Of a stretch of DNA of 64,000 nt, positions 1 through 64,000 are shown in pieces. Both the position numbers and the translations under genes were made by a program. Origin of the DNA: Nilaparvata lugens (taxonomy: Eukaryota; Arthropoda; Insecta; Hemiptera; Delphacidae); the NCBI RefSeq assembly GCF_014356525.2, contig NC_052511.1, forward strand, positions 29,525,960-29,589,959, given 5' to 3'. The notes beneath the pieces were generated by a model. That model searched no databases. It was given only the letters and a program-made list of their open reading frames with translations, and was not told the origin of the DNA. Position 1 is the stretch's first letter; every line of letters starts with the position of its first letter.

Positions 1-1566
1 AGCATTTTCCATCAAAATATTAGAAGTTTACGTGAAAACTTTGATCGATTTTCCATCTACTTACACTCTTAATAACTAAACCAGCTGTCATTGTTTTATC
101 AGAGATTTGGATATCGGATTTTGAAGCGGAGTCCTATCAGTTGGACAGTTACAATCAGTATACGAAATGCAATAATACGTACAGATCAGGTGGTGTATTA
201 GTGTTTGTTTCGAAAAAGTATTCGGTTACTTCAATACCGTTAGATATGATAGCAGCCGATGCAATCAAGGTTACTCTTGATCTCGCCTCTGGTCGCAAAT
301 TCTCTGTTATCGCTGTTTATCGTCTTCATTCAGTATCTGTGTCAACTTTTATTGAGCAGCTTAACGATATTTTACCTTCATTCAATGATAGAAATTTAAT
401 GCTAATAGGCGATATAAATTTATGCTTACTTGAATCTTCGCGAATTGTAGACGAATACCAGACTTAATGAGTAGCCACGGCTTCACGCAACTATTAAATT
501 CTCCCACACGTGGTAATCGATGTATAGATCATATATATCTCAGGTCAAGAGACAATATATTATCTGAGGCCCATGTATTATCTTCTGTCGTAGTGATCAT
601 GATGCAACTATCTGCCTTTTGGATTCAAGTTATTTTCTATCAAATGTCAAACCGTTTTATTATAAAAATCAGAAAACTAAAACTATTGATAGGACTTTGC
701 TTTCTAATCTGTTGAGAAATGCAGTTTGGACTGAAGTTTTCAATACAATGAATGTGTCTGATGGATTTGATATATTTTTAAAAACTTTTCACGAAATAGT
801 AAATAAAGCCACCATTGAGAGTAGTAAATTAAATAAAATAAATAATGTCAAGATTTTGAAACCCTGGATGACGGTTGAGCTATGTAAGAGACAGCATCAT
901 AGAAATCGGTTGTATAAAAAAGTAAAGAAAAATCCACTAAATTTTAGATTGAAAAGAGAATTTGACATTTTTGCATTTAAATTGAAACAGGATATGGCAA
1001 GTAGGAAGAACAATACTACCATAATTTGTTTGATATGAATAAAAATAACCCACGAAAACAATGGGATACAATTAATAAAGTTTTGGGTACAGCGAATAAT
1101 AAGAAAAATGCCTTGATTCAATTAGGACATTTGACAATCCACATTTGACTGTTCAGCAACCGCTTGAAGTGGCTGAGGAGTTTAATAAATTTTTCGTCAC
1201 AATTGTAGAAAAGCTTATCGATCAAATCGATGACTCTAGCAATATGAACCCTTCTGATTTTAATAAAATGTTTCCTCCACTTTCTGTGCAAAACTCCTTT
1301 TTCTTTTTCCCAACTTGTGTAGATGAGGTAAAACGTATAATTTCTCAATTGAATCAAAATAAAGCATCTGGAATTGATGGTATATCAGCGTTTATCGTTA
1401 AACTTTCCAGTGAATTCATAAGTCCTGTGCTAGCTCATTTGATCAATCTAAGTTTTGAAAGTGGTGAATTTCCCGCATGCTTGAAGAGGGCGGTAGTCAT
1501 CCCATTATTTAAAAAAGGTGATTGCATGGATTTGAATAATTATAGGCCTATTTCACTATTTTCTGT
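1..1566 (+). pseudogene. LINE ORF2 5' half: APE endonuclease plus start of reverse transcriptase
   Basis: Non-LTR retrotransposon relic. Translated pieces run in order through an apurinic-type endonuclease: FHQNIRSL near 10, SEIW near 100, the GDIN motif near 410 and an SDHDA motif near 592. A connector follows, then the start of the reverse transcriptase, with NQNKASGIDG near 1350 and NNYRPISL near 1540. The pieces lie in several frames (141-467, 467-715, 619-1038, 1145-1566), so at least three indels or stops have accumulated. The APE plus RT order is that of the Jockey/CR1-like LINE groups; I cannot place the clade. The RT stops abruptly after the PISL motif, where hAT sequence continues in the same frame. 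The window starts inside the element. Confidence 0.8.
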
Positions 1567-3017
1567 GTGCCAAGAAAATATCAAACAGGAGATTAAAAAT
1601 GCTCAATATGTTTCTCTAATAGCAGATGAGACAACTGACATTTCGTCTGCATTTCAGTTAGTTTTAGTTTTTCGGTATATTTTATCAAATGGTCAACCAG
1701 TAGAGAGATTTTGGAAGTTCGATAATCCTGAGGGTCATGATTCACAATCGATTGCAAAATGTATTTTTTCAAGTTTGGATACTGTCATAACAATTCCAGA
1801 AAAACTCATTTCTCAAAGTTATGATGGTGCGAATGTGATGAGTGGACAACATGCTGGTGTGCAGACAATTGTGCAACAAACCTATAAGCATGCTTTTTTT
1901 GTGCATTGCTATGCACATCAACTCAATTTAATTGTAGCACAAGCAGCGAGTCAAAATCAAGATGTAAGAATTTTTTTCTCAGATGAGTGATATTACTAAT
2001 TTTTTTTCAAATTCTCCTCAAAGAATAGATGTTTTAGACAGAGTAGTCGGCAAACGTGTACCTAGGGCGTCAGCAACAAGGTGGAATTTTAAAAGTAGAA
2101 CTGTGAATACAGTTTTTGAATATAGAGAAGAGCTAATCGAGTGTATGGAGGAGATTCAATCCACATCAAAACAACCTTCTAGTATTATAAAAGCAGGTCT
2201 TCTCAAAGATAATAGATTCATTTTTTGGCTCTCGGTTTTTCACAGGCTAATGCCTCATGTTGACATTTTATATAATCAGCTGCAAACAGTTAAGACAGAT
2301 GCTATGAAAATCAAATCAAATGTTGAACATTTTATCAAAGCTGTTGAAGAGGAAAGAACTAAAATGAATGATTTGATGGAGATGGTAGCAGACTGTGCAG
2401 GAAGTGTGCCCAAACGTTCAAGGCGCGAAGAGGACACCTACCTCAGTAGAACAGTGGCTGCCAAGGAAACCTGTGACATCATCACCACTCAAATCAAAAC
2501 CCGGTTCTCATTCACAACATTCTATTCAGCAATCTGTTTATTGGACTCACAAAAATTTGAACATTTCAATAAGGATTTCCCAGATACCTTGCTTGAAGAT
2601 ACTGTTAAGGTTTACTCATTTCTTGAGAAAAATCGCCTAAAAACCGAACTTGAAATAATTTTTAGAAGAGTAGACTTCAGAAATTTGCTTGGTGCTGTCA
2701 GTTTGCTACAATTTTTCATTGAAAATAACTTAACTTCGTCATTTTCCGAAACCTATAAACTTTTGTTGATAATTTCAACCATACCAATGACAACAGCTGA
2801 AGCTGAGAGGTGTTTTTCTACACTAAAACGAATCAAGACGTTTTTGCGCTCCACAATGAACCAGGACAGGCTATCAGCATTAGCAATGCTGACTATTGAG
2901 AAGGAAATGATAGCAAATATCATTAACTTCAATGAGAAGGTGATCGATGTTTACGCAGCAAGGAAGGAGAGGAGGATGGATTTTATTTTCAAAAAATGCT
3001 CTGTAAATGCCAACTAG
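1567..3017 (+). pseudogene. hAT transposase, C-terminal two thirds (ZMYM1-like group)
   Basis: Translation shows the RNase H-like core of a hAT transposase of the kind annotated as zinc finger MYM-type protein 1-like. SLIADETTDIS holds the first catalytic Asp (near 1620), SYDGANVMSG holds the second region (near 1820), and CYAHQLNLI follows. The protein then changes frame near 1980 and ends with the hAT dimerisation block (TAEAERCFSTLKRIKTFLRS, near 2790-2850). The N-terminal BED or TTF-type finger is missing. One frameshift (frame 2 to frame 3 at about 1978-1983) breaks the reading frame. The upstream end is fused in frame to LINE sequence, so any single ORF here is chimaeric. Confidence 0.85.
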
Positions 3018-3455
3018 AAGGAGGGTGAGTGTTAACAGAGTCTCTAAAAGCATGTTAATCCTTATTTCTTTGATTGGAAATTATCTTACATCGAGGAAAA
3101 ATTATTGCTGTTTTCTGTATAATTTTATGATTTGTACATGAATTATTCAATGGGAGTATGGGAGTACATCTTCTAGGTTGAGAATCCTGAGTATATCTAA
3201 ATACTTATTATTATTAAACGAAAATCCAAATTATTATATAGGTACTTAATATAATACAACCCATTAGAATATTTTGTTACCTATGTAATAATATGATAGG
3301 CCTAGTACTCTTCTAGGAATAAAAAATTACATTCTACTACGTGAAACGAGCAAAATTCACTTGAAACATGGGGTTTAACAAATTATTAAAGATCTAGATC
3401 TTGTTGCTCATGTTAAATGTGAACCCCCCATTAGTATTTGCACGAGCCGCCACTG
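1567..3455 (+). mobile_element. 5'-truncated hAT element with 3' terminus
   Basis: Downstream of the transposase stop at 3017, about 430 bp of non-coding sequence ends in GCACGAGCCGCCACTG (3440-3455). Its reverse complement begins CAGTGGCGGCTCGTGC, a hAT-style terminus. The 5' end and its inverted repeat are absent, so no target duplication can be tested. Confidence 0.55.
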
Positions 3456-3618
3456 TTTGAAAGATATTATTTCTTTATTTATAGAACATTTTCATTTGAG
3501 CCATTGGGAAGAGAGAAATTTTCATTTCAACCTGAGCTGGCTGCTTACATTATTACTTGTATTTCAATCAAGCAATATAAGTGTGTGTTTGAATAACCCT
3601 CATTATTACTTTTTCTAG

Positions 3619-3777
3619 GCAACTGTAGATCCAGAGGTATATGATCCAGATACCAGTGTAACAAGCATTGGAGCCTCAGACTTTGAAATGGAAAGGATGA
3701 TAAGGAGTGAGCCAGCATCATGTATTAGCACTCCAATCAGTATTATGTTATGTTATGTTTTAACTACAGAAAAATGA
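3619..3777 (+). CDS. Orphan exon-like ORF, 52 codons, unknown
   Basis: A pyrimidine-rich stretch and AG (ctttttctag, ending 3618) precede an open frame of 52 codons ending in TGA at 3775. The peptide is acidic and non-repetitive (DPEVYDPDTSVTSIGASDFE). It looks like a last exon behind a 3' splice site, but I do not recognise it and see no upstream exon. It could be the last exon of a host gene captured or stranded here, or part of an element. Confidence 0.3.
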   Translation, partial: ATVDPEVYDPDTSVTSIGASDFEMERMIRSEPASCISTPISIMLCYVLTTEK

Positions 3778-3960
3778 ATATTTTCATAGTGACTTGGTAA
3801 TCTTTGGAAGTTTATATACTAATATTAATTTCTTAATCTTGAATATAATTTTTTTTTCTTTTCGATGAAATTTGTATTTTATGATTAACCATTATGTTCT
3901 ACCTACAGAAAAATGAATATTTTCTTAGTGACTTGGTAATCTTTGGAACTTTTGTAGTAT
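3750..3960 (+). repeat. Duplicated block of about 57 bp, 130-140 bp apart
   Basis: The segment around 3760-3812 (ACAGAAAAATGAATATTTTC followed by TAGTGACTTGGTAATCTTTG) recurs at about 3905-3952 with few changes. The first copy overlaps the stop codon of the orphan exon, so the repeat may come from a local duplication of that gene end. Confidence 0.7.
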
Positions 3961-4250
3961 TATACTTGAGTATAAATAACATATTGTACATTGTCTGAAT
4001 AATAAGGTGAAGTGTTTTTGTTTTCTTTTTAAGTATACACTGTCTCTGCTACTAACGTCTTTTATATTTCCCTTCATAATGAATTTCACCTAGTTTTAAG
4101 GCGTGTTTTCGTATTGAAAGGTTTTACCAATCAATCATGTAACATTGTTGTTTTTTTTTCACCTAATTCCAGAAGTCTTTGAATCCGCTCTGGCAAAAAA
4201 CCTTCCAGCAGGAAATCACGGTATAATTAAGTTGTTCTTTCTGTTTTTCA

Positions 4251-4369
4251 TACAGAGAGTATGAAAAGTCTGAAGGATGCATGTCTACGGTAACATCTCA
4301 TTTTAATTCTTTTGATATTTTGAATCTTATACCTAATCATCCATTTCCAGACTTTTTACACTCTCTGTA
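4251..4369. mobile_element. 119-bp MITE with mariner-like inverted ends
   Basis: TACAGAGAGTATGAAAAGTC (4251-4270) faces GACTTTTTACACTCTCTGTA (4350-4369). The ends form an inverted repeat of about 20 bp starting with TA on both sides, which fits a TA-duplicating Tc1/mariner-type non-autonomous element. There is no coding capacity. Confidence 0.65.
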
Positions 4370-4619
4370 CCGGTATCCAATTTGGTTAATATTTTCCTCT
4401 TGCAGCTATATCAAAGTTTTTATTATGCTGAGTTCGCTCTAGAGTGAATATTTATTTTAGGAAAACTCTTACCTACTTCTGTGCTTACAATAGAAGAATA
4501 TTCATATTGGAACCTGATAGCCAGTGTGAATTACATCTTTTGTACATGCAGATTCAGGGAATGGTTTTACTGAAAGAAAATATTCATTCTGAAGTTAGTC
4601 CTGCTTCATGAAAACTTTG

Positions 4620-4880
4620 GTATAGGCACAAAAGAGAAAAATATTGGTCCAGATTGAATTGATGTAACATTAGTAAGGGATGGAGGAAGAATTGGTAAGG
4701 TACAAAAGAAAAATCAGTACAGGAACCATACAGAAATCGGTAAGCAAGCAAAAAAAACATTGGTACAAGAAGCTGAAAAAATTCAGTTAATAACTCAGCC
4801 AAAATCAGTTTTGGATCTACTTCGTTTTGGTAGAAAAAATTAGTACAAGAAAAAAAAACAGTTTGGGTCTAGCATTTCTT
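4620..4880 (+). repeat. Degenerate short-period repeat around GGTACAAG
   Basis: Variants of AAAATTGGTACAAGAA recur every 20-35 bp (near 4690, 4710, 4735, 4755, 4840). They look like an old minisatellite with unequal unit lengths. The open frames on either strand here come from this low complexity. Confidence 0.4.
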
Positions 4881-5647
4881 TATTCCATAATGCAGAAACA
4901 TTAGTAGTTGATCAAGTCTAATTCAGTCCGTGAACTAGTTCTGAGAAAAAAATTATCATCTGACTGAAATTTCAAAGTACCAAACTTTAATCGATGTACT
5001 TTAATTGATGTGGACTAATATTTCCCCAGTACATTGTGACGTCATTAGTTTTCCACCATTTCGTTATACCAATATTATTTCAGTAAGCGAAATTCCCAAT
5101 GTTTCATTAGTACAGGTAGTGGCATGGGATTTTCGCGGCCAACCGATATTTCTCAGGTAATATTTCTCTCCGTGTATTAACAGTTTTGAACACTTTATCA
5201 TGGAACTTGCCTTTTCGAATTCATACTTATTCGAAAGCTTATGAAATGGAGAAGTTTTTGAAATATTGAAACCACTATAATTACCCGATGAAAAATCGAG
5301 AAAAAACGGTTTGAAATTTGACTTTGAATTTGAAGAATAACATTTTTTCAAGTTTAAGCCCTAATCAAAAACTACAAAATATCTAAACAACAAATAGAAT
5401 TACATTAATTTTGTTTGAAATGTTTTTCTCTTTCCAACAATACCCTTGAAATTGAAATTCAACCTGTAGTTTTTGACTTATTGAGTATTCAATGACCGGA
5501 GGTGGGCATATTCTGAAAATATCGAAAAATCGATATATCTCGAAAACTAAGGTCGATAGGAAAAACGTTTACTGAACATTTTTTGTCAGAAATGTAGAGT
5601 AAAATCTATGGTCAACTGCTGTTACAACCTTGGTGGGACACCCTGTA
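4881..5647. other. No gene seen; AT-rich unique-looking sequence
   Basis: No supported coding region on either strand. Near 5629-5647 lies GGTGGGACACCCTGTATA, a phrase I have seen at the edges of dispersed insect repeats; the element it would bound here is not clear. Confidence 0.4.
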
Positions 5648-6135
5648 TATGTTATTTTATCAAAGAAACTGTTTTATCGAGAAACTAAATATGACTAGTA
5701 TTGTAGTCCATAATATAACAAATCGAATGACATATGATAGATTCTTTTCCGATCAATGGTTACAGAGATAATTGATTTACTGTTTGCTGTTTACTATGGC
5801 TAAGCGAGTCAGCGGCAGCTGTTTCCCCTTCCACAGCATCAAATCAAATCGCAAATACATAACAATATACATCCATGGGTTCGTAAAGAGAGTGACTACA
5901 TTGATTATTTGGCTCATTTTTCTTTAAAATTACTTTCTTCGAAGTTAATCGAAGAAAACAGAAAAATCAAATTGCAGACCCCCTGAATTTTCTCATATAT
6001 ATATTATTTTATAAAGAAAACTGTTAATTTTATTGAAAAAATGAATATAGCTAATATTGTAGTCCATAATATAAGGAATCGAACGATGTATAATAGAACT
6101 GTTTCTGATCAATGGTTACAGAGATAATCGATTTC
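5648..6135 (+). repeat. Two direct copies of a 130-bp non-coding repeat
   Basis: The segment 5648-5780 (containing TATTGTAGTCCATAATATAA and ATCAATGGTTACAGAGATAA) recurs at 6004-6135 with roughly 80-85% identity by eye. The 220 bp between them is unrelated. Nothing coding is visible; the next 340 bp also hold no gene. Confidence 0.7.
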
Positions 6136-6489
6136 CCCGTGATTACCTGCATTTCTCAACTTTGAGGGGGGCTAGGGGGGAAAGCTCCAAGGGGATTTCT
6201 TGGGACTTTTGGGAGAATGATCCTCTGGGAGGGTTCTATCGATGGTGAGAGATTCAGCTTTTATTTAATTTTTGGATCGAAAAAACCATTATTGACTGGG
6301 CTATTTGCATTGTGCAAGAATTTTTTTATCAATCTTGAATAAATAACCCTGCTTAACTTATTTTTTAGTATTTTGTTGTTACATTTCAATGAGCATTAAA
6401 AAATAGTGTTTGCTACAACATGATTCAGTGTTCTCATCTCACCTCTTGCTACACTTAGAATTTACATTACATTTCATTTATCTTACAAT

Positions 6490-8061
6490 TAACCTTTGAA
6501 GAACTACAGGAAATAAAAAAGTCTTTAAAAAACAAAAAATCCTATGACTGTTATAATATATCGAATTACTTAGTTAAACAATCAGCCTTTTCAATTTTAA
6601 AGCCATTGGTATACATTTTCAATAGTTCAATGCAGACTGGGTATCTACCTTCTAAGCCAAAGCTCTCAAAAATTGTTCCTATTTATAAAAAAGGAGAATG
6701 TCCTACCAGAAAATTACTGTCCTGTATCAAATCCCCCAGTATTTTCAAAAATATTCGAGTATGTAGTATTGAGGAGATTGAGAAAGTATTTGAATGGGGT
6801 TGGTTTGTTGTCTCCCAAGCAATATGGATTCAGGCCAGGGTTTTCTATAAATGATGCAGTTTTATCTTTAATGAATGAAGTCCTGACTTCTGTTGATAAT
6901 ATATCAAAGGTTTGTGGTGTCATAGCAGATTTATCAAAGGCTTTCAACCTGGTAAATGAGGAAATTTTATTGGAAAGGCTTAGATTCTATGGTTTTCAGG
7001 GTTCAGTGCTCAAATGGTTCAAGTCATATTTTGAAGATAGATATCAGAGGGTTGTTATTGATTCTCACCCAAGTATATATAAATCTAAATGGTTGAAAAC
7101 TAGAAGTGGAGTACCTCAGGGTACCGTGTTAGGTCCTTTACTTTTTTATTATATATAATATGGTTTACCCTTGCACCTAAAGCCAGCTCACTGTGTTTTG
7201 TATGCAGATGATGTCAGTATTTTACTAAAAAATGACAGTCAATCTAATATGGATCTACAATTCCAAGAAGCACTTCAGAAATTGGATAACTAGTTAGCTG
7301 CAAATATGCTAAGATTACATTATTGCAAGACTAAAGAAATCTCATTCAGAACGTCAAGAGAGGTCCAGGTAAGAATTGGAAACAGCAGAGTCTGTCAAAG
7401 AAATATGCTAAGATTACATTATTGCAAGACTAAAGAAATCCCATTCAGAACGTCAAGAAAGGTCGAGGTGAGAATTGGAAACAGCAGCATTGAGTCTGTC
7501 AAAGACATAAAGTACTGGGTATAGTCATCGATTCAGAGATTTCATGGACACATTTGTCATATTTGAGAGGAAGACTTAGTTCTGCGATTTTTGCGATTAG
7601 ACATTTAAAATTACTGCTAGAGAAAGAAATGCTCAGACAGGTATATTTTTCGATATTTCATTCCCTCTTGACATTTGGTATTGTTTTCTGGAGGAATTCA
7701 AGTGGTGTTATGGAGTTATTCAGACTGCAGAAAAGGATATTGAGAGTAATGACAGAAGAAACAAGAATAACCAGTTGTCGGCCAATTTTCGAAGAATTGA
7801 AAATCCTTCCATTGCCTAGTCTTTACATTTTCAAGACACTTTGTTTTATAAAGAAACACCAACCAACATGTGTTCAATACAGGAGAGGTATTTCATAATT
7901 ACGGAACTCGTTACAGGCAAAACTTGAGAGTCGAGGTTCATCAAACAACTCTTTATCAGCTGGGAGTGAAAAGTGCTGGTATAAGATTGTTCAATGCTCT
8001 ACCTGCGCATCTCAAGATGAACGGTAAGGGTTTCAAGACAATAATAAAAATGAATTATTGA
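6490..8061 (+). pseudogene. LINE reverse transcriptase and C-terminal region, 5'-truncated
   Basis: The RT domain is recognisable through the fingers (KKSYDCYNIS near 6535), an ADLSKAF motif near 6930, SGVPQGTVLGPLLF near 7110-7150 and the catalytic YADD at about 7201-7212. The LINE C-terminal region follows (7554-8061). Breaks visible: a frameshift near 6690, in-frame stops TAA at 7156 and TAG at 7291, a frameshift after 7500, another near 7880, and an internal tandem duplication. It differs in sequence from the LINE at 1-1566, so it is a separate family. An (TAA)n tail lies about 140 bp downstream. Confidence 0.85.
7302..7505 (+). repeat. 99-bp in-frame tandem duplication inside LINE RT
   Basis: The segment starting AAATATGCTAAGATTACATT at 7302 recurs at 7401. 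The 99-bp offset keeps the frame. The second copy carries a 5-bp segment (CATTG) missing from the first and a few substitutions. Confidence 0.9.
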
Positions 8062-8201
8062 ATGTCTCCGCATATTCAATTACGGAATTTATGGCTCATT
8101 GCAAGCAAGTAAGACTGATAAGATAAATTCTAAGACTAAGATTTGAATCGTTATACTGATTGACGAATCTACATACTCCTTTTAAAGGTGATCAATAGAT
8201 G

Positions 8202-8202
<1 letters not shown>

Positions 8203-8269
<67 letters not shown>
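8203..8269 (+). repeat. (TAA)n microsatellite, probable LINE 3' tail
   Basis: About 22 TAA units with one slip (ATATAA) near 8237. The position shortly after the last LINE codon suggests that it began as the simple-repeat tail of that LINE. Confidence 0.8.
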
Positions 8270-8401
8270 TCTACTTTCAATCCTGCATTGACGTCATCTT
8301 ACCTGAGCGTTCTCCTTTATGATAAGAGCTGGCTGGGATAATTATTAGATTGTCAGTTTGATTTTGGCATTCTCCTTATTATATCCAAAAGTGTTAGTCC
8401 A

Positions 8402-8871
8402 CATAAATCAAGGTTGACCTTACTACTCAGCCTTCAGTCAGCGCCATCACATGGATTGGATTTGACCATCACCAATTCATGGCTTGAATACAAGAAGGAG
8501 GCAAGCAAACAATGTCTATCTTCAAAAGAAGTAATGGACCTCATCCACTTCCGACAATATGTTGTTGAAACTCTAATTATTGGTGGAAAAATCAGACAAA
8601 AAAAAGGGGGAGGCCATCTGGTGATGATCCATCAACACCTGTACCAATTCACCACAAGAGAGTAGCCGCCATCAAACCTGTGATGGATGTAAGATATGAT
8701 GGAATGCATCACCTGCCAGAAGTTAGCACCAAGACAAAGATCGCTGCAAAAATTAGGGCTGCAAGAGCAAAACGTACTTTTCATGAACAAAATGCAAAGT
8801 ATATTTGTGCATATCAAAGCAACATAATAGCTTTGCACAATTCCATACAAAATAATACTTTTTTGAAATGA
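8402..8871 (+). pseudogene. piggyBac transposase C-terminal fragment
   Basis: Two adjacent frames (8414-8665, 8680-8871) translate to the region after the third catalytic Asp of piggyBac transposases: TNSWLEYKKEASKQ, MDLIHFRQYVVETL and VRYDGMHHLPEVS. The same phrases occur in the decayed piggyBac at 27305-27685, so both belong to one family. One frameshift in the purine run near 8605 separates the pieces. The catalytic core and zinc tail are absent. Confidence 0.8.
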
Positions 8872-8965
8872 TTTTTCAAATTTCTTTGTTGTAAATAAGT
8901 GTTTATTCATCTTTATATTCATAGTTTATTCAAGCTAAATAATGGGTTCCGCGAGATTTCTTTTT

Positions 8966-9062
8966 AGAAAGAAATCTTCATTTTTCACAAACACAAAATT
9001 TGGAATTAAACAATTTGGACAAAGAAATCTTTATTTTTCACAAACATACAATTTGGACAAGT
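8966..9062 (+). repeat. Imperfect tandem duplication, ~55-bp offset
   Basis: AAAGAAATCTTCATTTTTCA (near 8969) recurs as AAAGAAATCTTTATTTTTCA (near 9024), each followed by CAAACA and a short A/T run ending in TTTGGA. It sits just after the piggyBac fragment. The next 400 bp show no gene. Confidence 0.65.
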
Positions 9063-9470
9063 GAAATTTGACGAAATGAATAACTCTCTCTTTGATGGTG
9101 TAAGCAGGACTGATGCTCGATGTATGAGAAAACTGGATCCAACAGTTCTAGGAGAGTTCCAAGAAGTTGTATAGAAACTGCTGAATGCTGTAGAATCTCA
9201 AGTTGTAACTTTCATCTATATATTCAACTTTTGTGAATATTCATGCTTCATCCTCATAATATCTGTACTTAAATTCCAATATTTCTTACAAAAAATTTTA
9301 ATTTTGTATTTATCTATGTTTATATTTTTTAATTAATAACCTAATATTGATGTATCAATAACATAGAATTAACTAACATGTTTAAATTCATAGAAAACAA
9401 TAATTACATATACTAATACCATCCTTAACATGAGAACTTCAATGAACCTATTATTCAATAAGATAACTGG

Positions 9471-9640
9471 AGTCCAGTATCAGTCACAGCATGATCCAGA
9501 TCTCAGATCCAGATGATCCGGGTGCAAAATATTTTTTTTTAAATTCTCAAAAACATTCTTTGTTAGTATTCTTATTTTTCGCTAGAAAACTTATAATGTT
9601 ATACTGAAAGGGTGTCTTCTTCAAGTCCCTATAGTATAAG
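9471..9640 (+). repeat. Dispersed repeat, copy A (partner at 38036-38200)
   Basis: CCAGTATCAGTCACAGCATG, GATCCAGATC, a poly-T run and CTGAAAGGGTG resemble the order CAGTATCAGTCACCATG, GATCCAGATCCGG, poly-T and CCGAAAGGGT at 38036-38200. The copies are diverged but collinear over about 160 bp. Function unknown. Confidence 0.55.
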
Positions 9641-9689
9641 TTTGTTTTTCACAAAAAATCATGAAATTTGTTTTATTAAATTTTTACTT

Positions 9690-9806
9690 TCCTTGCCCTA
9701 TTACCATAGGTGAGGAAAGTATTGATTTCCGAAAAAAATTAAGGTACCCCAATTTGTAAATTTCTATACGTTTTGAGGTCCCCTGAGTCCAAAAAAGTGG
9801 TTTTTA

Positions 9807-9892
<86 letters not shown>

Positions 9893-10020
9893 AGTGTATG
9901 TGCGTCTGTGTACACGATATCTTATCTCCCAATTAACGGAATGACTTGAAATTTGGAATAAATTGAAGAAATTGTGAGCAAAATTGTGTCCAAGATACCA
10001 GGGTCCATATCTAATTCGAC
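9690..10020 (+). mobile_element. Dispersed planthopper-type repeat with (GT)n core
   Basis: The block TTCCTTGCCCTATTACCATA ... AAATTAAGGTACCCCAATTT ... AGGTCCCCTGAGTCC, then a (GT)n tract (9809-9888), then CGATATCTTATCTCCCAATT, is a recurrent non-coding unit that I recall from planthopper sequence. That recall is the only basis for the taxonomic hint. No ORF and no clear termini. Confidence 0.5.
9809..9888 (+). repeat. (GT)n microsatellite
   Basis: About 40 GT units with one interruption (GTGGTG near 9861). Confidence 0.95.
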
Positions 10021-10798
10021 AGGACCTAGGAAAGGGTTGTTATCAGCTGGAAGATCTAGTGACTAAAAAGATAATAAAAACTAATCAATATTATAATGAA
10101 AAAGTTTCATGTCAAGGAAAATGATGCTTCACAATAATCAATCTTATAAATGGGGAAGTAGAATGAGATCATAACATATTATGATTATAATTTTTTAAAA
10201 TTTTTATTGGTATCTTTCAGACATTAATTTAATGATGGAAATATTTGATATGTATTTTTTCTATTAACAATATGTTTAAAATAAACTCATTATATGAAAT
10301 GTACTTCTATATTATATTAATAAATTATTCACAAAATGTAATATATTGCAAATATGTATGTAACTAGATTAATAAGGGAGAAATTTTGATAATGCAATAT
10401 TATGTAACACAGTTATTAAGATGTATGTTGAAGTATTTTTAAGTACGTAATGAACTTGAACATAATTTTTATTGATTGAAAAAATGTTTTGTCAGGATAT
10501 GCCATACATACTGTAATAATTAATTTGTATTTTATTATGCATTAATTCTTTTAGTAATGAAGTATTGAAAATTCAAGGGAATTATTTAACTGCATAAATA
10601 AATAAATATAGATGATTACTTTACAGTTCTGTTATCTGGATTGATGGTGAAGTAGGATTAAGTTTGTGTATTGAAGAGGAAAAGGTATATTATAGTTTGA
10701 GAGGGTATATTGGTAAACATGAAGCATGTTGATAAGAGGGTGTACCAGAATGAGTATTTTTATGTATAGGAATATTGATTATAGAAGTTTATTGTAAT
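10021..10798. other. No gene seen; AT-rich
   Basis: No supported coding region or clear repeat boundary. It may include the outer part of the LTR of the gypsy element that begins downstream, but I found no second copy to prove it. Confidence 0.35.
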
Positions 10799-11083
10799 AG
10801 TATCATAGAGAAATAATAGCGTAAGTAGATATCCCATGGTATAGGGAATTTATGTCGCAGCTTTTACTGTTATATCAAGCCGATTACCGTCGATTATTGT
10901 CAATTTTTACTGTTTTGTTGGGGTGAGAGTGTATGAACTGCACAATTTGAGAGACTACCAGCGTCACACAGCTGCATAGGAAAAAACTATGTGAACTATC
11001 AGCTTGGGATAACAGTAAAAATTGCGACATAAATTCCCTATACCATGGGATATCTACTTACGCTATTGTTTCTCTATCAAAGT
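10799..11083. mobile_element. Foldback element with ~82-bp inverted arms
   Basis: The arm 10799-10880 (containing GTAAGTAGATATCCCATGGT and ATAGGGAATTTATGTCGCA) is matched in inverse orientation by 11001-11083 (TGCGACATAAATTCCCTAT, ACCATGGGATATCTACTTAC). About 120 bp separates the arms. Arm identity is about 90% by eye. It is non-coding; the ORF crossing one arm is a by-product. Confidence 0.85.
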
Positions 11084-11229
11084 ATCTTATAATATGGGAA
11101 TGCTACCCAAAATAAGGAGATTCGCCATCATTTTGTTAGTAAGTCAGAGTACTGCTAATTTATTTTTGATATATGTAAGTTATATAGCTAATTACTTATA
11201 TAGTCAGCACTCCTCATTCCATTATTGTT

Positions 11230-11396
11230 GATGTAGCATAGTTGTATTGGAAAGTAACATTGTATTTAGTAGTCAGTTCCAAGCTAGCAGACATAGCAAA
11301 CGGAGCTCTATCGCGAGATATAAAATTATTGTAATTTTTGCTTAACAAATAAATTCATTTTTTAAAAAGACTATTTTGATTAATCACAATCCTAAC
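11230..11396 (+). repeat. Probable 5' LTR end of a Ty3/gypsy element
   Basis: The stretch before the putative primer-binding site contains a polyadenylation-like AATAAA (11348) and ends AATCCTAAC. The start TGTAGCATAG at 11230 is only a guess, because no 3' LTR copy is present in the window for comparison. Confidence 0.35.
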
Positions 11397-11414
11397 TGGC
11401 ACAGTCAGTAGGAC
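11397..11414 (+). promoter_or_regulatory. Putative primer-binding site of the gypsy element
   Basis: TGGCACAGTCAGTAGGAC begins with TGG, as expected for a site complementary to a tRNA 3' CCA end, and stands between the LTR-like segment and the leader. The tRNA partner is not assigned. Confidence 0.4.
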
Positions 11415-11756
11415 ACTTCAAAAATGAGAATTTGGTTTTTCGGTTTTTACCGTTAATGAAGTGTTCATGAACATACGAAAAAGTTGTATCAGTCACCTAA
11501 CATCGGGACTTAAATAAGTGAACAATCATCAAAATAACTTCTATCAAATTGAATAAGTTGGTGAACTATTATAATATTAAATTCGTGAGTGTTGTTTGCA
11601 AAATTATATTTCTACTCAGTCACTTAATATTGGAACAAGAGTGAAAAATAATAAAATTAGTAAACAGTATAGTAAAGTGTTAACAATACCGTATTTAATC
11701 TACAAAGTGAATCAAGAAAAAGCGACAGACTTTCAATATCAGCTCCTTCATCATCT

Positions 11757-11926
11757 AAGGACTACAATGGACTTCAACTTCCAAGGACTACCACAGACTT
11801 CAACTTCTAAGGACTACTACAGACTTCAACTTCTAAGGACTACAACAGACTTCAACTTCTAAGGACTACCACGGACTTCAACTTTCAAGGACTACTATGG
11901 ACTTCAACTTCCAAGGACTTCTACCT
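11757..11926 (+). repeat. 26-bp minisatellite in the gypsy leader
   Basis: About six and a half copies of a 26-bp unit (AAGGACTACNACRGACTTCA plus ACTTCY). The low-complexity ORF here (LRTT/DFNF repeats) reflects the array and is unlikely to be a gene. Confidence 0.85.
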
Positions 11927-12107
11927 CTGGAGAATATCCTGCACGTGCGACAGAACCCTGGACTGTGACAAGATGAGCTCGATTATAGTACTGTGAGTAA
12001 CAAAACATTTTTGTTTCATCATTTTATTACACAAACTTGGACAATATTAATTTTACTTATTATTTTCGTATTTCTTCTTCTTGTGATTTTATCTATAACT
12101 AAGAGCC

Positions 12108-12600
12108 ATGAACCCCAACAATGATAAAGCAACCAATCCCCAAACTGTACCTACCCTTAACATTGTCACTAGTTCTAACACTTATGCATGGCCTGATGTA
12201 AGAAAAGTTTTGATCAATAGTTACATGGACAAGAGAGATTGCTTTACTCTCAATCTTGAAATGCCTGAACTAAAACAAGCATCAGGTGAATCACCCTTTT
12301 CATTCTATCAATGAATCCAAAAACTTCTGAATTTACAGATTTTATATTTCCGAAACAAACAACCCACAATATCAGAAGTCATGTGTCAGTATTGTGAATG
12401 GATTAGCACTTAGAGTATTGCTAAGAGGATTAAGAGAGCCTCTCGGGTCTCTCATGAGAACCAAAAATCCAAGTTCGTTGGACAGTGCTATTAACATGCT
12501 ATCTAACGACTTCCAGTTCAAATTCGGTTTCTTTCAAGACCACTCTAATTTGAAAAAGCCTAACACTCAAATCCAACACAAAAGTAATCCCAGCTATTAA
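12108..12600 (+). pseudogene. Ty3/gypsy gag, N-terminal part, broken
   Basis: The frame opens with an ATG at 12108 (MNPNNDKATNPQ) and runs 68 codons to a TGA at 12312. The Gag-like region then continues in other frames up to 12600. The assignment rests on position: it lies between the leader and a protease-bearing ORF. At least one stop and one frameshift are present. Confidence 0.6.
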
Positions 12601-13461
12601 ATGAGAAACTATCCTCAGAGACAACAACAGTTCTATCACACTCAAAATCAGAAAGGTCAGTTCTTTCAAAACAAAAATCAACACTTCCAAAATCAACACA
12701 TGAACAGACCTCAACAACATTTTCAAAACAGTCAACCCAAACCACAGTATTTCAACACAAATCAGCCAAGAGCTCAAAATCCAAACTACAACCAACCAAG
12801 ACCTAAAAATTCGTATCAACCAACGCCAATGAGCATTTCCTCAATCAACAATTGTCCCCAAAAAAGACCAAGACTGTTTCAAATGACAGGTCGACCAATT
12901 GACGAAATGCAAAATGATGAGTTTGATAATAATTTTGGAGAAAACGCTCAGAAGGAATTATCAGACGAATTCAAACAGCTCTCAGTTGAAAACGAAAATG
13001 AAACATATTTCAAGCCAGCCGAACAAACTGAATCAGTGTTTTTTAGAGGATACAAGCCTCGAAAGAAATTTTCAATTATGAACTTACAAGATGACAAAAA
13101 TAAACTTCCCTATTTCATTGACCCTAAAACAAGATTTAGAGTTCTAATTGACACAGGAAGCACCAGGTCATTCGTGAAAAGCTTCATAGGCATGGAATGT
13201 TACAGAGAAAACTTGACAGGAGACCCTTTTGAAGTAGCAACAGCGCATGGTATTTCACAAGAGAAATACAGTACAAAGATTTCTTCATTAGGAAAATCGA
13301 AAAACACGTTCTATCTTTTTGATTTTCATGAAAACTTTGACCTTCTTCTCGGACTTTACGATATAAAAAAGCTTAAAGTAAATTTGGATTTCATCAATGA
13401 CAGTACTAATTTCAATGGGATGAAACTGCCTATTTATTATTTTAACACTGAAGAAAAATGA
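12601..13461 (+). CDS. Ty3/gypsy Gag C-terminal Q/N-rich region plus retropepsin
   Basis: A 286-codon open frame. Residues 1-80 are very rich in Gln and Asn (QQQFYHTQNQKGQFFQNKNQ type) and take the place of a zinc-knuckle nucleocapsid; no CCHC knuckle is seen. Near residue 180 the retropepsin active site reads VLIDTGSTRSF (13139-13171), followed by an LLGLYDIKK segment. It is in line with the broken gag upstream and the RT downstream, so it is the Gag-Pro junction of one Ty3/gypsy element. It ends in TGA at 13459. Confidence 0.75.
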   Translation: MRNYPQRQQQFYHTQNQKGQFFQNKNQHFQNQHMNRPQQHFQNSQPKPQYFNTNQPRAQNPNYNQPRPKNSYQPTPMSISSINNCPQKRPRLFQMTGRPIDEMQNDEFDNNFGENAQKELSDEFKQLSVENENETYFKPAEQTESVFFRGYKPRKKFSIMNLQDDKNKLPYFIDPKTRFRVLIDTGSTRSFVKSFIGMECYRENLTGDPFEVATAHGISQEKYSTKISSLGKSKNTFYLFDFHENFDLLLGLYDIKKLKVNLDFINDSTNFNGMKLPIYYFNTEEK

Positions 13462-13498
13462 TTCAAAAGTGAAGTCAACAAACCATACCTAAAATCAA

Positions 13499-14044
13499 AT
13501 GACACAAGTAAAGCCATTTCTGATACAAGCTAGAACTCAATCCATTATAGAAATTCCAATTGAAAATATGAATGAAGGTGAAGCTATAGTATCCTACAAA
13601 AACATTTCCGGACTTGAAATTCCTCAGTGTCTAGTGAAAGTGAAAGAAAACAAAGCCTATTGTTCTATTTTGAACCCCACTATGTCAGACAAGAAATTTA
13701 TCATTCACAAACCAATGTCAGTCAAATCGCTTGAAAACTATAATTGTATTATTCCAAGTGAGTTACGTAATCATAATGAATGTAATAATTTGAATCCACT
13801 CCATCACAAAACAAACAAAATCGATCTATCAAAAATTAGAACCAATCATATGAATGCCGAAGAAGAGCAAGCTATTTTACAGGTGATTAAAGATTACTCA
13901 GATATATTTCACATTGATGGAAATCCTTTGACTTTCACAAATGAAAAAAAGCATATCATAAGAACCACCGACGAAATCCTGGTCTATACAAGAAGTTATT
14001 GCTACCCTGAAATAAATCAACAGATTGAAGAAATCAAAAAATAA
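13499..14044 (+). CDS. Ty3/gypsy Pol linker between protease and RT
   Basis: A 181-codon open frame lying where gypsy Pol has its protease-RT connector. It contains a pattern common there (IIEIPIENMNEGEAIVSYKN) and ends just before the RT palm, with YPEINQQIEEIKK matching the usual entry to the RT. It stops at 14042, with a frameshift to the RT that follows. Confidence 0.65.
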   Translation: MTQVKPFLIQARTQSIIEIPIENMNEGEAIVSYKNISGLEIPQCLVKVKENKAYCSILNPTMSDKKFIIHKPMSVKSLENYNCIIPSELRNHNECNNLNPLHHKTNKIDLSKIRTNHMNAEEEQAILQVIKDYSDIFHIDGNPLTFTNEKKHIIRTTDEILVYTRSYCYPEINQQIEEIKK

Positions 14045-14054
14045 TTCAACAGTC

Positions 14055-14725
14055 CAATTAACCTTAGAATTCACCAATATGGGTCATTCCAAAGAAACAA
14101 GATGCTTCTGGTAAAAAGAAATTTCGAGTTGTAATTGACTATCGCGGTTTGAATTCTAAGACTGTAGACAATAAGTTCCCACTTCCTAATATTACGGATA
14201 TTCTAGACAAATTAGAAAGAGCACAGTACTTCACTACCCTAGACTTGTTCTCTGGTTTTCATCAGATAGAAATGGATCCTAGCAGTATTGAAAAAACTGC
14301 ATTCTCTACAGACATGGGTCATTACAAATTTTTATGAATGCCCTTCGGTCTTAAAAATGGTCCACCCACTTTCCAAAAAGCTATGAATAGCATACTAAGA
14401 GGACTCCTGAATGAATTGTGTTTAGTATATTTAGATGACATTATTATTTATTCAACTAGTTTAGAAGAACACATTGATCGACTAAGACAAGTATTTGAAA
14501 GGTTAAGACAATCCAACTTCAAAGTACAACTTGATAAAACAGAATTTTTGCGTAAAGAAGTTAGTTTTCTCGGACACTTAGTGACACCAAACGGAGTTAA
14601 ACCAAATCCTGACAAAGTCGAAGCGATAAAAAGATATCCTATCCCTAAAACAATGAAAGAGATAAAAGGATTTCTTAGACTTTTAGGATACTATCGAAAA
14701 TGCATTAACAACTTTGCTCATTTAA
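14055..14725 (+). pseudogene. Ty3/gypsy reverse transcriptase, copy 1
   Basis: RT motifs in order: [12 protein letters not shown] (near 14132), [28 protein letters not shown] (14228-14278), [13 protein letters not shown] (14338) and the catalytic YLDDIIIYS (14429). The thumb region with [11 protein letters not shown] follows. An in-frame TGA (14335) replaces the residue before MPFG; the same TGA is present in copy 2. The frame ends where a piggyBac element enters at TTAA (14722-14725). Confidence 0.9.
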
Positions 14726-17033
14726 CCTCTTGATTAGTGAGTTTTTCAATGTTGATTAGTGATGCCGCACCTGCTGCGGCACCCATGGAAGTGCCATAGA
14801 CAGTAATGCCACAGCATATGCGTTCTATAACATTCATCATGTCAGGAATACCTCAGATGTTGCGTTTGTATCCTAGACTATAGTGTGACAGCTAGTGGTC
14901 ATTTTAGTAAACTTGCAGATAGTTCTGTAAAATTATGTAATATGGCAGGAGCTTATTCTTTGGAAGCAAAATGGAAATACGGTTTGGCTACTGCCTAGTC
15001 TAGTCACATTGTCAGTTTGTCACATTGTATTAGGTCGTTTTCACGTTTCAACTGTGTTTTGTTTTATGATTATTTCTTACTGTTCAAAATGACTTCCAAT
15101 GATAATTTGAATTATAATGAAATTCGTGAGTTCTTTATGGAATCTGGAAGTGAAGACAAAAGTGAAAGTGAATTTGATAGTAATTTTATGGACGATAGTC
15201 AGCCAGGTCCCAGTGGAATGAATAGTTCTAACCTACAAAGACTTGATCCTTCAAATTTGCAAGAAAGTGGAACAGACAGTGACAATTCAATTGTGATGGA
15301 TGTTGATTTGGAGGATTCTGAAAGTGATGAAGAAGTGTTCATAGGCCCACAGAATTTGTACGATTGGGTGGATGCCACAGATACCAGTAAGTTCGTGCCT
15401 CATTTATTTGATTTTGATGACACAAATTCTGGTATAGACCATAATTTAGGGCTAAGTGCAGATAGCACTGAAAGTGATTGCTTCAAAGTGCTATTTGATA
15501 GTAATCTCGTTACTCACATTATTGAAGAAACAAATAGATATTGCGAGCAATATAAAAGTAGTACAATTTTGAAAAATAAATCAAAACTGCATAAATGGTA
15601 TGACACGGTTTTGGACGAAATCTATACCTTTTTGGCTATCATAATGCTGATGCCCCATAATAAGAACAAGATCATGGATTACTGGAGTACAGACCCCTTG
15701 CTGCAGACTCCAATATTTGGAAAAATATTTTCTCAAGACAGATTCATGAGTTTACTCAATGCATCCACTTTGTAAATAATGAAAACCATGTGCAAGGAGA
15801 TAGACTGGGAAAAATCACAACAATCTTCCATTCTCTGAGAATGAAATTCAAAAATGTCTTCACACCTTTCAAGAATGTGTGCATTGATGAAAGTATGCTC
15901 CAGTGGAAAGGAAGACTATCATTCAAACAGTGTATGCCTCAAAAACGTCACAGGTTTGGAATAAAAATATTCATATTGTGTGACTGTAACACAGGATTTA
16001 AAAATGACATGGTTGTCAACACAGGAAAACAGACAACAATTGATATAATTGATTCTTTGGGCATTTCTGGGTCGGTTGTAACTACATTACTGGAACCACA
16101 CTTAGGCTTAGGGCATACTGTGTGTGTGGACAATTGGTACACGAGCCCCCACCTGTTCCAATATCTCTACACAAATAAAACTGAAGCTGTGGGCACCGTG
16201 AGAAGCAATAGGAAAGATCTGTCAAAGTTTCCTAAAATGAAAAGTGGGGAGTACACTGCTAAGAAGACAACATGCTTATTAGCAGAAAAGTTGGTGGACA
16301 GAAAGGAAGTTCATATGCTGTCCTCAGTACACACTAATGAGCTGAGAGAAACTGGAAAGGTGCACTACAGGACAAAATTACCTATAATAAAACCAGCAAG
16401 TGTGATCGACTATAATAAGAACATGGGACTGATAGACAAATCAGACATGCAGATCTCCTTTACAGACAGTGCTCGAAAATCTGCCAAGTGGTACAAGAAG
16501 TTTTTTTTTCATTTGTTGGATGTGGTGGTATATAATGCATTTATTATGCACAGGATGGTAACAGGGAAAAATATGCAACTTGGACGGTTCAGGCTGAATT
16601 TGATTAGGCAACTCATTGGCTGTGCAAGGAGTGTGGAGATGTGCCGCTGTGCATGCCAGAGTGTTTTCATGCTTACCACTCTCTCAGGAACTACTAACAG
16701 GGTAGGACACTTGAAAACTATCTTATAATATATTGATAACATCTTATTTATAATGCACGAACCTTAGGCTTGTTCAAATGAACCCAAAAATTTCAACCTC
16801 CCAAAGTAAAAAAATGTCAAAGTTCCAATGTACTATATAATTATATTGCCTATAAAACCTGAAAAAAAACAAAAAAAAAGTTTCTAGGCTCTTTTTATAA
16901 ACTAACATTGATTATCAAATGAAAAAAAATAAAAAAATTGAGAAAAAAAACACACTTTTTGGGTGTATTTTAGCGTCCATAAACTCACTAGTCAACAGTG
17001 GCCACAGCATGTACGGCGATACTAATCAAGAGG
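14726..17033 (+). mobile_element. piggyBac-type DNA transposon, 2.3 kb
   Basis: The ends CCTCTTGATTAGT (14726) and ACTAATCAAGAGG (to 17033) form a 13-bp inverted repeat beginning CCT. The 5' flank is TTAA, the target of piggyBac elements; the 3' flank is ACTC, not TTAA. Subterminal copies of TTGAYTAGTGA occur at about 14730, 14749 and, inverted, near 16985. A small perfect hairpin (TGCCGCA/TGCGGCA) lies near 14762-14780. Confidence 0.85.
15089..16697 (+). pseudogene. piggyBac transposase (PGBD4-like), two frameshifts
   Basis: The first ATG in frame is at 15089. The acidic Ser-rich N-terminus (SGSEDKSESEFDSN) is followed by the DDE core: CIDESMLQWKGR (first Asp, near 15880), VCVDNWYTSPHL (second, near 16120) and NMGLIDKSDMQ (third, near 16420). 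One frameshift near 15750 joins the 15017-15775 frame to the 15790-16728 frame. A second near 16620 hides the true end: in frame 3, 16623-16697 reads CKECGDVPLCMPECF..., the Cys-rich zinc tail usual for piggyBac, ending in TAA at 16695. It is a decayed gene of an element with recognisable ends. Confidence 0.85.
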
Positions 17034-18060
17034 ACTCCTAATATTAATTCCTGATATTACAGATATTCTAGACAAATTAGAAAGAGCACAGTACTTCACT
17101 ACCCTAGACTTATTCTCTGGCTTTCATCAGATAGAAATGGCCTAGCAGTATTGAAAAAACTGCATTCTCTACAGACATGGGTCATTACAAATTTTTATGA
17201 ATGCCCTTCGGTCTTAAAAAAGGTCCACCCACTTTCCAAAAAACTATGAATAGCATACTAAGAGGACTCCTAAATGAATTGTGTTTAGTATATATAGATG
17301 ACATTATTATTTATTCAACTAGTTTAGAAGAACACATTGATCGACTAAGACCAGTATTTGAAAGGTTAAGACAATCCAACTTCAAAGTACAACTTGATAA
17401 AACAGAATTTTTGCGTAAAGAAGTTAGTTTTCTCAGACACTTAGTGACACCAAACGAAATCCTATCCCTAAAACAACGAAGAGATACAGTAAAAGGATTT
17501 CTTAGACTTTTAGGATACTATCGAAAATGCATTAACAACTTTGCTCATTTAACAAAACCTCTAACTAAATGTTTGAAAAGGATCGCTAAAATAGATATAG
17601 AAGACCCAGAGTACATTGAATGTTTTGAAACTTGTAAGAATATCCTTACTAATGAACCAATCCTTCAGTATCCTGATTTTGAAAAACAATTCAACCTTAC
17701 AACATATGCTAGCAATTTAGCTATTGGGGCAGTTCTTAGTCAGAACAAAGATGGTGCCAATTTGCCTTGTGCATTCATGCAAGTAGAACCCTCAACCAAA
17801 CTGAAATGAACTATTCAAGTATTGAAAAAGAAATTTAGCGATAGTTTGGGCTACCAAGTACTTCCACCCCTATCTCTATGCTAGAACATTCAAAATATTC
17901 ACTGACCACAAACCCCTACAATGGTTATTTTCTATGAAAGAACCAAATTCAAAATTATTAAGATTGAGACTGAAATTGGAAGAATTTGATTATGACATAA
18001 TTATGTTATAAAAAAGGAACAGAAAATCAAAATGCAGATGCCCTTTCCCGAATTCAGTTG
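17034..18060 (+). pseudogene. Ty3/gypsy RT and RNase H, copy 2
   Basis: The sequence restarts inside the RT ([20 protein letters not shown] near 17050) and repeats the copy-1 region with high identity, including the TGA before MPFG (17198) and YIDDIIIYS (17290). A deletion of about 40 bp near 17455 scrambles the thumb. It extends further than copy 1: PLTKCLKRIA, YASNLAIGAVLSQNKDGANL (RNase H start, near 17705), [11 protein letters not shown] (near 17905) and a chromo-side NADALSRIQL near 18040. Frameshifts lie near 17805-17840 and 18005. Confidence 0.9.
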
Positions 18061-18165
18061 AATAATAATAGCACGCACAACAAAAACTCACTGAGATTAT
18101 TATACAATTCAGTGATATTGATGCGATTTCAAAGATTAGAAAATGAAACTGGTACAGATGATAAT

Positions 18166-18246
18166 GAAACCCCATTTAGAGGATTCAAAAACGAAACCCC
18201 TTTTCAAGGATTCTAAAACAAAACCCCTTTTCAAGGATTCGAAAAT
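18166..18246 (+). repeat. 27-bp tandem repeat, three copies, in gypsy copy 2
   Basis: Three copies of GAAACCCCTTTTCAAGGATTC plus a short AAAAN tail. It lies between the RNase H and integrase parts of the gypsy copy. Confidence 0.8.
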
Positions 18247-18374
18247 GATGAACCAGATTTCATAGGTCCTGCTGAAGATTAGTTCATAGAAAATAATTCT
18301 CATACGCAACATTCTAATTATGAAGGTAACACATCAGTAGAAATACCAGTTTCAGATGACCCAGTTAACTATGC

Positions 18375-18442
18375 TAGAAACCAAGTCCTTGGTTTCCAAG
18401 ACCTTTGGTCTTGGTTTCCTTGGTTTCTTGGAAACCAAGCTT
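18375..18442. repeat. Short nested inverted repeats of GGAAACC/GGTTTCC
   Basis: AAACCAAGTCCTTGGTTT and CCAAGACCTTTGGTCTTGG are near-perfect palindromes, followed by CTTGGTTTC and GAAACCAAG in inverse orientation. The segment can fold into more than one hairpin. Confidence 0.7.
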
Positions 18443-18721
18443 GTGAGCAATAACCCAAAGAAAGTCACTATTCTTAAAATATCTGATAGTAAAACGAGGA
18501 TGATAGTAGAGATATCTGAGAATAATTTCGATAAAAATGTGATTGACTTCGAGAGAGAATATTTAGTGCCTAATGTTAGATAAGGTAAAAGCACCAAATA
18601 TTGTCAGTCCATCAAATATTGTCAGTTGCACTATTTACATAATCTTCACATGGTTAAAGTTTTTTAATTTCGGTCAGCTGTGACTGAGCGGTCAGCTGTT
18701 TTTTCTTCTTCATATGCAGCA

Positions 18722-18800
18722 CCAGAGGAATATTCTCCCACCACTTTGAGGCAAGTTGCAACGTTTTTGCTAAGACGCTACATAACAGACAAAAAAAAGG
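18722..18800 (+). other. Possible 5' exon of the Tigger gene
   Basis: An open stretch (PEEYSPTTLRQVATFLLRRY) ends at a donor-like AAG|GTAAGT (18801). The next acceptor-like site is TTTTCTACAG (19895), directly before the transposase ATG. The intron would be 1.1 kb and would contain a duplicated block of about 70 bp (19000-19070 and 19480-19550, both with GGGCCTGACAGTTTTTGAGG). This is a prediction only. Confidence 0.35.
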
Positions 18801-19896
18801 TAAGTTATTTTACAATAAACTACATGGAGTACCATTTTTTCTGAAGATGTTTTGATATTATATATATTGTCAAATAGTTGTGATTTGGTTGTGTGCAATA
18901 ATATAGGTTTTGCTTTAGTTATTAAAGTAGTTAGGAGATATTTTTGTCAGTAGACAAATTATTTATAAGGGTGACGACTTTAGAGGAAAAAAAACTGCAT
19001 TTCTCACAATATTGTCAGGGCCTGACAGTTTTTGAGGAAGTGAAATTCAGTGCGATTCTATTATCGTCACAGTTGTTTTTGACTGTTACAGACAAATTTA
19101 TATTAGATATATCCCGTGAGACTATATTATTTTAATGTTGAATGTTTAAAATAATTAAATAAACATGAAAAGTTAAGAATTGTTTGCAATAAAGCATATC
19201 TATTCTTTAATGTTTAGCAGGCTAAATTTTTGGGACATCTGAACGAAGACTGTCTCTTTTATAAATATATTCTGGTATCGTTTCTATTGTTAACAAGTTT
19301 TAAAATAATTACATGTAAAATATACGTTTTGTATGTGATATTAAAATATTATAGAATCGTTTTGGTCAATATAAAAGTTATTTATAAGAGTTATTTAGGT
19401 TATATAAGTTATAGCATAGTTCAGAGTTATATAAGTTATTTAAGAGACTTTAGAGGAATGAAAACAAAATTATATCTAATATCATCAGGGCCTGACAGTT
19501 TTTGAGGACATCCAATCAAATGCAATTATTCTAATTTCGTCACTGTTGTTTGTAATTGTTTTATACATATTTAATTTTGTTTACAGTAGTTATGATTATG
19601 CTTCATTTTATTATTTATTATTTTTTATGATAAGAAGTAGTTATCTATTAATGTATAGTAATAGAATATAATTAAATTAATTAATAATAATATAATTTAA
19701 TTCCTTTTGATTATTATTTTGTAGTAATCTCTCATTCAATTTTTCATATAATATTTATAAAATTAATGTAACTCATACTCCCGAATGGACTCAGGTCTTG
19801 TATGAATTTCATATATGTAGAATATGTAAATTTCTCATATTGTAAAATGATGAAATCAATAAATTGAATTGAATTTTTTGTTTTGTTTTCTACAGA

Positions 19897-22373
19897 ATGC
19901 CGCCCAAACAGAGGAAGCAGTACTCTGACAAGATGATGCACGAGGCCATCCTAGCAGTGAGGTGATGATCCATTTCCTATGCTTCAAAACGGCTTGGGGT
20001 ACCGAGAATGACACTCTCAGACAAGCTATCAGGCCGAACACCTCAAGTTTGTAAATTAGGGCGAAAGACAGTCCTTTCATCTGAGGAAGAAGATGTGCTT
20101 GTCCAATGGGTTCTCAGTTGCCGGACGTCTGGATTCCCCATCAATTCTGATCAGCTGACCAAAAGCATAAAAACACTTGTCGAAAAGTTGGGGAAAGAGA
20201 CCCCTTTTACCGAAGATATGCCTGGTAAAAGATGGCTGGAGCTATTCCTCAAACGCCATCCGGAAATTTCAGTTAGGGAGCCACAAAAACTTACCCTTTC
20301 TAGGAGCAGCATCACTCTGGAAGCACTTGAAAATTGGTTTAAAGAAGTCAAGGAGTACATGACCTCACATGGCCTTCTTGACATCTTAGATGACCAGTCA
20401 AGAATCTACAACTGTGATGAAAGTGCTTTTTTTTGTCACCAGAACAAGGAAAGGTTTTGGCAGGTCGAGGGGACAAAACTGTGTACAGCATCACCAGCAA
20501 TGGTGAGAAAGAAAACATCACAGTGCTACTCATCATAGGTGCCAATGGAAGCATTGTCCCAGGCGCTGTCATTTTGCCAGGGGTCAGGAAGCCTCCCAGC
20601 ATCGATCAGGATTTCCCTGAACACTGGGGACTTGACAAAAGCAAAAAAGGCTGGATGACAGCCAAAAATTTCTATGAGTATGTGGCCAATGTATTTGAGC
20701 CATACTTGACAAGGAACAACATCCAACGCCCGGTGGTGTTGTTCCTTGATGGCCATTCCTCACACATGACCCAACACCTCAGCAACTTCTGCTCCGAAAA
20801 AGGGATTGAGGTTGTAGCTCTCTTGGCAAATGCAACACACATCTTACAACCCTTGGATGTCAGGGTGTTTCGTCCCTTGAAAAGTGCATGGAGGAAGGCT
20901 GTTGTTGTTTGGAGGGCCAAGAACAAGTTCAAGAAACTATCCAAAGAAAGGTTCTCTCCCCTGCTCATAAATGTCTTGACAGAAAACATCACTGAACGAT
21001 CATTACAAATGCCTTCAAAACGACTGGACTATTGATGCTTGACCCCACTGACTGTGACATGAGTAAATGTATAGGAAACACACCAAAGAACTATTTAAAG
21101 AAAGACAAAGTACACAACTTAAAAAAACACCTGATGTTCATAGAAACAAGACTTGACATTGACACTCTACATACTTTCAGAGCTGGTCTTCCAGTTGCCA
21201 ATGAAGACCGTAGTCTTCACAAGCTATGGTTTGATTTGAGGCAGGAAATCGACTCAAATACTATAAAACCTTCACCTCTTTAACTGCCTCCAGACAACAA
21301 CAACAACAGCCAGTCAGTTTCTGAACCTGTAAATGAAATCATTGTTGTGGCCACGGTTCACAACACTGATGAGTTAACCCCAATCCAAGACATGTCAGCA
21401 CTTGACTTTGACATAGGTGACATGTCACTTGACTTGGACTTGCCAGTGACATTTTTGGACCACTTGAACACATCATTTGACTCGACAATATCAGTACAAT
21501 CTCCCTCAAAAGAACAAGACAACAACTCAACTACATCACCCAAACAACACCTTTCTGTACCTGAAACTGACATACCCACTGACTCAGACCAAATACTAAA
21601 GACTCCAACTAACAGGACACCACAAGCACATTGCCCAGAAAAAACACCAGAGATACATAACTCACAGACATCTACTCCTCTCAAAGATGCAACCAACTTG
21701 ACCCCAAATCCTTCCACTCCAACCATACCATCACCTTTCAAAAACGTTCTGATTTGGCCTGAACCAGAAAAGAATTCAAGTGGAAAACGGAAAATGAAAG
21801 TCCAAACCCCATCAGTTATCACATCCAAAATATGGAAAGAATACCATGTGAAAATTGAGGCCGACAAGCAGAAGAAAGAAGCTGACATAGCTAATAGAAA
21901 AATACTTCGAGAGGAGAAGCAGAAGGCCAAAGAAGAAGCAGCAAAGAATAAAATTGCAAATCTAGCACATAAAAAACCAGCCGAAACGTTTGACGAAATA
22001 GAACCTGCTCCACTGACTGATGACGACGATACTACAGACACTTCAAGACCTTTCCACGTTGATAACTTGACCTTTCCACATTGATAACTTGACCTTTGAG
22101 TCAAAGCCTGCACCGGGAGACATCAAACCAGCTGTCTGGGTCATTGTGCCCTACCCTACCAGAGGTGGAGAAATGAAAAAGTTCATTGGGCAAGTCATCT
22201 CCATTGACCTCGAGGGAGCCACAGCAGCAGTTAAATATGTAGTGCAAAAAGGCTCAAAGTATGTGTGGCCTCTCAAAGATGACATTGACAACAAAGTGCC
22301 ACTAAGAGACATATTAAAAATTTTGACTGAGCCTCTCTTTGATAGATGGGAGTACCTGACATTAACTGAATGA
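19897..22373 (+). pseudogene. Tigger/jerky-like transposase (psq HTH, CENPB, DDE)
   Basis: The ATG at 19897 follows a splice-acceptor-like CTACAG. Order of parts: psq-type HTH (MPPKQRKQYSDKMMHEAIL), two consecutive TGA stops (19963-19968), SYASKRLGVPRMTLSDKLSG, the CENPB-type domain (GKRWLELFLKRHPEISVRE near 20225), then the DDE core. The catalytic residues are in IYNCDESAFF, VVLFLDGHSSH (20748) and LQPLDVRVF (20856), giving 35 residues between the second and third Asp. The C-terminus is long and acidic. Breaks: the two TGAs, a one-base loss in an eight-T run near 20427, a frameshift near 21020, a stop at 21281, and a 22-bp tandem duplication at 22055-22098. Confidence 0.85.
22055..22098 (+). 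repeat. 22-bp tandem duplication causing a frameshift
   Basis: The unit CACRTTGATAACTTGACCTT plus two bases occurs twice in a row. The 22-bp step is not a multiple of three and separates the frame ending at 22084 from the C-terminal frame at 22089-22373. Confidence 0.9.
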
Positions 22374-22394
22374 ATTGTGGCTGAACATCTCACA

Positions 22395-23010
22395 TCTTTT
22401 GCTTTTATTTGTATTGTATTTTTGTTTAAATTTGAATTGTACTTTTGTTTAAATTTGAATTGTATTTTTGTTTAAATTTAAATTGTATTTCTGTTTCAAC
22501 TTGGATTGTATTTTTGCTTCAATTCAGATTGTACTTCTGGTCTAATTAAGATAGAATTTTTGCTTTTATTTGTATTGTATTTTTGTTTAAATAGGAATTG
22601 TATTTTTGTTTGAATCCGTATTGCATTTTTGTTTTAATTTAGATTGTATTTTCGCTTCAATTTAGACTGTATTTCTGGTCCAATTTAGATTTTATTTTTG
22701 TTTCAATTTAGATTCTATTTTTGTTTCAATTTCAATTGTATTATTGTCTCAACTTGGATTGTATTTTTGTTTCAATTTGAATTGTATTCTTGTTTCAATT
22801 AAGATTGTATTTTCGTTTTTATTTCGATTGTAACTGTTTCATTTTAGATTGTATTTTCGTTTCTATTTCGATTGTATTTCTGTTCCATTTTGGATTGTAC
22901 CTATTTTTGTTTCAATTGAGATTTAATTTTTGCTTCAATTTGGATTGTATTTTTGTATCAATTTAGATTGTATTTTTGATCAATTTGGATTCTATTTTCG
23001 TTTCTATTTG
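22395..23010 (+). repeat. Degenerate 23-bp minisatellite, ~600 bp
   Basis: About 25 diverged units of ATTGTATTTTTGTTTCAATT plus 2-3 bases. It lies between the Tigger stop codon and the 3' terminus. The T-rich plus strand has no ORF. Confidence 0.85.
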
Positions 23011-23613
23011 CAAATTCTTCAATATTAATAAAATAAGAGGAGAGACATGTTTTTTTTAAATAGACACATATTAGAAATGTATTCTGATCTTTAAATAAAT
23101 TTATACACTTATTCTTGTGTATACGTTTTTTATTACTAAACCTGCACCTTTCATTACTAAGTCTGCACCTCAAAGTCAATGAAACCAGAAAGTTTCAGCG
23201 TCCATTAAACAAACACAAAACCAAATTTAAGGTTATTTACTCAATATTACAAAATAGGTTTATAGAGAATATGAGTGAATTGAATGAATAATGGAAAAGC
23301 ACAGTGTAAAAATGTTATATTTTGTAATTGAGCCGCTGCTCCTTCACTGCCGATAATAGGCTTGTTGCTGACGAAATTAGAAATGATCCTGCTGATATTA
23401 GGGGATAATCGTCGTTTTGGTATTGATATGTTTAAGTTTCTACAACTGTTGGGTAATTAATTTATTTTTCAAGCTTTCTTTGTACAAATGAAAGCTTAAA
23501 TAATGAACTTCAACCTGAAAGTAATAAAACATATTTTTACTTTAATTAGGCTGTGTTAGGAGTTAAGACATAACCTCCACCAACATTGACCTGACAATAT
23601 TTGGTGCTTTTAA

Positions 23614-24066
23614 CTAATAGCTTGTATTTTGAAAATGAATTCTATGAAAGATTTTCTTCAGTGATTGCCAAAAATTTAAAATTTTCAAAACTCATACTTG
23701 TACGATGTAAAGTTAAAGTAGTACTTGATGTAACACATGAAGATGACAGAATAGAAACTATTGATAATTATCATATTGGAAAAACGAATCACAGAGGTAT
23801 AGGCCTATAAGAAGCGTACGATAAGATAGGAAGAAAATACTATTGGCCCAACATGAAAAATTATATTAACAAACGTTGAGATATGTCTCAAAACAAAGTA
23901 CGAACGAAATTCACTTAATTTAGAAATGAACTTGACACCGACAGCTATAAGGCCACTTCAAATCATTCACGTGGACAGTATAGCATTTGAGAAAAAGAAA
24001 TTTCTCACGATCATTGATAGTTTTTCAAGATATGCACAATACTATCCAATAACAAGTTGTAACAGA
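23614..24066 (+). pseudogene. Ty3/gypsy integrase, copy 2 continued
   Basis: Beyond the Tigger 3' end the integrase is readable: the HHCC-type entry (IDNYHIGKTNHRG near 23766, then KIGRKYYWPNMKNYI), then the start of the core with the first catalytic Asp in IHVDS (near 23952) and KKKFLTIIDSFSRYAQYYPI (23994-24053). Stops occur near 23809 and 23877, and the cysteines of the HHCC zinc finger are lost to a frameshift. It breaks off near 24066, before the second Asp. Confidence 0.85.
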
Positions 24067-24493
24067 GTTGAGGTTAGAGGTGAGTACAAAAACGATCAAT
24101 TGTTTGAAAGAACAGTTTGTGTATGACAAAAGAATGAACAGTTCTAGCCTACAGAAAGAATCTGTCCTTTCCTCTCTCTGCCTCTTCTGAAAACTGACAC
24201 TCCAACTTCCACTGCCACTTCTTATTAGTAAACCGTTTGGCGTTTGCCACTGCTACTAGAATTATTGTCTCTATAGTTTTAGTTTTCAACGTAGCCTGTT
24301 CATTTTCGAAAACAAAATAATGAAAATTTGCAACATTCTGTTCTGTTGTTCCGTGCGACTGTGCTTTGATGTTAGTAAACATAAACAGATCCTACCGTTA
24401 GAGATATAATTTTTAAAACGAATTACAGTAGGCTATCATTTTATAGTTTGTTTTTTACAAACTGTTTTTGCAGAGTTTGTTCGTGTTTCGTGT
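24067..24493. other. No gene seen between integrase break and next ORF
   Basis: Junction sequence of unknown origin. It may hold the 5' end and first exon of the DUF7869-type gene that follows, but I see neither a convincing ATG exon nor the subterminal motifs found at 51.2-54.3 kb. Confidence 0.35.
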
Positions 24494-24541
24494 TTGAGTG
24501 TTTTACTTCATAATAATATGAATAATTATTTTTTGTTATTT

Positions 24542-25412
24542 TTCAGATACTCTGCCAAGAATTTACCAACCTATCCGACATGTGGACACAGGAAAGGATT
24601 CCAATGCACACTACTGATGATGCAGGACATCAAACGTTTTCATGAAGGTTTTTATTGTGAGCCAAAAAAGGGTAAACAGGATGCCTTTATCCTAAAGTAC
24701 TGCCATGCGAATCCACCTAATCCAAGAAGACAAAAGCTGGACTCATTACAACCGAGAACAACACAATTTGAATACACCATTGCTAATGAAGCTGGTGTAA
24801 ATATGTCAGTGTGTAGGGGAACGTTTTTGAATGTATTAGGCATAACCAAGCACAGGGTTATTGGAGTCTTCAAGAGATTCAAGAATGTACCAAATCACGT
24901 TCCTGGAGAAACAAGAGGGGGGGATCGCAAGAGAGAAAAATTCCAAAACAATAAGGATGCTGTAATCAATTTTATAAAAGAATTGAAAGCTTGTGAATCA
25001 CACTATGCGCGTGGGAAAAGTAATTGTGTTTACCTACCTTCTGAATTAAACATCAGCAAATTGTCAAAAATGTTCAATGATAGTGTAGAAGATGAACAGT
25101 TGAAGGTTAAAGAAAGTTTATTCAGGCAAATATTCAATACAAATTTCAATATAGGGTTTGGAGCACTGGCTGTTGATGAATGCAGTACTTGCTTGGAACT
25201 CAAAGAATTCAAATTGAACAAAATGATACTGAAAAAACTAACCTCAAATTTAAGCTTCAACTCCATCAAAAGCAGGCGAAATCTTTTTTTGAGTTCCTGA
25301 AGCAGAAACCAGATGACTGTTTTATAATGTCATTTGATTGTCAAAAAAATTTGGTTTTACCAAAAGTAAGTGACCAGATTGCGTATTATTCTAGGCAGTT
25401 GTTTGTATTCTA
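24542..25412 (+). pseudogene. DUF7869-type transposase-like protein, copy 1, broken
   Basis: The frame enters through an acceptor-like TATTTTTCAG (ending 24546). The protein has an N-terminal Cys region (PTYPTCGHRKGFQC), then VCRGTFLNVLGITKHRV, a basic hinge, HYARGKSNCVYLPSELNISKLS, FRQIFNTNFNIGFGALAVDEC and a CSTCLELKEF Cys pair. It shifts frame near 25222 and continues to SFDCQKNLVLPKVS, the first Asp of the core. The same order occurs in the gene at 51525-53986. It stops at 25412, near donor-like sites, and the rest of the core is absent. The family name is from memory; the function as a transposase is inference. Confidence 0.6.
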
Positions 25413-25902
25413 GGTGGGTTGTAAGCAAAATTAGCCACAGTTTGAAAAGGTGTGATGTGTGATTTTGTTATCTTATCTGACAGCAGATTATACGTTATCA
25501 TGCTTCCAAGTTTATCAATAACCTCTCAAATACTTCTATATTGAAATTCACAAAATAATATTATAACTTGACCAATAAAATTGCATTGATAATTTGAAAA
25601 ATAAACTAAAACTATAATATCTTACATTATAGGCCTATCATGTTTATATTATCACTGTAAAGTACCTATTGGAACAATTTGTTGAATAATAATCTCTCTC
25701 AAAAATTTAATGTAATGTTTTTAAAATTTATCTCTTTTAAAAATGTAATTGAGTATAGAGTTAAAATTAGGCTATTATTTTGAAATAAAGTTTTTTGACC
25801 ATAAATTCTTCAGTTTCAACAGTTCAGATTAGGATTTGCAACTTGAAGGAATAAGCTGAACTGTCATATTGTAAATATTCTCATCATTTTTCTTGTCTTA
25901 CA
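25413..25902. other. No gene seen; AT-rich
   Basis: No coding signal. It ends in a good 3' splice-site-like tract (TTTTTCTTGTCTTACAG, ending 25902) directly before the piggyBac reading frame, so the last part is probably an intron of that transposase gene. Confidence 0.4.
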
Positions 25903-27684
25903 GGAAATGAAGAAGAAGAAGGCCCAGTCTTGGATGGTATTTCTCCAGCCCTGATGGAATCAGGAATGATGGAATCAGGTGGAACATGACTTCACCCCAC
26001 GTCCTCCACTGATGAATCTCCGATCTCAGAGAGGTGAGCCCAACATCATTGATAAATTGATTGAAGACACCATTGAAAGAAGAGATTGAAGATAGTTCTC
26101 CAGCAACTTGTCAGTCACTCAAGGATTTCCAATTAGCATATTTCAAGGAGATGAATATCACCGAAAAGAAAAATGTGGAATGGTTGAGAGGAGAATATAA
26201 CCCCAGCATAGTGAAAGAATATGAGGGAGGGCATGATGATGAAGTATTTGGCTCATTGTATCCTATGGAAATTTTTCATAAATATATACCACGGGAGATG
26301 ATAGTACAGATGGTTGACTGTACGAATTACTATGCAATTAGTAAGAAAATTGAAAATTTCAAACCAACCACAGCAGAGGAAATAAAATATTCTTGGGAAT
26401 TCATCTGGCTATGGGTAACTTGGGGTACCCAAGAGTACGAATGTACTGGGAGCCACGGTTTCATATTCCACTGATATCTGATTCTGGGATCACTATCAAT
26501 AGATTCTTCAAATTGCATACCTGTTTTCATGTCACCAAAGAAGATGAAAAGAAAGCTGGAAATAAGGAAAGGTTTTGGAAAATTCGACCAATTTATGATT
26601 CTGTAAGAAAAAGGTGCAATGAACTACCAGTTGAAAGCAAGCTTAGCATTGATGAACAGATGGTCCCGTTCAAAGGCTCCCTGGATGTGAAGCAGTACAT
26701 AAGAAATAAACCTACAAAGTGGGGAGTGAAAATCTTTGTACTTTGTGGTGAGAGTGGCACAATGTTTTACTTCCTCATCTATCAAGGATCTACAACTGAA
26801 GTGAAAAGTGAATATACTCAATTTGGACTAGGTGCTGCTGTTGTGATGCAGCTGTCAGAGAGGCTGCCTCTGTTTTGTCAAATATATTTTGACAATTTCT
26901 TTAGCAATTATCCTCTTTTTCAATGGCTGATGAAGAAAGAGATCTATGCTGTGGGTACCATTCGTGTGGTTAGTTTTGCAAGCCCCCATTGAAGACCGAC
27001 TCAGAAATGAAGAAATTACCCTGTGGATCTGTTGATGAAGTGGTTAGCAAAGATGAAATCATCCTAACTAAATGGTCTGACAACTCTTGTGTCACACTGG
27101 GATCAAACTTTATTGGAAAAGGTGAATTTGATACATGTCATCGTTGGGACAAGAAACAGAACCGCTACATAGATGTTCCTAGGACACAATGAGTGCAATT
27201 GTATAATGCTAGCATTATGAACTGGATATAAACTGGTCGATAAACTGGATTTCCTTGTTGCACTTTACAGAACGTTCATCAGAAGCAAGAAATGGACCCT
27301 GAGGATGTTTACACATGCTCTTGATTTAGCTGTCACCAATTCTTGGCTGGAGTACAGGAAAGAGTCGGCTAGACAACAAGTGCCTTCCAAAGAGATAATG
27401 GATCTCATCCACTTTCGTCAATATGTCTCAGAAGCCCTTATTGTTGGAGGGAGACAACCTACAAAGAAGAGAGGAAGGCCTTCTTCCACTGAAGAAGCAA
27501 CAACTGCACCACTACACCACAAACGAGTTGCAGCTATCAAACCAGTGATGGAAGTGAGGTATGATGGCATGCACCACCTACCTGAAGTGAGTGAAAAAGA
27601 ATCGCAAGATAGGTGCATGAATGAAGGATGCACAGGTAAAACATTCATTTATTGCTCGAAGTGTAATAGTATATTTCGCACCTA
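25903..27684 (+). pseudogene. piggyBac transposase, decayed, with zinc tail
   Basis: Starts after the CTTACAG acceptor with an acidic segment (NEEEEGPVLDGISPALMESG). The pieces are 26061-26474, 26393-26992, 26989-27192 and 27259-27684. SIDEQMVPFKGSLDVKQYI (near 26650) carries the first catalytic Asp and YFDNFFSNYPLFQWL (near 26885) the second. The region of the third Asp (about 27195-27260) is rearranged and the MGGVD motif is not readable. The C-terminus has TNSWLEYRKESARQ, KKRGRPS and a zinc-ribbon start CMNEGCTGKTFIYCSKC. At least four frameshifts or stops. No termini found. Same family as the fragment at 8402-8871. Confidence 0.85.
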
Positions 27685-27815
27685 GGGCCGAAAATGAGAT
27701 ATTTCCGGCTCGAAATCGGTTTTTAAGTCCGAGGCCGTAGGCCAAGGACTAGAAAAGATTGAGAGCCGGAAATGCATTTTTGCCCATGGTGCGAACGCTA
27801 TTTTTCGCCACACCA
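27660..27815. mobile_element. Foldback repeat of ~155 bp
   Basis: Outer arms (CGCACCTAGGGCCGAAAATG against CATTTTTGCCCATGGTGCG) and inner arms (ATTTCCGGCTC against GAGCCGGAAAT) pair across the centre GTCCGAGGCCGTAGGCCAAGGAC. It directly abuts the end of the piggyBac reading frame and probably interrupts it. MITE-like and non-coding. Confidence 0.75.
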
Positions 27816-28188
27816 AAAAAAAACTTCCCAATATATAAGAAATTAAAAAATAAATAAAATTCAAACAGCCTGTTTTGATAGTTTGAATCTTGGTTATGAC
27901 AACTTTTACTGTCAATTAATTTCAATATTACTAATTAATAATTTACAATAGTGACCATATTTTTATACTATTAATATTAGGCACGAGCATTGCGCCCAGT
28001 GCAATATATCATGGATAGATGGATGAATAGAATTTTCATTACTATTTTGAAATAATGTGATGAAAAAATTAATATAATTTCACAGTTTTGTCTGAAAATA
28101 TATCTAAAAAATTGATTGAAATTTAAATTATGGTAACTAATATAAAAAATAGGTAATAAAAGTCGAAATTCATCAACAAAAAAAAAGT
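27816..28188. other. No gene seen; AT-rich
   Basis: No coding signal or clear repeat. Confidence 0.4.
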
Positions 28189-28278
28189 CATTGACCGAGA
28201 TTCGAACCTAGATCATGTTAGTTATTCTCTGAGGTTTGGGTTCTGATGTATTACACCTTTACGCTCTCGGCCATTGCG
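28189..28278 (-). repeat. tRNA-derived sequence (SINE head or tRNA pseudogene)
   Basis: On the minus strand a box A-like TGGCCGAGAGCG is followed about 60 bp later by a box B-like GGTTCGAATCTCG. The total length (about 90 bp) and the GGCCGAG start suggest a tRNA-Ser ancestor. The T-stem is mispaired and no clean anticodon arm forms, so it is not a working tRNA gene. Confidence 0.55.
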
Positions 28279-28995
28279 TACTTTTCAAAATAGGGGCCTG
28301 ACTGATAACACTTAGCATACATGTAGGCCTAATACTGTACACTGTAAACTGGACTTCTAAAAAAGTTTACTTCACTCCTAAAAAGCGTACAACATACTTT
28401 GGCTCATGACTTATATTATTAAAATTAATATCATTATCTTTCTCACAATAAAATTTTCACTCTGAATTACCTAAGTCAGGTAACGTATGTAGGCTACTAT
28501 AATAATATAGTGTAAGTTATAGCGGCAAATTTGAAGCCGGTTTGCCGGCATTTTCACAACAAAATATTGCTCTGGAAATAGTTAAATCATAGAGAAAACA
28601 TTTGAAGATTCAATCTTGAGTGGGCCTAATGTTTTCTCTATATGGTTTAATATTGAAGAAAAATTAACTAAAAATATAAAACATATTATATTAATAAACA
28701 TAATTATCTGCAGAATTTTTTGGCACTGCCAACATAAAATAACTTGTGTGTTGGCAGTGAGTTGTTATTTATATTTTAAAGTTTCATGAAGTGCAGAACC
28801 TATCTACTATGACAATATTTCTTATTATTTGCAATAATATATATTTCTATTGTAAGTGTATTTTTACAATTTATCATATTTCTGCTATAATATAAAATAA
28901 AAACGGATATTAATATATTAGCATTCAATTATTAGTAACCTACAGTAATTCATTTTTTAATATAAAATAATCTTTCATAGTTCAACTATTGCTAT
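28279..28995. other. No gene seen; AT-rich flank of the LTR element
   Basis: About 700 bp of AT-rich DNA with AGGCCT palindromes but no coding signal. The last four bases (CTAT) are the left target duplication of the LTR element. Confidence 0.4.
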
Positions 28996-30992
28996 TGTCA
29001 CGTTATTCTTTATATTTAAATAACGATTAGCCTCCTGCTTGGCATCAGTCGGTAAAGCATGAGATTTGATATAATTATATAATTAGGTCGTGGTTTTTTT
29101 ATAGGATTCAGCCTCAAAAATCTTGATAAGCCTAGGTATGGGCTTCTCCTATAACTCTTGTAATTCAATAAAAAATAAATATATATAAATATGATACTTA
29201 TACAATAGTGTTGAGGAATAATAAATAAATTGCACACCATAAACGTTTCATACATATATTACACAAATAATGCAAAAGATAAATCGAGGCAAGAAATATA
29301 TAAGAGCGATAAAAAATATAATATAAAAATAGAACAATAATTGAAATCAATAAAATATCACAGGCTAAACTTTATATTCTAGATTTGTGGCACGAATCAT
29401 TACCATGTGCCTTTATCTTAAAATCATATGCATTCTTTTGCATGTAGCTGCGATATGGCTTGCTAATACTTGTCGACTTGGACAATTCAATCAAAAATGT
29501 GTGCTTTAAGATCAGCTTGATAAATTAGCCACTAATAATCCAAATATATGTATATTAAAATCTCTAGTACTTAGTAGATTTCTTTGTATCCAATATATAT
29601 TTTTTATCTCAGGGTGCAAGATTCGGCACCTGACGGAATAGGTAGAGCCATTCATCTAGTGAATTAGAGCTGAGATAAACTATCGCAAATTATACTGCAA
29701 AAATTAAATATTATATGCATATGTTTTAATAGCCTAGATTTTGTACTTCTTTGATTTAATAGAATTTTCTAAAATATTGATCTATATTTTTCTTTCAATT
29801 AAATACCTTTAATACTAATTTTACTTGCGCAAGTATTACTCTTATTAATTTCTCAATTTATAATAAAACCCTTTCGGCGAGCTAGCTTTGATCATCAGAT
29901 TAATTCGAAGCACTAGGGCGCCCATCACTAATTCAAATTTAATCACTCACGTGTCGAAAATCTTCTTGTAAGCCGCCGATGTCGATCCAACTCCATGTGG
30001 TCCGGGAATATGGTAGCCGGAATCGTCTCCTCCAAGGGGTTATAAGTTTAATTCAAAATGAAAATGACTTCTGCTTCACAATAGCATCACGAAGTCTTTT
30101 AAGAAATTTAATAATTTACTTTAACTTTAACTTTTACAAAATCATTAGCAAGGTACTACGCTCTAAAATATTTGGGGTCCTCTTATGGTGGCATTTGGCT
30201 GGCGAGTGCTGGTTCTTCTTTCTCAAGTTTTACAGATCCTCTTTCCGACTTTCAAATTAGCATAAAATTTAAATATCTTAGTCCTCCGCCATTAGGTTCA
30301 AATAGATCTTACAAAAAAATGCCAAAATATTGCTTAGATTGTATGATTAATAATTTCTTTGCATTCGAGCCATATCAATAACATAGATTATACAAAGTTT
30401 TAACACAAAATCTAGTACATTTATATAAATATATAGAAATATTTTTGAACTGGCCTACAGTTGCCGCCTATTAACTGCCGTTTTACTATTGGTGCATGCA
30501 AATTTTATTCGGTATTCATGCGCCTGGTAACTCTTATTTCCTGAATACATTAAATTATTTTTATTTGGTTTTTTATTTATGCTCTTTACATGCTAGTTAA
30601 TATTCTATACATTAATATTAATTCCATGCTACCTAATAATTAGCCACGTGGACAGGTGTTTTTTCACATTGCACACCATCTGATTGCAATAAAGCTCTGC
30701 CAAAGGGGTTTTGGTCAGATTCTACGTTTCTCGGTTTGATCGATCTCTAAGTCACCGATCCGTGAATACATGTACCTAACCTCAATCTTCAAATATTTTA
30801 TATAATAATCTATTTATGAGCAATAAAATTCCTTCAAATCCTTTTTAGGTTTTTGTACCATTTAGCCAGAACAGGCTGATGCTATCTAATCTTAGTTATT
30901 ATCTATTTGGCGATATTAGCCAGTTACTTTATTTTCAGACCTATTACTGTTTCTGTTAGGGCTTTTTATCTACCCAGATTTAATACTTTACA
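28996..30992 (-). repeat. LTR (3' LTR in element orientation)
   Basis: Matches 35828-37826 almost base for base. Differences seen: T-run length near 29097, CTTGTAA/CTAGTAA near 29158, one A near 29302, ATTCGG/ATCCGG near 29632, an A-run near 30315 and AAGGGG/AAAGGGG near 30699. A tRNA-like box A (TTGGCATCAGTCGGTAAAGC) lies near 29039. Confidence 0.95.
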
Positions 30993-31917
30993 CGCGCCCC
31001 TGGGTTTGAATTCAAAATATTTGAGAATCATAATGTTTTTAATGAAAACCCACCCTTCAATACATCGATATACACTATACTTTATTTATAAATTATACTC
31101 TCATACTTCTATCACAGTTCGCAGACATATTTGCTGCATCTCCTTTATACCTTTATCAAATACAATAACAAATTCTCCTCCTCAACACACATAAAATATC
31201 ATAAATATAAACTTCTAAACACATTCCTCCTGACAACACTTAAAACATAGTAATTTTTAAATTCGCCGCTTGCAGGGCCGCCAACCTAACTACACACATT
31301 TCATAATTCTCATAAATGATTCCTTTTAGACAATAATTTCGATTCACAAAACTTCTGGGCTTATATCTTAAAGTATTCCTTAGGTCTTAATATAAATAAT
31401 TTTCTATACATCAGGTACAATACTTTTCTTTTGCTAATGGCTCTTTGGTTTTTTGGTAGCTTGTATTCACTTTAAGTCTTTTCAGGTAACAAACGTGGCA
31501 TAATTAAAAGTAATAAATATAAAACATATAAATAAATATACCGACATTAATAAATATAATAAATAACAATAATAAATGACTTTTTGGGTACAGTACTTCT
31601 TTTTATAAACATATGTTCAACAGACATTACATTCATTTGATTTGGGTGGCTTTGGCCAGCTGGTCACTGGTTCTACAGAATTTGCTGTCGAATTTCATAA
31701 CTAACCTAACTGCTCAATTTTTTCTCTTAAAAAGGTAATTAACAAATTTTAATTTTACTATCCCCGCTTGTGTCCTTTTTTATCTGATGTATATAATTTA
31801 ATTACATATTTAAAAGTTATTCTTTTTCTTATTGCAGGCTTCTAACGGCTGGAAGGAATTAAAACATTGGATTGTTGCCACGCGGTCCTATACCAAGATT
31901 AAATTTATTAAGGAAGG
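30993..31917. other. Interior non-coding part of the LTR element
   Basis: Between the gag-like ORF end and the 3' LTR. No pol-like ORF. A classic polypurine tract next to the LTR is not obvious (minus-strand sequence CCCAGGGGCGC). Confidence 0.5.
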
Positions 31918-34080
31918 TTAGTAATCGGTTTGATAATAATGTTTTCCTTGATTTCTTATCATATTTATTTGAAATTCGACGATATTGCATGTGGAAATGT
32001 TGTGATTTACTTGCATCTTCTTGCATTCTGTTTGTAGATTGTTGCTGTAGGCCGTTCGGTTATCTGCTATCCATTGGTGAGGCTGTCCTAATTGATAATT
32101 TATCTTCATGAATTTAAAGCCCTTGTATCTGGTGTATTCCTTTAAATAATTCCAAGCTTCATTTATGATAATTCCTTTTAATCCATTCTTTTTCCAATCA
32201 ATCTGTACTCTTAACTCATCCTTCCTTTCATTATCATTTAATATTCTTGATCTCGGTTCATTATAAATTAGTAGGCTCACAACAATAACTATTTTTATAA
32301 TATTAACTTTCCACTCATCAATACTAGATTCTTTCAATAATAACAATATAATATTTTCCATCATATCTACAACACAGTCTTTTATTAATATCACAGCCAT
32401 TACCAACATTAAACACCATAACAAAACATTTATTTTCTCTTCAATAGTATAACCTCTTATCATATAATAGTCAGGTACTTCCATTTTATTAATATAATTC
32501 CTTGTTTCTCTCACTCTTAGACACTGTTTATCCTTCATTAGTTCCCACAAGTAATCCATTTTATTGTTGCCCATGCACGAATCTATAGTAGTCCTATCAG
32601 TTCCATTTTTAATCCATTCCTTTGGCCCATTATTCCGGTCACATCGTTGATCATCTTCTTTAAAACGAATGTGCCGCGGATGCACGCCGTCGGTCCGCTC
32701 CTGTCCTCCTCGGTGACGGTCCGGTGTCCTCTTCGGGCGTTTGAACCGTGCATGCGGCTTCCATCGGCGCGCGCGGTTCCTCCGTTTCTTCCGCCTCCGG
32801 GCCTTACGATGCATGCTCCTCTCCCGAATGCCGTCCTCTCCGTCCTGATGTCGGCCGTCCGGTGTCCTCGGGCGCTTGCGTCTCCGGGCCTCGCGGTGGT
32901 CGCTCCTCTTATCCGGTAGTCCGTCCTCTTGGTCCTCTATCCTGGGTTCCTTGGGGTGCCTTGGTGGGGTCGAATGATGCACGGGTGCGGTGGCGGTCTC
33001 TTGATGCGCGAGTGTGACTTTCAAAGCGGGTAGTATGGTGGCGGTCTCTTGATGGGCGGGCTGCTCTACCTGCGGTGATGGATCTTCGGCGGGTTGCTCT
33101 TCGGTGGGGAACAGGAAACTTAATAGAGGTTGATGCCTGCGGCTGGTTTTTGGTGGTGGTATATCTTGTATTGGCTTCGGTTCTTCTAATAGTATTTTCG
33201 GTAAATCGTTCACAAAGGTGGTATATGAATCTGTAGTATCTTTATTTTCTCTATCTATTTTTTCTGAGCTTGTGTGGGTTGTATCGGGGTTATCATGTAG
33301 ACATAATTGTTTAGATGTAGTTTTCTGTATATCCGGTGGCGGGTCGTTGGGTGCTGAGTTCCGTGTTTTTTGTTGGTTTAATCTGGACGCATGCTCTATG
33401 GTGTAGTTTGTACTTATTTGTTGAGGTGGCGGTTTATAATTTCGGTTGTAATTGTTTTGTGTGTGATTATTATGTGAGTTTAATCGATCACGGCCATCAT
33501 AGTGATTCCTACGGTTGCTCTGCTGGGCATTGTGGTTGGTTGTGCGATTTTGAAATTTTTCATTATTCCAGTTACCATTTTGCCTGTGCTCATAGCGGCG
33601 TTCAAATTGAGGAGCAGATCGGTAGCGATCATATGATACCGGTTCATAATTTTGGCTGTTATACTGATTAAATTTTGAGTTATGTTGATTTGGTGCGTAT
33701 CTCTGGTCTGAACGGTGGTTTGATATGGCCATTGCAGACTGTATGCCATATAAATGATTTATCAGCTGCTTACAATCAGTAATGGGTTGTGTGGCAAGTG
33801 CCATTCTAACTTGATACGGTAGCTTCTTTAAAATAATACTTGCTAATGCCGATTCATTAATGGGCTCGCTCAATTGAGAATTTTTAAACTGTAGGGCAGT
33901 GACGAAAGTGGTACATGCACCGTCTAAGTTAGGGTTGAAATCGCATGATATAATGTCCGCTAGCACGTCCAACTGTTTACTTCTGCTCCAATACTGTTCC
34001 AGGAAGACAGCGACAAACTCATCCAATGATGTAAATTCATGGGCTCTACTCCGAAAGAACATCAGGGGTTCGCCAATCAA
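31918..34080 (-). CDS. Gag-like ORF 2: capsid, basic linker, hydrophobic tail
   Basis: A 720-codon frame whose first codon is TTG, not ATG, and which overlaps ORF 1 by four bases in a -1 relation. It is therefore probably the second part of one Gag protein separated by an indel. Residues 1-120 look like a retrotransposon capsid (FFRSRAHEFTSLDEFVAVF, YWSRSKQLDVL). A long N/Q/R-rich part follows, then an extreme Arg-rich block (RRKRPRTPDGRHQDGEDGIR, 32650-33000) of high GC. The last 220 residues have two hydrophobic stretches (VLLWCLMLVMAVILI; IIKIVIVVSLLIY). No CCHC knuckle and no enzyme motif. The hydrophobic tail is unexplained. Confidence 0.7.
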   Translation of the reverse strand: MIGEPLMFFRSRAHEFTSLDEFVAVFLEQYWSRSKQLDVLADIISCDFNPNLDGACTTFVTALQFKNSQLSEPINESALASIILKKLPYQVRMALATQPITDCKQLINHLYGIQSAMAISNHRSDQRYAPNQHNSKFNQYNSQNYEPVSYDRYRSAPQFERRYEHRQNGNWNNEKFQNRTTNHNAQQSNRRNHYDGRDRLNSHNNHTQNNYNRNYKPPPQQISTNYTIEHASRLNQQKTRNSAPNDPPPDIQKTTSKQLCLHDNPDTTHTSSEKIDRENKDTTDSYTTFVNDLPKILLEEPKPIQDIPPPKTSRRHQPLLSFLFPTEEQPAEDPSPQVEQPAHQETATILPALKVTLAHQETATAPVHHSTPPRHPKEPRIEDQEDGLPDKRSDHREARRRKRPRTPDGRHQDGEDGIRERSMHRKARRRKKRRNRARRWKPHARFKRPKRTPDRHRGGQERTDGVHPRHIRFKEDDQRCDRNNGPKEWIKNGTDRTTIDSCMGNNKMDYLWELMKDKQCLRVRETRNYINKMEVPDYYMIRGYTIEEKINVLLWCLMLVMAVILIKDCVVDMMENIILLLLKESSIDEWKVNIIKIVIVVSLLIYNEPRSRILNDNERKDELRVQIDWKKNGLKGIIINEAWNYLKEYTRYKGFKFMKINYQLGQPHQWIADNRTAYSNNLQTECKKMQVNHNISTCNIVEFQINMIRNQGKHYYQTDY

Positions 34081-35288
34081 TAATTAGTCAAACGAAGACG
34101 CCAAAAATTCCAAGAGGTAGGTGCAAGAGTTTGTACTAATTTTATCTGATCAATGAATGGTTGAGGTTGCAAATGGCGATCAGTATTATCAAATTTTCCC
34201 AGTCCTTGTAATATACTATGTACGTTGAGGTTGTCTGTTTGAATCCCTTGAGGTCGTTGTTGAATATGATTTTCTAATGCTGTTATTTTTTCCTGTGTTA
34301 TCTGCCATTGACTATTATGTGTAATTTTATTTGCGTTTATTTCTTGATTTAATTGAGTCAGAGTGGATTTTTGAATTAGTAGAGTTCCGTTTAAAGCTTT
34401 ACAGGTTTCTGTATTTTGATTGATGCCACCTTGCAGTTGGTTCATTTTTGTGGACATATTAATCTGTTTATTTTGTATTTCTTTAATACTGTTAATATTT
34501 TTGTCAACTGTAGTTGTTAATGTTTGATTGGCAACGGTAATTTGTTTGTGGATTTCTTGGTGGCAATCGGCCTTAATGTTATTGGTTATATCCTGAATGG
34601 GTGTAGTGATTTGTATGGTTAGGTTATCTATCCTTTCATTGAGTTCACATGTAACCGTATCCAACCTTTCCGATAATCCTGCCGTAACTTTATCCTGACT
34701 TTCTTTTTGTAGGGTTATCATTGCTTTTAATTCTTCCCTATGATTCTCTACTTTAGTTTCAATATTATCCAACCGTTGTTCTACTGATTTTATAGCGCCT
34801 GCGGTCTCTTTCATGCCCTGTTCCACTGTTTGTTTATTTTCCTCTTTTACTGTAGCAATCTCTTTTTTAATCTCCTGCATCATATTATCCATTGTTTTTT
34901 GTAACATAATGTTGAAAGTACTGCTAGTTTGTTCCATTATTACCTTTTGAAGCGGATCTAACTCTGTGATTGAAAATATACTTTGTTTGCTCAGGTGTGA
35001 CTCGGCCTCCGGCGATGCGGGTTCTGCAGGCTGCTCCTCGCCCCCTTCAAAGTTGATCTCTACTATCCGTTGATTCAATGGTGTGTCAGCGGCGTCGATT
35101 CGAGTGGATGATAGAGGTTGCAGACCTGGTGGATCAAAGACTATCGACCCGACGCTTCCTGGTTCCCTTTCTCGTGGCGTATTGGCATCTACCGTGGTGG
35201 GGTTTGATGTGCTTGGAGTCGACAAAGTGGGATCTGTGCAACCGCCGTACATATATGAAACTTCAGAGTTTGCGGGAGTGTGATTCAT
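34077..35288 (-). CDS. Gag-like ORF 1: long coiled coil
   Basis: A 403-codon frame with an ATG start (MNHTPANSEVSYMYGG). After a Pro/Ser/Thr-rich N-terminus, residues 110-340 are an almost unbroken amphipathic stretch rich in E, K, Q, N and I (GLSERLDTVTCELNERIDNL type), typical of a coiled coil. The end (NTDRHLQPQPFIDQIKLVQT) reads into the capsid-like start of ORF 2 if one base is shifted. It is the first ORF after the 5' LTR, which fits Gag. Confidence 0.7.
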   Translation of the reverse strand: MNHTPANSEVSYMYGGCTDPTLSTPSTSNPTTVDANTPREREPGSVGSIVFDPPGLQPLSSTRIDAADTPLNQRIVEINFEGGEEQPAEPASPEAESHLSKQSIFSITELDPLQKVIMEQTSSTFNIMLQKTMDNMMQEIKKEIATVKEENKQTVEQGMKETAGAIKSVEQRLDNIETKVENHREELKAMITLQKESQDKVTAGLSERLDTVTCELNERIDNLTIQITTPIQDITNNIKADCHQEIHKQITVANQTLTTTVDKNINSIKEIQNKQINMSTKMNQLQGGINQNTETCKALNGTLLIQKSTLTQLNQEINANKITHNSQWQITQEKITALENHIQQRPQGIQTDNLNVHSILQGLGKFDNTDRHLQPQPFIDQIKLVQTLAPTSWNFWRLRLTNY

Positions 35289-35827
35289 TATGTCAAATAT
35301 GATAAATGCTAATTAAACAGTGATAAGAATGATAAGCGAGAATGCTTAAAAAAGAGACACAAACCGGGACTTACAGTGAAACAGTGATGTGTAAAGTGTT
35401 TGGATACTCTTACAACAAGGTATTTATACTTAAGTTTTTTATAATGCTCTAGCGCCCCCAATGTTTTGTGTTGATTTATTCTTGGCTAGTTTACAGGCTG
35501 TGACTTATTTTCCAACCGGCTTAAACACATAATATATTTTTGACTAGAAAGTAATAGCAGTTTAGGCTTATAAAATATAATCTCTCTCTATAAACAGGTA
35601 ATTTTTTACAGTACTAATAATATAAAATTTTCTTTAAAACATATAATTTCTCTTTATTTAAAGCTATTGATTCCCCAAAAAGTAATAAAAATTTCTCTTC
35701 GCCAGTTTTCCTCACAACTCGTATAAGTTATCTATAATTTTCAATATGGTTATTGACTTAATTTCAAATAATTATTCAATGAGCTTGGCTCTCATCATCA
35801 GTCCCACGTTGGTACGGCATGTCTTTA
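35289..35827 (-). other. 5' leader of the gag-only LTR element
   Basis: Untranslated region between the LTR and gag on the minus strand. I could not find a TGG-starting primer-binding site directly next to the LTR; a TGGGACTGATG lies about 20 bp inside. Confidence 0.5.
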
Positions 35828-37826
35828 TGTCACGTTATTCTTTATATTTAAATAACGATTAGCCTCCTGCTTGGCATCAGTCGGTAAAGCATGAGATTTG
35901 ATATAATTATATAATTAGGTCGTGGTTTTTTTTATAGGATTCAGCCTCAAAAATCTTGATAAGCCTAGGTATGGGCTTCTCCTATAACTCTAGTAATTCA
36001 ATAAAAAATAAATATATATAAATATGATACTTATACAATAGTGTTGAGGAATAATAAATAAATTGCACACCATAAACGTTTCATACATATATTACACAAA
36101 TAATGCAAAAGATAAATCGAGGCAAGAAATATATAAAGAGCGATAAAAAATATAATATAAAAATAGAACAATAATTGAAATCAATAAAATATCACAGGCT
36201 AAACTTTATATTCTAGATTTGTGGCACGAATCATTACCATGTGCCTTTATCTTAAAATCATATGCATTCTTTTGCATGTAGCTGCGATATGGCTTGCTAA
36301 TACTTGTCGACTTGGACAATTCAATCAAAAATGTGTGCTTTAAGATCAGCTTGATAAATTAGCCACTAATAATCCAAATATATGTATATTAAAATCTCTA
36401 GTACTTAGTAGATTTCTTTGTATCCAATATATATTTTTTATCTCAGGGTGCAAGATCCGGCACCTGACGGAATAGGTAGAGCCATTCATCTAGTGAATTA
36501 GAGCTGAGATAAACTATCGCAAATTATACTGCAAAAATTAAATATTATATGCATATGTTTTAATAGCCTAGATTTTGTACTTCTTTGATTTAATAGAATT
36601 TTCTAAAATATTGATCTATATTTTTCTTTCAATTAAATACCTTTAATACTAATTTTACTTGCGCAAGTATTACTCTTATTAATTTCTCAATTTATAATAA
36701 AACCCTTTCGGCGAGCTAGCTTTGATCATCAGATTAATTCGAAGCACTAGGGCGCCCATCACTAATTCAAATTTAATCACTCACGTGTCGAAAATCTTCT
36801 TGTAAGCCGCCGATGTCGATCCAACTCCATGTGGTCCGGGAATATGGTAGCCGGAATCGTCTCCTCCAAGGGGTTATAAGTTTAATTCAAAATGAAAATG
36901 ACTTCTGCTTCACAATAGCATCACGAAGTCTTTTAAGAAATTTAATAATTTACTTTAACTTTAACTTTTACAAAATCATTAGCAAGGTACTACGCTCTAA
37001 AATATTTGGGGTCCTCTTATGGTGGCATTTGGCTGGCGAGTGCTGGTTCTTCTTTCTCAAGTTTTACAGATCCTCTTTCCGACTTTCAAATTAGCATAAA
37101 ATTTAAATATCTTAGTCCTCCGCCATTAGGTTCAAATAGATCTTACAAAAAAAATGCCAAAATATTGCTTAGATTGTATGATTAATAATTTCTTTGCATT
37201 CGAGCCATATCAATAACATAGATTATACAAAGTTTTAACACAAAATCTAGTACATTTATATAAATATATAGAAATATTTTTGAACTGGCCTACAGTTGCC
37301 GCCTATTAACTGCCGTTTTACTATTGGTGCATGCAAATTTTATTCGGTATTCATGCGCCTGGTAACTCTTATTTCCTGAATACATTAAATTATTTTTATT
37401 TGGTTTTTTATTTATGCTCTTTACATGCTAGTTAATATTCTATACATTAATATTAATTCCATGCTACCTAATAATTAGCCACGTGGACAGGTGTTTTTTC
37501 ACATTGCACACCATCTGATTGCAATAAAGCTCTGCCAAGGGGTTTTGGTCAGATTCTACGTTTCTCGGTTTGATCGATCTCTAAGTCACCGATCCGTGAA
37601 TACATGTACCTAACCTCAATCTTCAAATATTTTATATAATAATCTATTTATGAGCAATAAAATTCCTTCAAATCCTTTTTAGGTTTTTGTACCATTTAGC
37701 CAGAACAGGCTGATGCTATCTAATCTTAGTTATTATCTATTTGGCGATATTAGCCAGTTACTTTATTTTCAGACCTATTACTGTTTCTGTTAGGGCTTTT
37801 TATCTACCCAGATTTAATACTTTACA
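35828..37826 (-). repeat. LTR (5' LTR in element orientation)
   Basis: Second copy of the 2.0-kb LTR, followed by the right CTAT duplication. An open frame of 93 codons occurs in both LTRs (29979-30260 and 36813-37094) but has no recognisable product. Confidence 0.95.
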
Positions 37827-37924
37827 CTATTTATTATCCATAGATTTTCAATAATTGCTAATAAATTCTGAATTTTTTTATTGACAAAAAATACATGAAC
37901 AAATTATTATTATTTTTTTTTAGA

Positions 37925-37992
37925 CAAAATGAGTCTATGAGTCTATAAGTCTATGAGTCAATAAGTCTATGAGTCTGCTAATGAGTCTATGT
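37925..37992 (+). repeat. Short minisatellite of ATGAGTCTAT units
   Basis: Seven or so variants of ATGAGTCTAT / ATAAGTCTAT in tandem. Confidence 0.8.
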
Positions 37993-38035
37993 CAATCTGG
38001 GATTACTTTTTGAGAAGGTAGCTGAAGAGTCAGTA

Positions 38036-38200
38036 TCAGTCACCATGTCCTATAATTATATAGCACGATCCAGATCCGGCTTCCATACGATCCGATTTGA
38101 ATTTTTTTTTGAAAAATTAGAAAAAATATATTTAGTAAGTGTACCAAATTTCAAATTTTTATTTTGAAAATTGTAAATGTATGACCGAAAGGGTTACATA
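38036..38200 (+). repeat. Dispersed repeat, copy B (partner at 9471-9640)
   Basis: Collinear with the segment near 9.5 kb, as described there. Confidence 0.55.
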
Positions 38201-38417
38201 AATAGCTATTTTAAAGGCTAAACTTGATTTAATATAATACTTTATTTCTTATCTAAGCTCAAGCACGGAATAAGCATAAGTAGTAGTGTTTCTTTCCTCT
38301 GTGGCTCAAGCTATTGATTGTAGTTTTTACACTATTGTTACCTGTATAGATTAGGTACTCTTTCCCCGCGCAAGGATCAGCAGTTCATGAGGGGAAATAA
38401 TTATTCCATGATTATTC

Positions 38418-38850
38418 TTGTACAGTGTTTTATATTGTAATAAAGAAATTGAATTGAATATTGTAACATATCCAAAATCTACACAGCTATTAGCCCTTGA
38501 AAAAGATGAAGCATTATTAAGTTTTAGTAAACCTTATACATTTTGGGAAAGTAATGTTCTTTATCCTACTGAAGTACTGACATATGAAAATAAAATAATC
38601 ACTAATTTTACTTTTGACGAAATATATAAAGCAAATACTTATTTAGAGCAATTAATGGTTCATTGTAGTTAGTAGCAACTTGTCAGAATATGTAGTATTA
38701 ATGGTGTACTTAATAGTTTTTATGTTATATTTTGTTTTTCATTCTCATGTATTCAATAACAAACTTGTGATTCCACACAAGAAATCAGATACTGTTCAGT
38801 TTCACTTGGAAAATTCTAAAATATTTCTCACACCCCAGCTACCCTTATGA
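38418..38850 (+). pseudogene. 3' end of a retrovirus-like envelope gene (relic)
   Basis: Two frames, 38418-38672 and 38656-38850, overlap near 38660. The second contains a single strongly hydrophobic stretch of about 17 residues (38689-38740) followed by a polar tail of about 35 residues and a stop at 38848. This is the layout of an envelope membrane anchor and cytoplasmic tail. The stop lies 13 bp before the piggyBac start, and beyond the piggyBac come a polypurine tract and an AGTTA-type LTR start. That order (env end, PPT, LTR) is the errantivirus (gypsy) plan. The frame is broken and the ectodomain is largely missing, so this is a dead fragment. Assignment is by context and hydrophobicity, not by sequence match. 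Confidence 0.45.
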
Positions 38851-39064
38851 AGGTGAGGACACCTAACCCGTTTCTTCCCATTGTCGACATTTGTCTACAC
38901 TGACATTGGGAATTTTTTGTAGGGAATTTCCTCTGTATAGAAATTGTACAATAATTTCATGGTATTATATTGGCACTACTGCGTCGGCAAGCACATACGG
39001 TATGGCAGTTTTGCCTCTGGTTTAGAAGCATACGTGATTTTTGTGAGTTGCTCCAGTGTTCATC

Positions 39065-41177
39065 ATGTCATGGACTGATAGGTAAGCCTAATATAAACTC
39101 ATGAATATTATTTATTGAAGTTATACACTGAATATTGTAATTATAGGGTTTCTAAAATATGCTTATTTGCGTTTCACATGGAAATTACTGTTTTTTATCT
39201 ATCAATACTAAGGTTAAATATTGATGTCCACATATGTCGACGGTGGGAACGACTGGTAGGGGCGATAGTTGTTGCAATTATTTGTTTGTTTTCAGGCTAA
39301 CGGTCGCTGAAATTGCCAGTATTTTAGAAGAAGATGAAGATATTGTCGATCCAACATTTTTCATAGATCCACCTGAAAATGCAGCCATCAGCGAGTGTGA
39401 TTCCGATGATGATACTCCTACAGGCAACATAAATCATTTATCTGGTAACCAACTCCGAGCTCGTGGTGAATTAATAAGAAGAAAGTTAACTGATGATGGG
39501 CTAGTTGAATTTAGAATCGGCGAAATAGAGGAAGAAGAAATAAGTCAAGAAAATACTGAACAAGAAGTAAACAAAGAAGAGAGTGTATCAATAAGCACAA
39601 ATAAAAATACTGAAGAACGAATTAGTGAAAATGTGACTGAGAAAAATTCGAAGAAGAGGAAACAAAAGAAAGATGTGAACAAAAAGAAGAAGAAGAAGGT
39701 GAAAGTGCTCAAGAAAATTCGTAAATGGCAAGAAAATGACATTGCAGATAAGACTTCTATAGAGTTTACTCGGGCAAATTTCTTGGAAAATGACTATTCT
39801 CCAGTAGAGCTATTTGAATTCTTTTTTGACAATGAAGTGGTTGAATACATCGTTTTTTGTACTAATCTATATGCTAGAGAAAAGGGAAATATGGATTTTT
39901 CTACCTCGAAAAATGAAATATGTCAGTTTTTTTCTATTCTTTTTTTGTCTGGCTATAACACAATGGCACGTTACAGAATGTACTGGGAAACAGCAGAAGA
40001 CACCCATCATGAGGCAGTTTCAAGTGCTATGTCACGTAATCGTTTTGAAGATCTCCTACGTTACATCCACTTCTGTAAAAATGTAAAGATTGACAAAGAT
40101 GACAAATTTGCTAAAGTCCGGCCAGTCATGTGTATGTTGAACGAACGATGGCTTCAGTACTTTCCTGGTGATGTCTATCTTTCAATCGATGAGTCCATGG
40201 TACCATATTTTGGTAGACATGGCGCAAAACAACATATCCATGGAAAGCCTATTAGATTTGGCTACAAAGTTTGGATGCTTGCTACAAGGTTAGGATATGC
40301 AATTCAAATGGAACCATATCAGGGCAAATCGACTGGTGCAACAAATCCAGAACTCGGTGTGGGAGGGTCAGTTGTAATGGACCTAATTTCTGAACTTCCA
40401 TCAGATAGGAAATACTGTTTCTTCTTTGACAACTTCTTCACATCTCTCAAACTACTGGAGGAATTGCGAAATAATGGACACTATGGAACAGGAACAATCA
40501 GAGTAGACAGAGTACAGGGTGCCCCTCTCCGCCAGCCTCAAGATCTAAAAAAAGAGCCAAGAGAAACTTTCCATCAAGTCACTGATACAGACACTAATAT
40601 AACCCTTGTAAGATACATGGATAATAGTGTCTTTACAATGGCATCAACAGCAACAGGTGTTCAGCCAATGGGAAAAGCAAAACGTTGGTCAAGTCATCAG
40701 AAAAAGCACATAATTATTCCTCAGCCTAATTGTGTGAACTGGTATAATTTGCATATGGGTGGGGTGGATAGATTAGACAAGAATGCTGCTGCATACCAGA
40801 TAAACATCCGTAATAAGAAGTGGTATTGGCCGATCATTGCATATCTCTTGAATGTTAGTATGAACAATGCTTGGTTATTGTACAGAATGACACAAAGAGG
40901 GGTGGAAAACAAACTTGATCTCCTTGGCTTTACAAGATACATTGTCCGCACTTATTTACAAACATGCACAACCCCTCGCCCTTCTTCAGGAAGACCAAGT
41001 ATGAAAGTGTCTAATAGGGTTCTGCCGGAAGTTCGTTTCAGTGGTAAGGATCATTTTCTGGAAACCGTCGAAAAACAAGTACGCTGTGCATTGTGTTCCA
41101 AAGCAACCAGAAAAAAATGCAAAATATGCAAAGTTGGTTGCCATGTGTTGTGTGCAGAGGCATTCCACACCCGCTAA
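39065..41177 (+). CDS. piggyBac transposase (PGBD3-like), apparently intact
   Basis: Two exons: 39065-39081 (ATGTCATGGACTGATAG) and 39296-41177, with a GTAAGC donor and a TTTTCAG acceptor around a 214-bp intron. The predicted protein is 632 residues: N-terminal acidic region, a Lys-rich nuclear-localisation-like block near residue 150 (KKRKQKKDVNKKKKKKVKV), then the DDE core with Asp in LSIDESMVPYF (about 304), FFFDNFFTS (about 384) and MGGVDRLDKN (about 497). The C-terminal zinc-binding tail is complete (CALCSKATRKKCKICKVGCH). All three catalytic Asp and the Cys tail are present and there is no internal stop, so the gene may still be functional. Confidence 0.93.
39082..39295 (+). other. 214-bp intron of the piggyBac transposase
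   Basis: GTAAGC...TTTTCAG. Splicing joins codon 6 (AG|G) and keeps the frame into LTVAEIASILEE. The intron holds an inverted copy of the element's terminal motif (CATATGTCGACGGTGGGAA, 39232-39250). Confidence 0.75.
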
Positions 41178-41374
41178 TGATTCGTCAAGTACATAATTAA
41201 CAATGTAATGATGCAATAAACCTTTTTAAAAATCAATTGTCAAGTAATTTGTAATGTAATGATGTAATAAAACGTTTTCATAATCAATTGTCAAGTAATT
41301 TGTAATTTAATGATGAAATAAAACACATAAAAATAAATAATAGTACTTTTTCAACTACCAGAATACACCCCACC

Positions 41375-41462
41375 GTTCATTCCCACTGTCGACAAATGTA
41401 GACATGCATCTGTTTTATCTACCTGGGACCGATCATTCCCACTGTCGACATATGTCGACATG
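41375..41462. promoter_or_regulatory. Subterminal palindromic repeats of the piggyBac element
   Basis: CATTCCCACTGTCGACAAATG (near 41379) and CATTCCCACTGTCGACATATG (near 41425) stand 46 bp apart. The second continues to a perfect 18-bp palindrome, TGTCGACATATGTCGACA. A variant lies at the 5' end (38877-38897) and an inverted one in the intron. By analogy with other piggyBac elements, these are probable transposase-binding sites (inference). Confidence 0.6.
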
Positions 41463-41595
41463 CTGTATTTTGTTTGTATCTACAAATTTTGCATATTTTA
41501 TAGTATATCTATAGTGAATATGTAATACTAAAGTAAACTTTTCGTATAAACTAAGAAAAAATGAAAAAATAATAATTTGGGATGAAACGGGTTAA

Positions 41596-41651
41596 GGGGG
41601 GAGGAGTTATATATACATAAGACAATAGATTTAGGAACTGTAAGCATTTTG
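41596..41651 (+). repeat. Polypurine tract and start of an errantivirus-type LTR
   Basis: GGGGGGAGG (41596-41604) is followed by AGTTATATATAC (41605). Errantivirus LTRs typically begin AGTTA right after a G-rich polypurine tract. A TATA-like motif lies at 41609. The LTR is cut by the Sailor-like element at TA (41652) and resumes after 46483. Confidence 0.5.
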
Positions 41652-41707
41652 TACAGTAGTCGTCCTGTAGCTTTGCCTACACGACCTTGAACCGGCAGAT
41701 AGGCAAG

Positions 41708-41723
41708 GTACCCCTCGCGGGGT
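41708..41723. repeat. Short perfect hairpin, GTACCCCTCGCGGGGT
   Basis: ACCCC/GGGGT arms around TCGC, between the Sailor-like 5' end and the nested Tigger. Confidence 0.6.
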
Positions 41724-41746
41724 GATACGCATGCCGTTGCACTGTA

Positions 41747-44189
41747 CAGTGAATATCGTTTATTATGACATCGGCTACAATGACCTATCGGATATAGTGA
41801 CCGGAAAGCTGCCCCTTGTTTGGTTTGCTATGCGTACAATGCTTTATTATATCGCTTATAGTGACATCGATTATAATCACATATCGGCTATTATGACCGG
41901 ATTTCTATCAAAATGAGGAAAATAATATCGTATATAATGACGAAACGTTAAGTAAACAGGATGTTCTCCAGACAGGAATCATCATGTCTGTATTTATTCT
42001 AGTTGAGCCGTATTATTGGTCAGTCTTTTATTACGAAATCGTGAAATGTGCATTCCTCTGAACATTATAGGCCTATTCAGACATTCAGTTCAATTCAGCC
42101 TTTCGTTCGGTTCGGTTGCATCCTACAGTATTTCGGTTTGATGTGTGATTGGATTGTTACTGTAAAGTGTGTGTTATATTAGTGTGTGTAGTGCATGTTT
42201 CATTAAATTTTACAAACAGAACTCTTATTTTAAATTGTATACAGTGTTGATAATAAGACTTTCACTATTGAAGAAAAATCGCACATCATTTGGCGAATTG
42301 AGAATGGTGAAGCAAATAGGGACATAGCGAAGGAATTAGGGGTTGGACATTCAACAATTTCGGTAATATGGAAAAATCGCGATAAAATTAAGCAGAGCTT
42401 CGAGACAAGTTCTATGAAATCAAAAAAACTTCGTCCTAGTCAAAACAATGACGTAGATCAAGCGTTGCTGAAATGGTTCAAGATACAAAGAGCGAATAAT
42501 ATTCCTATAAGCGGTTCAATTTTGCAGAGTAAAGCAAATGATTTGGCTGAGAAGTTGGGTAGACCTCGCGATATTACATCTGCATGGATACAACGATTTC
42601 GCCAGCGCCATGCAATCACAAGTGGTAGAATAAGTGGTGAGGCAGCAGCAGTTCCAACTGGTATTCCTGAAGACTGGTTAAACAATGTGTGGCCAAAATT
42701 ACGTGATATTTATCCAGATGAAAAAATTTACAATGCTGATGAAACTGGAATTTTCTTCAAACTGACTCCTGAAAAAACATTACGTTTCAAAGGTGAAAAG
42801 TGCACGGGGGGGAAATTGTCAAAAGACAGACTAACTGTTTTAGTTGCCGTGAATATGGATGGGAGTGATAAGCACAAGCTGATGGTTATAGGGAAAAGTG
42901 CTAAACCTCGTTGTTTCAAAAATGTTAATTTATTGCCAGTAACATATGAAAGTAACAAAAGTGTGTGGATGACAAGTGAATTGTTCGCTTCCTGGCTACG
43001 AAAATGGGACAATGAACTGAAATTGAAAAATGATAAAATATTGTTGATGGTAGATAACTGTCCAGCACATCCACATGTTGAAAATCTTACATCTATAAAT
43101 TTGGTGTTCCTCCCGCCTAATACAACATCTGTTTTGCAACCCTTGGATCAAGATGTTATAAGGTCTCTGAAAGTCAACTATCGGAAAAGTCTCATTCTAC
43201 AAATCATTCAAGATTTGGATGAAGGATGTGAAACAAAAGTCTCTGTACTCGACGCAATTACAATGTTAGAAAGAGCTTGGAATGAAGTCACATCCATTAC
43301 AGTGAAAAACTGTTTCAGACATGCAGGATTTTTAATACAGTCTGATAACATTATTGAATCTGCATGCACAGAAGAGTCGTTACAAGAATGGGGGAGAAGT
43401 TTGGCTCAACCAGTGTCTCAGGATTTCTTTGAAGAGTATGAAGAAGTAGACAAGGATTTGGAAACGACGGCAGCTGTAAGTGATGAGGAATTGCTGACTT
43501 CGACTTTGAGAGAAGAAGACGACGTTACAAACACTGAGAAAGACAATGATAATGATGAGGAAATCAATCCACCAACACTGACTGAAGCTTGTAAAGCGAT
43601 CAAGACAATTTGCCAATTTCTTAGTGTCACAAATACAGCAGATGAAGCAACAAAAAATGTTCTATTTAATCTAGAGAAACAGTTTCAAACATCGTACTAC
43701 AATTCAAAGTGCAAAAAACAAACGAAAATTACAGACTTTTTGAAAAAGACCTAATTTTAACATTTTTTTGAGTTCAATTTTTTCTTATTTTGAGTTCAAG
43801 TTTTTTTTTATGAAACATTGAATTATTTTCAAACTAAAATGAAATTTATGAAGTAGCCTACTGAAGTTTTTGAATGGGCCATATTTGTATACTGTATTAA
43901 CCGGGACTTTCATTTGAATGTGACTTCGTTTGTGATTTCGTTTCAATTTTCATAAAAATTATTAAAAATTTACAGTACATTATAATAATATAAAGGACAT
44001 TTCAGTTTGGAAAGTGTGTTTACCTGGAATAAAATGCTGCAACGAAAACGTAAGTGTCATTATTTATGCTGTTTTTTCACTAATGTATACTTTAGTACTT
44101 CCTGAGCCTAGTATCGGATAAAGTGACTATCGGTTATAGTGACCCAAAACTGATGGTCCCTTGAAGGTCACTATAAACGATATTCACTG
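41747..44189 (+). mobile_element. Tigger-type transposon, 2.4 kb, nested in the Sailor-like element
   Basis: CAGTGAATATCGTTTAT at 41747 is matched in inverse by ATAAACGATATTCACTG ending 44189, with TA on both sides (41745, 44190). Subterminal motifs like TATCGGYTATAGTGAC recur near 41790, 41846, 41880, 44107 and 44123. It holds one long transposase ORF. Confidence 0.93.
42246..43754 (+). CDS. Tigger/CENPB-like transposase, near intact
   Basis: The frame is open from 42246 after an acceptor-like GTATACAG to a TAA at 43752, with no internal stop or frameshift. The first ATG (42414) would drop the HTH, so an upstream exon probably supplies the start. Parts: psq/CENPB-N helix-turn-helix (FTIEEKSHIIWRIENGEANR; DIAKELGVGHSTIS), HTH_CENPB (AEKLGRPRDITSAWIQRFRQ), then the DDE_1 core with YNADETGIFF, LLMVDNCPAH (43053) and LQPLDQDVI (43146). 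The second and third Asp are 30 residues apart. The acidic C-terminus ends with a short basic tail (KCKKQTKITDFLKKT). The catalytic Asp residues are present. Confidence 0.92.
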   Translation, partial: VDNKTFTIEEKSHIIWRIENGEANRDIAKELGVGHSTISVIWKNRDKIKQSFETSSMKSKKLRPSQNNDVDQALLKWFKIQRANNIPISGSILQSKANDLAEKLGRPRDITSAWIQRFRQRHAITSGRISGEAAAVPTGIPEDWLNNVWPKLRDIYPDEKIYNADETGIFFKLTPEKTLRFKGEKCTGGKLSKDRLTVLVAVNMDGSDKHKLMVIGKSAKPRCFKNVNLLPVTYESNKSVWMTSELFASWLRKWDNELKLKNDKILLMVDNCPAHPHVENLTSINLVFLPPNTTSVLQPLDQDVIRSLKVNYRKSLILQIIQDLDEGCETKVSVLDAITMLERAWNEVTSITVKNCFRHAGFLIQSDNIIESACTEESLQEWGRSLAQPVSQDFFEEYEEVDKDLETTAAVSDEELLTSTLREEDDVTNTEKDNDNDEEINPPTLTEACKAIKTICQFLSVTNTADEATKNVLFNLEKQFQTSYYNSKCKKQTKITDFLKKT

Positions 44190-44393
44190 TATTTGTTTCA
44201 GTCTCTAGCGAACTGTCTGCTTGATACTTGTATACGTGCGCATATTTCGTTAGCGTGTGGATATTTTCAAAGTCCCTATTAAAACGCGTTTTTGCGTGTG
44301 CGATTGTTTTACTTCTTTTTTTCAGGAGCCGGTAGTGATTACTATTTTTCAGGTAGTGGATAATATTTTTCAAGTGTAGCTGTGTAGCCTACT

Positions 44394-45801
44394 ATGGCCG
44401 AAATTCAGACTAAAATTGGTGGTAAAGTGCTGCATTCTCAAACAAGGGAAGTTATAAATAATATGTATTCATTCATGCGAAAAGAAGGCGAGAAACAGAC
44501 TTTGTCTATCCCTTTATCAAAAGTTAAGGAATGAACAGCTAATGCAACCGGTGTATCCAGTCGTACAGTTTACAACATTAACAGGGAATATCAGAATCTA
44601 AGAAAAACTTCAAATGAAACAGAGATGAATAGGTCATTTAGCACACCAAATAAGAAAAGGAACAGAGTCAAACCTGTCACTGATCTGGATGATTTCGATC
44701 AATGCGTTGTTCGTCGATTGGTTCACGAATTTCATGTCAAAGAAAAACGGTTTCCCACTGTTGAGTTGATCAGAAGGGCTATGGTTGAAAAAATAGGTTT
44801 CAAAGGAAAAGAGAAGAGTGTAAGAAAAATTTTGAGAGGTCTTGGCTTTCGTTGGAAGAAAATAGAGAATAATAGGAAATTTCTGATACAACGCATTGAA
44901 ATTCGCGAAAAAAGGATTTTCTACCTACCTGCCATCAGAAAATTCAGAGAGTAGAATCGTCCAATTATTTATATGGATGAAACTTACGTTCTTTCTTCAC
45001 ATGTAGCTGCGAAAACATGGACAGATGGGGATAGTGATTTGACTAGGACAATTTCCAAAGGACAGAGGTTGATTATTATTCATGCTGGGGGAGAAAGTGG
45101 TTTTGTAAAAAATGCATTCATCATGTGGAAAGCTGGACAAAGCTCTGGGGATTACCACGAACAAATGAATAGGGAGAACTAAATGAGATGGATAGAGGAA
45201 AGATTAATACCTAACATTGAACCAAGAACAGTTTTAGTAGTTGACAATGCTCCGTATCACAATATACAGTGCAATGAAGCTCCCACGTCTAATTCTAAAA
45301 AAGCTGAAATGGAACAATGATTGGAGAGGAAATGTGTACAATGCTCATCTACGATGCTTAGGCCCCAATTGTACAAATTAATCAAGGAGGTGAAAGGTAA
45401 AAATAAGAAATTTTTGATTGATGAAGTGTTAGGTCGTCATGGTCATACAGTTCTACGCTTACCTCCGTATCATCCTGATTTAAATCCGATTGAACTGATA
45501 TGGGCAGAGGTGAAAAATCATGTTGCTACGCATAATGTGTCTTCTAATTTCAAAGATGTTGAAAAACTGTGTTTGGAAAAGTTTTCGTCTATGGTGATTG
45601 GATTCTAGGTGATTGGATTCTAGCAGTGATTGGATTCCAAAGTGCAAGCATGTCGAAGAAATTGAAGAAGAATATTTGAAGCAAGACGTGATAGTGGACG
45701 GGATGATGGATTCTTTTGTGATTCAAGCTAGTGATTCGGAAACGTCTGACAGCGATGAAGACAGTGATACTTCGTTATCTGGTCTGGAGGAGTTGGATTG
45801 A
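44394..45801 (+). pseudogene. DD82E (Sailor-like) transposase with in-frame stops
   Basis: The ATG at 44394 opens a frame (MAEIQTKIGGKVLHSQ) that stays in register to 45605 despite stops at 44532 (TGA), 44952 (TAG), 45180 (TAA) and 45318 (TGA). The HTH region lies at 44400-44900 (TANATGVSSRTVYNI; VRKILRGLGFRWKKIEN). Catalytic residues: IYMDETYVLSSH (first D, near 44976), VVDNAPYHN (second D, 45243) and YHPDLNPIELIWAEVK (E, 45492). There are exactly 82 codons between the second D and the E, the spacing that gives DD82E/Sailor its name. A triplicated GTGATTGGATTCTAG near 45591-45640 breaks the frame before an acidic tail (SDSETSDSDEDSDTSLSGLE). Confidence 0.8.
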
Positions 45802-46435
45802 GCTAGGATAATTCATTTCATACGATCCTTGAATCATTCAAATAATTTATGTTTTCAATTATTCATAAATTAATTAAATACATCAATTATATTCATTCAA
45901 TTATTATTCAATAGTTTGACTGAATTGTTTCCGATAAACTATTTATAGACCTAGTTACATGATTTTTTCTTTAAAAATAAATTCAATTAATTCTCTACAT
46001 TTCATATGCGATATGTATATACAAAAAATCAAAAACAAAAATTTTTCTCGATACGTAACTTTTTCATGACATGGAAATTTGAAGTTGTAAATTTTTCGAC
46101 TTATATACCTCGTTCACACTGAATCGTTGCTCGAATTTGAACTTTATTGACATTATTGGTATCCTCCAACAATTCTCATGATATTGCGGAAATTTCATTG
46201 ATTTCTGATGACTAGTTCGAGAGTAACTGTTTTGGTAATGAAATGGGAACATTATTTTCAAGTCAAGTCAAATTCTTATTAAATTCCATTTATCTTCGGA
46301 ATGAGTGAATTCACGTCAAAAGTTCAAAGGACGAAAAAGATGCGTCATGTTTAGTTTCATGGTATTTGATTGATTTTGGAGCAAAATTAGAACATTTTTT
46401 AAAATGGTCAATGTTTTTGAACGGCCTGTATCGAC
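45802..46435. other. 3' untranslated part of the Sailor-like element
   Basis: AT-rich, no gene. Confidence 0.5.
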
Positions 46436-46483
46436 TTCTCGTGGCCCTCAGCCGATAGGCAAAGCTACAGGACGGGGACTGTA

Positions 46484-46595
46484 CTAGTATTTAAACCTCT
46501 GTAAGATTATTTCTCGTGTCATTCTGTTACCAATAGTCATGCTGCCATTCTGTACGTGTTTTATTCATTAAATAAATCTTTCAAAAAAGTGAGTT
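46484..46595 (+). repeat. Remainder of the errantivirus-type LTR (probable)
   Basis: Continues the LTR interrupted at 41652 and includes a polyadenylation-like ATTAAATAAA (46567). Its outer end is not defined, since no second LTR is present. Confidence 0.35.
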
Positions 46596-49079
46596 GTGCG
46601 TTCGTTTATCTTATCTCTAGACAATATTGCTGAAAGAGACAATAGCAATGTAAACTCTCCAAACATTAATGTACAGTTAGGTACAGATGAACTTTGCAAT
46701 AGTGCTACAAATTTTGAAAAAATCGTCACAGCTAACGAAATAGTTTTAAAAATTGATCTCAAGTGTCTGCCTATTGAAAATGATACGGTAATACAGTTCC
46801 CAACAATGAAAATGTAATAATTTCAAACTACGATCCTGAGTGTCATTTGCCTATTGAAAATGACAATACAGTGCCCAATGATGAAAATGCAATAACTTTA
46901 AACTATGATGTTTATGTTTATGTTTTGAAGGGATGGATTCAAAGATCCAAAGGTTCGAAGAACCTCGCACGTCAACCAAAGCTTATTGTGTGTCCCAAAA
47001 TTATGTTAGGCAAACCAACTCCCGTGTCCTTTACAAGATCCAGGAGTTTCTTCCCTATACCAAAATCCCATTCCTCACCTTGTTGCTTACAGCCAAACAG
47101 AGTCCTTCTTCTAGCCCCAAGACTTCTGCAATCCAGTATGATATGCTTAGCAGTCTCTTCAGACTGATTACAAAGCCTACACATCTGGCTTTCATTTCTG
47201 AGTCCAATTGTGTGGAGATATTTCCTGAAGTGGCCATGTCCAGTTATCAGGGCAATTACCTGCTTGACCTGACCTCTACCCAGACTCACCAGCCACCTGG
47301 TGAAGCGAGGGCTTGTGTCTGCCAGCAGTATTTTGCCAAGTGCTTGACCAGGGTGACCCTGCCATTGCTGGTGGTGTAAGTCCCTGGACCATTTATTTAT
47401 TGTGTGGAAGGCAGTTGTTTTACTTATGCCACAGCCCGGCTCTGGGCCAAGGAATGGCATACTAGAACCCCGCTTAGCAAGCTCATCTGCACGCTCATTA
47501 CCTCCTATGCTTACATGACCAGGTACCCAACCAAGATGCACAGAGTTGAGCGTTGCAAGCCTGCTGAGCGTTTTGTGGCACTCCCACACCAATTTGGACT
47601 TGATTTCGTTGGAGTCAAGAGCCTTGAGGGCTGCCTGACAGCCTGGCAGGATTACTATATGCTTATTGCAGTAGCGCCTGGCAATGCCTACGTTGAGACA
47701 AGCCATGATGCCCCAAATCTCTGCCAGAAAGATGGTGCAGTGTTGTCCCAGACTTGCATAGATTTGTGTTCTAGGTGAATCACTGTAAACCCCATAGCCA
47801 GATTTCCCTTCAATGAGAGAACCGTCTGTGTACCACACAAGGCTGTCTCTTTTGGGATAGGGCCCTTCCTCAGACTTCCACTCTTCTCTAGAGCAGAATT
47901 TAACAGAGAAAGGTTTAGTAAAAACCAACTCCGTGCTCATGACATCTGACGTCATCTCAAGCACAGGGCTGTGAGCAACAGCTTTGGCGATTGTGATAAA
48001 CTATGATACTGAGTGTCATCTGCCTATTGAAAATGATAATATAGTGCCCAACGATGGAAATGTTACAGTAATTTCAAATTATGATCCAGAATGTCTGCCA
48101 ATTGAAAATGATTATTCAATCCCCAATGATGGAAATTTAATGATAATTTCAAATCATGATCTTGAGTATCTGTCTATTGAAAGTGATAATACAGTGCCTA
48201 ATGATGGAAATGTAGTTGTAATGTAAAATAATGATCAAGAGTATCTGCCTATTCAGAACAGTGATTTTATAGAGCCCAATGATGAGGACTGTTTAGAGGA
48301 GAAAAATAATGAGTTAGGAACAGATGAACTTTGCAATAGTGCTACAAATTTTGAAAAAATCACTACAACTGATGAAATCATTTCAAATAATGATCCCAAG
48401 TGTCTGCCTATTGAAAATGATAATACAGTGCCGGCCAATGATAGAAATGTAGTTATAATTTCAAATAATAATCCAGAGTATCTGCCTATTCGGAACAGTA
48501 ATACACAGCCCAATGATGAAAACGGTTTTTTAGGAGAGAGTAATACTGAGCATGAGACAGATAGTGATTGTGATGTAGTTGGCACTAGTGGAAAAAGAAA
48601 GATAATGTCAACAAATAAAAGGTTTGAGAGGAAAATTAAAAGAGAGCATGGAGAACATTCTATTATATTATTATCAGACTGTTCAAGAATCGATATTCCC
48701 TGCTACAAGGAACAGGTATGACGATGGAAGCAGAATTGTATTCAAGGATATAAGAAGAATCACTTTGTTGAAAAATGAAAATCGATTAAAAATCGAAACA
48801 TCATTCAGTGAAGCTTCCCAGGAATATACAGTAAAAATTCGAGCTCCAAGACAACGAACCAGCAACTTCTCATGTCCTAGAAGTTTATACACAGAGAGAC
48901 TTCCTATTGCTGACATGAAATATAGAGACCTATCAAATTTGTGTAGGCAAGGATTTGTTCCTCAACAATACCACAGGGAGTACCAGATGTTACCACGCCG
49001 TATTACAGTACCAGACATGTTGATGGAAACAGATGACGAAGATGACAATACAGTGAATGATGATGTGGAAAATGCTTGA
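46596..49079 (+). pseudogene. Acidic tandem-repeat ORF with DUF7869-like tail, interrupted
   Basis: Eight diverged copies of a 25-26 residue unit (DPECLPIENDNTVPNDGN type) lie at about 46749-46909 and 48003-48525, with a second shared block (GTDELCNSATNFEKI) at 46679 and 48310. The C-terminal frame 48624-49079 is basic then acidic and contains RYDDGSRIVFKDIRRI and LPIADMKYRDLSNLCRQGFV. Breaks: a frameshift near 46785, a LINE insertion (46910-47996), TAA at 48224 and a frameshift near 48630. The tail has the pattern 'I..K..DL..L....P', as does the tail of the gene at 51525-53986, so a link to that family is possible. The repeats match no family I know. Confidence 0.5.
46910..47996 (-). pseudogene. 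LINE RNase H fragment, 5'-truncated insertion
   Basis: The minus-strand frame 46972-47964 has no internal stop. It holds a LINE-type RNase H: LVWYTDGSLIEGKSGYGVYS (first Asp), IFLAEIWGIMA (Glu), CQAALKAL and VPGHVSIGGNERADELA (last Asp). The usual D-S-Q before AALKAL reads GCQ, so the third catalytic Asp seems lost. A C-terminal Cys/His region (CRLCNQSEETAKHIILDC) follows. TAAACTATGAT flanks the insertion on both sides (46899-46909, 47997-48007), an 11-bp target duplication. The 3' tail is an (ATAAAC)-like run. Confidence 0.9.
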
Positions 49080-49499
49080 TGAAGTCCAGTTTTTATTGAT
49101 AAAAGCAAGTAAGAACATTTTCTCTTCCTAAAAAATTTAGTATGTTTCTCTGATAGATGAGTAAGAACATTTCCTCTTTTTTAAAAAATCAGTATGTTCC
49201 TCTAATGAAAATTCAGTTTGTTTCTCTAATAAATTCATGAGCAATTCAATGACTACAGAATGTTTATCATAACGTAACCAAAACTAATATAATTTTGCCA
49301 AAAGTAAAGTGACTTAACCCACATTTTCGATTCAATTTTTTTTTTTTAAATTTATATTACTAATGGGTGTGTGAATTGTTTGCTCATCACATTACAAATG
49401 AGGTGGAGAACTATTAAAATACATTTTTATTCAATAAAATTGTAAACAGAAAAAATCGTCTCCTGAAAAGAATCCAATAAAAGACATTTTACCCAAACA
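49080..49499. other. No gene seen; AT-rich
   Basis: Contains two diverged copies of an AAGAACATTTYCTCTT ... CAGTATGTT ... TCTCTRAT block (49112-49160 and 49163-49210) and otherwise nothing recognisable. Confidence 0.4.
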
Positions 49500-49613
49500 C
49501 CATCGAATTATTGAGTACCTTTCAAAAAAATTATCTCGAATAATCTTTATTGAGAAAACTGAGGAATTGTGTGAATTTAGACACACTCATATTGACTTAT
49601 TTTGGGCTCTTCC
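49500..49613 (+). pseudogene. LINE C-terminal region, left part of a split copy
   Basis: Readable LINE phrases (YLSKKLS; RKLRNCVNLDTLILTYFGLF) in two frames run up to the hAT insertion. The sentence continues at 54831, so the LINE was whole before that insertion. Comparable to 7554-7700 in the other LINE. Confidence 0.75.
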
Positions 49614-49952
49614 TAGTGATGTGGATCGGGAATATTCCCAGTGGTAAGGAACTTATGATTTGGCAATATTTCTGAGGCCAAGAAATTTTGGGAATTTAAG
49701 GGAATTTATGGGAACTTGAGGGAATTTATAAAATTGTTCTAAAAATTATTGAAATTGATCAATCCCTCTCATATTTTACATCAATATAATCAATAAATAA
49801 ATAAATTGCATTGTAAATAAACAAATAAATAAATCATCATTTTATTTGATATTGATCAAGCTCAGCCACATTTTACATTGATATAATCAATAAATCATCA
49901 TTCTTTGAGTCTGTTTTTGTTCAGCACTCACTCATTGTCTGTTAAATACTTG

Positions 49953-50776
49953 TATAGTCCAATCAATGAAAGATTATAGAGGGAAAATTTTGGAACACAT
50001 TTTTGACCCCGTAGCTCTTTTAATGGTAGTAAGGGGGTAAACATATCAAAAGTCCTCACTCCTACCCCCTGTGCTAAGGTGGACTAGTGGTTTGAAAGTG
50101 CCATATTTTGTTTTCTTGCACAATATCTCGAACAATATGCGCCTTTCGGAAATTTTTGTCGAACACAATCATAATATTAAAGCTCACAAATTATACTAAA
50201 ATTACATTTCCAACATTTTTCCATATCTCTCAAAGTTTTCTAGGTATAAGCTCTCTAAGGTATCACATTTTGGAGAAAACCCCTTCCGGCTCCGATTTTT
50301 TCATATTTTTAGCCTTATTTTTAACGATTCATTGAAAAAATCCGTGCTAATCATGGGCTCATAGAGCATTATATTCTCTCCAATTTCATCTATAGTCTCA
50401 TTATTTGATGCATCTCCCAACAATTGTTGCAGCCGTTATAGTGTTGAGTGTGAAATTTTTAGTTTAAATAGATCAATTGTCAGGGAAATTGGGAGGGAAT
50501 GTTTGGAACGCAATATTTGACTTCGCAGCTTTGTACTAGTTAGAAGGTGAACATATCAAAAGTACTCATCCCTACTCCTTGAGCTTGAGGGATGAGGGTA
50601 GTTTGAAAGTTGCATTTTTTCATTTCTGGCTGACACGCATAAAATGTATTTTTCTTACACAGGGGGTAGGAGTGAGGACTTTTGATATTATTAGGTTAGG
50701 TACCTCCTTACTATCCTTAAAAGAAGAGCTACGGGGTCAAAAATTGTGTTCCAAAATTTTCATTGACTGGACTATA
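49953..50776. mobile_element. Inverted-repeat MITE, ~820 bp, with extra internal module copies
   Basis: TATAGTCCAATCAATGAAAG (49953) faces ATTGACTGGACTATA (to 50775). The arms extend inward through GGAACACA, TTGACCCCGTAGCTCTTTTA and ATCAAAAGTCCTCACTCCTA. The module recurs in direct orientation at about 50490-50580 and inverted at about 50890-50980, giving four copies in total. Confidence 0.8.
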
Positions 50777-51192
50777 GGAGTATTTGAAAGACAGTGAGTT
50801 GTAGAGCATTCAATTCTCTTTAATTTAATTTATTATTTCATCATTTTATGCTTTCCATCAATTTTTATAGCAGTTTTAGTGTTGAGTATGGTAGGAGTGA
50901 GGATTTTTTATATGCTTACCTCCTCACTTTCCTTAAAAGGACTGCGAGGTCAAAAATTGAATTCCAAACTTCTTCCTCTATATATTTTTGAGCATTCATT
51001 GCCTGGACTAGTATCTTATTACAAATAAAGTGAGCCTTAATGACACTTGAAAGGTTGTGGGCTGTGAGATTATTTTCTTTTTAATATTGAATTGAAACTC
51101 GAGTATGTTCCTTGTTTTAGTTTAGCTTATTTTTCTGTATTTTATAATTTCTAATTTTTGATTTATATTCTACTCTAATCTTTATTAAATCT
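50777..51192. other. Rest of hAT interior; partial extra MITE arm
   Basis: Holds the fourth module copy (50890-50980) and AT-rich DNA without a gene. Confidence 0.5.
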
Positions 51193-51524
51193 AATCGGTC
51201 ATTTGAGAAACAACATATAAGTCATTTTTTGGTCAAATTTAGTTAGCAGTGGAATATGATTCCTTATAAATGATTACATCGATTCCCATCAGAAACAACA
51301 CAAGTCAACGCTTCCTTCATTGGTTTGTAGGACTCTTGAAATATTCATTTCATGGAGAAACAACATAAGTCCTGACTTGTGTGGTTTCTCATGGAAACAG
51401 CTGATCTGGCGACCATGCTGACTTGCCACCAATAAGGTTATGTTTGATTCGTCATTCGTGAACGTGAACTGTGTTTATTGTTGATGGATTTCTCTTTCTT
51501 GTCAAGTGATATAGATATTTGATT

Positions 51525-53986
51525 ATGGAGCCTGCTAATATCAATATTGAAGTAGTTGAATGCTCGAAAAAGAGGAAAAAAGTTATGCTTCTGAAATTAT
51601 TAAAAAATCCAGAGTATCTGGGAGTGCTTACACCAATAGTGCAGGGAATCCAATCATGGAGTTGAAACCAGGAAACGATTGCAAGTAAGTTATTCACATT
51701 TCTAGAATTCATATAATATAAGTTGAAATGTTTCATTATCATTGAGTATTTCAACTTTTATTGTTCAAGCATCTTCATTTCAACATCAATGAGATTTAGC
51801 CTAGGCTACATAGCTTAGATCCAAGTGTACAATTACGCTTGTGTAACTAGGTACTGTACAACTTGGTAGCTCTGTATAGTACCTCATATAATAATACGCT
51901 AATGCAAACTAAGGTTTGCACAGATGTTATCTATCTATAAAATTATTTCTTTGTGGATTAGAATCATTGAAACGAAAGTAATAGGCTAGTAGAGGTGACT
52001 GTATTATTTGAAAATTATGGATAACACACTTTCAACAATTATGAGAATATATTAACACTTTTTAGATGACTAGAATCAAACAACATCATGACCAGTGTTA
52101 TGAGAAAGAGCAATAGAGAACTTGAAATAATAATGGTTCATTATATTATAAACCACAGCTGGTGATGAACACTTTTCTTCTTATCACTTTTTACACTGAT
52201 GATTACTGAACAATTACTGATATAAATCTGTCATAGTATTAGATAGATTACTACCATCTATTATATCAGATATGGTAATGTGTTGTTCCAGGTGTCGTCG
52301 GATGTGCTACATCAAAGTATCAGAGGAGAATCGACTTACTGTTTTTAAAAACTTCAGAGGCATGAGCTCCAAGAATGAACAGGACAATTACCTACAATCG
52401 CTGATTTCAGCTTCTGAGGTGAAGCAACGAAGAAGAAGGAAGCCAGAAGAAGAGTCCAATAAACCAGAAAGAGGTAGCTCATTCATTTATGAAATTTCAA
52501 CGTCTTCAGGTAAACACCAGGTATGTAAAACAGCATTTATAAACATCCATGCCATTACTAATGAGCGCATGAGGAGACTAACATCATTGCTGAAGGAAGA
52601 GAAAACACCAACTGATAAACGAGGAAAAAATACACCAGGAAATGCAAAGCCTGGTTATGTGTTGGAAGCTGTGAAAACACATATTGCAAGCTTCCCTGTC
52701 AAAATAGCTCATTACAGCTCTAAAGAGTTCAGGTATCTCAGTGAGCAGCTTAATGTGTTACAAATGTACAAACTTTTCAAAGAATCAAACCCAGAAATTG
52801 ACATTGGGTACAAATTGTACCTTCGAATTTTCAAAGAAAACTTTTCTCTCTCTTTTGGCAGACCACAAGTTGACACTTGTTGTACTTGTGAGGAGCTGAA
52901 TGTGAAGATAAAGAGTAAATTCTTGAATGATGTAGCAAAACGAGTGCATGTTGCTGAAAAATTAGTTCACATAAGATGAGCTAACAAATTTCACTCTAAA
53001 ATGAAAGGTGTTAGAGTTGATGGCTACTCAGCCCAATGTTGGAGCAATTTGCATCGACTACATGCAAAATGTGTCACTACCAACAATCCCAGCGCAAGAG
53101 ACATTTTACCTCCGCCAACTAACGGTCTCAGTGTTCTGTATCCACAATTTGAGAGATGACAGTGTTGTTCTATTTATGTATCATGAAGGGATTGCAACTA
53201 AAGGCCCAAATGAAGTTACTTCTTTCATTATGGACTATCTGAAAACATATTTGAATGATATTGAGCATCTGCACATTTTTTCTGATGGTTGCTCTGCTCA
53301 GAATAAGAATCATACCCTACTGAGGGTAATCAATTCACTAGTCTCTATTGAAAAGCTTAAATCAGCAGAGCAGTATTTTCCAATCAGGGGTCACTCCTTT
53401 CTGCCCTGTGACCGAGACTTTGCTGTCATTAGACGTAAGCTGAGAAAATTTGACAGAGTTTTTACTGTAAAAGAACTGGCTGAGATAATTTTGAGTGCAC
53501 CCAAGAAAAACAATTTTTTTTGTTATTCCCGAGTCAAAAGATATAACTGATTTTAAATCTTGGTGGCCAAGCTTCTACAAAAGGAATGTTTTATCAGATG
53601 AAACACGAGGAAGGAATGTTCATAAAAATGACAAGGTGTCATTTAAAATCAGTCAATTCATGCACATATCTCACTCATGTGAATATCCAGCAGTCATCAA
53701 GGCAAAGAACTTCATTGATGGTCTCCAAGCTCACGCATTCCATCTTAGGAACTCAAAGCAATATCAACTGATCTTGCCACAGAATCCAGCCTATGCTCAG
53801 GGCTCAATACCAATCAACAGTAAAAAAATGAAGGATTTGGAGAAATTCAAGCCCTATATTCCAGATTATGAATGTATCAGAAGCTTCTATGATGACATCT
53901 TCGCTTGGCCAACAATTGAGAATGAAGCAGCATGTGAAGCAGAATATAAAATATGGACTAGAAATGGAATAGAAATAGTAAGATAA
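51525..53986 (+). CDS. DUF7869-type putative transposase, two exons, minor breaks
   Basis: Exon 1 runs from ATG 51525 (MEPANINIEVVECSKKRKK) to 51684, followed by GTAAGT. Exon 2 starts at 52292 after TTGTTCCAG and restores CKCRRMCYIKVSEENRLTVF across the junction. Parts: basic N-terminus; Cys cluster CKCRRMC; CKTAFINIHAITNERMRRL; FSLSFGRPQVDTCCTCEEL; then a core with ICIDYMQNVSLP (Asp, near 53024), HIFSDGCSAQNKN (Asp, near 53273) and GHSFLPCDRDFAVIRRKL (near 53386); C-terminal tail PINSKKMKDLEKFKPYIP. I propose the two Asp and the DRDF Asp as metal ligands. Breaks: one base in an A-run of exon 1, TGA at 52977, a shift near 53005 and one extra T near 53515. Confidence 0.65.
51685..52291 (+). 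other. 607-bp intron of the DUF7869-type gene
   Basis: GTAAGT donor and TTGTTCCAG acceptor. Joining them completes an AAG codon (AA|G) and links two Cys-containing segments found together in family members. No element ends are visible inside. Confidence 0.65.
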
Positions 53987-54830
53987 ATCAATTTTCTTGC
54001 TCATATTTGATAAAATAAAATTAATGATGCTGATCTTGATATCCCTTATTTGTTTTATTTTGATACTTCAAGATAATTGACCCAAATAATGTTGTTTTCA
54101 GACAGAAAAAAATCATTTCTTTAAGAAACACCATAAGTCAATTTTTTTAAAAATCATTTATTAATGAACTAATGAGGATTCGGGTCTGTGCTTGTATTGA
54201 AAGTGTGACTAGATTGTATATGTCCCATTCACTCAATTTGCACACTTTTATAATCACTAAGATGTGTATAAGGAAGTTTTTTCCTTCTCCTGGAAAATGC
54301 AAATTGTTGACTTATTTGTTTCTCAAATGACCGATTCATTTTAGGAAGTCAATTATTTTTGTGCGGAGAAATTGAATAAAATTATGCAATGAATGTTAAA
54401 TTACACTCAATTCTTTGTTGACTTTGTTTACTTGATTTACAAGCATTTATTAGTAAGTAAAATAATCTTATTCAACTTGTGAGACATGAAAGTAGCATGA
54501 TAATAGTGGTGCAATTGAATGATTTATTGAGTGCTCATTTCTCCTTTCAGTCTATGATCAGTCTATGAACTTCACATTACTGTTTTCTTTGAACTTACAA
54601 AATTAATAAGTTATTCATCCTTATATTTCTTACATAAATCTGTTGTATAACAGGTGATTGTGACCATGTGTAACAAAAAACGTCTTTTTCGGTCATTTTT
54701 TATGAAAGAAATCATAAATTTCCTCAAGTTCCCATAAATTCCCGAGAATTTATGATTTTTGGGAATATTTCTCTTAAATTCCCTGGGAATATTTCCTCGA
54801 TCTTAAATTCCCGGGAATTTTACATCACTA

Positions 54831-55200
54831 GCTCTTCCACTCACATTTGAGTTATGGAGTGCGTCTATGGGGTGATTCCGTTCATTCAAAAACAGTGTTC
54901 CTATGGCAAAAAAGGCTCTTAGAGCTATTCTAGGACTAACACAGAGAGATTCATGCAGGCCACATTTCCCTAATTTCGGCATACTAACCCTTCCATCTCT
55001 TCATTTATTCCCATTTGATTTATATCAAGGAAAACTCAGAAAAATTTTACATTCATGAAGACTTCCATGCATATAATACCAGGAGCAGCCGGGATACATT
55101 GAAACTTTCGGATTGTTTAGTGTTATTTCCGGCTCTTATCAACCCTTCGAAATTCAAAATTCATCAGTCATATCTCGAATACGTATTCTCTGAGTGTTAA
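54831..55200 (+). pseudogene. LINE C-terminal region, right part of the split copy
   Basis: Continues 49500-49613: HSHLSYGVRLWGDSVHS, then a shifted frame with RAILGLTQRDSCRPHFPNF and ILTLPSLHLF, then 55015-55200 (HAYNTRSSRDTLKLSDC). At least two frameshifts. An (AATA)n tail follows at 55351-55372. Confidence 0.8.
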
Positions 55201-55375
55201 TCTTTGGTGAAAACAGAAATTTTAAACTTAACCTCACTTTGTGAGGTTATATGGGAGGTTTTGTGAGGATTTATGTGCCAAAATCAAGGAATTGAAGAAG
55301 TTTTGGGCAATTGCCTGTTTCTCTTTCTAAATATCGTGTTTGTGACTGTTCTAATAAATAAATAAATAAATAAAC

Positions 55376-55567
55376 AGTAGAAACATTGTAGCACTACAAA
55401 TAAGACTTATTAAAACTATGAGAAGCCATTCTTACCAACAGTGTATATTGTATAATAAACTGCCTCAAACAACCAGGAATCAGCCTCCAAAAAAAATCAA
55501 GAAAGTTATATACAGTTATCTGAAGAATAATGCCTTTAACTCACTTGAGGAATATCTAAATACCTAA
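55376..55567 (+). pseudogene. Second LINE 3' end, 63 codons
   Basis: An open run directly after the (AATA)n tail ends in YNKLPQTTRNQPPKKIKKVI...FNSLEEYLNT, the usual C-terminus of LINE ORF2 proteins, with TAA at 55565. It is a different family from the LINE just upstream. The next 280 bp hold nothing I recognise. Confidence 0.7.
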
Positions 55568-55849
55568 CTTGAATGTAATATAAATATGCTTTATCATGTA
55601 TGATTTTCTATCCAATTGTGTGTACTTTTAAAATGTATATATATTATGACTTGCCTAATGCTATAATTGCAAGGATACTTCAATCGTAATAATGATGCTA
55701 ATCTGTGACAATGGGACTCAGCATACCAGCAGACATTTCCGTTCTTATTGATAGGGGAACGGGATGACTGTGTTTTTCACCCCTTCTATTCTACTAGTAG
55801 TAACCCTACATAGAGAGTTAACCGTGTACTTAAGACTATGATCCAAATT

Positions 55850-56483
55850 TTGTAGGAAAGAACCATTCAGTTTGGGATCGATATTTAAGAGAGTTTTGCT
55901 TTGCTATGAATACTACTGTTCATCAATGTACACAGTATTCGCCGGCTTACCTCAACTTTGGTAGAGAATTGAGAGCCCTGGGTGAATCGGCGTTCGAGTC
56001 TCAGGATGATCCTTGTATGCAGGGATTTGAAGATAGTGGGGCTACACTTCAAAAAAACCTTAGGATTGTCACAAACTAGGAAAATAGTAGATAGTATTTA
56101 GACAAGGCATATAGGGATGCTAGTTGCTATTATAATCTCCGGAGGCGAGATATAAAATTATCTCCCGGATAGTTAGTATACAAAAGAGAGCATTATTTGT
56201 CTTTAGGAGTGGATCAGTTTGCCGCGAAGCTTGCCCCAAAATCCTCAGGCCCCTGGGAGGTGGATGACATCTTAAGTCCCACTGTCGTGAAACTTGGAGT
56301 GTGTGATAATAAGTTGATATCTGTTCATGTGAAGGATATTGAATTATTGCCTCCCAGAGTAGAAGAAGAGGAGTCCGACTCGGAAGAGCAGGCGAATGTA
56401 AACTTCATTGTTGGAGAGAGACGCGGGTTGACTATAGGGCACTTAGACAGCGCAAGGTGCGGGGGAAGTACCTTGCTCATCTA
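55850..56483 (+). pseudogene. Ty3/gypsy integrase C-terminal relic
   Basis: Readable pieces: WDRYLREFCFAMNTTVHQCT, YSPAYLNFGRELRAL (integrase end), then, after two stops near 56080-56100, LDKAYRDASCYYNLRRRDIK and the GPY/F-type module (SSGPWEVDDILSPTVVKL, 56239-56292) followed by an acidic tail. No RT or LTR is next to it. It is a different gypsy family from that at 12-24 kb. Confidence 0.8.
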
Positions 56484-56909
56484 GTTATTACGCTTCCCGC
56501 TAGATGTCATGGCAGGGATGATTCACTTGCTTTTTGTTTTCCTTCTTCATAATTATAGTGTATTAGACGTTTGAATCTAGTCTGCTCTGTTTTTTATTTA
56601 TGAATTGAGTTTTAGGTTAGTTGAGTTTGGAATTTTGAAATAATAGCGTGAAAAAATGCCATCTCTATAATAATCTTCAACATAATCTTATAATATCAAT
56701 AGCCTTCTTATAATCGTCTACACTCTCATCTTCTATTTCCTATTTTGTGATAGCTATCTTTATATCAGATATCTTTTGTATTTATTTTTTTGTAGGAATA
56801 ATGGTGATATATATCATGGTTGAATCTAAGAGTTTTATAGTTCTCAACTAATGGTTGTGATCGTATCTGGTATAGTTGCCTCTTCTCATACGAATTAGTT
56901 GAGCCATTT
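56484..56909. other. No gene seen
   Basis: AT-rich sequence after the gypsy relic; it could include an LTR, but there is no partner copy. Confidence 0.4.
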
Positions 56910-57165
56910 TACTATGAGCAAAAGGTGAAAAGCTGCTCTAGACTAGACTCACCTTTTTTGAAGCATTTGCTTCAAAAGTTAAGCAAATGCTCTAGTTTAT
57001 TCATACAATTTTGAGTATAAGCTTTTAATTTTGAGCAAATGTTCAAACTATATTTTTGATGAGCATGAGCAAAAGGTTTTGCTCACGTTTATTAATAGAA
57101 AATGAAGCAAATGCTCCATATTTTAAAAGTATAAGCAAATGAGGAGCTTTATTCATATGACCCTA
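56910..57165. repeat. Cluster of AAGCAAATGCTC motifs in both orientations
   Basis: Seven or so variants of (G)AAGCAAATGCTC or its inverse lie near 56918, 56960, 56980, 57036, 57072, 57107 and 57133, two of them as head-to-head palindromes (GAAGCATTTGCTTC, GAGCAAAAGGTTTTGCTC). Confidence 0.6.
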
Positions 57166-57391
57166 TATTTTTCCACAGAAATTACCATTCAAAAACATTT
57201 GCTAATTTCCTTACCATGTCATTTACTTTTTCCACGTGTCATCTTAGTACTGTAACTAATAATACTTGAACATTTTTAAAACTTTACAACAGGTACTATT
57301 TTATGTCATATATTAAAAACGATTGATCACAGATGATGATTATTTTATAAATTACCTGACAGATTGTTAAGCATACATTTAAGAACAGTAA

Positions 57392-58035
57392 TCCTATACT
57401 ATTAAACGAGCAACTTCTGTTTATATGTTTAGATGTTTGGATGTTTAGATGTTTATATGTTTGATTTTACCGGATTTCGAAAACGGCTCTTACGATTCTC
57501 ACGAAATTCAGAACATAGTAGGTTTATAATATAAAGATTCGATTGCACTAGGTCTCATCCCTCGAAAAACTCGCTGAAGCACATTAAAAGGATAATTATT
57601 ATTCATCCTTGGAAAAACAGCTGATAATTTTATTTCGTCGTCTGTTGGTGATGGAAGTGAGTGAGCGAGTTCATGTGTGTGGGACTGTGTCAAAATTATG
57701 ACTCAGCTGTTGAACTTTTGTAATCATTCAATCAGGTATTTATTGCCGGTTGCAAAAAAGCCGGATAATTTTCAATCCTGATTAATTCCAGTAGATCCAT
57801 CTTTTTGAAATGGTCTTTTCTGATTTGGTTCACATGAAGTTAATCAGGATTGAAATTTAACCGGCTTTTGTGCAACTGGGCCTTTATGAGGGAAATTTTT
57901 GCATTCCTCTGGGAGTTAATCTCAATTTACTGTGATTAGATAGAACATTTCTGTATGAATGTTATCATAATCTCTTCTTTTGTAATACATTTTTATGCTT
58001 TTGTACTCCAGAGCGAAGCTCGGTCCCCGATATAA
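57392..58035 (+). mobile_element. Non-autonomous Helitron/Helentron-like element
   Basis: It starts TCCTATACTATTAAACGAGC, continues with (ATGTTTAG)n and a block ACCGGATTTCGAAAACGGCT, and ends with CCAGAGCGAAGCTCGGTCCC, a short hairpin (AGC-GAA-GCT type) close to the 3' end. Inside, GCCGGATAATTTTCAATCCT (57753) pairs with AGGATTGAAATTTAACCGGC (57847) as a long hairpin. No Rep/Helicase gene. The class call is from memory of such ends in insects. Confidence 0.5.
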
Positions 58036-58640
58036 GCTGTTAAGCATAAATCGATACTACTACTAATGTCATGTCTGTGGTAAATTTTATCACGTCTGTG
58101 GAAAATTTGTCACGTCCGTGGATTACGCTGAAAGTTTTTTTTAACTGACATGTAATGAGTTGTGTGGATACTTGCAAATGATCAAATATACTCTAAGCAA
58201 AAACAACAAAAATTTTAGTTTGGAAAATTTAATATTCAACTTTTATAAAATCAACTATTGAAAATGTTACTTTTCAGGAGAATGACCCATATACCACTGG
58301 ATTCCCACACTTTTTTCTACCTCACTGCAAAATATAGTAACCCACAGATGATCCTAGAATTTGTTATATGAATCAACGCATTTCCTAGTAACATAATTAT
58401 GATAATGTTATTTATAATAATGATAATGTGTCATTATAGATAATGTTATTTTCATAAATTTAAAACTTCTTTATAAGGTAAGACGACATTTTTTAATAAT
58501 AGACTATTTATAATATAGTTGATAGATTTGTGGATATGAGTACGTAGGGCTACTAACACTACTACTGTACTTGAAAAATCTATTCCAAATCTAAACTCAA
58601 GTCAATCTAAGTTGAATTCTCATTATTAAATAAGTGTTAT
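58036..58640. other. No gene seen
   Basis: AT-rich; a triplicated CACGTCYGTGGAAAATTT-like phrase near 58070-58125, otherwise nothing. Confidence 0.4.
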
Positions 58641-58643
58641 ATG

Positions 58644-58738
<95 letters not shown>
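58641..58738 (+). repeat. (AT)n microsatellite
   Basis: About 98 bp of TA dinucleotides with two AATA slips (58684 and 58706). Confidence 0.95.
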
Positions 58739-58739
<1 letters not shown>

Positions 58740-59476
58740 CTACATTACCAAACTATTAAATTAAACAGTTTATCTATCAAGCTCAGTATATTATTAATGC
58801 TCTGTAAGTTATTGATAAAATAATAGGTAGGCCTACTCAATATTCTTGTAACAAGATCAGACATGCAGTGAGTGATCTTTTTATTTAGCCACCGTGGTGT
58901 AACTTTATAATATTCAGCTCTTGAATAGGTAATTATTTTTACAGCCATAAATTCATATTCTATGCTATAGATATGACAATTGAGTTTATTTGTTATCTGG
59001 CAGGTAGTCTACTTATGAATCTATTCCAAATTCAACCTCCAAGTGATTAAGTACCGGTACTTGTTATTGTATAATCGGTCTATAAAATGTACATTATCTA
59101 TTCGCTATTCATTTATAGCATGATAAAGTATGTAATTTTAGGTAATTCAGTTTTCTTAAACGTGTAATGATTTGTTGCAGGGAGCTGTGCTGAACTGGAG
59201 TTCGAAGAAGGGAGAACCAGATTGCCAACAGATCTTCAATATTAATCTTGCAGCACTTTGAATACAGGTACCTAGGCCTATAAAGATTTTTTGAAATTAT
59301 TTTTTAAATTTAACAAATCGCTGGTCATCATATTGCATCTCCCATAAATATAATAGGCTCCCATGAATATTATAGGCTACCTATAAAGGAATTTCGCATT
59401 TAACCTAAAGCATCTGCAAGCTAGTTTGTGCGACCTGAGAAGACGCAATGCTGTTACAATGTAAAGCTTTCTCAGT
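58739..59476. other. No gene seen before the tandem duplication
   Basis: AT-rich; contains AGGCCT palindromes. No coding signal. Confidence 0.4.
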
Positions 59477-59566
59477 TAGCTCGAACTGCTATAGTCTAAC
59501 AATAACAATTATAACTTTTATGTAAATTCCTGATTATCTTGTACAACCGTCTCAGGCTGTAAATTA

Positions 59567-59851
59567 TCACATTTTATTTCCAACCTTGATTATTCATCCT
59601 ACGCACCAACAGAAGAGGCTTTATTTTTGATTTCATCTATATTGCCTCTGCGTCATTTATATGTATTCAAAGTTCTTTCCATGTTCTTTAGGCTGAGTGG
59701 CAATCGAGGTGCGGATGTTGCTTATAATACAACAGGTAATACTAGAGGGTTAATAATTCCACCCAGATCATATTGCACTCTCTTTCAAAAGAGCTTCATT
59801 TTCTTGGGTCCTAAATTTTTCAATAGTCTGCCCATCGAGATGAAAAATTAA
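59567..59851 (+). pseudogene. LINE 3' end, duplication copy 1
   Basis: One open run reads YSSYAPTEEALFLISSILPL, then HLYVFKVLSMFFRLS, and ends FLGPKFFNSLPIEMKN before TAA. The last phrase is a common LINE ORF2 C-terminus. It is cut off downstream by the hAT terminus at 59958. Confidence 0.7.
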
Positions 59852-60727
59852 AATAATCTTAAATCTTTCAAATCTAAATTACACCTATGGTGATGGATCA
59901 TTCTCCGGTTGAGATTAATGAGCTTTTTGTTGTCATTCTTAGATGAATACCCTTGACTAGTGATGTGGGTGGGCAAATGCCCAGTGGGCAGGACATTTAT
60001 AAATGGGCATTTGCCCAAAGCAGTTTTAAATGCCCAAAATGTGGGCATTTATGGAAAAGTGTCTTTTTTTTACTTTTTACTATTTTTATTGTTACTAGAG
60101 CTTCTAAAACATAATATAAACTATTAATTAAACGTAAATTTTTTGGATGAAATAAAAATGCCTTAATTGCAGTTGTTCTGAGGGCATTTAAAATTAAGTG
60201 CTTAAATAAAATAATTTTAAAAGCAAAGGGTACTTTAATTTCTATGAATATGCCTTAATTTGTTTATTTGTTGATGTGTAGGCCTATAATATGTTTGATA
60301 AAAAAATGTTAAAAAAACAATACCCAAGTATTGTTAATAATAATTTAATTATCCTGTGCAATTGTCAATAACACTTAATGGCAATGGTGTATATCTAGCT
60401 TGAATAAAACATTTGAAGGATTGAGTTAGGACTGCAGACTGCTGTAGGAGTTTCATATGGTGTGAACAGTGAGTATTGAGTGCGGTTGATAGTCGAGGGG
60501 GGGGGGGTCTGAGCAGCATTGTGCTGTGATCTTTGAGTAGGAGTGGGGTGGGTGGGTGTGGTCTTGAGATTGGTGAGTCGTGAGTCATTCTAGCACCAGC
60601 CCTGAGCTCAGTTAGTTAGTTGTGAAGTAGCAGTAGAAGTAGAAATGACTGTTGAGTGATTGAGTCTGAGATAACGTCACTTATTTATACTACTTATATT
60701 TTTAAGGGTGGATTAAATCATTACAAA

Positions 60728-61124
60728 ATGGTTAAAAAAGGGACCTATTTGGAACTTTTTCAATTTGAAAGGGAAAGGAGTAACTTGTAAATATTGTAAT
60801 AAGGACTATCAGCAGTCACATTGTAACAAAATGGAAAAGCACATAAAAAAGTGTTTCAAGTGCCCTCAGGATCTAAAGAAAGTGCTTCAGACAAGTACAG
60901 TTACAGTGGTTAAAAAACTTTTTCAAAAGAAACCTTCTTATGAACCTTTACTAATTGAAGTGGATGACAAATCTGCAGTACCAAACACAAGCTCAGCCTT
61001 TGAACCAAAATCAAATTCTTCTTCTGATGTCCTACAACGTTCGCAGCCTATATCGACCTCAAGTCCAAAAGGAAAAGGACCCCGAACTCCTTCGTTTTTT
61101 GACCACATGGATCTCCAAACTAAT
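60728..61124 (+). pseudogene. hAT transposase first exon with BED zinc finger, copy 1
   Basis: ATG 60728 then an A-run. From the following G-run the frame reads GPIWNFFNLKGKGVTCKYCN and HCNKMEKHIKKC, a BED finger (W..F, C-x2-C, H-x4-C). A Ser-rich linker follows and ends SFFDHMDLQTN at a GTAAGT donor (61125). The A-run here has six A where five would keep ATG in frame. The ORF beyond the donor is intron. Confidence 0.7.
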
Positions 61125-61789
61125 GTAAGTAAACATTATGAAAATGTACAAACATTACTAGGCCTAGGCCTGCTTCAAATTTTTAGACTATAATTTTTTA
61201 AACCTTTTCAGATTGTAAAGTTTTTTAATATTTGAGGCCATAGGCCTAATTTTTCAGCCTAATGGAACGCTATTAGACTATTTATTTACTTAGAATTAAA
61301 CTTAGTTTACAACCAAATCTTAATAAATTACAGTTTATCAAAAGAAGGCATATGTTACTAAACTACCAGATAAGTTAGGCTAGGTCTGTCAATATCTGCC
61401 AGATATCAACAAGCCTAGCCTAACTGAGGTTCTATTAAAATTGATGATCCGATACCAGGTAGAGATGACAGCCTAGAAGAAAGTAAAAATTTAAAAAACC
61501 TTTGTTTGGAAATAAAATTGTTATTATTACGGTAAAAATTCTACCCATAGCGTAACTTGAATAGCAGTTAGCATAAAAAATAGGTTAGGTATATTATGAC
61601 ACTTTGTAACTTTGTACGTCTTTTATGAACATATGAACTGAAGCATAAAGATGGTAAATAGGCCTCTATTTGATGGATTTTACCTGGTTGGCACATAGCA
61701 GTAATAGACTAACTCCTTCATAGACCACGCCTATTTTGTTTCTACAAGAGATAGATGTAGTATGTAACTTATCTGGTTCAAAAAGCATA
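61125..61789. other. Intron or flank after the BED exon; inverted repeat
   Basis: No further hAT exon. A perfect short inverted repeat, GTTAGGCTAGG/CCTAGCCTAAC, lies at 61374-61423, and AGGCCT palindromes are dense here. Confidence 0.5.
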
Positions 61790-61880
61790 TAGCTCGAACT
61801 GCTATAGTCTAACAATAACAATTATAACTTTTATGTAAATTCCTGATTATCTTGTACAAACCGTCTCAGGCTGTAAATTA

Positions 61881-62165
61881 TCACATTTTATTTCCAACCT
61901 TGATTATTCATCCTACGCACCAACAGAAGAGGCTTTATTTTTGATTTCATCTATATTGCCTCTGCGTCATTTATATGTATTCAAAGTTCTTTCCATGTTC
62001 TTTAGGCTGAGTGGCAATCGAGGTGCGGATGTTGCTTATAATACAACAGGTAATACTAGAGGGTTAATAATTCCACCCAGATCATATTGCACTCTCTTTC
62101 AAAAGAGCTTCATTTTCTTGGGTCCTAAATTTTTCAATAGTCTGCCCATCGAGATGAAAAATTAA
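61881..62165 (+). pseudogene. LINE 3' end, duplication copy 2
   Basis: Same peptide as 59567-59851, identical in the readable frame. Confidence 0.7.
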
Positions 62166-62272
62166 AATAATCTTAAATCTTTCAAATCTAAATTACACCT
62201 ATGGTTGATGGATCATTCTCCGGTTGAGATTAATGAGCTTTTTGTTGTCATTCTTAGATGAATACCCTTGAC

Positions 62273-64000
62273 TAGTGATGTGGGTTGGGCAAATGCCCAG
62301 TGGGCAGGACATTTATAAATGGGCATTTGCCCAAAGCAGTTTTAAATGCCCAAAATGTGGGCATTTATGGAAAAGTGTCTTTTTTTTACTTTTTACTATT
62401 TTTATTGTTACTAGAGCTTCTAAAACATAATATAAACTATTAATTAAACGTAAATTTTTTGGATGAAATAAAAATGCCTTAATTTGCAGTTGTTCTGAGG
62501 GCATTTAAAATTAAGTGCTTAAATAAAATAATTTTAAAAGCAAAGGGTACTTTAATTTCTATGAATATGCCTTAATTTGTTTATTTGTTGATGTGTAGGC
62601 CTATAATATGTTTGATAAAAAAATGTTAAAAAAACAATACCCAAGTATTGTTAATAATAATTTAATTATCCTGTGCAATTGTCAATAACACTTAATGGCA
62701 ATGGTGTATATCTAGCTTGAATAAAACATTTGAAGGATTGAGTTAGGACTGCAGACTGCTGTAGGAGTTTCATATGGTGTGAACAGTGAGTATTGAGTGC
62801 GGTTGATAGTCGAGGGGGGGGGGTCTGAGCAGCCATTGTGCTGTGATCTTTGAGTAGGAGTGGGGTGGGTGGGTGTGGTCTTGAGATTGGTGAGTCGTGA
62901 GTCATTCTAGCACCAGCCCTGAGCTCAGTTAGTTTAGTTGTGAAGTAGCAGTAGAAGTAGAAATGACTGTTGAGTGATTGAGTCTGAGATAACGTCACTT
63001 ATTTATACTACTTATATTTTTAAGGGTTGGATTAAATCATTACAAAATGGTTAAAAAAAGGGACCTATTTGGAACTTTTTCAATTTGAAAGGGAAAGGAG
63101 TAACTTGTAAATATTGTAATAAGGACTATCAGCAGTCACATTGTAACAAAATGGAAAAGCACATAAAAAAGTGTTTCAAGTGCCCTCAGGATCTAAAGAA
63201 AGTGCTTCAGACAAGTACAGTTACAGTGGTTAAAAAACTTTTTCAAAAGAAACCTTCTTATGAACCTTTACTAATTGAAGTGGATGACAAATCTGCAGTA
63301 CCAAACACAAGCTCAGCCTTTGAACCAAAATCAAATTCTTCTTCTGATGTCCTACAACGTTCGCAGCCTATATCGACCTCAAGTCCAAAAGGAAAAGGAC
63401 CCCGAACTCCTTCGTTTTTTGACCACATGGATCTCCAAACTAATGTAAGTAAACATTATGAAAATGTACAAACATTACTAGGCCTAGGCCTGCTTCAAAT
63501 TTTTAGACTATAATTTTTTTAAACCTTTTCAGATTGTAAAGTTTTTTAATATTTGAGGCCATAGGCCTAATTTTTTCAGCCTAATGGAACGCTATTAGAC
63601 TATTTATTTACTTAGAATTAAACTTAGTTTACAACATCAAATCTTAATAAATTACAGTTTTATCAAAAGAAGGCATATGTTACTAAACTACCAGATAAGT
63701 TAGGCTAGGTCTGTCAATATCTGCCAGATATCAACAAGCCTAGCCTAACTGAGGTTCTATTAAAATTGATGATCCGATACCAGGTAGAGATGACAGCCTA
63801 GAAGAAAGTAAAAATTTAAAAAAACCTTTGTTTGGAAATAAAAATTGTTATTATTACGGTAAAAATTCTACCCATAGCGTAACTTGAATAGCAGTTAGCA
63901 TAAAAAATAGGTTAGGTATATTATGACACTTTGTAACTTTGTACGTCTTTTATGAACATATGAACTGAAGCATAAAGATGGTAAATAGGCCTCTATTTGA
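62273..64000 (+). mobile_element. hAT element 5' portion, duplication copy 2
   Basis: Starts TAGTGATGTGGGTTGGGCAA, one T more than copy 1. The rest matches copy 1; the window ends before any 3' terminus. Confidence 0.65.
63047..63444 (+). pseudogene. hAT BED-finger first exon, copy 2
   Basis: As copy 1, but the A-run after ATG GTT has seven A. Neither copy has the length that would join ATG and BED finger in one frame. Donor GTAAGT at 63445. Confidence 0.7.

Follow-up and report, generated by a model that had tools for sequence, protein, structure and literature searches.

A stretch of 64,000 nucleotides of the Nilaparvata lugens genome (NC_052511.1, positions 29,525,960 to 29,589,959; hereafter the window) contains a gene for a DUF7869-type protein set between inverted ends, and it raises the question of whether this unit is a DNA transposon and, if so, whether it represents a new group of such elements or a known one. 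An initial annotation had read the unit as a self-contained transposon built around a single spliced gene, and had put it forward as a candidate new group. The coordinates of the features considered here are given in Table 1.

Table 1. Features of the element and its immediate flanks, in window coordinates.
Feature	Position	Strand	Remarks
Whole element, probable Sola2-type transposon relic	51193..54337	+	3145 bp including right terminal C; ends from related copies
Putative target site duplication, left flank ATCT	51189..51192	.	3/4 bases equal to right flank; imperfect, inferred
Left TIR, AATCGGTCATTTGAGAAACAA	51193..51213	+	21 bp
Subterminal repeat of terminal motif, CAGAAACAACACAAGTC	51290..51306	+	15/17 bases
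Subterminal repeat, GAGAAACAACATAAGTC	51355..51371	+	copy used as query pattern
Subterminal repeat, inverted	51374..51390	-	15/17 bases
Exon 1	51525..51684	+	ATG at 51525; frameshift near 51575-51590; similar to P0004 N-terminus
Intron, GT..AG, 607 bp	51685..52291	+	read from sequence
Exon 2 (Cys-rich N-terminal part and catalytic core)	52292..53986	+	stop at 53984-53986
TGA in exon 2	52977-52979	+	reading frame broken
Exon 2 frameshifts	near 53010-53035 and 53500-53530	+	reading frame broken
First predicted catalytic Asp, CIDYMQN	53056..53058	+	54/55 (A3), 52/52 (A1), 10/10 (A2) rows
PF25273 (DUF7869) match	53167..53502	+	E 2.4e-9
Second predicted catalytic Asp, FSDGCSAQNKN	53284..53286	+	55/55 (A3), 52/52 (A1), 10/10 (A2) rows
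Third predicted catalytic Asp, GHSFLPCDRDF	53410..53412	+	55/55 (A3), 52/52 (A1), 10/10 (A2) rows
Subterminal repeat close to right end, AAGAAACACCATAAGTC	54123..54139	+	15/17 bases
Right TIR	54316..54336	-	complementary to left TIR at 21/21 bases
Putative target site duplication, right flank ATTT	54338..54341	.	imperfect, inferred

The matching inverted ends reported at 51193..54336 were recovered, with a perfect match of 21 bp instead of the 18 bp first given. Comparison with relatives places the true right terminus at the C at 54337, one base outside the end first given, and indicates that the left terminal G expected from those relatives is absent in the window copy. A scan of the whole window for exact inverted repeats of at least 18 bp, 0.5-6 kb apart, returned 36 k-mer matches, including the 51193/54336 pair, and when the window was shuffled 200 times under a first-order Markov model, 7 of the shuffles held any such repeat. 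Because similar exact repeats exist elsewhere in this repeat-rich window, the inverted pair is not decisive by itself, and the weight rests on the recurrence of the left end at other genomic places rather than on the pair alone. The subterminal repeats, such as that at 51290..51306, are putative transposase binding sites.

The gene enclosed by these ends is a pseudogene and the element a dead copy, since exon 2 carries an in-frame TGA and the gene as a whole three frame changes. The claim of a single spliced gene thus holds in part: the gene is not intact, and its one intron is plausible, the product of the joined exons (DCK|CRRMC) resembling the DCKCRRKC of P0004, an annotated Homalodisca (leafhopper) protein that is continuous across the position of the exon junction. 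The assignment of the product to the DUF7869 type was confirmed by Pfam, where the window peptide (frame from 53005) scores 37.5 bits with PF25273, above the curated cut-off of 26 bits, and has no other match. This match covers peptide residues 55-166, and hence begins past the first of the three conserved aspartates.

The three Asp-containing motifs pointed out in the initial annotation are all present, and the triad is conserved across three alignments: A1, selected from the 120 best of 350 protein-search matches; A3, selected from the 120 best of 350 and the 120 best of 344 matches; and A2, with 10 rows that include lineages L053, L055, L059, L063 and L066. In the window protein, the second and third motifs are spaced as DD41D. 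The acidic triad of retroviral integrases lies on beta1, after beta4 and on the helix after beta5, and structure prediction for the DUF7869 protein likewise gives an RNase H-like core, the fold on which its reading as a transposase had been staked, with the triad at beta1, after beta4 and on the helix after beta5. The predicted core thus resembles those of retroviral integrases and the Mos1 mariner transposase, with the acidic triad in corresponding topological places, but identity is only 6-15% in the alignments listed, and the likeness is one of fold that implies no membership. Taken alone, the Foldseek results are weak: the best match of the long model is TnsB (E 2.8e-4), and that of the window peptide is MutS-beta (E 6e-4), with no transposase on top, which counts against the transposase reading. 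One PDB sequence search gave no matches and the other four ribosomal chains (E 0.45-0.54), taken as chance. On the strength of the conserved triad and the modeled fold, the DUF7869 protein is most likely a DDD (DD41D) transposase with an RNase H-like core and predicted catalytic activity.

Searches for further copies were run on the 1.085-Gb assembly that contains the window. The left 301 bp gave 53 match rows, which after merging by eye correspond to about 40 separate places including the query itself (40 candidates scored), with 72-90% identity at the others. For the right 250 bp the sole matches are the query itself and one place 123 kb away, and since the right end recurs at just that one further place, the exact subfamily of the window copy is a near-singleton. 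At the distant place (L049 492-5793, contig C8), window 52598-57896 is repeated in inverted orientation at 99.9% identity, right up to a 100-base assembly gap (L049 5794-5893), and this copy is perhaps an assembly duplicate instead of a second insertion.

With the protein of L014, a relative, as query, a search yielded at least 105 match rows in just under 100 places, including the window and its duplicate; 104 of 1,476 candidates were scored, neighboring rows were merged by eye, and these counts are lower bounds. Identity to the protein of L055, a near relative of L014, is 40% for L053, 44% for L059 and 26% for both L063 and L066 in A2. Each of the five protein lineages is flanked by TIRs, which in lineages other than that of the window form runs of 28-37 bp with at most three mismatches, and four of the five carry exact 4-bp duplications; in L053 both ends were found, but the 4-bp flanks are unequal (CACT/ACTT). 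Related copies carry the same ends, as would be expected if the termini are real, and their existence supports the reading of the unit as a self-contained DNA transposon. The divergent L062 and L063 fall short of the Pfam DUF7869 model; L063 has inverted ends and a duplication, and no inverted ends were seen within the stretch fetched for L062 or its near-identical partner L061. The pairs L058/L059 and L063/L064 are 98.5-99.7% identical over their common stretch, retain their termini, are flanked by exact 4-bp duplications and keep frames of more than 550 codons open, which suggests recent activity. Short, internally deleted copies sharing the ends (L016, 247 bp; L019, 758 bp; L013, 1617 bp; L015, 1550 bp) fit movement in trans. 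The window itself holds a second, truncated relative at 24410-25300 (+), which has no Pfam match and whose pairwise comparison with P0030 gives 26% identity over 189 columns (E 2e-10).

Aligning the copies, as had been recommended, fixed the ends at G...C and the target site duplication at 4 bp. Related copies start at a G (GAACAGG..., GAATCGG..., GAATTGT..., GAAGGG..., GGAGGG...), and with the boundary set there the 4-bp flanks are equal in 10 of 16 two-ended copies: AATT in L013, L015, L016 and L058, ATTT in L014, AAAT in L019, L063 and L064, AGTT in L059 and ATAT in L066. Twelve other symmetric boundary shifts gave no equal flanks, save for 2/16 at shift -5, and 5-bp flanks matched in none of the 16. 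The six copies that lack an exact duplication include the window copy, for which reading ATCT/ATTT (3/4) as a duplication requires that the left terminal G was lost, and the L053 lineage. The L066 (GAAGGG) family supplied a further seven copies with both ends, one of them with an exact duplication (ATGT, L073), bringing the overall count to 11 of 23 with an exact 4-bp duplication and 12 of 23 without. All 11 duplications have the form A..T and nine are AWWT. L072 and L074 have unequal flanks; both flanks are common to the pair, and the two look like one insertion that was duplicated.

The 16-copy count leaves out copies with a poor or spurious end (L009, L012, L017, L038, L039, L045, L048), near-identical duplicates of the window copy (L029, L030, L049) and a class with two left ends (L025, L027, L028, L031-L037), and an exact 4-bp match occurs in none of the excluded rows; L022, also of the two-left-ends type, was retained as a miss. 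Copies in which one end or none was found were not counted (among them L010, L018, L020, L021, L024, L040-L044, L046, L047, L051, L052, L054-L057, L060-L062 and L065), and L067, which has no right end, was left out of the L066-family count. Members of the two-left-ends class measure 250-590 bp and carry no 4-bp duplication, and in L035 the inverted symmetry extends even into the 14-base flanks. In L068-L071 the left terminal bases are changed, no duplication is seen and the right end is perfect over 25 bases, possibly the outcome of imprecise left-end events. A search for the empty site of L013 returned just its own two flanks, overlapping by the 4-bp duplication, and a repeat over the right flank.

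Other transposons populate the window. DDE_Tnp_1_7 (PF13843), which we take to be the piggyBac transposase model, matches frames at 15664-16728 (E 2.2e-55), 26354-26992 (E 4.9e-41) and 39225-41177 (E 8.1e-86), the last of them open over 650 codons. DDE_1 transposase frames, presumably pogo/Tigger-like, lie at 42234-43754 (506 codons, with Tc5 and CENP-B DNA-binding domains) and 20421-21035. Remains of a hAT-like transposase at 1103-3017 (Dimer_Tnp_hAT, E 3e-11; DUF4371 under its cut-off) adjoin what by eye appears to be a non-LTR retrotransposon protein, and a frame of some 150 codons with a BED-finger-like pattern, also judged by eye, occurs twice about 2.3 kb apart (60717-61193 and 63055-63513).

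These data bear on several accounts of the element. Were the DUF7869 gene an ordinary or domesticated host gene, caught by chance as a passenger within the inverted repeats of another element, its broken frame and the near uniqueness of its exact right end would fit, as would L060, a relative with a long open frame in whose fetched stretch terminal repeats were not seen. A passenger would hardly recur in five TIR-bounded lineages, four of them with exact duplications, nor at so many places in one insect, and in predicted fold and triad the protein matches a transposase core; this account is strongly disfavored, and we reject it as highly improbable. The A/T-rich flanks and 4-bp, A/T-rich duplications would also suit a piggyBac or Kolobok element with an unusual protein. 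The target of both is TTAA, which is found in none of the 11 exact duplications, and the window peptide matches DUF7869 alone, DDE_Tnp_1_7 being found in three other frames of the window; lacking TTAA duplications, such an origin is rejected and has next to no likelihood. Tc1/mariner was rejected for want of a TA duplication, with equal 2-bp flanks in 1/16 copies versus equal 4-bp flanks in 10/16.

There remain a known superfamily with matching features and a new one. Sola2 was reportedly defined by Bao et al. 2009. In the passages drawn on here, Sola2 elements are described with TIRs and 4-bp, AT-rich AWWT duplications such as ATAT, AAAT and ATTT (PMC3627910), Sola elements in general with a DDD transposase, 4-bp duplications and lengths of mostly 2-9 kb (PMC10741241), Sola1, Sola2 and Sola3 as groups of one superfamily in Repbase (PMC4455052), and insect MITEs as members of all three groups (PMC5199201). 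As far as these passages go, the DUF7869 elements share with Sola2 the TIRs, the AWWT 4-bp duplications, the DDD transposase and the 2-9 kb size (PMC3627910, PMC10741241). The A/T-rich duplication is found in the wider family and at 3/4 bases in the window copy; the TIRs, at least 11 bp in Sola2, are perfect over 21 bp in the window; and the conserved D/D/D and predicted fold point to a DDD-type RNase H transposase. Differences lie in the protein, 888 aa in the Dictyostelium element (PMC3627910) versus about 560-670 aa in relatives of the window copy, and in the state of the window copy as a pseudogene relic. No dictyostelid-named relative appears among the 120 best matches of each of 350, 344 and 558 (most of them without names), and no Sola2 protein motifs were found in the literature searched. 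The A1 profile gave 57 pattern matches in viral contigs and 54 in genome contigs, none of them confirmed as a close prokaryotic or viral relative.

Because the features open to testing agree in the wider family, we file the element as Sola2, a label drawn from published features and not from direct comparison with Sola2 protein sequences. The alternative, a DDD superfamily separate from Sola1-3 that arrived at AWWT-like targets by convergence, gains from this reliance on features, from the absence of DUF7869 from the literature searched and from its listing as a domain of unknown function in Pfam, whose model takes in the window core peptide and misses L062 and L063. It is nonetheless unlikely, as the DDD triad, the TIRs and the AWWT duplications all match Sola2 as far as the published passages describe it, and an element so common in insects would probably not have been overlooked, given the Sola1-3 groups in Repbase and the insect MITEs assigned to them. 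The proposal of a new transposon group accordingly gives way to a probable place in a known superfamily, judged by features (TIRs, DDD, AWWT) and not by Repbase or Dfam sequences. In our assessment the window element is, with good probability, a dead DNA transposon of cut-and-paste type that belongs to the Sola superfamily, most likely to Sola2, with DUF7869 as its DDD transposase.

Element anatomy suggests how an intact Sola2-type relative would move. The Cys-rich N-terminal part of its transposase would attach to the GAGAAACAACATAAGTC-type repeats at and near the ends, and the DD41D site would cut the element out at its GAA...TTC termini; the element would then be joined to an A/T-rich target of the form A-N-N-T, mostly AWWT, opened by breaks staggered by 4 bp, and insertion would leave the 4-bp target duplications behind. 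N-terminal binding, staggered cut and strand-transfer chemistry are all putative steps.

Our analysis suggests that DUF7869, an insect domain of unknown function, is a Sola2-type transposase or its remains, so that a mechanism would replace the present label, and the window element probably leaves the number of transposon superfamilies unchanged. Should the family prove a separate lineage after all, it would be a superfamily of arthropod DNA transposons that is very common and still without a name, several lineages of which the planthopper genome would hold as near-identical copies. DUF7869 proteins of many insects, now carried under names such as 'uncharacterized protein', should on this reading be masked in gene sets or classified as transposase-derived.
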